NCBI RefSeq assembly: GCF_009730915.1
Contig: NC_052482.1
Location: 3,348,001-3,412,000, forward strand
Origin: Dioscorea cayenensis subsp. rotundata
Taxonomy: Eukaryota; Streptophyta; Magnoliopsida; Dioscoreales; Dioscoreaceae
DNA length: 64,000 nucleotides
Direction: 5' to 3'
The number at the start of each line of letters is the position of its first letter. Position 1 is the stretch's first letter. The notes beneath the pieces were generated by a model. It had not been told where the DNA came from. It made no database searches and saw only the letters and a list, made by a program, of their open reading frames with translations. Below are positions 1-64,000 of the stretch, piece by piece. The position numbers and the translations under genes were made by a program.

Positions 1-399
1 TTTTAAACGGAAACATAAAATACTAAACAACAAACTAAGTATTAAATATCAAAAACAAATATTAAACAAAAACGTTACATATTAAATGAAAATTTATGTA
101 GTTACATATAAAACACACAATGTTAAATAAAAAATATATTTAATAAACAAAAAATACATTTCTTAAGCGGGCAAAATTAGATTTTTAAATAAAATAAATT
201 GATGCAATGATGGAGAAATAAGTAAAATTAAAAACACTTAAAAGAAGATTGAAATATGGACGGTAGTGAAAGTTTGAAACAATCTAGGGACTTTTATGTA
301 ATTTGGCCTTTTAAATAATAATTCTTTTCAAGAAATCAAATTTGTGCACTTTCATGAGCTGGAAGCAACCATATATTATTTTGGTTATCTTTCCATTTA
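1..399. other. AT-rich intergenic sequence
   Basis: This stretch is strongly AT-rich, with many stop codons in all frames. I see no gene, no long repeat and no recognisable RNA gene in it. Confidence 0.6.
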
Positions 400-579
400 C
401 TACAACCACATCACGTGACTCTGTGTCTCCATTTTTTTAAACAACCACCCATGCATCACGTGACTCCACTGCCAGAAGAGCCCTCCATCCTTTCCCTTGC
501 TCTTATTCCTCCACTCAACTCCAACTCAAAAAGATCAAACCAAAAGCAAAAGAAAAAGGAAAAAAAAAAAACTCAAAGC
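400..579 (+). promoter_or_regulatory. Putative promoter with two G-boxes
   Basis: Two perfect CACGTG G-box cores lie at 412-417 and 457-462. Each sits in a repeated context, an ACAACCAC-like block followed by ATCACGTGACTC, so the region looks like a short tandem duplication of a bZIP/bHLH binding site. A pyrimidine-rich, then A-rich leader follows. Downstream are a copy of the 3' end of the methyltransferase gene and a small possible first exon, so a transcription unit may start near 480-560. This is inference from motifs only. Confidence 0.35.
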
Positions 580-582
580 TCA

Positions 583-703
583 AGAACTCTTCAAATCACT
601 ATGAGATCTGGTTTGAGTTCCGGAGATCGAAAGCTTGGATTTTGGCCGTGAGATCTTGAGATTTCCAATTTTTGCTCTTCTTGGATCTCCCGATGGGGCT
701 TGC
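583..703 (+). repeat. Dispersed copy of the 3' end of the methyltransferase gene
   Basis: Positions 595-665 match 5498-5570, the last codons and stop region of the methyltransferase gene, almost base for base: CACTATGAGATCTGGTTTGA and onward through the AAGCTTGGATTTTGG block. Weaker similarity continues to about 703 (CTCTTC-GATCTC-GGTTGCAT pattern). Only the last 12 or so codons and the start of the 3' region are present, in the same orientation and about 4.9 kb upstream of the source. It is a gene fragment, not a gene. Confidence 0.75.
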
Positions 704-717
704 ATATGGTTTATACT

Positions 718-780
718 ATGGACCAGAACCTCCGCCGTGGCGCCTTCTATCAGATGATTAGGGTTTCCCTTCTCTCTGAG
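718..780 (+). other. Possible short first exon of an unrecognised gene
   Basis: An ATG at 718 opens a 21-codon stretch that is GC-richer than its surroundings. It starts MDQNLRRGAFYQ and ends at GAG followed by GT, a possible splice donor, although GTTCGC is a poor donor. The duplicated methyltransferase fragment would be its 5' leader. I could not find a convincing partner exon. A short open stretch at about 2491-2595, ending in PPPIAST and a stop, is a candidate last exon. I do not recognise either piece. Confidence 0.2.
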
Positions 781-2480
781 GTTCGCATGCTTCTCCTTCT
801 CTTCTCCCTCAATCTTATTTCTTTTCTTTTCAATGTTTGGATTCATTGTTTGATCTTTTAATTAGGGTTCCGCGTTAATTTTGCTTTTTTTCCAAAAAAA
901 AAAAATTTTTTTTGGTTGATTTATCGGTGGTTGAAGGGAACGAGAAGAAAAGGGGGACTCTTGTGGGGGATTCAACTATGAGTTGATATATTTGGGTTTT
1001 TATTATGCAATCTGAATGCTAGTTGTTCGTGTTCTATTTCCATTTTCCATGATTTTGTTTGCGCTTGATTGTTTGTTTATTTTGTGATTAATCAGTCTGC
1101 ATGTTGGAAAAATTTTGTTTGAATTTCATAATGTTTCTACAGAACAGCTTTGTATGAGATCTTGGCCTCTTTTGGACAAAAAAGTGAATTTTTTTTTTCC
1201 TTTCAATTTTTGATGTTTTGATGTTCTTTAAATGTTTTTGATACTTCTATATATGTTTGAGCTTACTTGCAGTGCATGTTCTGATGATTTATATTATTTG
1301 TTCTCTTGTTGAATGTTCCCACTGAAAAATAAACATTGATAGTTATTCTACATGCAGCTTTTAATATTTTATGGAATTATTATTTTATCATGAATTCTAT
1401 TGAAACATCAAAGTTTTTGGCATGCAATCAAGTGACAAAAATATTTTATTTCCATGCCACTTAATTAACTAAAATGTCAATCTTACCTATACTATTACGT
1501 CATGTATTAACTATCTCATTTAGTTGGCACCTATTCAATTCGTATAAACATCTTATTTTGTGAAAGATATCGAAATCTAAATTGACACTTGAGCTATGCA
1601 ATTAAAATTTTAAATTAGTCCTATATGCTAGAAATTGAGAATGAAGAAAAGTTGCTATAAAATTGTCTTGGATTTTGCAGGTTGATTTTTGAAGCGAAAT
1701 TTGCATGTTGTGTTCGTCTTGCACTATAGTGTGTTGATCATTTTTGTTTCAGTTTCACAGATTTTATTTAAACTGGTGCACTTGGTATTTGTTTATTTTG
1801 CTTTTCTTTACCCTACTTCTTGCATCTGTTATGGTTTATTCCTTCTAAGATGCATCAACTTTAAATGCAGCAAACCCTTTTGGCCAATGTTGATCAAAAT
1901 AATCTTTTCTATGCATTCAAGGTCATTGTTACAACTTTATTTTCAAAAAAATGTAATATATTCTCTCTTTTGTATTCGAGAAAGATATTTTCCTCCCAAT
2001 CTTAACAAAATGCACTTTTTAAACTTAATAAGTGACCATGTTTCCTTTGACTAGCTTTTTGATTTTGGCCCCAACAATGGATGCAAATGTTCTAGCTTGT
2101 TTCTTTGATTTGTTTGCAGGAGTTAAATTCACAGTTATGGTCATTGTCACAAATTACATTGATTCTATTCCTTTAAATTGTTTATTGTCAGTGGTTTTGT
2201 TCTGCTATTTGTTTACGTCTTTCCTATTTTCTTATGGTGATGTTCTTTATGTCTACATTGAATCATAAATATATTTTTTTTTAATTTGGAAGTGATTGTA
2301 GATTCATGGCTTCCAATAAAAGAAACCCTCACTGTTAATTACCTTAATAGTACTATGGGAACCTCTAATTCAAAATATATAATGTTTAGCTTTTGGCTTG
2401 TAGTTTCATGGTGCATCTGTTTTTCTTTTTACATGATACCGCGGGAAGATATGCCTCTGATGCCATCTAATCATGCTCCA
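781..2480. other. Noncoding stretch, possibly intronic
   Basis: The sequence is T-rich and AT-rich, without coding-like composition. The open frames between 1689 and 2489 are low-complexity F/L/S-rich translations of T-rich DNA and are not supported as genes. The T-rich composition on the plus strand is typical of plant introns, which fits a transcription unit starting upstream but does not prove it. Confidence 0.4.
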
Positions 2481-2589
2481 AATAGGTGACTTCGAGATGT
2501 ATATATCAAGGGACAACTTTAATCCAATTGTTCTAATCCCTGCTATGTATCCAAATGGCCTGCGGAATCAACCACCACCAATTGCTTCA

Positions 2590-2885
2590 ACTTAGCAATC
2601 TTGATTAATGATCATGGAATGAATCATGAATTGATTGGCTTCAATAACCTTGAGCTTTTCTTCTAATGGATTGATCATCCGTTCTTTCCACACGGCACCA
2701 AAGGCATCAAAGAGCTGCTCTAACGGTTGCAGTCGTTGGGCCTCAGTGCAGTAATGCAACTGTCAGGACAACTCTTTGACGCCATGCGGAAAGAACGGAT
2801 GATCAATCTATTAGAAGAATAGCTCAAGGTTATTGAAGCCAATCAATTCATGATTTATTCCATCATCATCAATCAAGATTGCTAA
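2590..2885. repeat. Imperfect inverted repeat with ~97-bp arms (hairpin)
   Basis: Positions 2604-2700 read as the reverse complement of 2787-2883 with roughly nine in ten bases matching. The arms contain GGAAAGAACGGATGATCAAT / ATTGATCATCCGTTCTTTCC and CAAGGTTATTGAAGCCAATC. The loop is about 86 bases. Transcription through it would give a long, nearly perfect stem. The arms are less AT-rich than the flanks and look like a fragment of coding sequence, although no long frame stays open. Confidence 0.8.
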
Positions 2886-3681
2886 GATGAAGTAACTGGT
2901 TCAAGCTCTAGTGAGCTTGGTTGCTAAGTGTGATGATGACGGAGCTGCACATCATCAAGAGAAGCTCTTGGATGAAGTGGAGTTAGGCTTTGTTTTTAGC
3001 GTTGGTTCAGTTGGAGCTGATTGAGCTGGAGCTGGATATTGGAAATCTCATGTTCATGGCAAAAAAATAAACAAACAATTAAATAAATGCCACATTGTAA
3101 AAACATGATATTAATTTTTAATTTAAATTTTCTTAATTTAAATAAGTAATAATATATACATAATATATATATATATATATAAGAGACTATGGGTGGGATT
3201 GGGAATTATAGAGAGAGGGCATGGAAAAAGGGCCGGTCTCTATTTGTAGATTTTGAATATGCTAATGTTCAAAACATTGACTCGTGTGTGTGTGTATATA
3301 CTAATGTTATATCTATACTTATATAAGTGGTTGGGAATAGGAAAATAATGTTTCCAAGGTTATTATGAGTAGTTTTACTGTGAAAACAAATTTATCAAGA
3401 TAATGGGGTTTAATTTAAAATCTTTTGTAAAAATGGAAATACACCCAAAATTTGTTTACAAAATTCTCCAATTTCATTTGTTTGATAGATTGGAAAAATT
3501 AATTATACTCAGAGATAAGAACCTAAAATGTAGTATTCCCACCTATTTTGAGTTCATTAAAGTCCCACTGATTCATGTGATTTATGTCTAGGTAGATGCA
3601 AACCTTAATACAACTGATCTGAATACATCTACATGATTCTCTCTTGCATACTTATCTGAATAAATCCATATTTATCAAAAA

Positions 3682-3860
3682 TAAATAATTATATATTCTT
3701 AATTAATTTTTGATAGAAAATAGATTTTGAGATTTTTTTTTTTTTTGGAGAGATTTTGTGTTATTTAACCAAATAATTATATATCCTTAATTATTTTTTA
3801 ATTGAAAATTGGATTTTGAGATTTTTATTTTATAGATTTTGTGCTCTTTAATCAAACAAA
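3682..3860. repeat. Two-copy tandem duplication, ~88 bp
   Basis: The block AATAATTATATAT(T/C)CTTAATTA, then GATTTTGAGATTTTT, then GATTTTGTG(T/C)T occurs twice in direct orientation, at about 3684-3765 and 3772-3855. The copies differ at several bases and in the length of a T run. The rest of 2900-4480 is plain AT-rich DNA with a TA microsatellite near 3160-3181. Confidence 0.65.
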
Positions 3861-4548
3861 AAGTGGTCTAATTCAAGACCTAAAACTATAGATTATCATC
3901 GTTATTACACCATACCATAAAACAATTGATTCAAGTTATAGCTAAAAGCTTACACCATGACATACAACATTGTAATTATTATTATTGTTTTTTAAATAAT
4001 ATAAATAAATTGTCACAAATACATTTTATTTATGTCTCAATGATACATTGAGAAAAAAGTAAAATTTTTCTTTTATATAATAGTCAAATGTCTTATAATT
4101 TGATTTCACTCTAAAGTCAAAAATTTTAAATAGATTTAAACTTCAGCATAGAAGATTACAGTTATTATTAGGTTTACCTTCTAAGTTAGAGCTTTTATAG
4201 CTTTTTTAAATTATATAAATTTATTTATTTTTTAAACTGGACTATGGATATATATATTCATCTTATTCTTTTTATTTGACATACACAATATTTGATGAGA
4301 CAAGATATATTACATATTTTTACAGATGGAGAGGTGAAAATGAAAAATAGTTGTATAATATGGAAAACTTAATTAAATATTTTTATTTTTTAAATACTAA
4401 ACAACTATTTAATCTTGTCAGAAAAAATTATTTATTTTTAATAAAAACAAAGAACCATTTTTTTCTAATTATTATTATTATCCTTGCTGATGTCGGTGCA
4501 GAGTAGTAAAATCAATAAAAAAATTCAAAAGCCTTTAGCTCGATTAGA

Positions 4549-4566
4549 TCTCTCTCTCTCTCTCTC
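4549..4566 (+). promoter_or_regulatory. CT-repeat in the 5' leader of the methyltransferase gene
   Basis: A pure CT dinucleotide run lies 12 bases before the ATG at 4578. Pyrimidine patches of this kind are common near plant transcription starts and in 5' leaders. Confidence 0.4.
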
Positions 4567-4577
4567 GGAGTTCATCA

Positions 4578-5536
4578 ATGGCGTCTTCTCCGACGAGGGC
4601 AGTCGTCCTTGTTCTTCTCTCCGCCGCCGGTGCCCTCTTCCTTCTCCGCCTCCTCCCTTCCCCTCCCCCTTCCTGCTCCTGCCCTCCTTCTCTCTCCTCC
4701 TCCTCCTCCTCCTCCGTCCCCCATGAAGACCCCATCTCCCCCTCCTCCTCCGACCTCCAATGGCTCAAATCCCTAATCAAACTCAACTCCCTCGCTGATC
4801 CTCCCTCCTCTCCGTCCGGCTGGCACTCCCTTCGCAAGGGCATCAATCCCCGCTCCCGCGCCCAGCAGCTCGAGGATCTCGTTCACTTCAAGGGCATCTC
4901 CCACTATGAGGACGCCAACGCATCCTCCCACACTCCTCTCTCTTGCCCGCCTGAGCTCTTGGTCGAGGAGCACCATTCCAACTATGGCGAACCCTGGGCC
5001 GGTGGCCGCGATGTCTTCGAGTTCCTCGCTTCTACCACTTCCCTTTCCCCCTCCGCCCACGTCCTCGAGATCGGCTGCGGCACTCTCCGCGTTGGCCTCC
5101 ACTTCATCCGCCACCTCCTCCCTTCCCATTTCCACTGCCTCGAGCGTGACGACCTCTCCCTCCATGCCGCTCTCCGCTATGAGCTCCCCTCCCATGGCCT
5201 TCTCCATAAACGTCCCCTTGATCTTGAAGGGCGATGACATGGATTTCACTAGGTTTGGCTCAGGTTTTGAGTATGATTTGATCTATGCCAGCGCTGTTTT
5301 CTTGCATATGCCGGACACGCTGGTGTGGACGGGGGTTGGAGAGGCTTGCCAGGAGGTTGAAGCCTCAGAAAGGCAGGATTTTTGTTTCTCATAATATTAA
5401 GTTCTGTTCGAGATTGGGAGGGGATGAGTGTACCAGGAGGCTTCGGAGCCTGGGGTTGGAGTATGTTGGGAAGCACACTCATGATAGTTTGCTCTTCAAT
5501 CACTATGAGATCTGGTTTGAGTTCCGGAGACTGTAA
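4578..5536 (+). CDS. SAM-dependent methyltransferase superfamily protein, membrane-anchored, two apparent frameshifts
   Basis: Single exon of about 319 codons. The protein begins with a short N-terminus, a hydrophobic segment (residues 9-26, AVVLVLLSAAGALFLLRLL), then a proline/serine linker, which suggests a signal anchor in an endomembrane. The methyltransferase fold follows, with motif I VLEIGCGTLRVG at about residues 156-167 for SAM binding. The reading frame shifts twice: near 5215-5225 (CCCCTTG) and near 5333 (ACGGGGGTTG). Each shift is explained by one extra base, and conserved sequence resumes in the next frame (ILKGDDMDFTRFG, then RLKPQKGRIFVSHNI) through to the stop at 5534-5536. 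The first frame alone stops at 5237. The 5' half is very GC-rich. The family is an uncharacterised plant methyltransferase-like protein and its substrate is unknown to me. It is either a very recent pseudogene or, more likely, an intact gene with consensus errors. Confidence 0.8.
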
Positions 5537-8500
5537 GCTTGGATTTTGGCTGTGAGATCTTGAGATTTTTTTTTCTCTCTTCTCTGATCTCGCGAAAGAG
5601 GTTGCATTCACTTGCAGGTATTTTCTTGAAGAGCTTTTCTCTGTGATGATTTTGTGAAATGCAATTAGAAGATAGTTGAGCGAGAAAGGTTTACTTGCTT
5701 GATTCTGTTAAGATTCACATTAGCTAGTGACTCAGAATTCATTGTATCTGATTTTTGTTTTCATGTGTACCTATGGATTATTGTCACATTCTTGAAGTTG
5801 AGCTTACGAAATGTTGCATTTTGTTTGTTCTTAGGCACACAGATTGCTTCATTGGCTTTCTATTGTCTTGTTACTGAAATATAGTGAAGATGAAGGATTT
5901 CTTTACTCCTCTTTTATCTTTTTGTTTTGCATTGTTTGTTCTTGCGCATCTGAATATTTCCTCCTTTAAGTGGTTTGTATATTGCCTATTGTGGACCTCA
6001 TCTTTTCTTAATATTGCTGTTCTTATGGCATTGTCAGGTTTTGTAATTTTTGTTTGTTTGTTTGTGCGTGCACCCGTGCGAGTGTGTGTGTGTGGATGTT
6101 TTTCTTAAATTTTGCTTTGCTTCCTTTGTCTATTAAGTTTATCCAATTGAATGGTCAATGTTACTGCTTCCGTGAGCACAAGGATTGATTTGAAAATGAT
6201 GCCCGTTATTTCCATGTTTGAATCTGATGATTGTTACGCCAATGTTGTTGTACTTTTTTCTTTCAAAATGGCACTTTTGTAAAGTGAAATAAATAAATAA
6301 ATAAACAGAGCAAATTATTAGAGTTTACATTTTCTGCCATATTTGAAGTTGATTTATACCATGGAATCATGGTTCACAGGAGAAACACCAGATGGTGAGA
6401 GTGTGAGAGGGTGATTGTGTCGCTCTTGTATTTACCAATACTAGTTCTGGACCTATTATATTAAAAGAGTGTGGTTATTTTCCAATGGCAACCACATTCT
6501 GGAGTAGTTGTTGCTTTGCATCTATTTTTACAAAATTTGTTTGGAAATATTCATTTTTTTTTTTTTGGGGTAATTTTTGGTCGTGAAGATTTGCTTATTT
6601 GTATGTTAGTTTCTATAGTTGTACTTCTTTCTCATTGGCTTGCCGTAGGTATAACTTGTAATGGCTAACGGGGGTAGAATCTATATAAGAAGATGATGTG
6701 TTAGTAATACTAATCATTAGTTCATCCTTCCTGAATGTGTGTCATACTAGATCCCATATTAAACTCTTCTAACATGATCGTATAACATTAGGCCGATTGC
6801 AAGGACCTCTTTATGAAAAATTGGTTTGTGATATGGATATGTTAATTTCAACTTTCTAGTTGGCGCTGGTAATCTTGTGTTTACACAGTTTGAAATTGCA
6901 TGGACATGTCGTAGCTGCTTTCTTTGAGTGCCAGAAGCTTTTTACATGACTTGTTCTCTACTTTGGTACTCATGATGCCTAAAGAAGATGAGACTGACTA
7001 AATCTTACAAAAGCTCATTACTTCTTTTTTGTTTTCTATGTGAGGTTTTCTTTGTCTAAATCTTTTGAGTGGTTTAGTTGATTCCATCTTCTTTGTTCAT
7101 TTGATGTAGCACTAAATCCATTACTGGTTTGATACCATTGAAGTATCTACTTGGCCTTGTGGGTGGCTGATTGACATGAATTAAAAGTTAATTGCAAAAA
7201 AATCATGGTAGGCCAAATAGAAAATATTAGGTATGCTGAATATCATAATTATGAAAGGATATCATGGTTGGTATTATAACATAATTATAGGAGATTTGCA
7301 TGTAGGTCCTTGGCTACAAAAGATAGATAATCGTTTGTTGTTTGGTATTCATTCTTATGAGCAGTCTTATCGCCATTGTTTCTGTTTTGTCATTTGTGGG
7401 ATAAATCTCCCTAGCATTTATACTTTGGGTCCTGAACCATTTACCAATCTTTGGCTGATCTTGACAAGGGGTTACAACATTGTGTGTTATCAATTGGTAT
7501 CTATATGAATGTTCATGATTTTATACACACAATGTTGGTTCTTTGATTGTCTCATAATTATCTTTTTGCTAATAATCAAAGTTTGAGGTTAAGATCATTT
7601 GTGGTTCATATTTGAAGTTGCTACACAGATAATTAATTTTGGATCATGTTGCTGATTATTATCAGTGCCTAACTTGTTGATCATTACTGAAAAATCCATC
7701 CGAAAAGGTAAATTGGCCAGGTAGGGTGAATCAGTGCCCTATTGGAAGCAATTCATGGTGTATTTGTGATTTGATTTTTCATATGCTGACAGGAATCAAA
7801 CATATCACTTGCTTCTCGACTGAAACATAGTTGATTCATATATGTTTATCATCAATTGTTGTTTTCCTGTTTATCTTATCTGCAAGTATCAAGCTTTACA
7901 TGTTCTAATGTTCTGTCGCGTGTTTTTTCCCCCCGACTGATGTATTTCTGAATCTGGAAACAGGATGATTTTTTGGGTCTTTTTTTAGTGTTCTCATGTA
8001 CAACTAATGTCTGAATTGCTGTTTCTGAATGTTTTTATCTAATTCATTTCCACTTCTCATGCTTTGCCCAATTGAATGCCAAAATCATTGAAATGAAGGC
8101 AGTTCAATTGAATGTTGAAATTATTGAAATGAATGTAAAGTTTTGTCAATGTGTTTGACTTTTATCAATTATCCATTTAAAATATGTTTCCATTGTTGAT
8201 AATGTATAAATCAATTTGCATTTTTGTAACTTATCTACCCATATTGAGTTTTAATGAAATTGGATTTTTTTTTAATATATAATTATTTATTTATCTGCTG
8301 AAAAAGTAAGCCCCTAAAATCTTTCATTATTTGTTGCTTAGCCCTGAATGATGGACAAATTTAAGTTGATTAATATATTTTTACAACCTTTATTGTACAT
8401 TTCATTTATGATCAAATTATCCCTTCATTAAAATCATTTTTGAAGCTTAATAATTTTTAGCCCTTGTAAATTCATTTCTTGGAAGTTTAATAATTTCTCT

Positions 8501-9076
8501 TTTATCAAAGACAAAAGTTGATAAAAGTAAACAGAACATTTTTGAATAGTGGTTTTACATGGCTTAAAAAGAGAAAGACAAGCTCACCAACTTTTCATAA
8601 GAGAAGAGAAAAGGCAATTTTTGTTTTTTAACAGTACAGAAAATAATAATACTTTTTTATAATAACTGTTTTACCCCTCTTAGTTATAAAACAAAGATAC
8701 TAATTCACCATTTATAGTCTTTGTCCAGAGTATGTTTTCTTGCTGTCTCTGTTTTATAAGACATCAGATCCAACATGTTTATTGTTTCATTTTGCTCATG
8801 TTTCTGTATATAAATATTAAAGATAAAAATCCAATCATTCATTTATTCAGACAAAATCTCAGAAAAAAAAAGTACAAAGCCATTTTTTTAAAAAGCACAA
8901 GAAAGAATTAAACTCTCTCCACACAAATAAAATTCATAAATTACAATGATTAGCTCACAATCCTGAAATAAAAAAAATCAATCTCACTCAATGTTATCAA
9001 CTCATCTCACATTGAATCAATCAATATGGTATTGAACAACAAAGAAAGCTCAAACAAATCTAAATTGTTGTTCTTC
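5537..9076. other. Gene-free stretch between convergent methyltransferase and kinesin genes
   Basis: About 3.5 kb of AT-rich, T-rich DNA. The first few hundred bases are probably the 3' UTR of the methyltransferase. Short GT and AAAT repeats occur near 6075 and 6290. A small direct duplication (CAATTGAATG..AAATCATTGAAATGAA) lies at about 8071-8135. Scattered open frames are low-complexity and unsupported. Confidence 0.5.
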
Positions 9077-11596
9077 TCAAGTTAGATCAGACATTCTCCT
9101 TCTGTGCTGATACAATGTAGCTCGAAAATTCGGGTATGATCCAGTGATCCTTCGACTCCGAGTAGCCAAACTTGGCTTCAAATCGGAGCTGTTGTAGCTA
9201 TTGTTCTCCGAACTTTCAAGACAATGAAAATCTTTAACCTTCGTGCTGTCAGTTTCACTAGTCACTAGTTTGCTCTTAAAGTATCGGGGTTTCAATTTCG
9301 GTCGGGAATCAGAATAACTCAAAGACTGAGATCCTAAAACATCGATACTATGCACCATACCGAGTCTAGACTTCCTCATTCTCTGATTCACTTCCCCCGA
9401 TGCACATTGCCTCAAACGGCTACATGTTGTCGAAAGTCATGAAATGAGGAAGCGAACTGCAATGTAGTTTGCCAGCTGGTCTTTCGGTTGTTTTAGGACT
9501 TTCGACAACTTCAATATGTTGTATTACCAAAGGACTTGTAGGTGACCCTTTTTGTTCTTCAACAAGTTTCTTTTTTTCGAGCAAAAGGTTTTCAGTTCTC
9601 TCAATCTGATTTCTTAGTTTATGCAGTTCTTCCTCGGCTTCTCTTATCTGCTGATTAAGCTTGGCCATAGCATTCTCCTTTTGTTTCTTTATCTGCAGGT
9701 TAACATAAACATGAACAAAGATTAAAGAAATACGAATGAGATTATCTAATGAGAACAGCAAAGAAACCTAAGCTTGCCTCGGAATTGAAATGCTCTCGAT
9801 TAGACTCTACAGCTCTCACTCTTCTTGCAAAATTCAAAGAGCATACCGTCTCTCCAATATCATCTTTGCAAGGACTTACGTGCACAATCATCAAAACCTT
9901 CGAACCATTACCTGAATCCGTTGCGGTTATAAACATTAAATTAATCAAAAAATTCACAGGTCAAAGGAGTTTAAAAATAGCATTTTGTTGAAGCATATAT
10001 AAAAAGCACCTAAGGAATCACTAAGAAGCTGAGTGAGCTTGCTGTTCCTGTTCAGAAATAACAAAAACACAATTGAATCAAAGAATCTTGGAGAATTATG
10101 AAAATAAAAAATGTATATATGTATAAATATATATATATACCGAAAAGGAATGTGACCGTGTTTCTTTTTAAGTGCGGCGATAACATCACCAAGGGCTGAT
10201 AAAGATAGATTTATCGCCTTTCCCTCATCCATTGTCTGCCCGGTAGCGCCCGTCTTCAGTAGACGCTCACTTCCTCCAAGATCAACCATCCACAGTTTAC
10301 TAACCACCTCATGTCCTTTCACCGCATCTCTCGTTCTCGTGATTGTAATTCTCGTTAAGCTAAATACACAGAACTAAAACAAATAAAATAATTACCGATC
10401 GAAATTAATCTGCAAGAAGGACATAAGACTATAATGTAGCTCAAGAACCCACCAGTGTGATCGGCTCGAGGCCTCATTGACATTAGTCCATGAAGTAGAT
10501 CGAGCTCTCTTCCCCCTCGCATACAACCTCTTGGCTAGTTTTACATCAGGTATCAGTACATCGGTTAGTCCTTCGATCTCCACATACCCGTTACTGCCCG
10601 CAAGTATATTGAGAACACTGCCCACCCAATTCGGCAAACAATAAGTGGCAAATGTGTTGTATTATAGACATAAAACACATTGAGCAACATGATTATTACC
10701 ATTTCTTTTGCGCAAGCAAATCTCTGAGACTACCCAAGTAAACCTCCAACATACTCATTGAGAAAACAAAGGATCCTGATTTATCAAGAGAAGACTGATG
10801 AAATAGTTCTTCGATTGCGCGAGGAACAATTCCCGGTTGATAACTAGTCCCTTCCTATATAGATAAGAACACTTAAAACTCAATGAGAACCAGAATCACA
10901 ACACAAACCTAGAAACATTGTAGTAAACTAACCATTGTGAAAGTCTTGCCAGTGCCTGTCTGACCATAAGCAAAGATACAAACATTATGCCCATCAATTG
11001 CTGATCTAAGAATAGGTTCAACTTCTAAAAACACATCCTCTACAAATTGTTTCACCAAAATGATGAACATTAGCAACAAATTCATATAAAGGAATAAAAG
11101 AACCAAGAATAAAAATCACACCTTGTGTTGAGCTTTGATCAAACACTTTATCTGCACAAAATTCCTTCTTGATTGTCCCTGATGTAACAGTGATCTTCTC
11201 AGCTTCTGAAAACACAAGCTCATGTTTTTTGCTGTTCTTCCCTTGAATCAAAGGCTTCACTCTCCCAAAAACTCTAATGCTTCCTAAAAACCGAGCTTAA
11301 CAAGTTCACAAACATTGAAAAACATAATCAAACAAAGAAAAAACAACCACCTTTAATGTCCAAAATCCTGTTGAGAATTTCCTTCCTCTTGCTGTCCAAA
11401 AACCTCTGTTGACTCCTCAAAGCAGAGATCTCATCTATGAAAACAAAGCGAGTGAGTTAAAAAACCAAAAGAAAAACAACAGAGATCCAATGCGGAAGCA
11501 GAACTCGCCTTGAAGACCAGAGATTTCAAGCTCCAATCTTTCAACATCCTGCTCAGGAACTACATTAACATCCATAAAATCAGGTTGGAACTCCAT
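9077..11596 (-). CDS. Kinesin-14 family motor protein (KIN-14, closest to the KIN-14T type)
   Basis: Ten exons on the minus strand: 11596-11509, 11434-11351, 11283-11122, 11039-10933, 10854-10700, 10617-10453, 10359-10141, 10047-10010, 9911-9778, 9692-9077. They give about 588 residues. The order is a short N-terminal neck coiled coil (16-57), a motor domain with P-loop GQTGTGKT (137-144), switch I NEASSRSH (246-253) and switch II DLGGSER (280-286), then a second coiled coil (385-430) and a basic tail. A neck N-terminal to the motor is typical of minus-end-directed kinesin-14 motors on cytoplasmic or spindle microtubules. Exon phases agree throughout. Two introns use GC donors (after 11509 and after 9778). 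One extra T in ACTTTCG near 9435 creates an early stop at 9420-9422, and the tail resumes in the next frame ([10 protein letters not shown]) to the stop at 9077. The ATG at 11596 is chosen because [11 protein letters not shown] leads directly into the conserved neck. Confidence 0.9.
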
Positions 11597-11657
11597 AAAA
11601 ATCTCAACTTTGAAGAGGATGATGAAGAAGAAAGAGCAAAAGAAAAGATAGAAGGTA

Positions 11658-11658
11658 G

Positions 11659-11690
<32 letters not shown>

Positions 11691-11691
11691 G
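11658..11691. repeat. (TTG)n microsatellite in the kinesin 5' leader
   Basis: Eleven GTT/TTG units lie about 60 bases upstream of the kinesin ATG, so a CAA repeat would be in the 5' UTR of the minus-strand transcript. A pure tract of this kind should be length-polymorphic. Confidence 0.85.
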
Positions 11692-11699
11692 CACTTGCA

Positions 11700-12694
11700 A
11701 AGCTTAAAGAATGAAGGCATCAAAGAAGGTGAGAGGACAGCAGTGAAAAAGTCCACAAACAGCGAAGTGAGGCGGAAGAAAAGGTCTCAAAGGTGGCATT
11801 TTTATTGTTTGTTGGTTTAGTACCATTGAAAAATATCATAATTTTTTTTAAAAGATATATATATATATATATATAATTTAAGTTTTAGGATTAAAAAAGG
11901 AAAATATTTTTTTATAATATTTTGGAGGTTAGATAAATAATTTATAGATTTTTTTTTAAGTGTATGAATAAGAGATTTAAAATTATGGGGTTTGGTCTTT
12001 TTACTTATATATTTTAATTATATAAATTATTTATCATAAAAATAAAATAAATTATATATATTAATTAATTATTAATGGTGGTAGTTAGTGTTAATGATAA
12101 TAAATTATGAGGATGGGGAGTGTGGTGGAATAGAAGTGGAGATGTGTGCAAGGATCTTTGATGATATTATGATAAGGATGAAAAGTGTAGGCCTAGTGCG
12201 TAGGTTTGAGGGCCATATAATAATAACAAAATAAATAAATAAATAAATAAATAAATAAGCAAATTGATAAAATACTATGAATTGTCAGAATTTTCATTAA
12301 ATAATTAAATTAATTAATAAATATTTTCAAGAAGTGAACTTTATTTTTTTAATTGATTTTTATTTTTACATTTTTACCCTTATAATGTCTCCAATATTTT
12401 CAATTTCATAACAAAATCCCTCAAATTCTTTATATTTCTAAAAAATTCTTATTTTTAAAATTATTTATTTTTGAATTTAAATTTGTGTAAATTACTGAAC
12501 TGACCTCCACACTATTGAGCTTGCACTCAAGCACCCAAAAGGTTAGTTTCGGCATCAATGAGATAGAAATTTTTTTAAACTTATAAAAAAATTATCAAAA
12601 ATAAAAATAAAATAAAATGATATATTGAAAAGTATTAATTGAGAAAATGGTAAGCTTGAGAACTATTAATAACCTAATGGTATCTCATTAAAAC
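11700..12694. other. Kinesin upstream region and AT-rich intergenic sequence
   Basis: The first ~150 bases should hold the kinesin promoter. After that the DNA is AT-rich, with a TA run at 11856-11874 and an AAAT/AATA repeat at 12226-12258. I see no gene. Confidence 0.5.
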
Positions 12695-13626
12695 CAGGGA
12701 CGGAATCAGGACTCGATAATAGGAGGGGCTGAAGCCTAAAGGCAAACCATAAAAAAATAAAAAAATAATCTAACAAAATAAATATTTTAAATGAAAAATA
12801 ATATGCTAATATAAAATAAATTAAATGCATATATATTAAAATAACATAAAGTATAATTTAAAATTGTGTTATCTATAGCAAATATAAGATATTTTTAATA
12901 ACTCAATTAATAAGAATACATATCAAGTTTGTATTTTTTAAAAATATGGTAAAATATATCCCTCTCACTATATATATATATATATATATGGCCAAATATC
13001 ATCTGCGGACGTTCGTAGAACGTCCGCAGATGATGTATAGTAACTTTAATAGGGTTGGACGACTGCGATTGATTCAGTTACTGTGCTGAGATTGATTGGA
13101 TGGTTCAGATTAAAACACTGTACATCCCACTTTTTACTGTGCTTATAAATAGTGCGCAGTGTTACTGTTCATAGAACGGTGTGCAGCCGTTGGATTGAAA
13201 TCCAACGGCCCATATCAACGTTCACAGATTACGAATCTGTGAACGTGGGCAGACGATGCATCCTCTATATATATATATATACGATTTTTAAACTTTTTTA
13301 AATTACTAAAAAAAATTTAAAAAATTTTAGTTAAAATTTGAAATCATAACATTTTTAAAATAAAAAAATGGGATGTAAAAACTAGCACACGCATCAAAGA
13401 GGAGGATTTGAACCATGGTGGGTCAAAATCCCAAATCTTATAAAAAAGTCCACTAACCACTCAAGCACAAAACTATTCCTCACTTTTAAGTGCCTAAATA
13501 TTTTATTTTATATTAATTTAAGTATAGAAAAATCGAAAACACTAAACATTATGTGGCATGAAAGATAGTCTCCCCGGCAGCTAGGGGGGCTTCAGTCCCT
13601 GCTAGCCCCTCTTGGTTTCGCCCCTA
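12695..13626. mobile_element. Non-autonomous hAT-like element, degraded
   Basis: The left end is CAGGGACGGAATCAGGA. The right end read on the minus strand is TAGGGGCGAAACCAAGA. Together they form an imperfect terminal inverted repeat of the common plant type with a CAGGGGCGGA core. The flanking 8-mers are ATTAAAAC and ATTAGAAT, a 6/8 match consistent with an old 8-bp target duplication of hAT elements. Further in, GGGGCTGAAGCC on the left mirrors GGCTTCAGTCCC on the right. There is no transposase. The interior is AT-rich and contains a nested element at 12990-13265. Confidence 0.6.
12990..13265. mobile_element. Nested MITE with three internal hairpins, inserted in a TA repeat
   Basis: The element is GC-richer than the TA microsatellite on both sides. 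Near the left end CATCTGCGGACGTTC and GAACGTCCGCAGATG form a perfect 15-bp stem with a GTA loop (13000-13032). A second perfect stem is CCGTTGGATT / AATCCAACGG (13183-13204). Near the right end CGTTCACAGATT / AATCTGTGAACG forms a third (13218-13244). The outer ends are imperfect inverted repeats of each other (ATCATCTGCGGACGTTC against ATCGTCTGCCCACGTTC). The target is TA, as for Tc1/mariner or PIF-like MITEs. No coding sequence is present. Confidence 0.6.
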
Positions 13627-14520
13627 ATTAGAATGGTGAATATACATTCTTACATCTCATGAATCAAAACTTCTTAGATTTGTACTGTGTAATATTGTGT
13701 AAATACTACATAATATTAAAAAAATATTATACAATATTGTTTATTAGGTCCTCGATGAAAAAAATTATGTTCTTCACTTTTTAGAGTTGCATAACAGAAA
13801 AAAAATTACTATATAAAAAAAATTATAATTTATAATATATTATTTTCGATATATATAACATACCATGTGTGTCTTACCGATGATTTTTAAAAAAATCATT
13901 ATTTTGTGGGTTAACTCGTGTTACCAATCAATTCTTAAAAAGTCATTAAATCCATAACCAATTACCTGCCCGTCCCTTTCACTGCTTGTTGCCTTAAAAG
14001 AGTGTAAACTTATGTGGAACTAAAAGGTTGTTTTAGTCTTTTAGATTATAAATATTCAACAGTGTTTTTATTTATTCATTTTGTAGTTTTTGTACTAAGT
14101 GGATGGTGTCAGGTTTGTCAGTTTTGTGGTGATGATCAGTTTGATAAGTCTTGACTTCAAAGACATCTTTTTTTATTTTTATTTTTTTTAATAATATTTA
14201 GGGTTTCAAATTCAAATGCTTGCTTTTTTATGTACTTGTTCGGTTCTTCCAAGCTTTGTCATAGGATTTAAATAATAAATGAATTTTAGAAATAAATAAA
14301 TAAATAAAATAAAAGGGACTCATATGAAGGGGGCAGACTGGCAGAGTACCAAAATTTAAGGAGGAAGTTTGATGTGTGACATAAAAAATTAATTAATTAA
14401 TTAATTAATAATTAATTAATCAAATAATAGCCAGAAGTTGAGGAGGAATTCAGGGGAGGTGGAGATTAAAAATTAACAATATTATTATTTAATATTGTTA
14501 AAAAAAATTTAATAATTTTG
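13627..14520. other. AT-rich intergenic sequence with simple repeats
   Basis: The stretch contains a run of TTAA/AATT units at 14384-14419 and an AAAT repeat near 14292. I see no gene or RNA gene. Confidence 0.5.
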
Positions 14521-14524
14521 TTGG

Positions 14525-14805
14525 GTTGTTTATTATGTTTTACAAGTACAATTAAGTACAATTAGCAGCTAATTATATACTATCATAATTGTGAATTTTA
14601 AAATTGGACTATTTGGAACGTTGTATTTATTTATTATTATTAGCTCTTTTTAATTCTCCTAATTTTTAATGTTCAATTTGGGAGGCGCACTTTAATGAAT
14701 GGAGATTATTTTTATTGATTAATTTATTATGTAATATAAGTACAATTAGCAACAAATTATGTATCAATATTATGAATTTTAAAATCGACCTTTTTGGAAT
14801 CTTGG

Positions 14806-14846
<41 letters not shown>

Positions 14847-14950
14847 GTTTTTTTAATAATTTCTAATGTTCAATTTGTGAGGGACACTTTAATAAATGGG
14901 CTCTTTTTGAGCAAGTTATTATGCCTTATGAGTACAATTAGCAACTAATA
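14525..14950. repeat. Degenerate tandem repeat, ~190-bp unit
   Basis: A unit begins near GTACAATTAGCA(G/A)C(T/A)AATTAT, continues through GAATTTTAAAAT(T/C)G, then a TTATTATTA tract, TTTAATGTTCAATTTG and CACTTTAAT(G/A)AATGG. Copies lie at about 14550-14705 and 14735-14905. A third, partial unit begins near 14930 with GAGTACAATTAGCAACTAAT. The second copy has an expanded ATT trinucleotide run (14808-14845). Confidence 0.75.
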
Positions 14951-15585
14951 AATTAAATAAATGAATGAATTTATCCAATTAAAAATATTCAATTCTTAAG
15001 TTTAATGAAAGAAATGTACTTAATTTTTAAAAAAATATGTACTTAATTTATTAGCTACTAGTAGAGGTGGGCACGGGCAGTCCGGCAACCCGGCCCGGAA
15101 CCGGCCCACCGGGTCACTGACCCGGAGGGCCGGGCCAACAACCCGTAACCGGCCCGTCATAGAGACGGGCCGGTTACGGGTTGGGCTTGCCCAACCCGTG
15201 ACCCGGTTGCAACCCGGCCCGGCCCGCCGGGCCCAACCCTTTTTTGAATTTTTTTTTATTTTTTTTCTAAACTTTCTGAATTGTTTAATTTTTTTTTATT
15301 GAGTGGGCCGGCCCGTCGGGTCAACATGGAAGCCGGGCCGGTTCCGGGCCCAGCTTCCTGTGACCCGGACCCGCCGGGTCCGACGGGCCAACCCGGCCCG
15401 GCGGGTTCTATACCCAACCGGGCCGGGTCCGGGTCGGTGGGCCGGTGAACCGCAACCCGTGCCCATCTCTAGCTACTAGTAAATTAAATAAATGAATGAA
15501 TTTATCCAATTAAAAATATTCAATTTTCAAGTTTAATGAGAGAAATGTACTTAATTTTTTTAAAAATATGTATTTTAATGTTAGA
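14945..15585. repeat. ~115-bp direct duplication separated by a hAT MITE
   Basis: The block AATTAAATAAATGAATGAAT, then TTATCCAATTAAAAATATTC, then a variant of GAGAAATGTACTTAATTTTT, occurs at about 14948-15050 and again at about 15480-15582 with few differences. The 410-bp MITE at 15062-15471 and its target duplication lie exactly between the copies. The copies are much longer than an 8-bp target duplication, so they are probably a pre-existing tandem pair. Confidence 0.75.
15062..15471. mobile_element. GC-rich hAT-type MITE with perfect 8-bp target duplication
   Basis: The left end is TAGAGGTGGGCACGGG and the right end reads TAGAGATGGGCACGGG on the minus strand, a 16-bp inverted repeat with one mismatch. 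GCTACTAG flanks both sides (15054-15061 and 15472-15479), a perfect 8-bp target duplication. The TAGAG start, TGGGCA core and 8-bp duplication identify the hAT superfamily. The body is made of CCGG-rich blocks (CCGGCCC, GGGCCGG) with many internal palindromes. There is no coding sequence. Confidence 0.9.
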
Positions 15586-15589
15586 TGCA

Positions 15590-17100
15590 AAATAAATAAA
15601 TAAATAAATATTTAAAAGGGAAAAAAGCTTTGAATTCATTGATAGAATATTTTTTTACCAATTTTTTTTTGTTGAAAATAATTATTTTTTTAAAAAGAGA
15701 AGATTTATTGAGATGTTTGACCTAAACGAAAGTGATATTAGTAAAAAAAAAAAACCTTAATAAGTGATTAAACAAAAATATTACTATAATAATTTAAAAT
15801 TAATTTTTTTATGAATTTTTACACTAGATGACATGCATCCCATTTAAAATTTAAATCATGGACGGATATAGATATGGAGCGCCTTTGTAAACTCAACAAC
15901 ACTTAAACCTCGTCTTACAAAGATTTCAATCTCGAGACTCTTGCAAAATAAAAATCTTACATAATTGATCTGATACTTATAGGTCAAACAATTTTTTACA
16001 CAAAAAATCTAATACCAATAGACCAAACAACAGTTTATTAATTTTTTTTTTTTTTTTTACAAAATAGTTTTAAGTTCTTTTCCATTCATACAAATAAGGC
16101 TAAAAAGAAAACAACACAAACACAGATAGGCTCATTGTAATTATTAACATTGTACTCATAATTTTATCTGACTTTTTATATATATAGAGAAAACCAGCCA
16201 AAAGTGAAGCTATCTTACAATTAACTCAAAACAACAAGTAAAAAAAGATTAGTGTGGTGGTCCATTAAATCAAATAAAGAGAATAAAAATTAGTTGTGCT
16301 ATTACTTGATCTTGGTTGGTGTAGCATTATTTTTTTTTCTTTTAATTTAATTGGTGTATTTGGACAAAACTAAAGTCATCTTTTTATTTAAGACACATAT
16401 CATTCTAAATTTTTTTTTCATTTATGTTTGATTTGGATGAGTTGAAACAGTACAATATGACTATAGTCTATAAATGAGTTTATTTTAAATAAAAAAATGC
16501 TTATTTTTTAGACACCACCAATAATATGTTTGAGGTCTTCATGTTTTTAATCAAGCACTCCTTAAAAAGTGGATTATTAATGACTAATGATTAATGTGGG
16601 GTGAATAACTAAGGAGGATAGCTAAGAAATCAATTTGTCTCTCTTGGTTAATTAATTGAACTTAAATCCTAAGTCACAAGCTGGGTCCTCATCACATAAT
16701 GTGCATTCATACCAGATGTTATTTTATCTATTTGTATGCTAATATAAAGTGATAATCCTATATTACATTCAAGATGTGGTCCTTTTTAATATTATAATTC
16801 AGGCTATCTAATTCATATCTTTCTGTTATTATGGAGCTTCATTGTTCCTAACATGCAATACATTTTATTTTATTTTTTTTCCCGGCTTCTTATTGTATAA
16901 CACTGCTAAGATCTGTGATTTTTTTTTCTTTTTCTAAATCTTTGGTCTTTTCTTCTTTCTTTCTAAAAACAAAACACATAAAAAAAAAAATGTTCTCGAC
17001 CCACAGTTTGTATTGAAAACCTATTAGTTGTATCTCGGTATTTTGACGAAGCTGAAGACATTATTTGAACCCTATCCAAAGTTTAAGCTAATAGAACAAG
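15590..17100. other. AT-rich intergenic sequence
   Basis: The stretch holds AAAT repeats near 15593, a T run near 16040-16060 and A runs. I see no gene. It is the left flank of the retrotransposon complex. Confidence 0.5.
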
Positions 17101-17129
17101 ATTTTATGACAAGGTTATATATTCATACT

Positions 17130-18122
17130 ATATTGTTATGATTCATCGGGATAGATATCATATAAGTGAACTAGGTGAACCCAACTCTGTAGCTCGGAGC
17201 CAAATAGGCTCTCGCACTATGTAATTTCATATTTTTGGCAATAATTATTATTTAATTATTGCATTGTTTAGTAATTTCATTTATTTATTTATTTACGTGA
17301 TATTTATGTTTATTTATTTATTTTTTTTATTATTGCATTATTTACTCGGTATCTCTTTTGTATGTATTTCGATTTTTTGCGGGTTTTTAGTACATTTCCA
17401 TTCCTTGCTCACCCAGCTAGGAGGAGTAAGTCCTAGTCATGTGCACATGTTTTCTGTAGTAGCGCTACCGGACATGCGTGTCTGTTCCAACTGCGGTCGA
17501 AGACGCAGCTCCGGCTGTTGATATTCTGTTATGTTCTGACTTCACAGTCAATGATCCGGCTTCGTGTTGTTGATTTCTGTTATCAGTCAGAAGATGTACA
17601 TGTCTGTTTTCTGCGTGTTTCTGTATTTCTGATTATTTCTGTATTCTGTCTGAATTATTAATTATTATGCTCTATCTGTATTATTCTGTTATTTTTTTCT
17701 GCGATCCTACTGGGCCCTTGGGGCTCATGTACTCTGTGAATTTTTTTTTCTTCCATAGGAGAGGATCAAGCTTAGGATCAGTGGGTTGTTCTGGGCTTCT
17801 TCTGTAGTTGTGACTTGTCAGTACCTATTCTTTGAGGTTGTGAACCTTGCATGTTATTTTATTCTGTATGAGTGAGACTTGTATCTTGTTTGTATAATTT
17901 GGCTTGTAAGCTACTTGTGTACCCAGTAGGACTGTCATAGTCCATATTTGTATTATCCTTGTTTCTGTGACTCTATCTGTAGTCAATATTATTATTTCTG
18001 TTCTGCTTGTTAGGGTTGATTCTAACTAGGTCAAATATGAGGCCTTGCACCCAGTGGGGCCCAGTCCCATTGGATGCGGCCGATCTATCAGTGGACCCGG
18101 CTTGTTGGGCTGGGGCGTGACA
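17130..18122 (+). mobile_element. Ty3/gypsy 5' LTR, 3' part (left boundary unresolved)
   Basis: The right end is fixed by the terminal GGGGCGTGACA at 18122, eight bases before a classical primer-binding site. A TATA-like element (TATCATATAAG) lies at about 17158-17168, so the R region may begin near 17175. I do not find an LTR start matching the TGTAATGTCC start of the other LTR copies here, so this LTR is probably truncated on the left. A tract matching 29333-29372 in inverted orientation lies at 17133-17172. Confidence 0.6.
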
Positions 18123-18130
18123 GATTAAAG

Positions 18131-18142
18131 TGGTATCAGAGC
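18131..18142 (+). other. Primer-binding site complementary to initiator tRNA-Met
   Basis: TGGTATCAGAGC is the standard plant LTR-retrotransposon primer-binding site matching the 3' end of initiator methionine tRNA. It follows the LTR end by eight bases and precedes gag by about 120 bases. Confidence 0.9.
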
Positions 18143-18263
18143 TGTTCTTAGATGTCACTCTACTGATTTAACTACTGTCAATCTTTGAAAGTTCTTTCTG
18201 ATAGTGGGTCTGGGTAGTGTAACCAGTTCTAAAGCTCTGTCTGTCTTTTAATCTGCAGAATCA

Positions 18264-18842
18264 TGCCTAGGGGTAGAGGGCGACCTCATAGAGGGCCTGC
18301 AAGCCCACCCTAAGAGCCCATGGACTTGGATCAGGAGGCCCTTGACCAGTCAGATAATGAAGAACAACCGGATCCTGAAACACTGACAGGCATCATGAGG
18401 GAGATGATGCTAATGATGCGTAGTCAGCGTCATCAACATACTTTTGGAGGCAGTCGAGACCTACTGGCAGAGTTTGGACGGCATACACCACCACCGTTCG
18501 AGGGGACTACGAACTTGACAATGGCAGAGTCCTGGATCAGGCAGATAGAGAGGACTTTCCGGGCTAAGCAGAGCCCAGAGGAAGACAAGGTCAGACTGGC
18601 TTCTTTTATGCTTAGAGGCAGTGTAGCTTTGTGGTTTGAGAGTGAACTACGAATCAAAGGTGAGGATGCCCTTAGGACTTGGGAGCAGTTAAAGGAGGTC
18701 TTTAATGCGAAGTACTTCCCATTGAGCCGTCGAGCTCAAATGGAGAGGCAATTCTTAAATCTGAAGAAGGGATCTATGTCTGTAGAAGAGTATGAGGCAG
18801 AATTCGACCGGCTTTCACAGTTTGCACTGTCATTAGTAGAAG
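18264..18842 (+). pseudogene. Ty3/gypsy gag fragment
   Basis: An ATG at 18264 gives MPRGRGRPHRGP and reaches a stop at 18312-18314. The frame continues from 18320 with a retrotransposon-gag domain (PPFEGTTNLTMAESWIRQIE, then SVALWFESE, then FLNLKKGSMSVEEYEAEFDR). Gag forms the virus-like particle that packages the element RNA. The domain is cut at about 18840, where unrelated repeat sequence begins, so the C-terminal zinc knuckle is missing. This gag exists only on the left side; the minus-strand arm lacks it. Confidence 0.85.
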
Positions 18843-19098
18843 ATTCAAGTTCATTCACCAAACCACAATAGTAATAGAACTTTAACATGAAATCAATCCA
18901 TATATATATACTACCAAGATTCATAAGCAAATACAAGTAATAGATAGATGAAAAGCTCACACCAAGAAGATGAATATCGAGAAATGTTGGCTCAACCTCA
19001 CGCACCAGAGCCAAAGATTTCTCCGTAATCAACCATGCCTTTTCTCCAAACAAGAAGTTTTTTTTATAACCCTTCTCTACCTCGTGATAAGCTTACAG
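18840..19098 (+). repeat. Copy 1 (truncated) of an LTR-like repeat, inside gag-pol
   Basis: AGATTCAAGTTCATTCACCA and the following ~250 bases match the two larger copies at 28159-28571 (inverted) and 28938-29325 (direct). The first ~150 bases of the repeat are missing here. It ends at GATAAGCTTACAG, immediately before protease-linked sequence. It replaces the region between gag and protease. Confidence 0.8.
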
Positions 19099-19099
19099 C

Positions 19100-19640
19100 C
19101 TTCTTCCCTCTTCTCACCCAAGCAGTCGTGGGAGGCCGCCACTACGTGGGCCGTGTCTTTGCGATGACGCAGGAGGACGCTGAGGCATCCCACGACGTTG
19201 TGGCATGTATCATTTCAGTGCATTCCTGTTATGCTTGTGCTTTGTTTGATCCTGGTGCTACGCATTCGTTTGTGTCATCATCTTTTGCTCGCAAAAATTG
19301 TTTGTATGTTGTGGATTTGCCGCATGTTTTATGTGTTGCTACTCCTGTGGGAGCGGTGAGAACCGTTAATCGGTTAGCACAAGTATACTCTATTATCATT
19401 GAAGGGCGCGAGCTCTTCGCCGATCTGTATCTGATGAAGCTGCGAGACTATGATGTCATTTTCGGCATGGATTGGCTTTCTTCAGTGTTTGCTGTAGTGG
19501 ACTGTCATAGAAAGAAGATGCACTTCTTTTTTCTTGATCAGGAAGAATTCACCTTCAGTGGCAGTAAGGGGTACGCCTTAGCTCGAGAGATCTCTTCCCT
19601 GCAAGCTCGAGTCGATCTAAGCTGGTCGATTGACTTTCCG
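19100..19640 (+). pseudogene. Gypsy aspartic protease domain (left arm)
   Basis: The frame from 19035 includes the retroviral-type protease motif ALFDPGATHSFVS with the catalytic Asp (about 19247) and a downstream YDVIFGMDWL block. The protease cleaves the gag-pol polyprotein in the particle. The start is fused to the LTR-like repeat, so no proper gag-pol junction remains. The frame is open to about 19826, but from about 19600 it diverges from the other arm (poor match at the LQARVDLSWSIDF region). Confidence 0.85.
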
Positions 19641-19699
19641 GCCTCTGCTTTGCAGGCCACTCGCACCAGATATACAGTGGAGGATGTATTGGTTGTCAG

Positions 19700-20245
19700 T
19701 GAGTTTTTTTATGTGTTTCCTGAGGATCTTCCCGGATTACCTCCTGTGAGAGGTAGAGTTTGCTATCGACCTGGCTCCAGACACAACTCCTTTATCCAAG
19801 GCACCGTACCGGATGGCACCCGTTGAACTAAAGGAACTGAAGAAGCAACCGGAGGAACTGTTGGAGAAAAGGTTTATTCGACCGAGCATGTCACCTTGGG
19901 GAGCCCCAGTTTTGTTTGTAAAAAGAAGGATGGATCTCCGAGGTTGTGCATCGACCACCGTGAGTCGAACAAGGCGATCGCCAAGAATAAATACCCTCCG
20001 CAAAGGATTGATGATCTCTGGACCAGCTTGCAAGGAGCTCAAGTCTTCTCCAAGATTGATCTGCGATCTGGCTATCATCATGTTCGAATCATGGGCGAGG
20101 ACATCCCGAAGAGTGCTTTCCGTACGCGGTATGGTCACTATGAGTTTCTAGTGATGCAGTTTGGTCTGACGAACGGCCCAGCAGTATTTATGGATTTGAT
20201 GAACCGGGTGTTTTCCAGGACTACTTGGATCGATTCGTGGTAAGC
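19700..20245 (+). pseudogene. Gypsy reverse transcriptase, N-terminal part (left arm)
   Basis: The sequence moves through three frames with RT blocks [25 protein letters not shown] and [15 protein letters not shown]. It ends at WIDSW just before the place where the catalytic (Y/F)xDD block should be. Several substitutions against the right arm are T-to-C changes (for example CTG to CCG). The catalytic block is deleted at 20238-20249 (GTGGTAAGCAACTGCATGCG), as in the right arm. Confidence 0.85.
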
Positions 20246-20995
20246 AACTGCATGCGAAGCATCTGAGGATTGTATTGTAGACACTGAGACAACATGAGTT
20301 GTATGCCAAATTTTCCAAGTGTGACTTCTAGCTGATAGTGGGCTTTCGGGGCATGTCATCGGTAAGGATGGAGTTTTTGTGGATCCTAAGAAAGTGGAAG
20401 CAGTCGTGGATTGGAAAAGACCGAGTACGGTCAGAGAGATTTGGAGCTGGCTTAGTCGGGCTACTATCGGAGGTTTGTCTCAGATTTCTCTCGCTTAGCA
20501 AAGATCGCTGATGAGACTAACCCGAAGGCGCCTGCTTCACCCTGGGATCAAGCTTTCAGCGAACGTAGTTTCTCGAATCGCTAGACCTGATTCCGCACCC
20601 GATCCTTGCTCGCTGTAAAGTGGTTGTAGATATGTGATCTATGCCGATGCTTGTAGGATGTGCATGGGGTGTGTTCTCGATGCGTAATGGTCGAGTCATC
20701 GCCTATGTTTCAAGTCAATCGAAACCTCACGAGGAGAATTACCCCACCCATGATCCGTGTTAGCGGCTAGTCATTTTTGCAATCAAGATCCGGAGGCTTT
20801 TTCAGATGGGGAGCCTTGTGAAGTGCATATGCACTATAAGAGTTTAAAGTACATCTTCACCTAGAAGGAGCTTAACATAAGGCAAAGGCGGTGGTTAGAG
20901 CTGATCAAGGATTACGATCTCAGTGTTCACTATCATCCAGGCAAAGGCAATGTGGTGGCTGATGCGCTAAGCAGGAGGTATAATTATGGAACCGC
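20246..20995 (+). pseudogene. Gypsy RT connection / RNase H region, heavily degraded (left arm)
   Basis: The right arm has one open 177-codon frame over the equivalent DNA (26380-26913). Here the same sequence carries many small insertions, deletions and substitutions, so no frame survives. Recognisable islands are GGCATGTCATCGGTAAGGA, the [14 protein letters not shown]-coding block and, from 20930, the [18 protein letters not shown] block in a short open frame. Confidence 0.75.
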
Positions 20996-21049
20996 CGCGG
21001 ATTTGACTGAGCAGAAACCACTTCTAGAGGAGATGATGAGGTTTGAATT

Positions 21050-22541
21050 GGAGGTTGTTCCGCCAAGTTCTGTGGTTTGTCTGGCCAACATGCACATCCG
21101 AACAAATTTACTTCAGAGGATCAAAGAGACTCAGATGCGGGATCCTAAGTTGCAAGAAATCTGTGCTAAACTTCAGCAATGAGAGTTATCTCAGTTCCAA
21201 GTGCATGAGGATGGAATTGTCAGATTTGGAGATCGAGTTTGTGTTCCCGATAATCCTGCTTTGAAGAGATATATTTTGGAGGAGGCTCATTATTCAAGCT
21301 ACATGATCCACCCTGGAGGTACAAAGATGTACAGAGGACTCAAGGAACATTTTTGGTGGAAAAACATGAAGCGTGAGATAGCTACTTTCGTCGCCCACTG
21401 TCTTACTTGCCAGCAGGTTAAAGCAGAGCATCAGAGACCGGCAGGTTATCTTCAGCCATTACCGATACCAGAGTTGAAGTGGGAACATATCACGATGGAT
21501 TTTGTGACTGGTTTGCCCCGTACTCGGCGAAAGCATGAGTCTGTGTGGGTGATTGTGGATCGCCTAACTAAGCCAGCACACTTTCTACCTTTGAAACCTG
21601 GTTTGGGTTTTGAGAAGCTAGCTGAATTATACCTTAGAGAGATTGTTCGATTGCATGGTATTCCTGTGTCAATCACATCTGATCGTGATTCGTGATTCAT
21701 TTCAAGGTTCTGGAGGAGTCTACAATCAGCTTTGGGCACCAGATTGACTTTCAGTACAACTTTTCATCCACAGACAGATGGTCAGTCTGAGAGGACCATT
21801 CAGATTCTAGAGGACATGTTTCGGCCATGTGTCCTCGACATCTCTGATTCATGGGACCCTTATCTGTCTTTGGCGAAGTTTGCTTACAACAACAGTTTCC
21901 AGGCGAGTATTCAGATGGCACCGTACGAGGCTCTCTACGGGCGGAAGTGTCGATCTCCTGTGTGTTGGAGTGATGTGGGAGAGCGGAAGCTGTTGGGTCC
22001 AGAGATGTTGCAGATTGCAGAAGAGAAGGTGAAACTGATCAGGGATCGATTGAAGACTGCTCAGAGCCGACAGAAGAGTTATGCAGACAAGCGTCGCTCA
22101 GACCTAGAATTTCAGGTTGTCGATTCAGTCTTCTTGAGGATATCTCCGATGAAAGGCGTTGTGAGATTTGGAAAACGCGGGAAGCTCAACACGCGTTACA
22201 TCGGACCTTTTAAGATTGTGGAGCGAGGTGGAGCTGTTGCTTATCGCTTGGCTTTACCACCAGATCTAGCTCAGGTCCACAATATCTTTCATATCTCTAT
22301 GCTGAGAAAGTATCTGTCAGATCCATCGCATGTCATTCAGTATGAACCAGTGGAGCTTCAGAAGAATCTGTCTTATGAAGAGCAATCAGCAGAATTTCTG
22401 GCTTACAAAGAGCAACAACGAGGAAACCGAGTGATTCCATTGATCAAGGTCAGATGGAGCAACCACTCCCATGATGAAGCCACCTGGGAACGAGAAGCCG
22501 ACTTGTGGGATCGCTATCCAGAGTTGTTCCCTGACTCTTGA
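21050..22541 (+). pseudogene. Gypsy integrase with chromodomain (left arm)
   Basis: In order: an HHCC zinc-binding domain (SYMIHPGGTKMYRGL, then CLTCQQVK), the catalytic core with the first Asp in HITMDFVTGLPRT, a second region SITSDRDS, a conserved FHPQTDGQSERTIQ block with the Glu, the GPFKIVERGG region, and a C-terminal chromodomain (RVIPLIKVRWSNHSHDEATW) ending at a stop at 22539-22541. The chromodomain and initiator-tRNA primer site place the element in the chromovirus (Tekay/Del-like) group, which targets heterochromatin. A TGA stop at 21693-21695 interrupts the core and is also present in the other arm. Otherwise this is the cleaner integrase copy. Confidence 0.88.
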
Positions 22542-22578
22542 TGCGAGTTTAGAGGACTAAACTCCATTTAGTGGGGAT

Positions 22579-23575
22579 TGTAATGTCCACTGAGTGAGAA
22601 TTCATACTTTGACTAAGAATAATTTGTGAGTGAGCCCCACCTTTGTCTCTTTGCCCTTAATTTCAGATCTTGTCTGCCTGATGAGAATTATTGGAGTCTC
22701 ATAATTGAGATTTTGGATGCTTTTTAAAAGGCTTTATCTATTAAAACCAAATCATTCTTCTTTCAAAAACTCTCTCCTCCTGAAAAGCAACTCAACCTAG
22801 GGTCGATTCTTTTTCAATTTCTTCTCTCTTGAAACTTGGATTCTAAGAGGATCTTTTCACCAGCAAGCTTAGAGGTAGGCTTAATTTTACTGAAATTCTG
22901 AGAATTTCCTTGCCTTGTTTTAATTATTTTGTTGGTGTTAAAGCATATTTTTATAATCTCTTGTGTTGAGCATGTTGAATCCATGAATTCTTTGTGGACC
23001 TCTTTAGCATGGTTAAACCTTGGTTGATTTCATGTTAATATTTTATTTTACTTGAGTGTTTATACTTGGTTGTTAAGTTAATTTTATAATACCTTGTGTT
23101 GAGATGATTAGATGATAATTATGTTTAGTTTGTATTTGGAATTTTTATGTTGCCTGTGAGATTACCTCTTGAGTATTCTGCATGTTATATCCTTGTTGCT
23201 TGAATCATATGCTGGTCAAAATTTTAGTTTGATTTATAATTGTTGTTAATATGAGTATATATATATATATATAATCATGCTTTTAATGAGGTTCTGAAGG
23301 TTGTTTGACTTTAAGTTTCTGAATTTTATTAAAATGCAAATCATGCTATTTTATTATTTATTTTATGGTCAATATTTTTTTTGGTTGGGTTTTTGAATTC
23401 TTATTATAGAGGTTTAATTGTGTAAACATATATATGTTTATATATATATATAGGTATGCATGCATGTATGCATGTCAGGCTTTAGAAATCTTTTTCTTTT
23501 TCCTTGAGAATTTATCCACTTTCTGGCAATTTATTTTATTGAATTTATTTTTTTAGTATCATTTTATGTTTGTGT
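22579..23575 (+). mobile_element. Gypsy 3' LTR, truncated at the palindrome hinge (left arm)
   Basis: A purine-rich tract (AGTGGGGAT) is followed by TGTAATGTCCACTGAGTGAG, the LTR start. About 1 kb of LTR follows, including a TTTTTAAAAGG TATA-like site near 22723 and microsatellites (TA near 23255, ATGC near 23457). The LTR stops at the hinge and never reaches the GGGGCGTGACA end seen at 18122. Confidence 0.85.
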
Positions 23576-23637
23576 AGACATATAGAGTGAGAATTTATTT
23601 TTTTAGTATCATTTTTAGTATCACTTTATTTTATTGA
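23576..23637. other. Hinge (spacer) of the palindrome
   Basis: Sixty-two bases separate the arms. The spacer repeats pieces of the adjoining arm: GAATTTATTTTTTTAGTATC occurs in the left arm (23541-23560) and again at 23591-23610, and AGTATCACTTTATTTTATTGAA resembles arm sequence in another order. Short copied pieces of this kind look like template switching at the turn-round point. Confidence 0.7.
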
Positions 23638-24652
23638 ACACAAACGATAAAAGTGATACTAAAAAAATAAATTCAATAAAATAAATTGCCAGAAAGTGGA
23701 TAAATTCTTAAGAAAAAGGAAAAAAGATTTCTAAAACCTGACATGCATACATGCATGCATACCTATATATATATATATATATAAACATATATATGTTTAC
23801 ACAATTAAACCTCTATAATAAGAATTCAAAAACCCAACCAAAAAAAATATTGACCATAAAATAAATAATAAAATAGCATGATTTGCATTTTAATAAAATT
23901 CAGAAACTTAAAGTCAAACAACCTTCAGAACCTCATTAAAAGCATGATTATATATATATATACTCATATTAACAACAATTATAAATCAAACTAAAATTTT
24001 GACCAGCATATGATTCAAGCAACAAGGATATAACATGCAGAATACTCAAGAGGTAATCTCACAGGCAACATAAAAATTCCAAATACAAACTAAACATAAT
24101 TATCATCTAATCATCTCAACACAAGGTATTATAAAGCTATAAAATTAACTTAACAACCAAGTATAAACACTCAAGTAAAATAAAATATTAACATGAAATC
24201 AACCAAGGTTTAACCATGCTAAAGAGGTCCACAAAGAATTCATGGATTCAACATGCTCAACACAAGAGATTATAAAAATATGCTTTAACACCAACAAAAT
24301 AATTAAAACAAGGCAAGAAAATTCTCAGAATTTCAGTAAAATTAAGCCTACCTCTAAGCTTGCTGGTGAAAAGATCCTCTTAAAATCCAAGTTTCAAGAG
24401 AGAAGAAATTGAAAAAAGAATCAGCCAAGGTTGAGTTGCTTTCAAGGAGGAGAGAGTTTTTGAGAGAAGAATGATTTGGTTTAATAGATAAGCCTTTTAA
24501 AGCATCCAAAATCTCAATTATGAGACTCCAATAATTCTCATCAGGCAGACAAGATCTGAAATTAAGGGCAAAGAGACAAAGGTAGGGCTCACTCACAAAT
24601 TATTCTTAGTCAAACTAGTCAAAGTATGAATTCTCACTCAACAGACATTACA
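23638..24652 (-). mobile_element. Gypsy 3' LTR, truncated at the hinge (right arm)
   Basis: This is the reverse complement of the left-arm LTR fragment. On the minus strand it begins TGTAATGTCTGTTGAGTGAG at 24652 and runs to the hinge. A C10 run at 24655-24664 (about G5 in the left arm) precedes it, another sign of poor local consensus. Confidence 0.85.
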
Positions 24653-24699
24653 ATCCCCCCCCCCTAAATGGAGTTTAGTCCTCTAAACTCGCATCAAGA

Positions 24700-26130
24700 G
24701 TCAGGGAACAACTCCGGATAGCGATCCCACAAGCTCCGCCTCGCTCCCTGTGTGGCTTCATCATGGGAGTGGTTGCTCCATCCGACCTTGATCAATGGAA
24801 TCACCTCTGTCCTCGTTGTTGCTCTTTGTAAGCCGTGAAATTACTGCGATTGCTCTTCATAAGATGCATTCTTCCTAAGCTCCAATCGGTTCATACCGAA
24901 TGACATCGCGATGGATCCGCGATGATACTTTCTCAAAGATAGAGATATGAAAGATATTGTGGACCTGAGCTAGATCTGGTGGTAAAGCCAAGCGATAAGC
25001 AACAGCTCCAACTCGCTCCACAATCTTAAAAGGTCCGATGTAACGCGTGTTGAGCTTCCCGCGTTTTCCAAATCTCACAACGCCTTTCATCGGAGATATC
25101 CTCAAGAAGACTGAATCGACAACCTGAAATTCTAGGTCTGAGCGACGCTTGTCTCGCGATAACTCTTCTCGCTCTGGGCCCGAAAGTGCCTTCAATCGAT
25201 CCCCCGATCGGGCTCACCTTCTCTCTCGCAACTCGCAACATCTTCGACCCAACAGCTTCCGCTCTCCCACATCACTCCAACACACAGGAGATCGACACTT
25301 CCGCCCGTAGAGAGCCTCGTACGGTGCCATCTGAATACTCGCCTGGAAACTGTTGTTGTAAGCAAACTTCGCCAAAGACAGATAAGGGTCCCATGAATCA
25401 GAGATGTCGAGGACACATGGCCGAAGCATGTCCTCTAGAATCTGAATGGTCCCTCTCGGGACCGACCATCCGTCCCTGCGATGAAAAAGTTGTACCGAAA
25501 GTCAATCGGCGCCCAAAGTCGATCAGACTCCTCCAGAACCTTGAAATGAATCACGAATCACGATCAGATGTGATTGACACAGGAATACCATGCAATCGAA
25601 CAATCTCTCTAAGGTATAATTCAGCTAGCTTCTCAAAACCCAAACCAGGTTTCAAAGGTAGAAAGTGTGCTGGCTTAGTTAGGCGATCCACAATCACCCA
25701 CACAGACTCATGCTTTCACGAGTACGGGCAAACCAAATCACAAAAATCCATCGTGATATGTTCCCACTTCAACTCGTATCCCAGAATGGTCAAGATAACC
25801 CGCCGGCCTCTCGATGCTCGCTTTAACTCAGCTGGCAAGTAAGACAAAGGCTGACTTTAAAGTAGCTATCTCACGCCTCATGTTTTTTTCCACCAAAAAT
25901 GTTCCTCGAGTCCTCTCAGACATCTTGTACCTCCAGTGTGGATCATGTAGCTTGAATAACGAGCCCCTCCAAAATATATCTCTTCAAAGCTGGATTATCT
26001 GGAACACAAACTCGATCTCCAACCGACAATTCCATCCTCACGCACTTGAACCGAGATAACTCTCATCGTCAAGTTTAGCATGCATTTTCGCAACTTAGGA
26101 TCCCGTCATCCGAGTCTCTTTCGATCCTCC
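24700..26130 (-). pseudogene. Gypsy integrase with chromodomain, heavily degraded (right arm)
   Basis: The equivalent left-arm DNA is mostly open. Here it is broken by dozens of small indels and substitutions. Recognisable fragments include RSDLEFQVVDSVFLRISPMK, the GPFKIVERVG block, DSWDPYLSLAKFAYNNSF and the integrase core in very short frames. The same TGA stop as in the left arm is present. Many differences change CAG to CGG or CGAG relative to the left arm. Confidence 0.8.
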
Positions 26131-26379
26131 TCAAGTAAATTTGTTCTGATGTGCATGTTGGCCGTGACAAACCACAGAACTTGGCGGAACAACCTCCAAT
26201 TCAAACCTCATCATCTCCTCTAGAAGTGGTTTCTGCTCAGTCAAATCCGCGGCGGTTCCATAATTATACCTCCTGCTTAGCGCATCAGCCACCACATTGC
26301 CTTTGCCTGGATGATAGTGAACACTGAGATCGTAATCCTTGATCAGCTCTAACCACCGCCTTTGCCTTATGTTAAGCTC

Positions 26380-26913
26380 CTAGGTGAAGATGTACTTTAA
26401 ACTCTTATGGTCTGTGTACACTTCACAAGGCTCCCCATACAGAAAAAGCCTCCAGATCTTCAGTGCAAAAATGACTGCTGCTAACACCAGATCATGGGTG
26501 GGGTAATTCTCCTCATGAGGTTTCAATTGACTTGAAACATAGGCAATGACTCGACCATTCTGCATCAGAACACACCCCATGCCTGTCCTACAAGCATCAC
26601 TGTAGATCACATATCTACAACCACTTTCTGGCAGAGCAAGGATCGGTGCAGATACGAGTCTACGCTTCAATTCCAGGAAACTCTGTTCACAAGCTTCAGT
26701 CCAGGTGAAACGGGCACCCTTCCGGGTTAGTCTCATCAACGATGCTGCTAAACGAGAGAAATCCTGAGCAAACCTCCGATAGTAGCCAGCTAAGCCAAGA
26801 AAGCTCCAAATCTCTCTGACTGTACTCGGTCTTTTCCAATCCACGACTGCTTCCACTTTCTTAGGATCCACAAAAACTCCATCCTTACTGATGACATGCC
26901 CCAAGAAAGCCAC
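26380..26913 (-). pseudogene. Gypsy RNase H domain (right arm, open frame)
   Basis: An open frame of 177 codons starts [20 protein letters not shown] and continues through the RT thumb/connection ([17 protein letters not shown]) into RNase H with [33 protein letters not shown] and [11 protein letters not shown]. RNase H removes the RNA strand during reverse transcription. The frame ends at a TAG at the KYIFT end, where intact elements continue. It is the clean counterpart of the degraded 20246-20880 in the left arm. Confidence 0.85.
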
Positions 26914-26987
26914 ACTATCAAGCTAGAAGTCACACTTGGAAAATTTGGCATACAACTCAAGTTGTCTCAGTGTCTACAATACAATCC

Positions 26988-27440
26988 TCAGATGCTTCGC
27001 ATGCAGTTGCTTACCACGAATCGATCCAAGTAGTGCCGAAACACCCGGTTCATCAAATCCATAAATACTGCTGGGCCGTTCGTCAGACCAAACGGCATCA
27101 CTAGAAACTCATAGTGACCATACCGCGTACGGAAAGCACTCTTCAGGATGTCCTCGCCCATGATTCGAACATGATGATAGCCAGATCGCAGATCAATCTT
27201 GGAGAAGACTTGAGCTCCTTGCAACTGGTCCAAGAGATCATCAATCCTTTGCAGAGGGTATTTATTCTTGACAGTCACCTTGTTCAACTCACGGTAGTCG
27301 ATGCACAACCTCAGAGATCCATCCTTCTTTTTGACAAACAAAACTGGGGCTCCCCAAGGTGACATGCTCGGTCGAATAAACCTTTTCTCCAACAGTTCCT
27401 CCGGTTGCTTCTTCAGTTCCTTTAGTTCAACGGGTGCCAT
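26988..27440 (-). pseudogene. Gypsy reverse transcriptase, N-terminal part (right arm)
   Basis: The frame is open from [13 protein letters not shown] (ATG at 27440) through [54 protein letters not shown] and RHYLDRFVV. It then runs into SNCMRSI and a stop at 26988. The catalytic FIDD-type block that should follow FVV is absent, because of the same deletion as in the left arm, so this enzyme could not work. Confidence 0.9.
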
Positions 27441-28158
27441 CCGGTACGGTGCCTTGGATAAAGGAGTTGTGTCTGGAGCCAGGTCGATAGCAAACTCTAC
27501 CTCTCACAGGAGGTAATCCGGGAAGATCCTCAGGAAACACATAAAAAAACTCACTGACAACCAATACATCCTCCACTGTATATCTGGTGCGAGTGGCCTC
27601 TGAAACAGAGGCCAGAAAGCCAATGCAACCACTGTTAATCAGCTTCTGAGCTTGCAGGGAAGAGATCTCTCGAGCTAAGGCGTACCCCTTACTGCCACTG
27701 AAGGTGAATTCTTCCTGATCAAGAAAAAAGAAGTGCATCTTCTTTCTATGACAGTCCACTACAGCAAACACTGAAGAAAGCCAATCCATGCCGAAAATGA
27801 CATCATAGTCTAGCAGCTTCATCAGATTCAGATCGGCGAAGAGCTCGCGCCCTTCAATGATAATAGAGTATACATGTGCTAACCGATTAACGGTTCTCAC
27901 CGCTCCCACAGGAGTAGCAACACATAAAACATGCGGCAAATCCACAACATACAAACAATTTTTGCGAGCAAAAGATGATGACACAAACGAATGCGTAGCA
28001 CCAGGATCAAACAAAGCACAAGCATAACAGGAATGCACTGAAATGATACATGCCACAACGTCGTGGGATGCCTCAGTGTCCTCCTGCGTCATCGCAAAGA
28101 CACGGCCCTGTGTAACTGGCCTCCCACGGCCTGCTGGGTGAGAAGAGGAAGAAGACTG
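27427..28158 (-). pseudogene. Gypsy aspartic protease domain (right arm)
   Basis: The sequence is open from about 28221 on the minus strand. It contains ALFDPGATHSFVSSSFARK with the protease active-site Asp, then VIFGMDWLSSVFAVVD. It matches the left arm with a few substitutions over about 19100-19600 and retains a more normal linker (LINSGCIGFLASV) where the left arm is disturbed. It overlaps the start of the RT frame at 27427-27440. Its upstream end is fused to the LTR-like repeat. Confidence 0.88.
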
Positions 28159-28571
28159 TGTAAGCTTATCCTGAGGTAGAGAAGGGTTATAAAAAAAACT
28201 TCTTGTTTGGAGAAAAGGCATGGTTATTCTGGAGAAATGCTGGCCTGGCTGTGAGGTTAGGCCAACATTTCTCAGTATTCATGCTACTGGTGCGAGCTTT
28301 TCATCTATCTATTACTTGTATTTGCTTATGAATCTTGGTAGTATATATATATATATATGGATTGATTTCATGTTAAAGTTCTATTACTATTGTGGTTTGG
28401 TGAATGAACTTGAATCTTTTCTTTCTAATAAGAGTAGTAATCATTTGCAGCTCTGAGAGTTATTATTGATTGAATATAATGGAGCGTGTTTTGGTGGAGA
28501 ATTATTGTTTAGATCTATAAATCTGCATTGATATTGGTGAGATTTGTTACTTGAGCTTTAAATCTATTACA
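28159..28571 (+). repeat. LTR-like repeat, copy 2 (inverted relative to copies 1 and 3)
   Basis: On the plus strand it starts TGTAAGCTTATCC and ends CTATTACA, so it has TG...CA ends and 5-bp inverted termini (TGTAA/TTACA), as expected of an LTR of about 400 bp. It contains a TA run near 28345. Its first ~260 bases lie within the palindrome. The last ~150 bases extend beyond it. Confidence 0.65.
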
Positions 28572-28937
28572 TTAAACAACTCAAAAGCAACTTTAGCAAC
28601 CTCGAATTCAAACAAATTACTAGCAGATTTCTCTTGTTCTCCGACTTTAATATCCTTTTCAGTATTCTTGAGAATGAGCACATCATCCTATTACTGGTCT
28701 TAAAACTTGTTGATCTTCAATAGATGTTGAAATAGTGGTAAGTGATTGGGTATCAATAACGAGGTTAGTCTCTTCAACTAACCTGTCCGAGTTTTCAAAT
28801 GCTCATGCACTAGTAATTGGAGATATCTAATCAAAATGAGAAGATGATGCAGAGAATTGTTGTTGAGCTAGGCGTGCAATAATTCTATCCATTTCATCCA
28901 TGAAGGGAGTGAGTAGAGAATGCAACGAAAGCACCAA
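28572..28937 (-). other. Spacer with a possible retroelement leader and gag start
   Basis: Read on the minus strand, the end of copy 3 is followed at once by TTGGTGCTTTCGTTG, a primer-binding-site-like sequence. A short open stretch follows from about 28911 (MDEMDRIIARLAQQQFSASS) to a TAG. I do not recognise the protein. The rest is AT-rich with stops. The spacer would be the internal region of a small LTR element whose two LTRs are in opposite orientation. Confidence 0.4.
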
Positions 28938-29325
28938 TGTAATAGATCTAAAGCTCAAATAACATATTTCACCAATATCAACACAGATCTATAGATCTAA
29001 ACAATAATTCTCCACCAAAACAAGCTCCATTATATTCAATTGAGAATAATTCTCAGAGCTGCAAATGATTATTAATCTTCTCATAAACAAAAGATTCAAG
29101 TTCATTCACCAAACTACAATAGCAATAGAACTTCAACAGGAAATCAATCCATATACTACTAAGATTTAAAGATATATGACAAGCTCACACCAGTGCTAGC
29201 ATGAACACTGAGAGCCCTTTTCCTAACCTCATGGCCAGGTCAACATTCCTTCAGAATAACCATGCCCTTTATCCAAGTAACCAGTTTCCTTTTATAACCC
29301 TCCTCTGCCTCGGGATAAGCTTACA
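28938..29325 (-). repeat. LTR-like repeat, copy 3
   Basis: The plus strand starts TGTAATAGATCT and ends AAGCTTACA. It is the reverse complement of copy 2 with scattered differences. Its minus strand (TGTAAGC...CTATTACA) is the LTR orientation that leads into the primer-site-like sequence. Both copy 2 and copy 3 are preceded at their TGTAAGC end by GACTG. Confidence 0.65.
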
Positions 29326-29905
29326 CAGTCCATTTATATAATATCAATCCCGATGAATTATAACATATACCCCTCAATACATGCTTAAATTATTATAACT
29401 ATGTCATAATACAACATTAGATTAAACCAACTACATATCATCTAGACCTCATTCAACCCAAAAGCTCAAACAGATTGGATGAAAGGACATGGCTTATACA
29501 TTCATGTTCGTCTTTACCAATGTCAACTATTAGCTACTCTAATAATACGTCTAATACAGGATAAGCATCTTCATTTATTCTCTTAGAAAAATCAATAATA
29601 TATTCAAGACCTCAGTGCTTTATGACATTAATCTAATTCATATTATATTATTATATTTTTAAGATCGCAAAGCCAAGCTTGTATTTATGGTTCAAAACTT
29701 GGTTTGCTTTCTCCAGCATCAGCACACTGTTAGGTTCAAGGTTTAGGAATTATCAATCAGTGTTTTGAGGTGTCAATAGAACAAAGTATAATAGTTTTAG
29801 ATGCTTGTTTGGCCTAAAACCAGACAACTTTGCATTCTTACCTAGAGATTGCAACAAGAACTAAGAACTTGTTCTCTGTTTCAAGAATTTGCAGTCATGC
29901 GAATG
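29326..29905. other. Right flank of the retrotransposon complex
   Basis: The first ~45 bases (29333-29372), read on the minus strand, match 17133-17172 in the left gypsy LTR (GTTAT(A/G)ATTCATCGGGAT, then a TATA-like site). Homology fades within ~100 bases. The rest is AT-rich without a gene. Confidence 0.5.
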
Positions 29906-29914
29906 TGCAACCTG

Positions 29915-30640
29915 GTGAAATATTGTAACTTTTGAGCAAAACATTCGTTAATTCTTTCAAAAATCAAGTTATGCCTTTATTAACATTTATGTATATAGTT
30001 TTGACAACCAGGGACCATGTGTATAATTCTCAACTACAAATAGTACTGGACTTATTTGACACCGGAATGTGCAAAACTGTAACTTTTTTTTTTAGCAAAA
30101 CATTCATCGATTATTTCAAGTATCGTATATTATGTCACACATTGTTAACTATCATTTATGTGTAAGGTTTGAAGCTACTGAATAACAGGGACACTGGAGT
30201 GTACTGACCTAGTGAAATACTGTAACTTTTGGAGCAAAACATTCACTGATTTTTTCAAGTATCATGATATATCAGATATTGTTTGTTTAGTGTCATTAAT
30301 ATATAATATACAGTTTGAAGTTATTGAATAAGTCGGCACCATGATTACAATTCTCAACTACAAGTTGGCATAAAGTTATTTGACACTGGAGTGGGCACCC
30401 AAGTGAAATGCTGTAACAATTAAAGCAAAACATTCATCGATTCTTGCAAATCATGCCATGTCAGATATTATTTAGTATCATAGAGTTTGAACTTACTGAA
30501 TAACTGGGCATTACGCATATGGTTCTGAACTAAAGGTGTCTTTAATTTATTTGACACATAAGTGTGCAAACTAATGAAATACTGTAACTTTTTTAAATAA
30601 AATTCATTGATTCTTTCATGCATTACGTCATGTCATATTT
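29915..30640. repeat. Decayed tandem repeat, about five units of 145-190 bp
   Basis: The anchor TACTGTAACTTTT, then AGCAAAACATTCAT(T/C)GATT, recurs at about 29926, 30077, 30220, 30411 and 30581. Between anchors other shared blocks recur: ATTTGACAC(T/C)GGA, GTTTGAA(G/C)(C/T)TA(C/T)TGAATAA and CAATTCTCAACTACAA. Copies are strongly diverged, so the array is old. Confidence 0.75.
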
Positions 30641-31446
30641 TTCTGACAGAAAACATAACCTCGAAGCAAGGACAAAGCTTGTAAATCATAACTATTTCAG
30701 TAAAAGCACATAGCTAAATTGCCTTCAGCTATCACTAGCATGATATGCAAGAGGTCGGAAAAAGTTCCTCAAGCATGAAGATCTATGCAGTGGCCTCATT
30801 TTTATTTCTTCGGGAAAGCACACCACTATTTATAGTAATTGATTATAATTAAATCAACCCTTTCAACTTTCACTCTCCAATGATTCTAAGTCTAACTAAT
30901 GGAATCTGCAAATCCCTAATTCTCATACAAACTTCTTTCATAGTGAATGTGAACCATCCACTACAAAATTGAAAAATCACAATTTGAATCACCTTACAAT
31001 CGATGCTTTGAAATTCTATAGTTGATAACTACTCATATCTCTTGCATAGCAGACTTTAGCGAAGCAAAAGAAGAACAAATGAATCATTTCACATTTAAAG
31101 TAATAGCAAAGAAAAGGTTCTGACTTCCAAATTAACTCTCCCAAAACTAGCACAAAAATATCAAGTTATGACCACCACATTCCTCATCTTTGAATTATGC
31201 CATTAGTTAAAAAACAACAACTCAAGAATAAGAACAAAAGAATTCATTCCACGAATCATTTCACATTTGAAGCAATACCAAATAAAAAATTTCGACTTTC
31301 ATATTCACTCTCTCAAGATTAGCACCAGAAGATCAAATTATAAGCACCACAACAATAGAATCATGATTCATGAATAATGAATGGTTGGGAACTAAGTGCA
31401 AATTCACAACTCACAGTACCTCTTTCGAAGAAGAAGAACTCCATCC
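30641..31446. other. Downstream flank of DVR with a ~100-bp tandem duplication
   Basis: A block beginning GAATCATTTCACATTTAAAG and ending near TATGACCACCACA (31078-31175) recurs at 31251-31353 with about 80% identity, a period of about 172 bases. The remainder is AT-rich and gene-free. The stretch nearest 31446 is the 3' UTR of DVR. Confidence 0.6.
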
Positions 31447-32652
31447 TCAGAAGATGGTCTGCTCCCCTAACTCCTGCCCTGCCATGCCTTCTCTGATCAC
31501 TCTCTCAAAGAACTCCTCCAATGTATCCTTCCCATAGCTCGGCGTCTTCTCCGAACTATAATCTCCCGTCTCCGGATCCAATACAAGCATACTCTCGGCA
31601 GCATAGTACCTCCCAATCTTACCATACTCTGCAGCATCCTCTAATGCAGGGAATAACTTTGAAAGAAACTCAAGAACTCCAATGACAAAGTCCATCACTC
31701 CAATGGGCACCTTCAAGAAGTTTGGCTCTTTGCCAAGCAACCTGAAAAGCAACTCCCCTTGCTCCAATGGCGTCAATGCCTGCCCAGGACCCCCAATGGG
31801 CAAAATCTTGCAGGCCTTATCAGCATCCATGACGCAGTCGGCAATGAAGGAAGCCAAATCCTCTTCACTGATGGGTTTGCAGGCGCAAAGCTTGCCGTCG
31901 CCGAACATGACATAGGGTTTTCCATCCTTCACCGTCTCGACTTGCCCACCGAGGCTCTTGAAGAAGGCGGTGGGGCGGACGATGCTGTAGGTGAAGCCCG
32001 GGGACTCCATGGCCATGCGCTGGAGCTCGGCCTCGAACTTGAGCTTTGCGCGCTGGAACTCAAGAAGGGGTTTTTGGACGCAAATGGCGGAGAGAAGGAC
32101 GAAGTGGGAGGCGCCGAGGCGGCGGCCGGCAAGGAGGGTGTTTATCGAGGCCTGGTAGTCGATGGCCCAGGAGTCCTTGATGCCGCCGGAGCGACTAGCG
32201 AGGCAGCAGACGACGACGTCGATGGAGGAAAGCGAGAGGTCATCGAGGGCGAGGTTGAGGGCGGCGAGGTCAGTGACCTCGGAGAAGCAGACGGTGGAGC
32301 CGGAGAGAAGCTTGAGGGTTTGATCGGCGCCGTTGAGGCCACGGGTGCCGCTTCGGCGGCGAGCGATGGAGATGACGTTGAAGCCCCGGGAGGTGAGCTC
32401 CCGGACGACGAACTTGCCAATGTATCCTGTGGCGCCGGCGACGAGGACGGTGGTCTGAGATGGAGGCTTGGAGCGGAAGGAAGGGAGAGGAGGGGAAGTT
32501 GAGATTGGGGATGAATTGGAGATGGTGAAGATGCGGGATTTGAGAGAGGATTTGGGGCGGGAAGGGGAGAAGGAGAAGAATGGGGGGAAAGGAGGGAGGG
32601 AAGAGAGAGAGGAGTGAGGACGGAGGAGGATGGAGAAGGAGAGGGTCGCCAT
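31447..32652 (-). CDS. Divinyl chlorophyllide a 8-vinyl-reductase, chloroplastic
   Basis: Single exon, 401 codons, uninterrupted. The enzyme reduces the 8-vinyl group of divinyl (proto)chlorophyllide with NADPH to give the monovinyl form, a late step of chlorophyll synthesis in the plastid. The N-terminus (about 1-65) is rich in Ser, Pro and Arg with few acidic residues, as in a plastid transit peptide. The Rossmann NAD(P) motif GATGYIG is at 73-79. Family blocks follow: [77 protein letters not shown], and the C-terminal [15 protein letters not shown]. Length and domain order match plant DVR. The ATG at 32652 starts the only frame that continues into the enzyme. An earlier out-of-frame ATG lies at 32711. 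The 5' half is very GC-rich, as in grasses and other monocots. Confidence 0.97.
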
Positions 32653-32762
32653 TGGAGAGGTTTGAAGGTGCGAGAGAAGGGATGGGAATGGAGGAAGGTG
32701 GTGGTGGCCATGGCTTCAGTGTGTGGTTAGTGATGCTTCAGTGTTTATTTTCTTTTCTTTAA

Positions 32763-33185
32763 AAAAAGTTTAAAAAAAAAAAATATATATATATATATAC
32801 ACACACATTTTAATACATATATTAATAGAAAATGTTTCACGATTTATTTGAGATTACATTAAAAGTGAAGAGTTTAGGCTTCGGCTGGGGTAATTTTTTT
32901 TTTTTTCTTTTATTTTGCTAATTGAACTCCTCCAAATTTTTTAAGTCGAGTTTCTCAAGATTCTATCTCTGTTCATTCTATTTGAATATAGAGATTGAGT
33001 TATTTGGGTTTTGAAAGTTGATAAGGTGAACTGCTAGTTTTAGTTTTTGGATATGAGATATCCACCATAGTCATTTGAAATATAAGAATGTGATAATGGC
33101 AGAGGAGTATGATTAGTTAGTTGGTGAGGCAATAAGAACTAGACTAATTGCTCTAAGAGCACTTATCGATAAACCAATTATTACC
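32763..33185. other. Region between DVR and the Harbinger element
   Basis: The part nearest 32763 should be the DVR promoter, with an A run and a TA run (32784-32799). The rest is AT-rich and gene-free. Confidence 0.5.
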
Positions 33186-33188
33186 TAA

Positions 33189-33213
33189 GGGGGTGTTTGG
33201 TTCATGGAGGTGG
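33189..33213 (+). repeat. Left terminal inverted repeat of the Harbinger element
   Basis: GGGGGTGTTTGGTTCATGGA followed by GGTGG pairs with the right end 37686-37710. It matches the common plant Harbinger terminus with a GTGTTTGGTT core. Confidence 0.9.
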
Positions 33214-33862
33214 GAGACAAGTGGAGAAGTCTGGAAGTCTCACTTTTACAGAAATCTCACTTCTTGATGGAAGTGTCACTTTTTGGTGTTTGGTTGAATA
33301 TTGAAGTGAGATGCTTTTTGGTCACTTCCATTGTTTGATTCACAGAAGTGATGATTAGGAAGTTTAACTACAACACTTCCATGTGTTTGGTTGACATGAA
33401 AGTGTGTATATAATTACCACTTTCAAGTGATGGTGAGATTATCACCTATAACATGTAGTTACATAATTGTAATTATTATGGAAAAATAATTTTATCTTTT
33501 AAATACTCATACATATTAAAAGCATTATCTATATTATTTTTATACAATTTGATATTTATATATATTAAAAGCATTGCATTAATTATAGATAAATAATTTT
33601 ATTTCGTTATATATATATATATATATTATACATGAAATTATTGGTTAACAAATTAATTAACCAACACAACTTGGTTAATAAATTAATTATCAACAAACAT
33701 ACATAAATAATATTTGTAATACTTTTATTTATAATTAATGGGAGAGAAAGGGAGCATGTGCAAACAATTTGTTCATCTCCACATTAACAACAACATACAT
33801 ATAACATTAGAAAATACGAATAATTTAACACAAAGAAACAACATGCATACAAGTCTACAACA

Positions 33863-34258
33863 TTAGAAAATACGAATAGGGTAACACAAATAGTCTAACA
33901 CAAAGAAACAACATCCATAAAATACGAATAGGGTAATTATCTTTTCTGCATCATTCCATCCGGCGCCACTCAGCTCCTTTGCTTTTTTGATCTCAGAATA
34001 TCTTGTCTTCAGTGTTTTGTAGTGGTTTTCAACATTTTCAACAGTTAAATCAGTCTTAAACTTGGCATTAACAGCATTAGCAGCATAGACAAATGTTGGC
34101 TTCTTGAATGTCTTGTCACATTTCAACCCCTTGTTAACCTGTTCCACAAGTACAGGAATTAGAAAGTCATCATATTCGGTTTTCCAGCGTTTATTTGGAG
34201 TGCCACGCCGCGCACGTGCTCCTAATGAGGAACCAATCCCAGTCATGCCGTCATCCAT
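33863..34258 (-). CDS. Harbinger ORF1: Myb/SANT-like DNA-binding protein
   Basis: An open frame of 131 codons starting MDDGMTGIGSSLGARARRG. A Myb/SANT-like domain covers about residues 23-105, with the tryptophans RWKTEYDDF and GAGWNDAEK and the block HYKTLKTRYSEIKKAKELSG. In PIF/Harbinger elements this protein binds the terminal regions and helps bring the transposase into the nucleus. The C-terminus switches after DAEKIITL to a hydrophobic, low-complexity end that does not look like the family, so the frame is probably truncated. The DNA just downstream contains short tandem copies of AAAATACGAATAGGGTAA. Confidence 0.8.
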   Translation of the reverse strand: MDDGMTGIGSSLGARARRGTPNKRWKTEYDDFLIPVLVEQVNKGLKCDKTFKKPTFVYAANAVNAKFKTDLTVENVENHYKTLKTRYSEIKKAKELSGAGWNDAEKIITLFVFYGCCFFVLDYLCYPIRIF

Positions 34259-34498
34259 CTCTTTGTAAACTGAAAAAACCTAAGACAATAATATTAATCC
34301 CAAACACATGATGCTGACTAAATTACTCATAAGTAATTAATCCCAAACAAATTATTTACAATTGCTAGTAATAACAGACTATTTTTAAGCAACACTAACA
34401 ATAATAATTCCAAACATTGAGATGCAAATAACAACACAAAATGCTTATAATGTAACCAAAATACTTAAGCAAACATAGTAGTCAATATCACACCATTT

Positions 34499-35840
34499 TT
34501 AAGCTATATAATGTAACCACATGTCATTAGCAATCTTATCTCTCAATTTAACCCAAAGCCTATTTTCTTCTCTTTGCTCACGTTGCGGTCGGTTTTGAGA
34601 TACAATTCGCACGTCTTCAGTTTTAGTAGGAGGCAATTGCAAAATGTGATCATTCGGGTCAACACGTAAAATGAAATTATGTAAGATGCAAGCCGCCAAT
34701 ACTAGATTCACTTGAGTTTTGAATGGGAAGAATGGTTGTGATGTAAGAATTTTGAAAAGATTCTTAAGTGTACCAAATGCACGTTCAACCCTTGTGCGTA
34801 AAGATGCGTGTCTTAAATTGAATAATTCCTTCGGATTAGTGGGTGTACGGCCACTATGTTTTCTTTAGATGATACCTAACTCCACGATAGGGAGCAATAA
34901 AACCAGTTATGGTGGTGTAGCCATCATCTACCAAATAATATTTCCCTACACCAAATACCCAAAGCTTAGACCATTGCATTACATAATTTCATACTTAAAC
35001 ATCTAATGAACATACCTTCTATAACCCTCAAACCCTCAGGCTGGGGACGCGATATATCATCTTTCAAAAACAGTAAAATCATTCTCAGAACCTTCCCAAT
35101 CCTCCAAAACATAGGTAAACTGAAGGTCTGGGTCAACTACAACAAGCACATTCTGGGTTGGGCCTTTACACCCTCGGAAACGTGGCAACTCTTCCGGCGG
35201 AACAGATGCTACTATGTGTGTTCCATCCAATAACCCGATACAATCCTATAATTAAATGATTGTGCGTGAATTAATATAATTATATTAATTTTATAATTAA
35301 ACTAATTTCTATTTCTTTGAGATGTTTACTTACTTTGAAATGTGGATACCAACTAGAGTTGTTCTCTATGTCTGGATGACAACTACTTCTTGGGGGATGC
35401 ACGAAGTCATCTCGAATGCTACAAACAGCACGTAGAGCATCATTAAAGTACCTACTGATAGTTTCACCAGAGCATAGAAATTCAACTCGCATGGTTCTAT
35501 TCTTTGTGTTGTGGCCTATTACATGTAGAAATATAGCTAATTGTTCTTCAATGGACACATGTCTTGTATCACGAAGAAGATGCCTGTCACGCATGATTGA
35601 TGCAAGATACATGAAGGGTCTAACATCCATCCTGAGGTAGCTAACACAATAATCTTTGTCGCTCCTTAAAATGCAATCCATGTGCCGCTTTCTAGTCAAG
35701 TCTCTAAACATAGAAGATTCCACAAGTCTACGTGTAGTACGTATCCCTAATTGTTTGTTTATAATCCAAACAACAACTACCATCATCATGAATGTGGCGG
35801 CATACACTCTTGCTTTTGAGTTTGAGATCCAACCATCCAT
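34499..35840 (-). CDS. Harbinger (PIF-like) DDE transposase, two apparent frameshifts
   Basis: Three exons on the minus strand: 35840-35334, 35245-35016, 34945-34499. Exon 1 gives an N-terminal region with a helix-turn-helix-like part (SIEEQLAIFLHVIGHNTKNR, GETISRYFNDALRAV) and ends WYPHFK at a GTAAGT donor. Exon 2 holds the first catalytic Asp (DCIGLLDGTHI) and the second Asp region (GSEND). Exon 3 holds KYYLVDDGY, YRGVRYHLK, the catalytic Glu in RVERAFGTLKNLF and the end VNLVLAACILHNFILRVD. One extra T in GTTTTTG (about 35058) and one extra A in AAAA (about 34862) each shift the frame, and the conserved sequence resumes at once. The enzyme cuts and pastes the element at TWA targets. It is otherwise full length, so the element may be, or may recently have been, autonomous. 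Confidence 0.85.
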
Positions 35841-37685
35841 CTATATTAAAAGCAATTATTTGAAAAAAAAACTCAATTCAATGATTTAAAAGTTATCTAA
35901 CTTCAAAGCATTAAAAGTTAGAAAAAAAAAAAAAAAACTTGCCATTAATTGCATGAATGTTAATACAAGCATAAACAAATACAGATGAAAACAATTTAAT
36001 AGAAAGCTAAGGATGATATATAGTCGATTAATTCATGGACCTTGGTTATTAATAGATGTCATTTTCTGGGTAATAAATGCGAAGCATGTCATTTTTTTGA
36101 TAATAAATGCACATTCTTATACTCTATTTCTTTATTTTTTTTTCTTCTTCTTTTCCATTTATTGGTATTAAATAAAAATAACAATTCATTCAGAGAAAGA
36201 TACATATATAACAATTCATTTGGCCTTTTAAGAAATAGTGATTAAATTACACAAATTATTTTTGTAATAAATTTTAAAATTAATAATTGGGTAATTATTC
36301 CATATTTTGCTTAAATTGAATTATCCCCCAACCAAAAAAATAAATAAATAAAATAATAAACAAATAAATAAAACTTAGAAGAAGCCTGTTAACATGTTTA
36401 ATGTGGTTGCTAAAAAGTCTTTGAAGTTCAAACAAATATCTAAAATAAACCACAATCTAGTTAACATGTTTCAAAGAAGAAAAAGTGGCACACCTTAGAA
36501 GAAGCCTGAAACTTAAGCAAAACCAACAAAAAAAAAAAAAGAACAATCTTGATCTAGAAGAGAAGCAAAGTTATGCATGACATTCTCTATACAAACTGAA
36601 TTCAGTTGCAGGCCAAGACAAAAATAAAGAAGTGCTATAATACTACAATAAATACACCACAAAAATACTCACAAGCTTAAACTCACTCATGAAAATAGAA
36701 GAAAAGAAACATCAAAATTCAGACTACTACTTATAGATATTTTTCATAAATGTAATGAAGAACATACAACTACCTCAGTAGATGTGAAGTTGCAAATGGC
36801 TTTTGGCAAAAGAAAAAGGGGAAAATTGCAGAAAAAAATCACTAAATTACTTAAAACTAAACACAGTAAGTCAACATTAATAAACTAGAAAGAACACACA
36901 CAAAAAAAAAAACAAAGCAAACCAGAAATACAAAAAATAAAAATAAAAAAATCGAATTTTCAAAACAAGAAGAATCACACATCGTTATCAAAGTAACAAG
37001 CAATTAGGTCAAAGATACATTATCAACATCACTGGTAATAACAAATGCCTCCAAAACCTCATCTCCTGCAACCTTCTCACATGAAAAACACCCAACTCAC
37101 ACTCAATCAGCACCATTTTCCCCAAAAACCAAGACAAAACGGGAACCCTAAATTTTAGAAAGAAAACAAGATATTGGGGGATAGATGGAAAGGACAAAGA
37201 GAAATCCAGTTTGGCAATTCTACATACCTCAAAAATTTGGTGACACGGAGATGGATGACAAAGATTCGGCGATCCGGTGAGATGGAGGCTGTTGATGTTT
37301 TGGCGATCGGAGATCCGGTGATGCGTTGAGATATGGGGAGATGGATGATGATGCGTTGAAGATTTGCCGAGATAGAGATCGGAGATCCACTGACACGGAC
37401 TAGATCTGATGAAGTGGACCAGATCCAACGAGTTTTTTTTTTTTGTTCCAATGATGAGGAAGGAGAAAGGAGGCGGAGGATGCGATAAAAAAAAAAATGA
37501 AATGGAACTCACAGAAGTCAGATTTCTAATTTTTGGGGGAAGTGTGACTTTTGGGGATTTTTTAAGGAAGTCGAAAGTAGGAAGTATGGGAGTTCTGAAA
37601 GTGGGACTTCCACCTTTTGCTTTGACTTCCGGAAACCAAACAGATAGAACTCATGGAAGTGAGCCCAGTTCCATCACTTCCAGGC
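35841..37685. other. Harbinger 5' region upstream of the transposase
   Basis: AT-rich DNA without a supported gene. The ~450 bases nearest the right terminus are less AT-rich and contain repeated GATCCGGTGA / GGAGATGGATGA blocks (37240-37400) and several ACTTCC motifs. This should include the transposase promoter. Confidence 0.5.
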
Positions 37686-37710
37686 TCACTTCCATGAACC
37701 AAACACGCCC
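37686..37710 (-). repeat. Right terminal inverted repeat of the Harbinger element
   Basis: On the minus strand it reads GGGCGTGTTTGGTTCATGGA followed by AGTGA. It differs from the left end at only a few positions and abuts the TAA target duplication. Confidence 0.9.
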
Positions 37711-37713
37711 TAA

Positions 37714-40700
37714 GTGTTTTAGGATCCAAAAAGTGGAGGTGAATAGCTAAAAATCCTTGTTAGCTCTTTGTGACACATCAACATTTTTGTTGAATGATCC
37801 ACGTCATCCAAATTGTCCACGTTAACATAAAGACACCATGTCAGTAACTTTTTTCTTTTAAGAAAACACATTCGTTAGTGTTAGGGTCATTTTCTCCATT
37901 CTAGAGAGATGGTACGAGCGAAGACAGCGTGACCGAAGATAACAAAGGCTTGCATCTACAAGTAAGGAAGAGCAAGAGAAGTTCAAACAGGCTTGATGTT
38001 GGTGAATTAGGAGATGCAACCATAGAGGAGGAAGCACCGGTCTATTGTAAGTGGATGTGTGTGTAAAAAAACCCAAACCCTCCTACTCTCCTCAAGAATT
38101 GGTTTTAAGTTTGAAATGCAAATTGATGTCAAACTAAGTACCACATATGGGGATTTTGGATTTAAAATACAATAAAGGTTGAAAGCAATTTAAGGGTTTT
38201 ATGTATGTCAGTTGCATTTCCCATAATTATTGTGTTTATTTCATAATAATATAATTATAGGTGGGAAAGTAAAAAAAAAAAAATAATGTTGTACTGTTGA
38301 TAGTTTTTTGATTTATGGAAATTAAGTATAAATGTTAATTTACACCTACAACAAGTCATCAAATTATTTGTTTAAATTAGTATGCATTATGATAAATACT
38401 GAAATTATATCATTGTTAATTTGGAAGGCAAAAAATACAATAATCACTAAGTTGAGAGGGATTGTAGGTCTTAACATTTCTCTCCGGGTAAAAAATGAAA
38501 CAATATGCTCCTAATGTAGGGATATTAATGTTATTAAATTCTCCATTAAATCATAAAGAATCATTAATTTTTCGTAACTATCCAACATAAAATTGAGTAA
38601 TAAAAAACCACATAAAATTTCAAAGTAATAATTATGAATCGACAAACAATCAAACAAGATGATTATGAAATGAAGAATGACAATAGTTATGTTGTTTGAT
38701 CAAACATAATGAAAAGGGATAGTCACAAGCTTTGTTCCACTCCTAATCAATTCAAAGATAATGTAGAGAATGGGCAAACAGAATTATAAGATCTTTCTCA
38801 ATTTTTTTCTGTATATTATCAATGTTTTAATGTGGAATCATTTTCATTAAAAAAAAAAAGCTTGAATTATCACCTTCTCTTGTTTATTGTCAAGAAGAGT
38901 CGTTTGTTAATAATTATCCATCAAATTTATAACATTGATTCAATTAGGATCATAGTTGAGATTACCATCAACCATATTTTAAGATTTTCAAATTAGCATC
39001 TGTTTATAGGCTTGATTAAATTAGGATCAATTAGCATTGATTATCCATCAAACATGTTTTAAGATTTTCCATTTTCATCTTAGTCAAATTTAGATTCACT
39101 TGAAATCTCTCTAAATTTTGATGAGAATCATAGGTGAGATTACTAAAATTATTCAATATAATAAAATACGGAGTTGTTTATTATAATAAGTTATAATGAC
39201 GACAAAGGACTTCACATTTTCAATATGCATATATATATATATATAACACTTTAGGACTTTGTTGATATGAATATAATCACTAAAATGGGGAGGGGGAAAA
39301 GACTATAAGTGATGGTTTCATCCTCCTTTATGAGTTATATTTCCTAATCATGCAAAAAATAATTTATCTAGTTTTTCATACATGACATGAATCATGTTTA
39401 CATTTCCATACATGCCTAGTTGTGATTCCTAAATTGAAGAAAAGTATAAGCAATAGGATCATTGTTATAATTTTTTTTATAAAGTAATTATTGAATTTAT
39501 CCAAGGGGAGTATTTTCTCCTTACAAATCTAAGAATATAAAACATCAGCTTCTGGCTTTAGTTGAAGCAAAATTATTTACAAAAATAATCGTGTAGTTTG
39601 ATTTTGATGTTAGATATATCAATGTAATATTTTGTTGGTAAAAATGCCTTCTTATATTAAGTTTGATGCTAACCATTGTGCAAAAAAGGGAAAAGGAAAA
39701 AACTATCTAGAATAGAAAAACAAATCCTTAAAAAGATTAGTTTAAACACAAAGTGTAGGAAATTGCGGTTTAAACACAAAGCCCTATTTGACATTCCTAA
39801 CCTATTGTCTATATCTCCTTGCTCACGGTCAAGATGTTAGAATAAACACCTTGCTCATTCTTGCCAAGGCTTTATTGTCCATTAGTATCGCTCTCTCTCT
39901 AAGATGAAGGAGGAAAAAAGAGGCTATTGATGTGACATCTTAATGATGACGTCAATAACTTGGGTGATGTGGACATCCAACAAAGATGAATGATGTGTCA
40001 TAGGAGAGCTAATAGTGATTTTTCGGTGGTCACATTAATTTTTTTATCTTGAAACTCTCAAGTAACCTCATGGAGAAAAAAATTGAAGATGAATGACTAT
40101 TTTGATACAAATTGAAGTTTAATTACAAAAATTAAACAATACTATAGTTAAGTGATTTACTGAAAAATTACCTTAGTTTTAACTCCCTTCTAATGCATGT
40201 TAAAATATAAATAAAATGGGGTACGTAATGGCTTGTTACATTCTTAAAACAAATAGTTATTAAAAATTGAAAAAATAATTTCTTAAAAAGAAACAATTCT
40301 ATTCATGGAAGCCTCTCATGCAATATTATGAGATACCCTTACCTAACTAATTTTTTAAAAATCTAATTCTCCATAATTTTAAATTATATATATATATATA
40401 TAAAATCTTATAACACAATATTTAATTTGATCATTATAGTAATAGCCTAACCTAACAAGAAGATACTCAATTCCCATATGAAAAATCAAAAGTTTGACTC
40501 TCTTCTAATACATGATTGAGACTTAATAATAAAAAACAGCGTGTGTGAGGTCATTTATCCACATTCAAAAAAAAATATTTCATTTGGCCAACATGCATTT
40601 TAGTTTTATATATTAAGTTGTACTTAGTTTTTTTTTTTAAATTCTGTATTTTTATCTTATTTATAAATTAAACAGGTGTTGAATTTTTTTTCATACTCTA

Positions 40701-40740
40701 CCTACCCAAATTTTATCAATATATTTGTAAATTTAACTTT
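37714..40740. other. Gene-free AT-rich stretch
   Basis: About 3 kb of AT-rich DNA with TA runs (39228-39243, 40388-40402) and A/T homopolymers. A short direct repeat (AGATTTTC(A/C)A, then TTAGCATC(T/A)G) recurs near 38980-39075. I see no gene, RNA gene or transposon end. Confidence 0.5.
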
Positions 40741-40759
40741 TACAGGTCTTTGTTTGAAA

Positions 40760-40900
40760 TTTCCACAACCCCTCCCTGTCCTTTGTTTCAATTCCTCGGA
40801 GTAGCCTGAAGATTGAGAATCGCCGTTGATCTCCGCGGTCTCGCCGGACAGCGACGGAGCTAGCCGGAGTTCAGTCTCCTTGAATCCTTGTTGGTCTCAG
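40760..40900 (+). other. Probable noncoding first exon of the FYV7-like gene
   Basis: A GC-richer block (CTCCGCGGTCTCGCCGGACA, GCGACGGAGCTAGCCGGAG) stands out from AT-rich flanks. It resembles a plant 5' UTR and ends near TCAGTGAGCC, a possible donor. It lies 1.6 kb upstream of the FYV7-like ATG with T-rich, intron-like DNA between them. The link is inferred. A short open frame at 41008-41163 could be an upstream ORF. Confidence 0.4.
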
Positions 40901-42521
40901 TGAGCCCTCTTTGCATCCTTTTTTGCTTCGTTTGGCATGCCCTAGAAGGGATCGGAATTTATTTGTTTTCTTTTATCTCTTCAATTCTTCTATATTTCAA
41001 ACAGTCGTTGATGGTTGATATGTTCTCAATCGCGCAATTTCAACATGCGCATAAGTTTTCAAACCCTAAAACAATTGAGGAAGTTCTTATTTCCCAAGCT
41101 AGGGTTAGGATTGAGATATTTGCAGTAATTAGGGATGTTAATGCAGATGCAATTGTTGTATAGTATAAGGGGTTGGGCATAATGCTTCTTTTTTGAAGCT
41201 AAGTATGAAATTCCATTTTGTTAATGCGAAAATTTGATATATTGTTTCTTTGTTTTGTGTAAAAAATGCTAAATTTGCAGGCACATAATGTAATTGGTGT
41301 GGAAAATATTGGAAATAATCAATAAACATCCTTTCTCTGAAAGGATAGTTCTACATTGTGAATTATACTTTTCTTGGTGTAGGCTATTATTCTACAAGTG
41401 GTCTTTTTCCAATTGTGATGGTTAGTCCCAAACTGAACTGAAATGTTAATTTATGGATTTACTACCTGATAAAGTCTTTAGTTTGATGACACATATACTA
41501 CTAGGAAGATTTCATGGATCATTTGTCATTGTGAAACTTGGGAACAGCTTTGCGTTGACTTGCATTATACTTTGAAAAAGATCCTTTACTGTGTAGGAAT
41601 GTAGTTGCTTTGGTCTCATTTTCAAAAGGATGTTTTATGTTATCAGATTGGTCCATCTTTGTCAATACTTCACAATCATTTTTTCCCACAAGGCAGTCAT
41701 GTTTGGCACATTTTTTTCCCTCCTACTCTACATATTCTTCATCCTTTATCCTTTCTTCGTCACCCACATAGCCTCGCCATTGTCCTCTTTGGTCCTCTCC
41801 AACTTTGCCTTTGTCTTACACTACCCATTCTCTGGCATTTTGAAAACCTACTTTTGATTTTCTTTTGGCACACTTCTTTTTTTTAATGCTTTTCTCCCCC
41901 TTCACCTATATGCTCTTGCACCAAAAATCCTCATCTGCCATGTTCCACCCTTTTTCTTCCATTTAATTTTTTTTTTCACAATTTCCATGCATTTTACTGC
42001 GATATAGGATTAAAAGATATTCTCTTCATTCAGGTAATATGGTTGAGCATGGATTGAACAAATCTTTTGATTTTTCTCAGATAGGTGGTACCTATTTGCT
42101 GATGGTCACTTAATAAGTTAATATGAGATGCGTATTTAGATTAAAACAAAGGAAATCACTAATTTGAAAGTGTTTCTCTTTGTAGGTTACTGTTTATCAT
42201 AGAACTTAATATATTTTAATTTGGTGAAGTCATGTGGTGGCATTATCGGTCTCTTAGGATGAAAATAACCTATTGTCCTTCAAAATTGCTAATCAATGTA
42301 TTTATTTGGGTATGAAGCTTCACTTGATTATTGAGCAAAAATCATCTGGAACAGGCTTTGTACTTTTTTCCCAGCCCCTAATAGCTTGGTATTCATACAG
42401 ACTAAATTTGACAAATAACTTTCAGTTTGGAATATTATGCAATTTTTTGATTAATTTTATTGGTCAATTTGAAACTTTTAGTATAGTTTCGGAGTTGGCT
42501 CAAAAGTTGTCTAAACACCAT

Positions 42522-44317
42522 ATGGCTTGGCCTATGATAGGAGAGATGAAGTCCAACCGTGAGTTCCACAAGAATGAAGGTGATGAGGTGTTGCAGATGG
42601 GGAACAGGAGCAATGCCCATAAATATAAGAAGACAAATAGGAAGCGCAATGAGAAGCGATTGGGTGGAAGAGGCCTCTCACTGGAGGCATTTGCTAATGC
42701 CAAGTCTGGACCCTCAGGATACAATCCTTCAATCATCAGTGAGATCTTTGATATAATCTCTTGATTGTGAAATTCTTTCTATTCTATTGCGTGTACTAAC
42801 CATATGATAAGTTGGAATGACATTTTGTTTACAATTCCTATGTTCTATGACTGCTTTGTCTCTTTCTCATCTTTTGTAACATGAGTCATCCTTTTTGATC
42901 TTTCTGCATATTATAAGTTTGTTTTCTGAATTTTGATATTACCCTTCATTTGTCAAATTAATTTCTTTACATTCTTCTTTTCGAAAACTTTGCAGATTCT
43001 CTTAGGAAAGAGATTATTCATGCAGTGCCACTGGCTCTTTATTTGGCTTTCTGTCATGTTAGTGATGACTTTTTTCCATATGTTTGTTATGCATGCGTTT
43101 TTTATTTTATTGTCTTTATTTATGATGTAGGGGCTAGGAACTATGCTTTCTGTTTGCTGTGCAAGGAGGCCATTTAGAATTTATACAAGCCGATATTCCA
43201 AAGGAATCTGTTTTTCTTTTCTAAAACTTTAATGATTTACTTGTGTAGTGCTTCTGCAATAGTAATGACTTTTTACTTTTACTTTGAATGCATTTTAACC
43301 ACCTTCTCTAGTTGTACTTTTTAAAATTGAAAAGGAGATAGCCTAGTCAAATTTCATATCTAAACTTTTCTGTTAGCATGCATCTTTTTCTGGTGATATG
43401 CCTTCTGAGGGAATGATTTGACTGAAGATTTGTCTTTTGAAAGATGGTTTTTGCCTGAAGGAAATTTTGGCCCTTGGCTGGCTATTTCAATTAGTAAAAA
43501 CAGTATTCCTGAATAAAAAGAATGCTTTTAACTCCCAGGCATACCATTCTATTGACTTTGTCTTTGTTATTATGACAAATTGAAAGTGATCTTTACTACT
43601 TTTTTGTTTTGGCTGCAATTTATCTTCCAATTTTATGGCATGAAAATTTCAAATATTGTTTCACCATTATTTCAGAAAAACAAAGAGAGTTTTACCGAAA
43701 TGCAAAATTTGTAAGCAAATACAAGAAGTTAGTCCAGGACCAAAGCCAGTCTGGCAATCATCTTTCCCTCGCACCAAAGCTCGAGGTTTGTTTTCTCCTT
43801 TTTTTGCTCAGATTTGGTTGATATTGTATAGAAGAATTTAATTAGATTATATTCAATATACAACCTAAAATAGTCCAGACTCAAGAGGAAGTCTTTTGGT
43901 TAATTATTTATGCTAACGCAATAGTGCCTACTAATTTAATGATCTGATGGGTGTACAAAATTTGTCAAATGTTTTTTTGCTAATTTGATAATAACATGGA
44001 TTTGTGCCTGCCAGGATGATGATGAAGGTGAAAATGAGATGGATCTTTCAAATAGAAGGAATAATAAGAAGAACAAGAAGAAAAATAACCTGCAGAGTGT
44101 GAGAGAGGAATTTGAGAAGAAGCAAGCAGAAAAAGAGAAAGCGAGGATGGAGAAAGAGGCACTCATGCAAGCTAAGAAGGAAGAAAGAGCCCGAGCAGAA
44201 GCAAAAAGGAAGACTTTGAGAGAGAATATGTTCAAGAGGACACGATCTGGACAGCCTGTTATGAAATACCGAGTCAGTCATCTTCTGGAAGGTATAACTG
44301 AAAACTCTTTAAATTAA
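42522..44317 (+). CDS. FYV7-like rRNA-processing protein
   Basis: Three exons: 42522-42738, 43676-43785, 44015-44317, giving 209 residues. All three splice sites and phases agree. Exon 1 carries RKRNEKRLGGRGLSLEAFAN and GPSGYNPSI. Exon 2 carries KKQREFYRNAKFVSKYKKLV. Exon 3 is a charged, lysine/glutamate-rich coiled coil ending in the conserved RTRSGQPVMKYRVSHLLEGI. These blocks define the FYV7-type family, nucleolar proteins acting in early 40S pre-rRNA processing in yeast. The plant protein is expected in the nucleolus. I chose the ATG at 42522 as the first in frame after a possible acceptor (ACTTTTAG, 42481). ATGs at 42546 and 42597 are also in frame, and the conserved part starts after them. 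No break is seen. Confidence 0.9.
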
Positions 44318-45340
44318 ATGACACTCATAAATATTTGCAAGCAAATGCAGTATCACCAGTTTCAACATAGCAATTCTCAACTTCCCCTGCACGTACAAAT
44401 ATCTTTATTATCCGAAAATTTTGACATCCGGTGGTCTTTCCCTTATGTAACATCTTAGGACAAAGAAAATGTTGTCCATGAAATTAATTTGAAATTGACA
44501 TCTATTGATCTCTTCCTTCTACAACCTTTGAGGCGAAGAAAATGTTGTGGAACGATGAGATTAACTTGAACATGTTGTTGAACCATGATCAGTTGTCAGA
44601 ATGTCGAGCATTGTCTTTCTTTTATGCATGTATGACATCAGTAGCTGAAATTTTTGACATTCAGTGTTCTTTCTATTCTATAATGTCTGAGGTCAAAGGA
44701 AATGTTGTGGAACAATGGAATGATTTGACAATGTTGCCGAACTATCATTTTGTGGGAATACCAAAAATTGTATAGTTTAAAAGTTTGTTACATCTTGTGA
44801 ATTTTCCCTTCTATACAATTTTCGGGAAACCACCCCTATAATAGGATAGTTGATAAAATGTCATGGAATTATTACTTGTTGGAATGCTAAACTTTGTCAA
44901 CATGTTTATTTGCTTATAATTTTGTTTTCTAGTGACCTTTCCCTTCCAGAACATTTTATGGCAAAGAAAATGTTATGGAATGATGACGTATATTGAAAAT
45001 GTCATGGAACTATTACTTGTTCGAATACCAAACTACATCTTTATTAGCTGAAAATTTTGTTCTCAAGCGATCTTCCCTTCCTGGACATTTTAGGGCAAAG
45101 AAAATGTTGTGCAACAATGTCAGCAGAATTTGCCATGGAACAATTCTATCACTTGTAGGAACACCAAATTTTGAGTTCCATTAGGTATAAAATTTTGTAC
45201 AATGCTGAACTTCGTGTTCCATTATGTGACTACTTCTTTATCAGCTGAAAATTTCATTACCTAAAATCTTTTCCCCCTTCTATTAGCTTAAACATGTTGT
45301 GGAGTCATTACTTGTTGGAATGCCGAACCTTGTGCTTTGT
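44318..45340. repeat. Decayed tandem repeat downstream of the FYV7-like gene
   Basis: The block GGCAAAGAAAATGTTGTGGAA, then ATGTTG(T/C)(T/C)GAACTATTACTTG, GAATACCAAA, AGCTGAAAATTTTG and ATCTTCCCTTC recurs at about 44455, 44528, 44690, 44957 and 45092, with partial copies to about 45330. Units are roughly 75-260 bases and strongly diverged. No gene is present. Confidence 0.7.
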
Positions 45341-46400
45341 TGCGCATTTTCTATCTTGAGAATTATCCTTGAATCTCTTGAATTAGGTTTATCGAAGAAC
45401 TTAGGAATAATTTTGTGGCACATGTCATGTTCTTGATTAAGTGTTTGGATAAGGGTGATCGATCAACCTTCTTTTATTCCCTAGTTTAGAGCCAAATGCC
45501 AAGGAATAGTTTATTTTGAATTAAGTTAATACCATCATTCTTAGAATACTCGAGAAACACGATTAAAGTTTTGTCCCGGCTTTGATATTATAGTTATTCG
45601 AATTTCAATAGATATGAATGTCAAATTATGTTGAAATATTTTGTTTGCCCCTTCAAAAATCATCGAACAACCTAATTCCAATAAAAGGTCGTATTAGTGT
45701 GTGATTCATTCCTTCGGACAATCATAATTAAACAATAACAAGATATACATGATTCCGAATATAAACATCGACATTTGATTTCTTTTTGACATATTTTAGA
45801 ACATGTTAGATTAAATTTTACATTTCTCTAGGAATTCTTATGTTTTACCATGCACATCATATTTACTGATACAGATCATATTTTTACAGGTAGAAAACCA
45901 AAGGAAAAAGAATATAAATTAGGGGTATAAGTGTAATTTTCTTCCTTAAAAGTCAAAGTCATTGAAAATTAGGCAAAAAAGTATGATTGAAAAAGATTAA
46001 ATGTCAAAGGCTCAAATCTTTTTTATGCTTGATTTATTGAGCAGTTAAGATTAGACTAACAATTAAATTAATGAAAGACATGGAGACCACCCATAATTTT
46101 ATAAAAAATAATAAAGAAAAAAAAGTTGTTCAACGTCTATTAGTCAATTCATCAAACTTGATCTTGATCATTTTACTTTATCACAACATCTCAATCAAAT
46201 TAGACTCCAAAAACACATCAATCACCATCTCTTTGATGAGAACCTCACCTAATCTTAAACCTAAATTCAAATGCCTCCACCTAACATGCACTGCATAACT
46301 GCCCATTAATTTTTTTTTTATTTTTTTTATTTTTTTTTTTATTTGGTTTCCCTCCTCATATTATGTTCTAATCATAGTGTTTTTCTTTTCTATACAATGT
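45341..46400. other. Gene-free AT-rich stretch
   Basis: AT-rich with T homopolymers near 46310-46340. I see no gene or repeat ends. Confidence 0.5.
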
Positions 46401-46414
46401 TCAAAATTTTTATA

Positions 46415-46665
46415 TATACACACACATGCATACATCTACCAGGAGAGCTTTATCTTTTTATAGGATTTCCAGTACTTTGTCTTATTTTAAGAATTTTGGT
46501 GAATAAAAAAAAATTATTTATATATATATATATCAAAATTTGTATATATATATATATATATGTATATACACATGCATGCATACATCTGCCAGGAGAGTTT
46601 TATCGTTTATAGGATTTTCAGTACCTTGTCTTAATTAGTAACCTGGTGAATAAAAAAAAAATTCA
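46415..46665. repeat. Two-copy tandem duplication, ~147 bp
   Basis: ACACATGCATACATCT(A/G)CCAGGAGAG, then TTATAGGATTT(C/T)CAGTAC(T/C)TTGTCTTA and GGTGAATAAAAAAAA, occurs at 46421-46513 and at about 46567-46660. A (TA)n tract lies between the copies. Confidence 0.75.
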
Positions 46666-46670
46666 TTCAT

Positions 46671-47813
46671 GTATATATAATATAAACACATTAAAGTATA
46701 ACTTATCTCTAAAATTCATTGTCTTTATTTTTTTTTGTAAATAAATAGGGTATTTTAGTAAAAAACCGGGAATAAAATTATATATATATATTTTTAATGA
46801 AAACGATAAGTGCTATTAAGGGGTAAATAGGTATAGAAGTGCACCAATTACAGTGACTTAATGACCTCCTCTCCTGATGTACATTAATGATGACTTGAAA
46901 AATTTTCCGGTCATGTAATTAAAAAGGGGATGATACATCATTTCCCATAAAGGATTAATCTGAACCTACTAAATAGTATCGGGACTCAGAACAGTATATC
47001 TATATAAACAATATAACTGCAATACTGTTACTCATGCAGGGTGACCCTGACTGATTTGTAACAACTATTGGCAAAAAAAAAAAAAATTTTGACTCTTGAC
47101 CAAATTTTCCTTTTGTTTTTTCAAACATTTGAACATAAAAGTGTATATATAAGAACTAATAAAGTTATGTAACATGTGCATAATAATAAATTTATACATG
47201 CAAACAATTAAAAGACAATGCCTCGGGATTAGCATTAATATGTATTGCACAAACCACGAGGCAACGGAATAAGAGCGAACATGCTCGCTGTTCAGGTCTG
47301 AACAGCAAATCCGTCCAGAAAATCAGGGATGGGATTATTCCCATCCACGTGTCAACTTGTTATTGGTTGTAACAGCACCTAGAAGTGAGCATTGCCACGG
47401 GGGACAGAAGCAGAGTACTCATGTACTCATGTCCCAAGGAGATCCCCTGTCAAACATGAAACAGCGTACAATCTCATCTTCACAATCAGAACCCTTAAAC
47501 CCACCCCGAGATTCATTCAACCTAATCTTAATAAAAATAAACGGTTAAGATGAACTTGATAATCCCAACGCTGTTCTTGTAAAAACACCGGATCTAATTC
47601 CCATTATACCCCTCCTTCTTCGCCTTTGACTTCCTCTTTCTTCTATCTCTGGCCGGAAACCGGATCCTTCCTTCTCGGATCCACTGCGCTGGATCCGAAA
47701 CCCGATAAACGAAACCCTATAACCAGCTCGGCCTCCTCCGCCGGACCATCTTACCGCATTCTTCTCCACTAACCCTAGACTCCTCCGTGGCCGCTCCGGC
47801 GATGACGTGAGAG
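46671..47813. other. Upstream region of the CDK-like kinase
   Basis: AT-rich to about 47240. It then becomes GC-richer towards the start codon, with pyrimidine-rich leader sequence at 47570-47810. No gene is seen. The kinase promoter and 5' UTR should lie in the last ~500 bases. Confidence 0.5.
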
Positions 47814-50800
47814 ATGGGCTGCGTCATCGGCAAGGCGGCGGCGGCGCCGTCGTCTCCGGCGAGGGATGGCGGTCGGAACGAGAACCATTCCGCCTCCAAG
47901 ATCGACGCTCCAAACCCCGACCAGAACCCCAACGCAAACCCCGACACCATCGATGAGAAACCCCAGAAACCCGCCGGCGAGCGGCGACGGCGACCTCGAG
48001 CTGATCCCCGTCTGGGTAACCTCCCTAAGGCTGTTCACGGCGAGCAAGTCGCCGCTGGCTGGCCGGCCTGGCTCTCCGCTGTCGCTGGAGAAGCCATCAA
48101 TGGTTGGACCCCTCGCCGAGCTGATTCCTACGAGAAGCTCGACAAGGTACTGACTTGGCATCGTTTTCTCCTGGTTTTTATTCTTGTTCTGATTTGGTAT
48201 TTTGGTGTTTAGATCGGGCAAGGGACGTACAGCAACGTGTATAAAGCTCGGGACACGCTGACGGGGAAAATCGTGGCGTTGAAGAAGGTGCGGTTTGATA
48301 ATTTGGAGCCGGAAAGTGTGAAGTTTATGGCCCGGGAGATCTTGATTCTTCGGAAGTTGGATCATCCCAATGTAGTAAAGCTTGAGGGTTTGGTTACTTC
48401 TCGGATGTCTTGTAGTTTGTATCTTGTTTTTGAGTATATGGAGCATGATCTTGCTGGTCTTGCTGCTAGTCCTGGGATTAAATTCACTGAGCCTCAGGTT
48501 TAATTTTTCTCACTTGTGGAAAAATGGTGCTTTTTTTGGAATGTTTTGATGCTGAGAAGTTGTTTGTTTGAGCAGGTGAAGTGCTACATGAAGCAGTTGC
48601 TATCTGGGCTTGAGCATTGCCATACTCGGCATGTGCTCCACCGTGATATCAAGGGCTCCAATCTTTTGCTTGATAATACAGGGTTGCTAAAGATTGCTGA
48701 TTTTGGGCTTGCTTCATTCTTTGATCCGGATCATAGGCAGCCGATGACAAGCAGAGTGGTTACCCTCTGGTATCGGCCTCCGGAGCTTCTTTTAGGTGCT
48801 ACTTATTATGGAGTTGGTGTGGATCTATGGAGCGCTGGATGCATTCTGGCTGAGCTTTTGGCTGGGAAACCTATTATGCCTGGCCGAACTGAGGTATATC
48901 CTGGTGGCTATGTTCATTGTCTATTGTCATAGTTAACTCTGGGAATTATTTATTTGCTTTTTGTGCTTTCTATGATATTCAATTATTTTTTCCCAATCCT
49001 TTGCTTGATTGCTTCATTTCTTGCATAAATTTCAGGTTTTCTTGATTTATGTGTGATTTGTTGCTTTTTTACTTTAATTAGTATTCCTAGGGTTCTTGGG
49101 TACTGTATTGCTTTCTCTATGACTTGCTTTGGTGATGAATTTCATTAATGTCCATTTTTACCCTTATTTACATGTGCATGTTTGGGGTCCTAGAGTTCTC
49201 TCTTTTGTGAAGTATCTTATGAAGATATATTGGTTACTACTTGGAGCTTGAGTATTTCAACTTCTTTGTTTTCTTTTCTCCAAACAGCAATAAACTTTTC
49301 TTTCCTTTTTTTCTTCCAAAGGACTCATATCACACTGCTAGTAATTTTTTGTCTCAGTAAAGATAAGAGCCATAAGTTAGCAAACCAAAACTGTTCATTT
49401 TTCTCATATTATGCTTCATATTTAGATCAGTTATATATTAAACTAGTTCCTTTTTACTTGGTTATGTAGCAGGGCTGAGGGTCATGATTGAAATATTTTG
49501 TTCACACTTCAAGCATGGATGATTTATGAAACTTATTAAAAATGTTAGCTAATATTAATAGGTCAAAGTTTGTTCAGTACAACCTTTCACGGCCAAGCAG
49601 TGGGGCTGTCAGAGAGTCATACAGAATTTTATAGACATGCTGAGAAATTGGTCTTGGCAGTTGTGAAAATTACGTACATTTAGGGTGAGAGAAAATAAAA
49701 CCTGTGGATGAGAAAATAAAAACGACAGAAAAAATTGTTTGATATACCTATACTGGAGTGGGCACACTAGTGATGGAACAGTGACAGTATACGTTTGTGA
49801 AGAACTTAGCCTTACCTTTTATTTGCAAACTACATGTAATTTGTATTATACTGAAGAAAATTCTCAATAATATTTGGGTAAAGACTGTCTTCTGATCCTT
49901 GGTTAAATGGTATTTATTATTGAAACAACGCATTAGTTTTATCTTGTGATTCATATTCAGTTTTATTGCGTGTCTCCACTGATGCTTATCAGAGATGTGT
50001 TTTGAAGAACTTCAGTATATGAAAAGCGCCATAATCTTTAAAATATTGGCCAGGATGGTCCTTCTAGCTTATGGCTTGACTTTTCCTCAAACTTAACTTC
50101 AGTATCTGATCTTTTATGTTAGAGCTAAAACTGTATAATTTTTCAGGTGGAGCAGCTACATAAGATTTTCAAGCTTTGTGGTTCTCCTGCAGACGAATAT
50201 TGGAAAAAGGCAAAGTTGCCTCATGCTACAATTTTCAAGCCCCAACAACCATATAAACGATGCATACAGGAAACATTTAAAGAGTTTCCACCATCATCAT
50301 TGCCTTTAATTGAAACTCTTCTTGCAATTGACCCTGCTGAACGTCAAACTGCTTCCGCTGCGTTAGGGAGTGAAGTAAGTTTCAGATTTTCCTAAATACT
50401 AGCTTCTGACATCATCTTCTGGTAGTTCTACTATGCTAGTATTATGTTGCAAACATTTGTCTTTTAAGGAGTTGGCGGGCTAGAGTTTCATCTCCTTTTT
50501 CTCTATTATTCATATTAACTGTATATTTTTGGAGTTACTTTTATGGTTTATTGAGCTTGCCCTTTTATTTGTCAACAATGTCAAAAATACAACCCTCAGA
50601 ATAAGTAGGCAATGGCCATGACATGCACACCTTGTCATGAATTTAGTATACTGTGGGCTGCAGTTAATGTGAATTCTGAAAAAAAAATCATCCATGTCAC
50701 TTGGCCATTATCAAGATGCAACTTCCTGCATGAGATGGAAGGACATTTGAAAGCAGAGCTGGTTATGGATTCTGAAGCCCTTTTTTTGTCAAAATAAAAA

Positions 50801-53800
50801 TTAGTAAAAAGTGAAATCTTATGTTGCAGTCAACTTGTTTTTATATATATTGAATATGGCAAAAGAGTTATATCCTATTTCCTTTGAACCCTTAGATAGT
50901 ACTTCATGCTAATGGTCTTTTCATGACTAGGATAATTTTGTCGTGCAGTTCTTTACCACTGAACCTTTTGCATGTGATCCCTCAAGTCTTCCAAAATATC
51001 CTCCAAGCAAAGAGATGGATGCTAAAAGAAGGGATGAAGAAGCCAGGAGGTATGTGTCATCATTTGTCTTGTAAATCTGCATGTTGTCCATGCTTGACTT
51101 TGTCTCAGAAGTGGCTTTTTTCCTTTCTCTTTTTCCCTTTGACAATGCCTTCTTCGTTGTTAATTACACTGACATTTTAGAAAATTGCCAGGAAACATAC
51201 TTGTTGAAGCTTTTAAAGCAACCATCAAGATAAATGTCATAGGCTTTTACCACTTGGTTACTCTTAAATTGAACAGAGAGATGGGATGTTTTTACCGAAC
51301 ACCATATATTTTCCTTTTAATTTGTCTAATTAAAAATTGTATTAACATTGTGAAGATATCAAATACAAGTTTTACTAAAATAGGTTATGGTCTTTCATTG
51401 TCCTTCTTGGTTGGGAACAAACTTCCAAATCTTCTGGTGATGGTAAATTATCCAACGCTTTGATGCATTTCTAAAAGGAAATGTACTATACATTATTTCA
51501 AGTGAAGAATATCCACAATTAAATATTATAAGTTTTGCAATTAAAACGAACCATTCATATACTAGAGTAACATCAATAGTTATTGGTGCTCAGGAGTTGA
51601 AGATAACAGACTGAAATAGTAGATAGTCTAATTTCCTCTGGTCAAAATTCTTTATTCCATGTGATCCTTGGCAGCTGGTAGCTGGAAATTGGTAAAGTTT
51701 AGTTGCATTATTATTTTACTGGTCAAAGGCTCAAGCATCACTTTAATGAACAAACCGGTTGGGTGGGATTTATTGAACTGAAATATGTGTTTATGACTAT
51801 ATCCTGAAAGCTTAGTGGGACTGAGATAAGAAATGCCTGAGATAAAGACCAGCGCTTTTAATGATTCTAATTTTCGAAATGATATTTTCATGTTATATTC
51901 CTGTACTTTCAGATGCCTTTGTTCCCATATTATAGTGTTTGTTTTGGAAACACCAATGCATTAATGTTGTAAATACTCAGAAATATGACATTGAAATCTA
52001 AGGTTTTACTTTTATGGTTTACTCTTCGCTGATGTATGGATGTTCAACATAGAAAATCAATTATCCAGCTTCTATTTACTTTACTCTATGAGTGCCCATT
52101 ATAATCTTTGGTATAGTTATTTTTAGAGAAGGTGGTTTACACATGTTGAGAATTTGCATTCATGAATTTAGGCTAAGAGCCGCTGGTGGAAAAGGCCATG
52201 GAGATGGAGGAAAGAAGACTCGTCGTGATCGTCCTGCTAGGGCAGCTCCCGTCCCAGAGGCTAATGCTGAACTTCAAGCAAATCTTGATGTATGGCATAT
52301 GCTGCTACCTCCAACTGTATCTTTTCCTTTATTTCATTTTTATTTTCAGTTAATCATAGTAGTCAACAAGCTTGAAGATTATCATGCACTGATCTTTTGT
52401 GGGGATGATCGATTCAAATTTTGTGAAACAAAAAAAATAAAATAAAATAAAAATCACGTCACTTCATGAAGCCTGTTTACCTGGATCCTCACCAAAGCAA
52501 AAAGGGAACATTTTGGATAATTAAATGTCTATTTATTTGGAAAGTTATTGGTAATAATTCAAATATTGTACAAAATTAAAGGGCTATTATATACTCATCG
52601 AGAATGATAAAGGCTTGTTCATTTCTCAAGCTATCATGCTATATATAGGTATTTATTTGACACTGAACATGGGCTGCTATTATTACCTGACATGGTTTAG
52701 ATTTAGAAGTTGTCCAGGAATTGAAATAATGTGTTTAGTTATTAGATTTAGGTTGATAATTTCTAGTTTAAGGAATGTTTTTCTTCTGTTTGGAGTCAAA
52801 CTTTGCTTGAATAAGTTCTTGATTCTCTATAAAAAGAGGGATAAGTCTTCTTTGGGATTAAATGAATTATTTTCAGTTTTTGTTAGCTTAATGCTATATT
52901 TTAAGGTGTGCTTGTCTTTTCTTCTAAGGTTGATTGCTTAAATTCTCTAAGTGGGATTATCTCGAAGCCTCGGTGTGATTGCCTAACTTACCCTGCATCA
53001 GTTTGGTATTAAGAGCCAATACAGTGTCTACTCGCCCAGGAAGAACATAGTGAGGGAAGTTAACTTATCTTCAATGTGATCTTAGTTGAACAGGTGGAAA
53101 ATATCAATGCTTGTTTCAAATATCTAAATCAAAGTTATAACAAATTATGAGCAAGTCTTATCAGAGAATCAATCAGAGTTGATAATGAAGGTGAAAAGAT
53201 TGTTGAACTAGGGGAAATAGCTTATAGATCAACAATCTAACTCTTTACTAGAACAAGAGATTGAGATTAAAACCTTGTCAAGTATCCCAAGTTCTATTAA
53301 AATATTCGACTTGAGGGGTTCTATTGCTCTCAATCTCTTACTCTACTAAAACTTAGATTGTTGACCTGTAAGCTTTCCCCCCGGTGCATCAGTCTTCTCA
53401 CCTTCGTCATCATTTTTCACTTGATTCTCCAACAAGATTTGTTATAGAATTAGTTATAATTTGCTTTAACTATGACCTTAAATGAGTGTTGAAGATAAGT
53501 TAACTTCTCTCGATATGTTGTTGGCTCTTGATACCAAACTGATGCAGGATAAGCTAGGCAATCACACTTAGGATTTCTAGGTAATCACACCCAGGGAATT
53601 TAAGCTGTCAAACTTGGAAGAAAATACAAGCATGCCTTAAACATAGCATAAGATTACAAAAATAATAATAATAATTCATTTAATTCTTAAGAAGGCTACC
53701 AAAAAAATAAAAAATAAATAAAAATAAATAAAAAAATAAAGTAAAATTCATTTAAGCTAGAACTTATCTCGACTTTTAGACTTACTAAGAAATTCTACTT

Positions 53801-55098
53801 ATAATGATTATCCTACTGTTCCACTAACAACATGTTGAAGATTAGTTAAATTCTCTCGCTATGTTCTTCCTGTGTGAGTAGACATTATGTTGGCTCTTGG
53901 TACTAAACCGATGCAAGATATGCTAGGAAACCACACCTAGGGTTTATAGGCAATCACGCCTAGAGAATATGAGAAGTCATGCTCAGAGAAATGGACAATC
54001 TCGCCTAAAAATATAGCATTAATTTAAAAATAAAAACCAAGAATGATTCATTTAATTCCTAAAAAGACCCTTATTTCTCTTATAACGAATCAAGAACTTG
54101 TCCTAGCAATGTTTGTCTCCAAACAGACAAAAAGAATTATTTAAACTAGAACTTATATACTTATTGATCAACTCAACTTATAATGATTTTCAAAACAAAC
54201 CCATTAGATATGACACACTTAGGCAGGACAAAAACTGAAATGACCAAACTATTAATAATGAAACACAAGATTTTAATTTTTCGGCAACTTCTAAACCTAA
54301 AACATGCCAACTAATAATAGTGGCCCATGTTTTGCATCAAATTTTCTGCCTGCTTCAATAATATTTGAACCTAACCAATTGGAGCTTAGCTTCAAATTTT
54401 ACTAAAGATGCATGGTAGTTTATGCTTGCATTTGGATTGCAAGTGATATGTTCCTTTTGGAGGTCAACATTAGCTTTTAGTAAATCATAGTATTTTTCTG
54501 GTGGGAGTGTAACTGTGCCAATCACTTGGCTTTCTATTTCCCTGATTTATAACTTCTATATTTTGATTCATAAATTTCTACCAGACAAAGATCCCATCCA
54601 TTTTGCTCCTGCTGTACAAAGCCCTATAGCAATATGAATATAATCACTACATTCTCACTACTTTTGGTGAGAAAAAGATGTTTATTCCATCTGTTAGTTT
54701 GCTGGCTTGTTTCATCACTGATATGTTCTGAGTGGACTATTCTTTGTTTGTTTAAATGAAGTTATGAATCAAGTCACATCCTCTTGTTTCTATTCTGAAA
54801 ACAGAGGAGGCGCCTTATTTCTCATGCAAATGCAAAGTGCAAGAGTGAGAAGTTTCCACCTCCGCACCAAGATGGTGCACTTGGCTTCCCTGTGGGTTCT
54901 TCGCATTATATGGATCCTCCAGGCTATGATCTTCCTGATACTTCTTCTTTCAGCACTATATTTCCCTCCCAGAAAGGGGCATCTCTCTCTACTTGGTCTG
55001 GGCCTTTAGTAGATCCTGCTGGTGTTGGCCATCCAAAGAGAAAGAAACATTCGGCCAAGGAGATTCATAAAGACAAGACTAATATTCGGGCAAGATAA
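47814..55098 (+). CDS. CDK-like serine/threonine protein kinase (At1g54610/IBS1-like group)
   Basis: Seven exons: 47814-48146, 48213-48497, 48576-48893, 50147-50374, 50949-51049, 52172-52289, 54805-55098, giving 558 residues with consistent phases. The N-terminus MGCVIGK fits N-myristoylation at Gly2 with a palmitoylatable Cys3, so a membrane-attached kinase is likely. The kinase domain starts at YEKLDKIGQGTYSNVYKARD. The catalytic Lys is K135 (VALKK), the catalytic loop HRDIKGSN has Asp230, DFG is at 248-250, and TSRVVTLWYRPPELLLG follows. The CDK-type C-lobe continues through ATYYGVGVDLWSAGCILAEL to FFTTEPFACDPSSLPKYPPS. A basic, Ser/Pro-rich tail of ~170 residues follows, as in this plant group. 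Cyclin binding is not established for it. All catalytic residues are present. Introns 3 and 6 are long (1.25 and 2.5 kb). Confidence 0.95.
52935..53975. repeat. Retroelement edge fragments, inverted, inside kinase intron 6
   Basis: GATTGCCTAACTTACCCTGC, then ATCAGTTTGGTATTAAGAGCC (52980-53020), is the reverse complement of GGCTCTTGATACCAAACTGA, then TGCAGGATAAGCTAGGCAATC (53524-53564). The arms extend inwards through GTTAACTTATCTTCAA, CAAGAGATTGAGA and GATCAACAATCTAA pairs, with a ~50-base centre near 53300. A third, partial copy lies at 53881-53960. The TTTGGTAT(T/C)AAGAGCC part resembles a primer-binding site next to an LTR end, so these are probably LTR/leader pieces of a small retroelement. 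They do not disturb the splice sites. Confidence 0.65.
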
Positions 55099-56018
55099 AC
55101 TTCAAATGGTCATCATGCAATCAAACAAGTATAATCCTCCACTGACCACACAGCCAGGATTTGTTTCTTGAGGTGCATTATTAGTCTGTAAACTTCGGAA
55201 GCAACTTTACTACACAGGTAAAATCTTGTGTATTAAGTTATTCTTTCTTGTTTCATTCTCAATCCCTTGGCTGTTCAATGATTTTTTTGACGGTGCGCTT
55301 TGGTATATAGGCTGGAGAAGAAGCTTCCATTACCATGTATATTTGATTCTCTTTTTCTCTTTCCTCTTTTACTGTCTGTATTGAGACTGAATGCTGGCTT
55401 AGATTAGTTGAGACAAATAAATAGTTTTGAATCCACCCGTCTGTTTGTATTTCTGTTCTTTTACTGCCTGTTGATTCTGTTTTATTTGTCCTTCTACTAA
55501 ATGCTTGGTGTATTAGTTACAAATGAATTTTTGCATGGATTCAACTCCATTATTTGTATCATGTTCCTCCAGTCATTCATATAATACATTCTTTGGTCAA
55601 TTCAAAAGAAACATTCTTCTCTGTCAAATATAAATTTGGAATAGAACATCTTGCACCCATGCTCTGTTACCTTGATTTTTTTTTTTCTTGGAATTAATTT
55701 CCCAGCCAATTATTTTGATAATATCTGATCAATTTGGAGACTCACTGAAGGATTGGCCGATAGTGTGCTTGCCTACTAGTAAATGTGTCAAACTAGAACT
55801 GGAATTGGTGATCATTTTCATATGTATGTTATTGATATGGATCCTCAATTGGCATGGAATTTAACCCTGAAAGCTTAAGCTGGCAGGTGGTGACTAAAAC
55901 ATGTGCACAGGTAGAAACAAACTCTACAAATCATCTTTGTTTGATGTGGTGGGAATTGATATATCAATTTTTTGCTGTAAAAATACATGAATTGAAGGTA
56001 GGAAGGCAGGCATGGATG
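55099..56018. other. Intergenic between convergent kinase and GDSL genes
   Basis: The 3' UTR of the kinase probably covers the first few hundred bases. The remainder is AT-rich, with no gene. The 3' UTR of the GDSL gene lies in the part nearest 56018. Confidence 0.5.
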
Positions 56019-57817
56019 CTAAAGGTGCACAAGTTGGCGGATGTTAATGGGGGAAATATATTTGTTATCTCCATCGACGAGGAATTTTGCAACGATCAGA
56101 TTGGCAGCTTCGCTTGGATGGTAAGGGTCCCAAAACAAATACTTTGATCTGTCTGCACACATTGAAGATGTTGGTCCACATGGAACTATGCCTGAGAATG
56201 GCCCATTTCTACAACATGATACACTTGCTGACTCAAATCCTGCATAAACCTTATTATTGTTATTATTCAGAAAATAATTTTTTTATCATTATTATAGGAT
56301 TAAACAAAAAAAAAATTACCGTAATGTTGATAATTTGTGATGAGTTCCATGACGACATCATAAACATTTGCTATGACAAATTTAGCTCCTGGAAGCCTTT
56401 GATTTAGTTCATTCATCAGATCTTTGAACTTCTCATTATATTGCATTGCTAGTTGATTAGGTAGACTAACACATTCATCCTCATCAGCTTGGTTTATTGT
56501 TTTCTGATAAGGAATGCAACCTAATGGCCCCACATTCCCTACCACAAACTTCCTTGCATCGAGCTTGTATAACCTCTGCGATAAAAAACATGATATATGT
56601 TAATATCATTGCATGATACTTTATTGCGTTTTTGTGTGTTAAATAGATAGAGGTAGAAAGAGCACCACAAGTTGGTCTCGCAATCCTTCTATAAGATTGT
56701 CAACAAATTCATCTGGTGTCTCCAATATTCTTTCTCCCACAGAGAAAACGGGAAGAAGGTAGTTGTTAAGAAAGTCATTGGATCCTATGCTGATAGAGAA
56801 GATTGCTTTGCTTAAGAACTCTTTTGCTTGTTCTTGTCCTAGAACTTCATCTAGTTGCTGCCTTGTTATGTTGAAGAAATCTACTTGCACTTCCAATCCT
56901 AGTCTGTTAATCTGCCATAATTCCATCTCTTGTTCAGAAAAAATTTTAAGACAGTGAAATCTTAAAATCGGAGATATGTGTGATCAAAGGGATAGAAGTT
57001 TCATACAAATATTCTTCCTGTTTGATTCATTATCCCTCCACCACCAGAGGCATAGTTCACTCCATGCAATATAGATGATCCTGTTGTGTCTGGTGCTAAG
57101 AATGGCTGTGGATATATTTTCTGCCCCAATTCTTCCACTGTGAAATCATCAGACAATTATGTCTATGTGCAACTGGTATCAGATATGATAGTAGTCCTAT
57201 ATTTGCTTTGGTACAAGGAAACGTCAATGGCGATCATTCTTAATTTCTCATGTTCTAGTTTTAGTCATGATGTTTTCTGATGAGTTCTTATTTTTCATTA
57301 TACATAGAGAAATTAAACAATTATATGGATCTACAGACAAGTATATGAACAGGTACGAATAAACGTTTTTCTTATCTGTGTAATTCTTCAGTTGTATCTA
57401 TACTGTCAAATATATAAACAGGTATGGATAAATGTTTTTCTTACTGGAGTAATTTTTAGTTGTATATACACCAACAGATGTATGTATCGTTACACGCAAG
57501 TGTTTGATAGATGTAGTTTCAGTTATCAATTGACTTAAAACTTCTAGGATGAGTTAAATAGAAATTCAATGGTAGTACTCACAGATGATATCGGCAATGG
57601 TCCGGCCATTGGTGTATCTTCCAGTGGGCTGACCATTGGAGGCTTTGAAATCAATACCATTCGGAGGTATATCTGCTCTGGATAGCGTATTTAAGTAGTT
57701 GTTATTTCCTGCGTCGACGAGTGAATCTCCGAACACGAATGAGACCGGAATGGTCTTCTGGCCTTTTCCGGCCACTGCAACCATGGCCCAAACTAGTACC
57801 CAGTATAGGATTGCCAT
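56019..57817 (-). CDS. GDSL esterase/lipase, secreted
   Basis: Five exons on the minus strand: 57817-57583, 57137-57007, 56911-56669, 56575-56320, 56239-56019, giving 361 residues, the usual length for the plant family. A signal peptide (LYWVLVWAMVAVA, residues 4-16) suggests export to the apoplast or vacuole. The GDSL block FGDSLVDAGNNN carries the nucleophile Ser32. Block II is GVNYASGGGGI, block III is GSNDFLNN, and the C-terminal DPYHPSEAAN supplies Asp326 and His329. All catalytic residues are present, so the hydrolase should be active. Its ester substrate cannot be told from sequence. Splice sites are GT-AG and phases agree. The last exon (56019-56239) is short and lacks a start codon, but clearly continues the frame (HYG, then FESASVSCC, to HL and stop). 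Confidence 0.95.
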
Positions 57818-59400
57818 TATTTCTCCCTATCTAGAATTTAGCTAGCACACAAACATATATGAATTTGCACTTGTTTATATATGTATAGAATGCAGTGTTT
57901 GTTTTTGTGAAGGACGGTGTGTTAGTGAGACTATTTGTCTTTGTTTGTATTACAAGTTTCATTTGGGTGTGTGTGGTTTGGCTTGACTCTTTCTTTGCCC
58001 TTTGGAACCAGATTTCTAGAAAGTTTTTCTCTTTATATTACTTTCTTTGTATTATATTTATATTGATAGATATGTATAAGTAGAAAGTATAGTAAACAGG
58101 GTTTCATCTTTTAATTGTATTAATTTGGTTTTATAGGTTTTAGATTGTGAACTAGAATACATATAGGTAACTCTATATGTCACCAAAAATCATATGATTT
58201 GAATTTTTGAATTTTTTTTTTGTTTTATTTATTTGAAACACTTATGTTTTATGCTAAATGAATGGATGAATGAGTAGGTGAGGATTTGGTTAATATTTGG
58301 GTGGGAGATAAACTAGCAATTTGAGCTCCTTTTTTAAAATGCAAGTGTATGAGGCTATAAACTGATTAATTTGTTCTTAAAATTTCCTTTATAAAATTAT
58401 GAAAGCATACAAATGTACATCATTAGTTAACTATGATGTTAAATTTGGATTATTTATATTTATGTGAGATGAATCAAAAATAGAATTTAATGGGAGATTT
58501 AGTGTAAAAATAAAAATAATATGAAATATGTTGTAAGTGCATTTAAACATGCCAATTTTTTAAAATACATTTTCAAGTGTTTTTTTTATGTGATATAATA
58601 AGTGGGAATGTTATAATCACAAATATGAAATTGCGTGCCACTAATTTTATTTGATGTTTTTAAAAGCTCAATAGTGCATATATATATATATGCATACATA
58701 GATATTATAATTTCTTATTAATAACATCATAGAATCTAGGCTAATTGTTAACTCGCAAAAAATATAGTTTTTTCATTGGCGTTATGTAAGCAAATTTTTT
58801 GTGAGAAAAAAAAAAAAAAAATTTCTCCAATATACTCTGTGAAAAAGCTAGTGGTTTGTCTATGAATTAAAAAGTCCATTTATTAAATTTGTTGTTATTA
58901 TTTTAATTTTATTTATTTATTTTTTTTACAAAAGCAAGAACCGTCCAACTACTGCTATAATATTTATACCATATTTCTATTATTGTAAGGCACTATATTG
59001 CTAAAATTTAATTTAAAAATTAATTTTAAATTTGCCTTTTCGTCATTCAAATAATAATTCACTGTACTAGGCAGTAGTTATTGTTAATATTTTAATATAC
59101 TAACTAAATATTTTTTAGCCCCTTCAAATAAATAGCTTGCATACTATAAAAAAAACTACCCAAAATAAATAAATAAATAAAAATAAAAACTCTCTTGATA
59201 AAGAACGCAAACTATTCATATATGAATTTTGGTAAACAATTCAAAATGGAACTCAATAGCCATAAATAAATATTTCTAAGCTGTTTCATAAACTTAAATG
59301 AATTCATGTCTTCCTTTTGTTGAAGATGAACATTTGAATAAAAAAAAAGAAATATAAAATGAAGAATATCCATTAAATTCAGCTTGCCTTCATCTGTTTT
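57818..59400. other. Upstream region of the GDSL gene and AT-rich intergenic DNA
   Basis: The first ~150 bases should hold the GDSL promoter. Beyond that the sequence is AT-rich with a TA run (58679-58691) and A runs. I see no gene. Confidence 0.5.
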
Positions 59401-59649
59401 TTATTGAGCATTTGAATCAGTAGCATTCTTGATTTCTCCTGCTTCTTTTTCCACCACTTCAATTTCTTTGGAGCTTGATTTTTCTACAACTAAAAATCAT
59501 AAATAAATTCATTAAATATCATAAAAAAAATATAATGTTAATAAAATGAATAAATTTATTGAAATTAGTTATAACCAGCTATTTTTAGTAATGCATCCGA
59601 TAACTTGTTTTGGTTCAATGGCCATGATATGCATTTTATCCACACAAAA

Positions 59650-59688
<39 letters not shown>

Positions 59689-61495
59689 TTTCTATTTTTT
59701 GCGGGACTAATTAGACTTAAACTTAATCATAAAATGATAAAAGAAAGCTTGACTAATTATATACCTAAAGCTTTATTAGATATATTCAGAATTTTACAAA
59801 TTTAAAAACTAAATTGTATATCAATAACTAATATTTGTGATGTACAATTTGGAATCTTTCTCGAACCCTATGCAAAAAAATAAATATTAAAGAAAAAAAT
59901 TGCAAAGACTTGTTTATTAAAAAAAAAAATTAAAAAATAAAAATCATAAAAAATTCAATTAATAAAAAGTAAAGTTTTGAAATCTTATTTTTATCTACTG
60001 CATTTATTTATATTTTAAATTTTTTTATAAAACTTTAAAAGATAAGAAAGGATTTTCCAGTTGATAATGTTTTAAAAATATTTAACATATCTTTAATTCT
60101 AAAAAAAAAATGAAGCCACATCACTTCTAAGAACAATACATCTTATCACATTATAATTTACAAAGATTAACAATGTTAATCACAATTAAGATCAATTTTT
60201 CCACTAAAAATTGAATAATTAGAAATTAACATTAATAGCTAGGCACTATTTTTCTTCATCTATTTATCTGAAAAATAAAGTCATGCATTGAAAATCATTT
60301 CCAAGAGCTAGTGCATCTAAATAGACAAACTTAATTTTTTTTCTTCTCTAATAATGATATGCTTATCAATGTTAATCATCATAAGCATGTATATTTATAG
60401 ATTAACATTAATAACTTCGAAAATTGGAACTTCTGTTCTCTCTGATCTCTCTACACAAAATCTCTCTTTTTCTCAAAATGAATTCATTTATTCAAGATCA
60501 TTTCTAAGAACAATTCATCTAATAATATCAAGATTAATCTTGATAAATTAAGAAGACACTAACATGTTTAGTTGGAGATTAACATTAATATTAATTTAGC
60601 ACTATATATTATATATTTTATTATAATAAAATGATATTATAAAAACTCATTAAATAGAATCCATACCTTCTTGTTCTTCCTTCTCTTCAAGCTTATTTCT
60701 CTTGGTATCCTCTTCCTTAATAGAAGCACCGCCTTCTCCTTCTCCTTCTTCTTCTTCTTCTTCTTCTTCTTCTTCTTCTTCTTCTTCTTCTTCTTTGTGT
60801 TCTTGTGTTTCTTTCTTCTCTTCAAGTTCATGATCATGTTTTCCATCTGTTTTCTCATCCTCTTCCTTGGTCTCATCTTTCTCTTCTTCAATAGAAGAGA
60901 CACTTTCTTGTTTATCTTTCTTCTTTTCTCCTTCTATTTCTTCTTCATGTTCATGATCATGTACTGCATCATCTACTTTGTTATCTTCCTTGATCTCTTC
61001 AATCTCATGATGATCATGTCCTTGATCTATCTTGTTATCCTCTTCCTTAGTTTCATCACCCTCATGTCCTTTAATCTCTTCAGAGATATGATCATCATCA
61101 TCATCATTGTCTCTCGTTGGTGAGAAGTACTGGTCCACTGACTCCATGGATTCCCTCTTCATTGCTACCTCAACATTAGCCTTCTCCTCCTTCACTTCTG
61201 AGCTTATCTCCTTAACACCTTCTTCACTGATCTCTTTTTCTTCTTGTTCTTCTTCTTTTTTTTCATCAACTTTGATAACTTCTTCTTCTTTTTCTTGTGT
61301 CTTTATTGAGTTCTCTGCAACCTTGGCTTCTACTTGAGAGTTTGTGTTTGTTGCTGCTGCTGCTGCTGTTGTTGTTGATGTTGTTATTGATGATGTTGTT
61401 GATGAAGTTGCCTTGCTTGTTTTCTCATTGTTCAAGGCGCTCTTTGTTTTAGTTGTGTCCTTGGTGGCCACTTCTTTGGATCCATTGCAACCCAT
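59401..61495 (-). CDS. Acidic, Glu/Lys-rich, probably myristoylated protein, two exons
   Basis: Exon 1 is 61495-60667 and exon 2 is 59483-59401, joined over a 1.18-kb intron with a GT donor (GAAG|GTATGG) and a TTGTAG acceptor, to give 303 residues. Without the second exon the frame ends six codons into the intron (GMDSI). Exon 2 adds KSSSKEIEVVEKEAGEIKNA and a stop, with the same acidic composition. The start MGCNGSKEVATK fits N-myristoylation and palmitoylation. A Ser/Thr/Ala-rich region (30-60) follows, then repeated E/K/D/H-rich segments such as GHDHHEIEEIKEDNK and DHEHEEEIEGEKKKD, and a long Glu run. The protein is probably disordered and may bind membranes or cations. I recognise no catalytic domain and give no function. 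An earlier in-frame ATG at 61585 would mask the MGC start, so I prefer 61495. Confidence 0.75.
60733..60795. repeat. (TTC)n microsatellite coding for poly-Glu
   Basis: A nearly pure TTC/GAA trinucleotide tract within exon 1 of the acidic protein encodes about 17 consecutive Glu residues on the minus strand. Its length is likely to vary between individuals. Confidence 0.85.
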
Positions 61496-61585
61496 GGAAT
61501 ATTGAGAAATAAGATATATATATATATATATTAGGGGTTTGTTTAGAAGTATATATGAAGAGCTTTGAGGGAAAGAGAGAGACAC

Positions 61586-61665
61586 TAGGGTTAGGGTTTT
61601 GTTTAGAAGGATGAAGAAGTTTGTAAAAGAGAAAAAGAGAGATTAGGGTTAGGTTTAGGGTTTGT
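61586..61665 (-). promoter_or_regulatory. Cluster of telo-box-like motifs upstream of the acidic protein gene
   Basis: AGGGTTAGGGTTTT at 61587-61600 and TTAGGGTTAGGTTTAGGGTT at 61643-61662 contain several copies of the plant telo-box core (AAACCCTAA on the coding strand). They sit 90-170 bases upstream of the ATG, in the promoter or 5' leader. Telo-boxes recruit TRB proteins and Polycomb, or enhance expression in dividing cells. Confidence 0.5.
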
Positions 61666-61699
61666 TAAGAAGGAAAGGAAGATAGAATGATATGTATAT

Positions 61700-63589
61700 A
61701 TATAGGGTTGAAGAGAGATCCAATTATGGTTGAGGAGAGAGAAAGAAAAGGCTATATATATATATATGTTTAACTTATATAGTTGGATTTGAGTCTAAGT
61801 TTAGAATGCATTAGTTTTATTTCATTGTTTGATGAGATGTTAAAATTATATTGACTTCTAAACAAAGCTATTTTCCATCTATGCATGCATGGATGATTAA
61901 CTACTAATTAAAAATTTTATATATCTTTAAATAAAATTTTCTAATAAAACTTTCTTTTATGATATTATCATTCTAATTAAATGGATTATATGTTCTTATA
62001 TATTTATGTCTTTATTTCCATTCATCAATAAAGATTATCCTTAATTTATAAATGTCAAAACATTTTGTGATTTTAATATTCTTTTGTGTTTAATTTGTTT
62101 AGTTAAATGATTCTAGGATCACATATTTTTAAAATTTAAATTTAAATTATATTTCAGTTTAGTTAAACTCGCAATTTCAATGTTGAAGATTTTATTGTTT
62201 ATCATTATTTATATCTTTTAAAAACTAATTTACTCCTTAAGACATTTGTTTTTAAAGATAATGTGTGTGCTTATAATTAGTTATCAATATTTGGATAATA
62301 ATTAAAAAAATCACTTGAGATATACATCTACAATGACAATATATTTGAGTTTATGTATTATCAATGACCAATTTTTTTTTAATTCATGAATAAAAATAGT
62401 TAAGCCTCAGTTAATTTCAATTTTTTTAATTTTTTTTAATTTTTTAACTCATCAACCTTTGGGGGAAAAATTACTAACCACCCATTCTTTTTTTGGAATA
62501 TCTCATAACCCTTGATTTAATTTTAAATAAAAAGTCAGCAATTTTTTTGCTAAGCTTGCTGCCAAAATATAACATAATCATAAGAAAAATGTGTAAATTT
62601 GCTTTTTTTTTTTTAATTTCAGTTGAACATATATATATTGAGAGAGATATGGAGATAGAGTTTTATATATATAACAACATGCATGTCCCTCTAAATCACT
62701 CAATTTCTCAAAACCCCCTTCAAATTTATCAAATTTGTCAAAACTCCTGATTTTCAAAAAATTTATTTTTTTAATTTATATTAATTTAAAATTACAAAAT
62801 TTCTAATAAATTAGTTCTTCTATTAAAATATGCCAGGAGTACCTATGCCAAGAGTACTTTGGATGTTCTATTAAAATATTTAAAAGATAGAACCCCATAA
62901 AAAAAAAAAATGAGGATTAGAAGGTAAATGAAAAAGAACCATGATAATAATGAAATATAGTGTATGTTAAGTTCAAAAAATTTGCAGAAATTATATCTGG
63001 CTAATAAATTTTCCTTCCATACAATAATTTTAGATGAGAGATGTAATTTCTTCACAGAAGATCCACAAACAACACATTTAAACAATATTATAAATAATAC
63101 AAGTTTGAGAACAATTGATGAATACTATATATATCATACATAATGTTAGGTTTCAACTTTGCACTTGTTCATCCACTGCCCAAGTGACAATCCTCTAAAT
63201 TGTTCAGTGGTTATCATATATATATATATATATATATATGCAAGTTTCCATCCACTGTATACAAAATATAGCATAAGATATCTAAATGATTGCTATGGTA
63301 TGTTAAACATGGTTGTGTCACACTATTGGTTTAATAAACAAGTTACGCAACTCTTGTTTCTCATTTATTAAAGGAATTGTATTTAATAAAACAATCAATA
63401 TGTTTTTTTTTTGAACATATGCCCCTATTTGAAAATCTCATAATTTAATATATATCTTTTTAAAAGTTGTAATATCTTAGTATAATTCCAATGTCTATTT
63501 TGAGGAAAAGTAAATTTACTAACCCTGAGGAGCATAGCAGAAAATATTGACTTTTAGCATGTCTATGATACGTATAATATTTTTTACTT
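61700..63589. other. AT-rich intergenic sequence
   Basis: TA microsatellites occur near 61754-61766 and 63214-63239. Several low-complexity open frames are unsupported. I see no gene. Confidence 0.5.
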
Positions 63590-63945
63590 ATCTATTTTAA
63601 TTTAATATAATTAAATATTTAAATTTAATATAATTAATTCACATATTTAATTATAATAATCAAAATAATAATAGTTAAAAAATAATGATGTTTAAATTAT
63701 TTTATTATGTTAATCAATATGTAAATATGTTGTTATAATTTAAATAATTATAACTAATTAATTATTTAAAGTAATAATTTTTTATTAACATATAATTACT
63801 TAACAAAAATAAAAAGTTTTCACTTATAAAAATAATTTAAATATCATTATTTTTTAATTATTATTTATTTGAAATTAATATAATTAAATTTATTAACTAA
63901 TTATATTAATTTCAAATATTAATTAAATATAAAAAGGGGTAATAT
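63590..63945. repeat. AT-rich foldback element
   Basis: TAGTTAAAAAATAATGATGTTTAAATTATTTT at about 63672-63702 is matched in reverse complement at 63826-63862. The similarity continues outward through TTAATTATA(A/T)TAAT and AATATAATTAATT blocks, giving imperfect arms of roughly 100 bases around a ~120-base centre. It may be an AT-rich MITE, but I see no clear target duplication. Confidence 0.5.
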
Positions 63946-64000
63946 GGCATTACATCCTATTATCCCTCTCATGAATCTTATTAATGGAATCCCTTTGATG

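Follow-up and report, generated by a model that had tools for sequence, protein, structure and literature searches.

Palindromes of several kilobases with short spacers, assembled from a single transposable element, raise the question of whether they exist in the chromosome or were created during assembly and, if they exist, by which steps they were formed. This question was addressed for one such locus in Dioscorea cayenensis subsp. rotundata, using a window of 64,000 nucleotides (GCF_009730915.1, NC_052482.1, positions 3,348,001 to 3,412,000 of the forward strand), to which all coordinates refer.

Anatomy of the palindrome and of the retrotransposon

Comparison of the window with itself by blastn gave a single inverted match of 18840–28418 to itself (92.4% over 9753 columns), and global alignment of arm A (left) with arm B (right), each of ~4.75 kb, yielded 4869 columns with 4352 identical positions, 358 substitutions and 55 gap blocks. 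Ten identical runs of at least 100 bp, the longest of 266 bp, are present between the arms, and a chance match is excluded. The innermost inverted words are 23568–23575 and 23638–23645, 62 nt apart. The palindrome reported in the first-pass annotation was thereby confirmed in its position (18840–28418, spacer 23576–23637); its description as near-perfect does not fit the raw identity of 92.4% and holds once clustered error-like differences are discounted. Two arms only were found, with no third arm or inverted triplication within the window by self-comparison, and the window contains no N bases. The following features were assigned (strand given where applicable):

17129–17168: distal end of TIR1, the left arm of a host inverted-repeat element; the retrotransposon separates it from the inner part of TIR1 (87.5% identical to 29369–29331 over 40 bp)
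17167–18122, plus: sole LTR of the element, TG...CA (sequence; LTR copies up to 89% alike)
18263–18844, plus: initial part of gag, containing an in-frame stop and truncated at 18839–18844 (Pfam; homology to copies ends at 18844)
18840–18844: junction 2, gag joined to the host piece, 5-bp microhomology AAGAT (gag copies and host source)
18840–19100, minus: reversed copy of host piece 28154–28418, outer end of arm A (arm alignment and genome comparison)
19096–22541, plus: arm A pol with broken frame, starting inside the gag-pol region (pieces matched by Pfam to protease, RT, integrase zinc finger and SH3)
22542–23575, plus: arm A 3' non-coding region (comparison with arm B and copies)
23576–23637, plus: hinge spacer, 62 nt, aligning to copy C193 as the natural continuation of arm A
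23638–24693, minus: arm B 3' non-coding region (arm alignment)
24694–28153, minus: pol of arm B in reverse, also with broken frame (pieces matched by Pfam to protease, RT, RNase H and SH3)
28154–28158: junction 1 between host element and pol, which have CAG (or CAGTC) in common; repeated in arm A at ~19096–19100
28154–29369: remainder of the host inverted-repeat element, TIR1 28154–28573 and TIR2 28936–29369 (80.7% inverted match of 28154–28573 to 29330–28936)

Ten stop-free pieces from the arms were subjected to a Pfam domain test, one of which gave no match. Protease, RT and a Tf2-1-type SH3 domain were matched in pieces of both arms; RNase H was matched in a piece of arm B and the integrase zinc-binding domain in one of arm A, the piece for each domain having been tested in that arm only. 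The earlier claim that both arms carry the same domains accordingly stands for protease and RT, and in one arm each for RNase H and integrase, with the chromodomain (PF00385; E 1.1e-4, 22.5 bits) below the Pfam cut-off of 25.1 bits. The order along the arms is protease, RT, RNase H, integrase, the last recognised by its zinc-binding and SH3 domains only. Retrotrans_gag was matched on 18314–18871, and just past the LTR, at 18131–18142, lies TGGTATCAGAGC, which we take to resemble a primer-binding site. We assume from these domains that the element is a Ty3/gypsy chromovirus-type LTR retrotransposon.

The family comprises many copies (at least 40 and at least 44 matches in two genome comparisons). 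Arm-to-arm identity is 92–93%, that to the next copy among the matches listed 89–91%. The left LTR-gag part and the arms have loci on C12, C20, C15 and C121 in common among their best relatives, which supports the initial assignment of all parts to one defective gypsy element. A truncated LTR inside the arms, likewise proposed, was not found: the LTR family matches 17167–18122, and self-comparison gave no match of that stretch to the arms. In addition, the 3' ends of the arms correspond to sequence situated ~365 bp before the LTR in copy C193. Missing from the element are ~577 internal bp and the 3' LTR. Instead of two LTRs with a target site duplication, the locus has one LTR and a possible target site, ATAAG, on the left side only, as is expected of a rearranged copy. 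When 51 loci were screened for palindromes (several overlapping or representing the same copy), inverted repeats of at least 150 bp were detected only in L016 and L058, at 70–81% identity; a second inverted pair within 20 kb was not seen by eye among the matches listed (40 candidates scored per search).

Host element, junctions and proposed origin

At its outer end, each arm carries a ~260-bp piece of the host inverted-repeat element instead of retrotransposon sequence; relatives of the host element are located on C4, C1271, C18 and C6. This piece continues naturally into the right flank only and was therefore copied into arm A. Across the insertion, 17129–17168 and 28154–29369 together rebuild one inverted-repeat element, so that the left and right flanks are natural neighbours.

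At junction 2, gag copies read AAGAT and then diverge, and the host source, read leftwards from 28418, likewise gives AAGAT; a 5-bp microhomology of this kind is expected by chance at ~0.5% of joins. Junction 1 sits ~2 bp from the insertion point, and the corresponding site reads CAGTC in one and CAGCC in five of six copies compared. Microhomology, as looked for at template-switch junctions, is thus present at both. At the hinge it amounts by eye to no more than 0–1 bp, and pre-existing short inverted repeats were not seen by eye at this site in two related copies (~60–65% alike there). Adapter or foreign sequence in the hinge was considered and rejected, as a natural copy can be aligned across the spacer.

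Junction 1 and the private substitutions are common to the two arms, which hence stem from one source; a ~35-bp deletion relative to the copies is likewise found in both. In 2595 strict columns per arm, 80 substitutions common to both arms were counted, G>A (24) and C>T (22) being in keeping with ordinary decay. Since these decay substitutions are common, the arms represent one copy that was duplicated late.

From the sequence we consider it probable that the palindrome is real and young, and that it was produced by template-switching (snap-back) DNA synthesis at a Ty3/gypsy insertion. Weighed in favour were the flanks from one element, the microhomologies, the position of junction 1 at the insertion boundary, the natural spacer and arm-specific deletions; weighed against were miscalls abundant in the arms and not in the LTR-gag flank, their same lean in both arms, the small number of genuine-looking differences and the hinge with 0–1 bp. 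The anatomy, both microhomologies, the host piece in both arms, the one-element flanks and the loss of ~577 internal bp and the 3' LTR are established; the succession of events, an MMBIR- or alternative-end-joining-like pathway and a start at a half-finished integration are what we infer. The element lies inside one arm of the host inverted-repeat element; its integration would have been half finished. After a break only a few bases from the retrotransposon boundary, the right host end would have annealed to pol via CAG(TC), and synthesis would have proceeded through pol and the 3' non-coding region. The new strand would then have folded over a 62-nt loop and used itself as template, back through pol, junction 1 and ~260 bp of host DNA, before a final join to the broken left gag through AAGAT. 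Of the three origins offered in the first-pass annotation, template switching or fold-back replication fits best, given the microhomologies, the host DNA in the far arm and the one interrupted host element; repair of a break by plain inverted end fusion does not account for the ~260 bp of host DNA with which arm A begins.

Arm differences and competing explanations

Differences between the arms concentrate at CAG/CTG words and are led by T>C (77 substitutions were left undecided). Most of them look like long-read miscalls at plant methylation sites rather than evolution, and for this reason the raw identity of 92% is unusable as a measure of age; dating by arm divergence was also rejected because one-arm differences run against decay. 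Biological A-to-G editing was rejected, the differences being accompanied by garbled indel clusters at CAG/CTG words. A few arm-specific differences look genuine and could be consensus faults: two deletions in arm A relative to arm B and the copies, of 9 bp at 22614 and of 8 bp at 23082, each flanked by short repeats and surrounded by sequence that is otherwise identical, and five changes specific to one arm that follow the direction of decay. Sites in the 3' non-coding region were judged by eye (L023/L045 and L024/L042 being the same copies, L050 misaligned).

These miscalls bear on the foremost alternative, a fold-back long read built into the contig, in which case one arm would not be genomic and the arm differences would be strand-specific miscalls of a single copy. 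We regard this as possible, with a clearly smaller probability than a real palindrome. It would account for most differences being technical, and fold-back reads make up ~0.55–0.6% of nanopore genomic reads in the samples of PMC12870357; that the present assembly rests on nanopore reads we infer from the error type. Miscalls are abundant in both arms and not in the LTR-gag flank (five loci repeating other copies were left out of this comparison), an indication that the arms rest on unusual support. Error-type changes, read on the window strand, run in the same direction in both arms (5:1 and 5:1), as is expected of reads in one direction, but directional error also occurs in non-palindromic copies (L015 4:1, L017 2:7, L038 5:1); the one-direction pattern is therefore not peculiar to the palindrome and does not decide between the origins. 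As altered CTG and CAG words also did not differ significantly over both arms (26/69 vs 17/60, p 0.35; arm A p 0.62, arm B p 0.026), error direction was dropped as proof of a fold-back read. Against an artefact speak further the arm-specific 8- and 9-bp deletions and junction 2, whose 5-bp microhomology must presumably exist in some molecule and would not be created by an assembler joining a read end. Were arm A alone native, junction 1 would lie at the insertion boundary by coincidence.

A false palindrome could also arise if two haplotypes, one inverted relative to the other and each correct in itself, were merged into one contig; this would agree with the few genuine-looking differences and is improbable: the lack of N in the window and the natural hinge sequence make a continuous molecule across the hinge likely, and no second near-identical flank or arm was found elsewhere in the genome among the candidates scored (at most 40 per search). 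A chance meeting of two independent same-family insertions in opposite orientation, conceivable in a family of so many copies, is already contradicted by junction 1, the host piece, the ~35-bp deletion and the 80 private substitutions common to both arms, and by the arms resembling each other more than the next copy listed, and can be given practically no weight.

Significance and comparison with known systems

If real, the locus offers a complete base-level view of a retrotransposon insertion becoming a long palindrome whose arms include host DNA; structures of this kind have been proposed as triggers of small-RNA silencing of transposon families. Otherwise, it illustrates that miscalls at plant methylation sites can make a false palindrome look old and diverged. 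The LTR 17167–18122, a putative promoter, lies directly upstream in the right orientation; transcription from it might run through gag, both arms and the 62-nt loop between them and yield an RNA that is double-stranded over ~4.7 kb. That the locus is a natural LTR-driven hairpin gene, with small RNAs directed against its own gypsy family and the host inverted-repeat element, and thus a gypsy counterpart of Mu killer formed in one template-switch event at integration, is a speculative and rather unlikely reading. All 15 copies examined share 21-mers with the arms (17 to 702), as ordinary copies would too.

With the Ty3/gypsy chromoviruses the element shares gag, protease, RT, RNase H, the integrase zinc finger, SH3 and a TG...CA LTR, next to a weak chromodomain match below the Pfam cut-off; it differs in that the locus is without a 3' LTR and ~577 internal bp and carries pol as two inverted copies. 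Maize Mu killer, as described in PMC3440606, is likewise a partial transposon turned into an inverted duplication, the transcript of which is proposed to fold back and feed small RNAs, and its centre resisted PCR and sequencing. It derives from the DNA transposon MuDR with transcription proposed from a flanking gene. The present locus, by contrast, stems from a gypsy element and has that element's LTR upstream; its arms are longer (~4.75 kb), and both of them contain host DNA. The MMBIR/ODIRA inverted duplications treated in PMC10766186 are similar in their long palindrome, short spacer and little or short junction microhomology, and the 62-nt spacer falls in the ODIRA range of 40–80 nt; the event here was local to one transposon insertion, triplication was not seen in the window, and two related copies showed by eye no short inverted repeats at the hinge site. 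Nanopore fold-back artefact reads (PMC12870357) share the near-symmetric palindrome and small hinge gap, whereas the outer ends of the present palindrome exit into different, mutually neighbouring flanks, one of them via a microhomology junction.

Structure and content of the palindrome

The window was placed at C12:3348001-3412000 of an assembly of 584,211,761 bp in 2249 contigs and contained no N bases. Its chromovirus-type element and primer-binding site suggest plant DNA. A palindrome at 18840-28419 with a gap of about 62 bases, described in the first-pass annotation, was confirmed by self-comparison of the window: 18840-28418 matched in inverted orientation, with arms of ~4.75 kb each and a spacer of 62 nt. 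Raw identity between the arms was 92.4% (blastn) and 4352 of 4869 columns were identical in a global alignment, the differences being clustered between long identical runs, ten of them at least 100 bp. The parts referred to below are as follows.

17167-18122: LTR, left of the arms
after the LTR, up to 18844: gag, broken off there
18840-18844: junction 2, join of gag and host piece
from 18840: arm A (left)
23576-23637: hinge spacer
to 28418: arm B (right, inverted)
~28154-28158: junction 1, join of host element and pol, copied in arm A

Ten stop-free pieces were compared with Pfam; one had no match, and the gag domain lay outside the palindrome, left of the arms. Within the palindrome, protease, RT and SH3 were matched in pieces of both arms, RNase H in a piece of arm B and the integrase zinc finger in a piece of arm A, while a chromodomain match stayed under the cut-off. 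The first-pass annotation had assigned protease, RT, RNase H, integrase and chromodomain to both arms; the truncated LTR also placed there was found neither in the window self-comparison nor among LTR-family matches.

In four copies elsewhere in the genome, gag is followed by 575-589 bp more and then by pol, and in copy C193 an LTR lies ~365 bp past the 3' non-coding region. The window gag instead abuts ~260 bp of a reversed inverted-repeat host element, followed rightward by pol, the 3' non-coding region, the hinge and the mirror image, whose terminal host piece continues unbroken from arm B into the right flank.

Other inverted repeats were observed at 2577-2900 (324 bp, 81.7% match to its own reverse complement, no spacer), at 52666-54331 (a nest of repeats in direct and inverted orientation with 73-81% identity, self-inverse centre at 53125-53468), at 63578-63933 (77-80% match to its own reverse complement) and in locus L016 at 3071-4566 (clustered, overlapping, 70-81% alike, adjoining another element copy).

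Host element, junctions and hinge

The host element (17129-17168 and 28154-29369) is of the inverted-repeat, fold-back type with terminal repeats of ~430 bp; its relatives on contigs C4, C1271, C18 and C6 have their outer end at nearly the same position. Its right arm at 28936-29330 matched 28154-28573 at 80.7%, and the direct continuation at 29331-29369 matched 17129-17168 at 87.5%. Since both flanks match one right arm, the retrotransposon material lies inside the left arm of the host element and the flanks are natural neighbours. The insertion point has lost about 2 bp of target sequence, and a possible 5-bp target site, ATAAG, is present on the left side only.

At junction 2, AAGAT is common to the gag and host sources. 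At junction 1 the overlap is CAG or CAGTC, depending on the original base of the element (CAGTC in one and CAGCC in five of the six printed copies). By chance, at least five shared bases are expected in ~0.5% of joins and at least three in ~5%. In alignment with C193 the spacer continues arm A (region ~60-65% alike, by eye); the hinge therefore has the look of a natural strand that doubles back through a loop of 62 nt. Inspection by eye gave no microhomology at the turn beyond 0-1 bp.

Differences between the arms

Arm substitutions were judged against 11 other copies. Normal decay is seen in the 80 that the two arms have in common: 24 are G>A, 22 C>T, 6 T>C and none A>G, the remainder being transversions. 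Among those in one arm, on the window + strand, T>C came first (30/108 in A, 20/73 in B) and C>T second (18 and 11); at clean isolated sites T>C made up 10/15 in A and 9/13 in B, with A>G at 2 vs 0 and C>T at 1 vs 0. CAG/CTG words were altered in 43/129 cases vs 40/522 for six words lacking such a C or G context (Fisher p 1.5e-12), and four CG-bearing words in 15/165. Such a concentration is expected if the basecaller had not been trained on plant-type (CHG) methylation, a link that we infer. For the most part, the arm differences are not evolutionary. The LTR-gag flank differs from the arms in substitution pattern (gag, 472 columns: A>G 0, T>C 0, C>T 6, G>A 6; LTR, 818 columns: A>G 2, T>C 3, C>T 7, G>A 7).

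Signs of two real sequences may be seen in losses and decay-type changes specific to one arm, although their number is small and some could be faults of the consensus. In arm A, 9 bp are missing at 22614 that six distinct copies and arm B keep fully or nearly, and a further 8 bp at 23082 that are kept in arm B and all three copies alignable there; both losses sit between short repeats. Decay-direction changes confined to one arm were found at five clean sites (B 19179, 20107, 22638; A 21819, 22762). Against this, arm A carries T>C at 22843 and 22908, outside CAG/CTG words, and one-arm substitutions are commoner in A than in B (108 vs 73).

Origin and parallels

Of the origins listed in the first-pass annotation, template switching gives the best reading, and we think it rather probable that the palindrome is real and young. 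The simplest path, and probably the origin, has one growing strand, with a proposed pathway and timing: the strand would start at the end of the right flank, the insertion boundary, anneal via CAG(TC) onto pol, copy through the 3' region, snap back over 62 nt, copy itself through pol and ~260 bp of host DNA, and finally be joined by AAGAT to the broken gag. This path would account for the host piece in arm A, for the missing 3' LTR and ~577 bp of internal sequence, and for the position of junction 1 at the insertion boundary.

The main rival, an assembly artefact from a fold-back read, is less likely. Fold-back artefacts made up ~0.55-0.6% of nanopore genomic reads in the samples of PMC12870357, as given in its available text. 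Junction 2 is not easily produced by such a read.

A shared error direction in both arms was dropped as proof of a fold-back read, since non-palindromic, poorly corrected copies lean too. For CTG to CCG/TCG vs CAG to CGG/CGA, the arms gave 5:1 and 5:1 on the window strand; in pol, family copies gave 4:1 (L015), 2:7 (L017), 2:0 (L018), 1:4 (L019) and 4:4 (L020), with totals of 0 or 1 each in L004, L011, L012, L013, L014 and L016. L038 gave 5:1 in the LTR/gag set, where every other locus had at most 3 in total. Counting any alteration, there was no overall lean (CTG 26/69 vs CAG 17/60, p 0.35). L015, L017, L018, L019, L020 and L038 have error-type changes at CAG/CTG words too, often one-way, so that the genome's repeat copies may have been insufficiently corrected and may be poorly suited to dating. 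Real palindromes read badly as well; in the accessible part of PMC7229812, nanopore read accuracy at inverted duplicates falls past the junction.

A literature search on template-switch palindromes of LTR retrotransposons listed one paper, on Drosophila inversions; a gypsy case like the present one may nevertheless be in print. Inverted duplications via template switching are well described (PMC10766186, in part), and Mu killer of maize, as outlined in the available text of PMC3440606, has the same plan as the window palindrome but arose from a DNA transposon.
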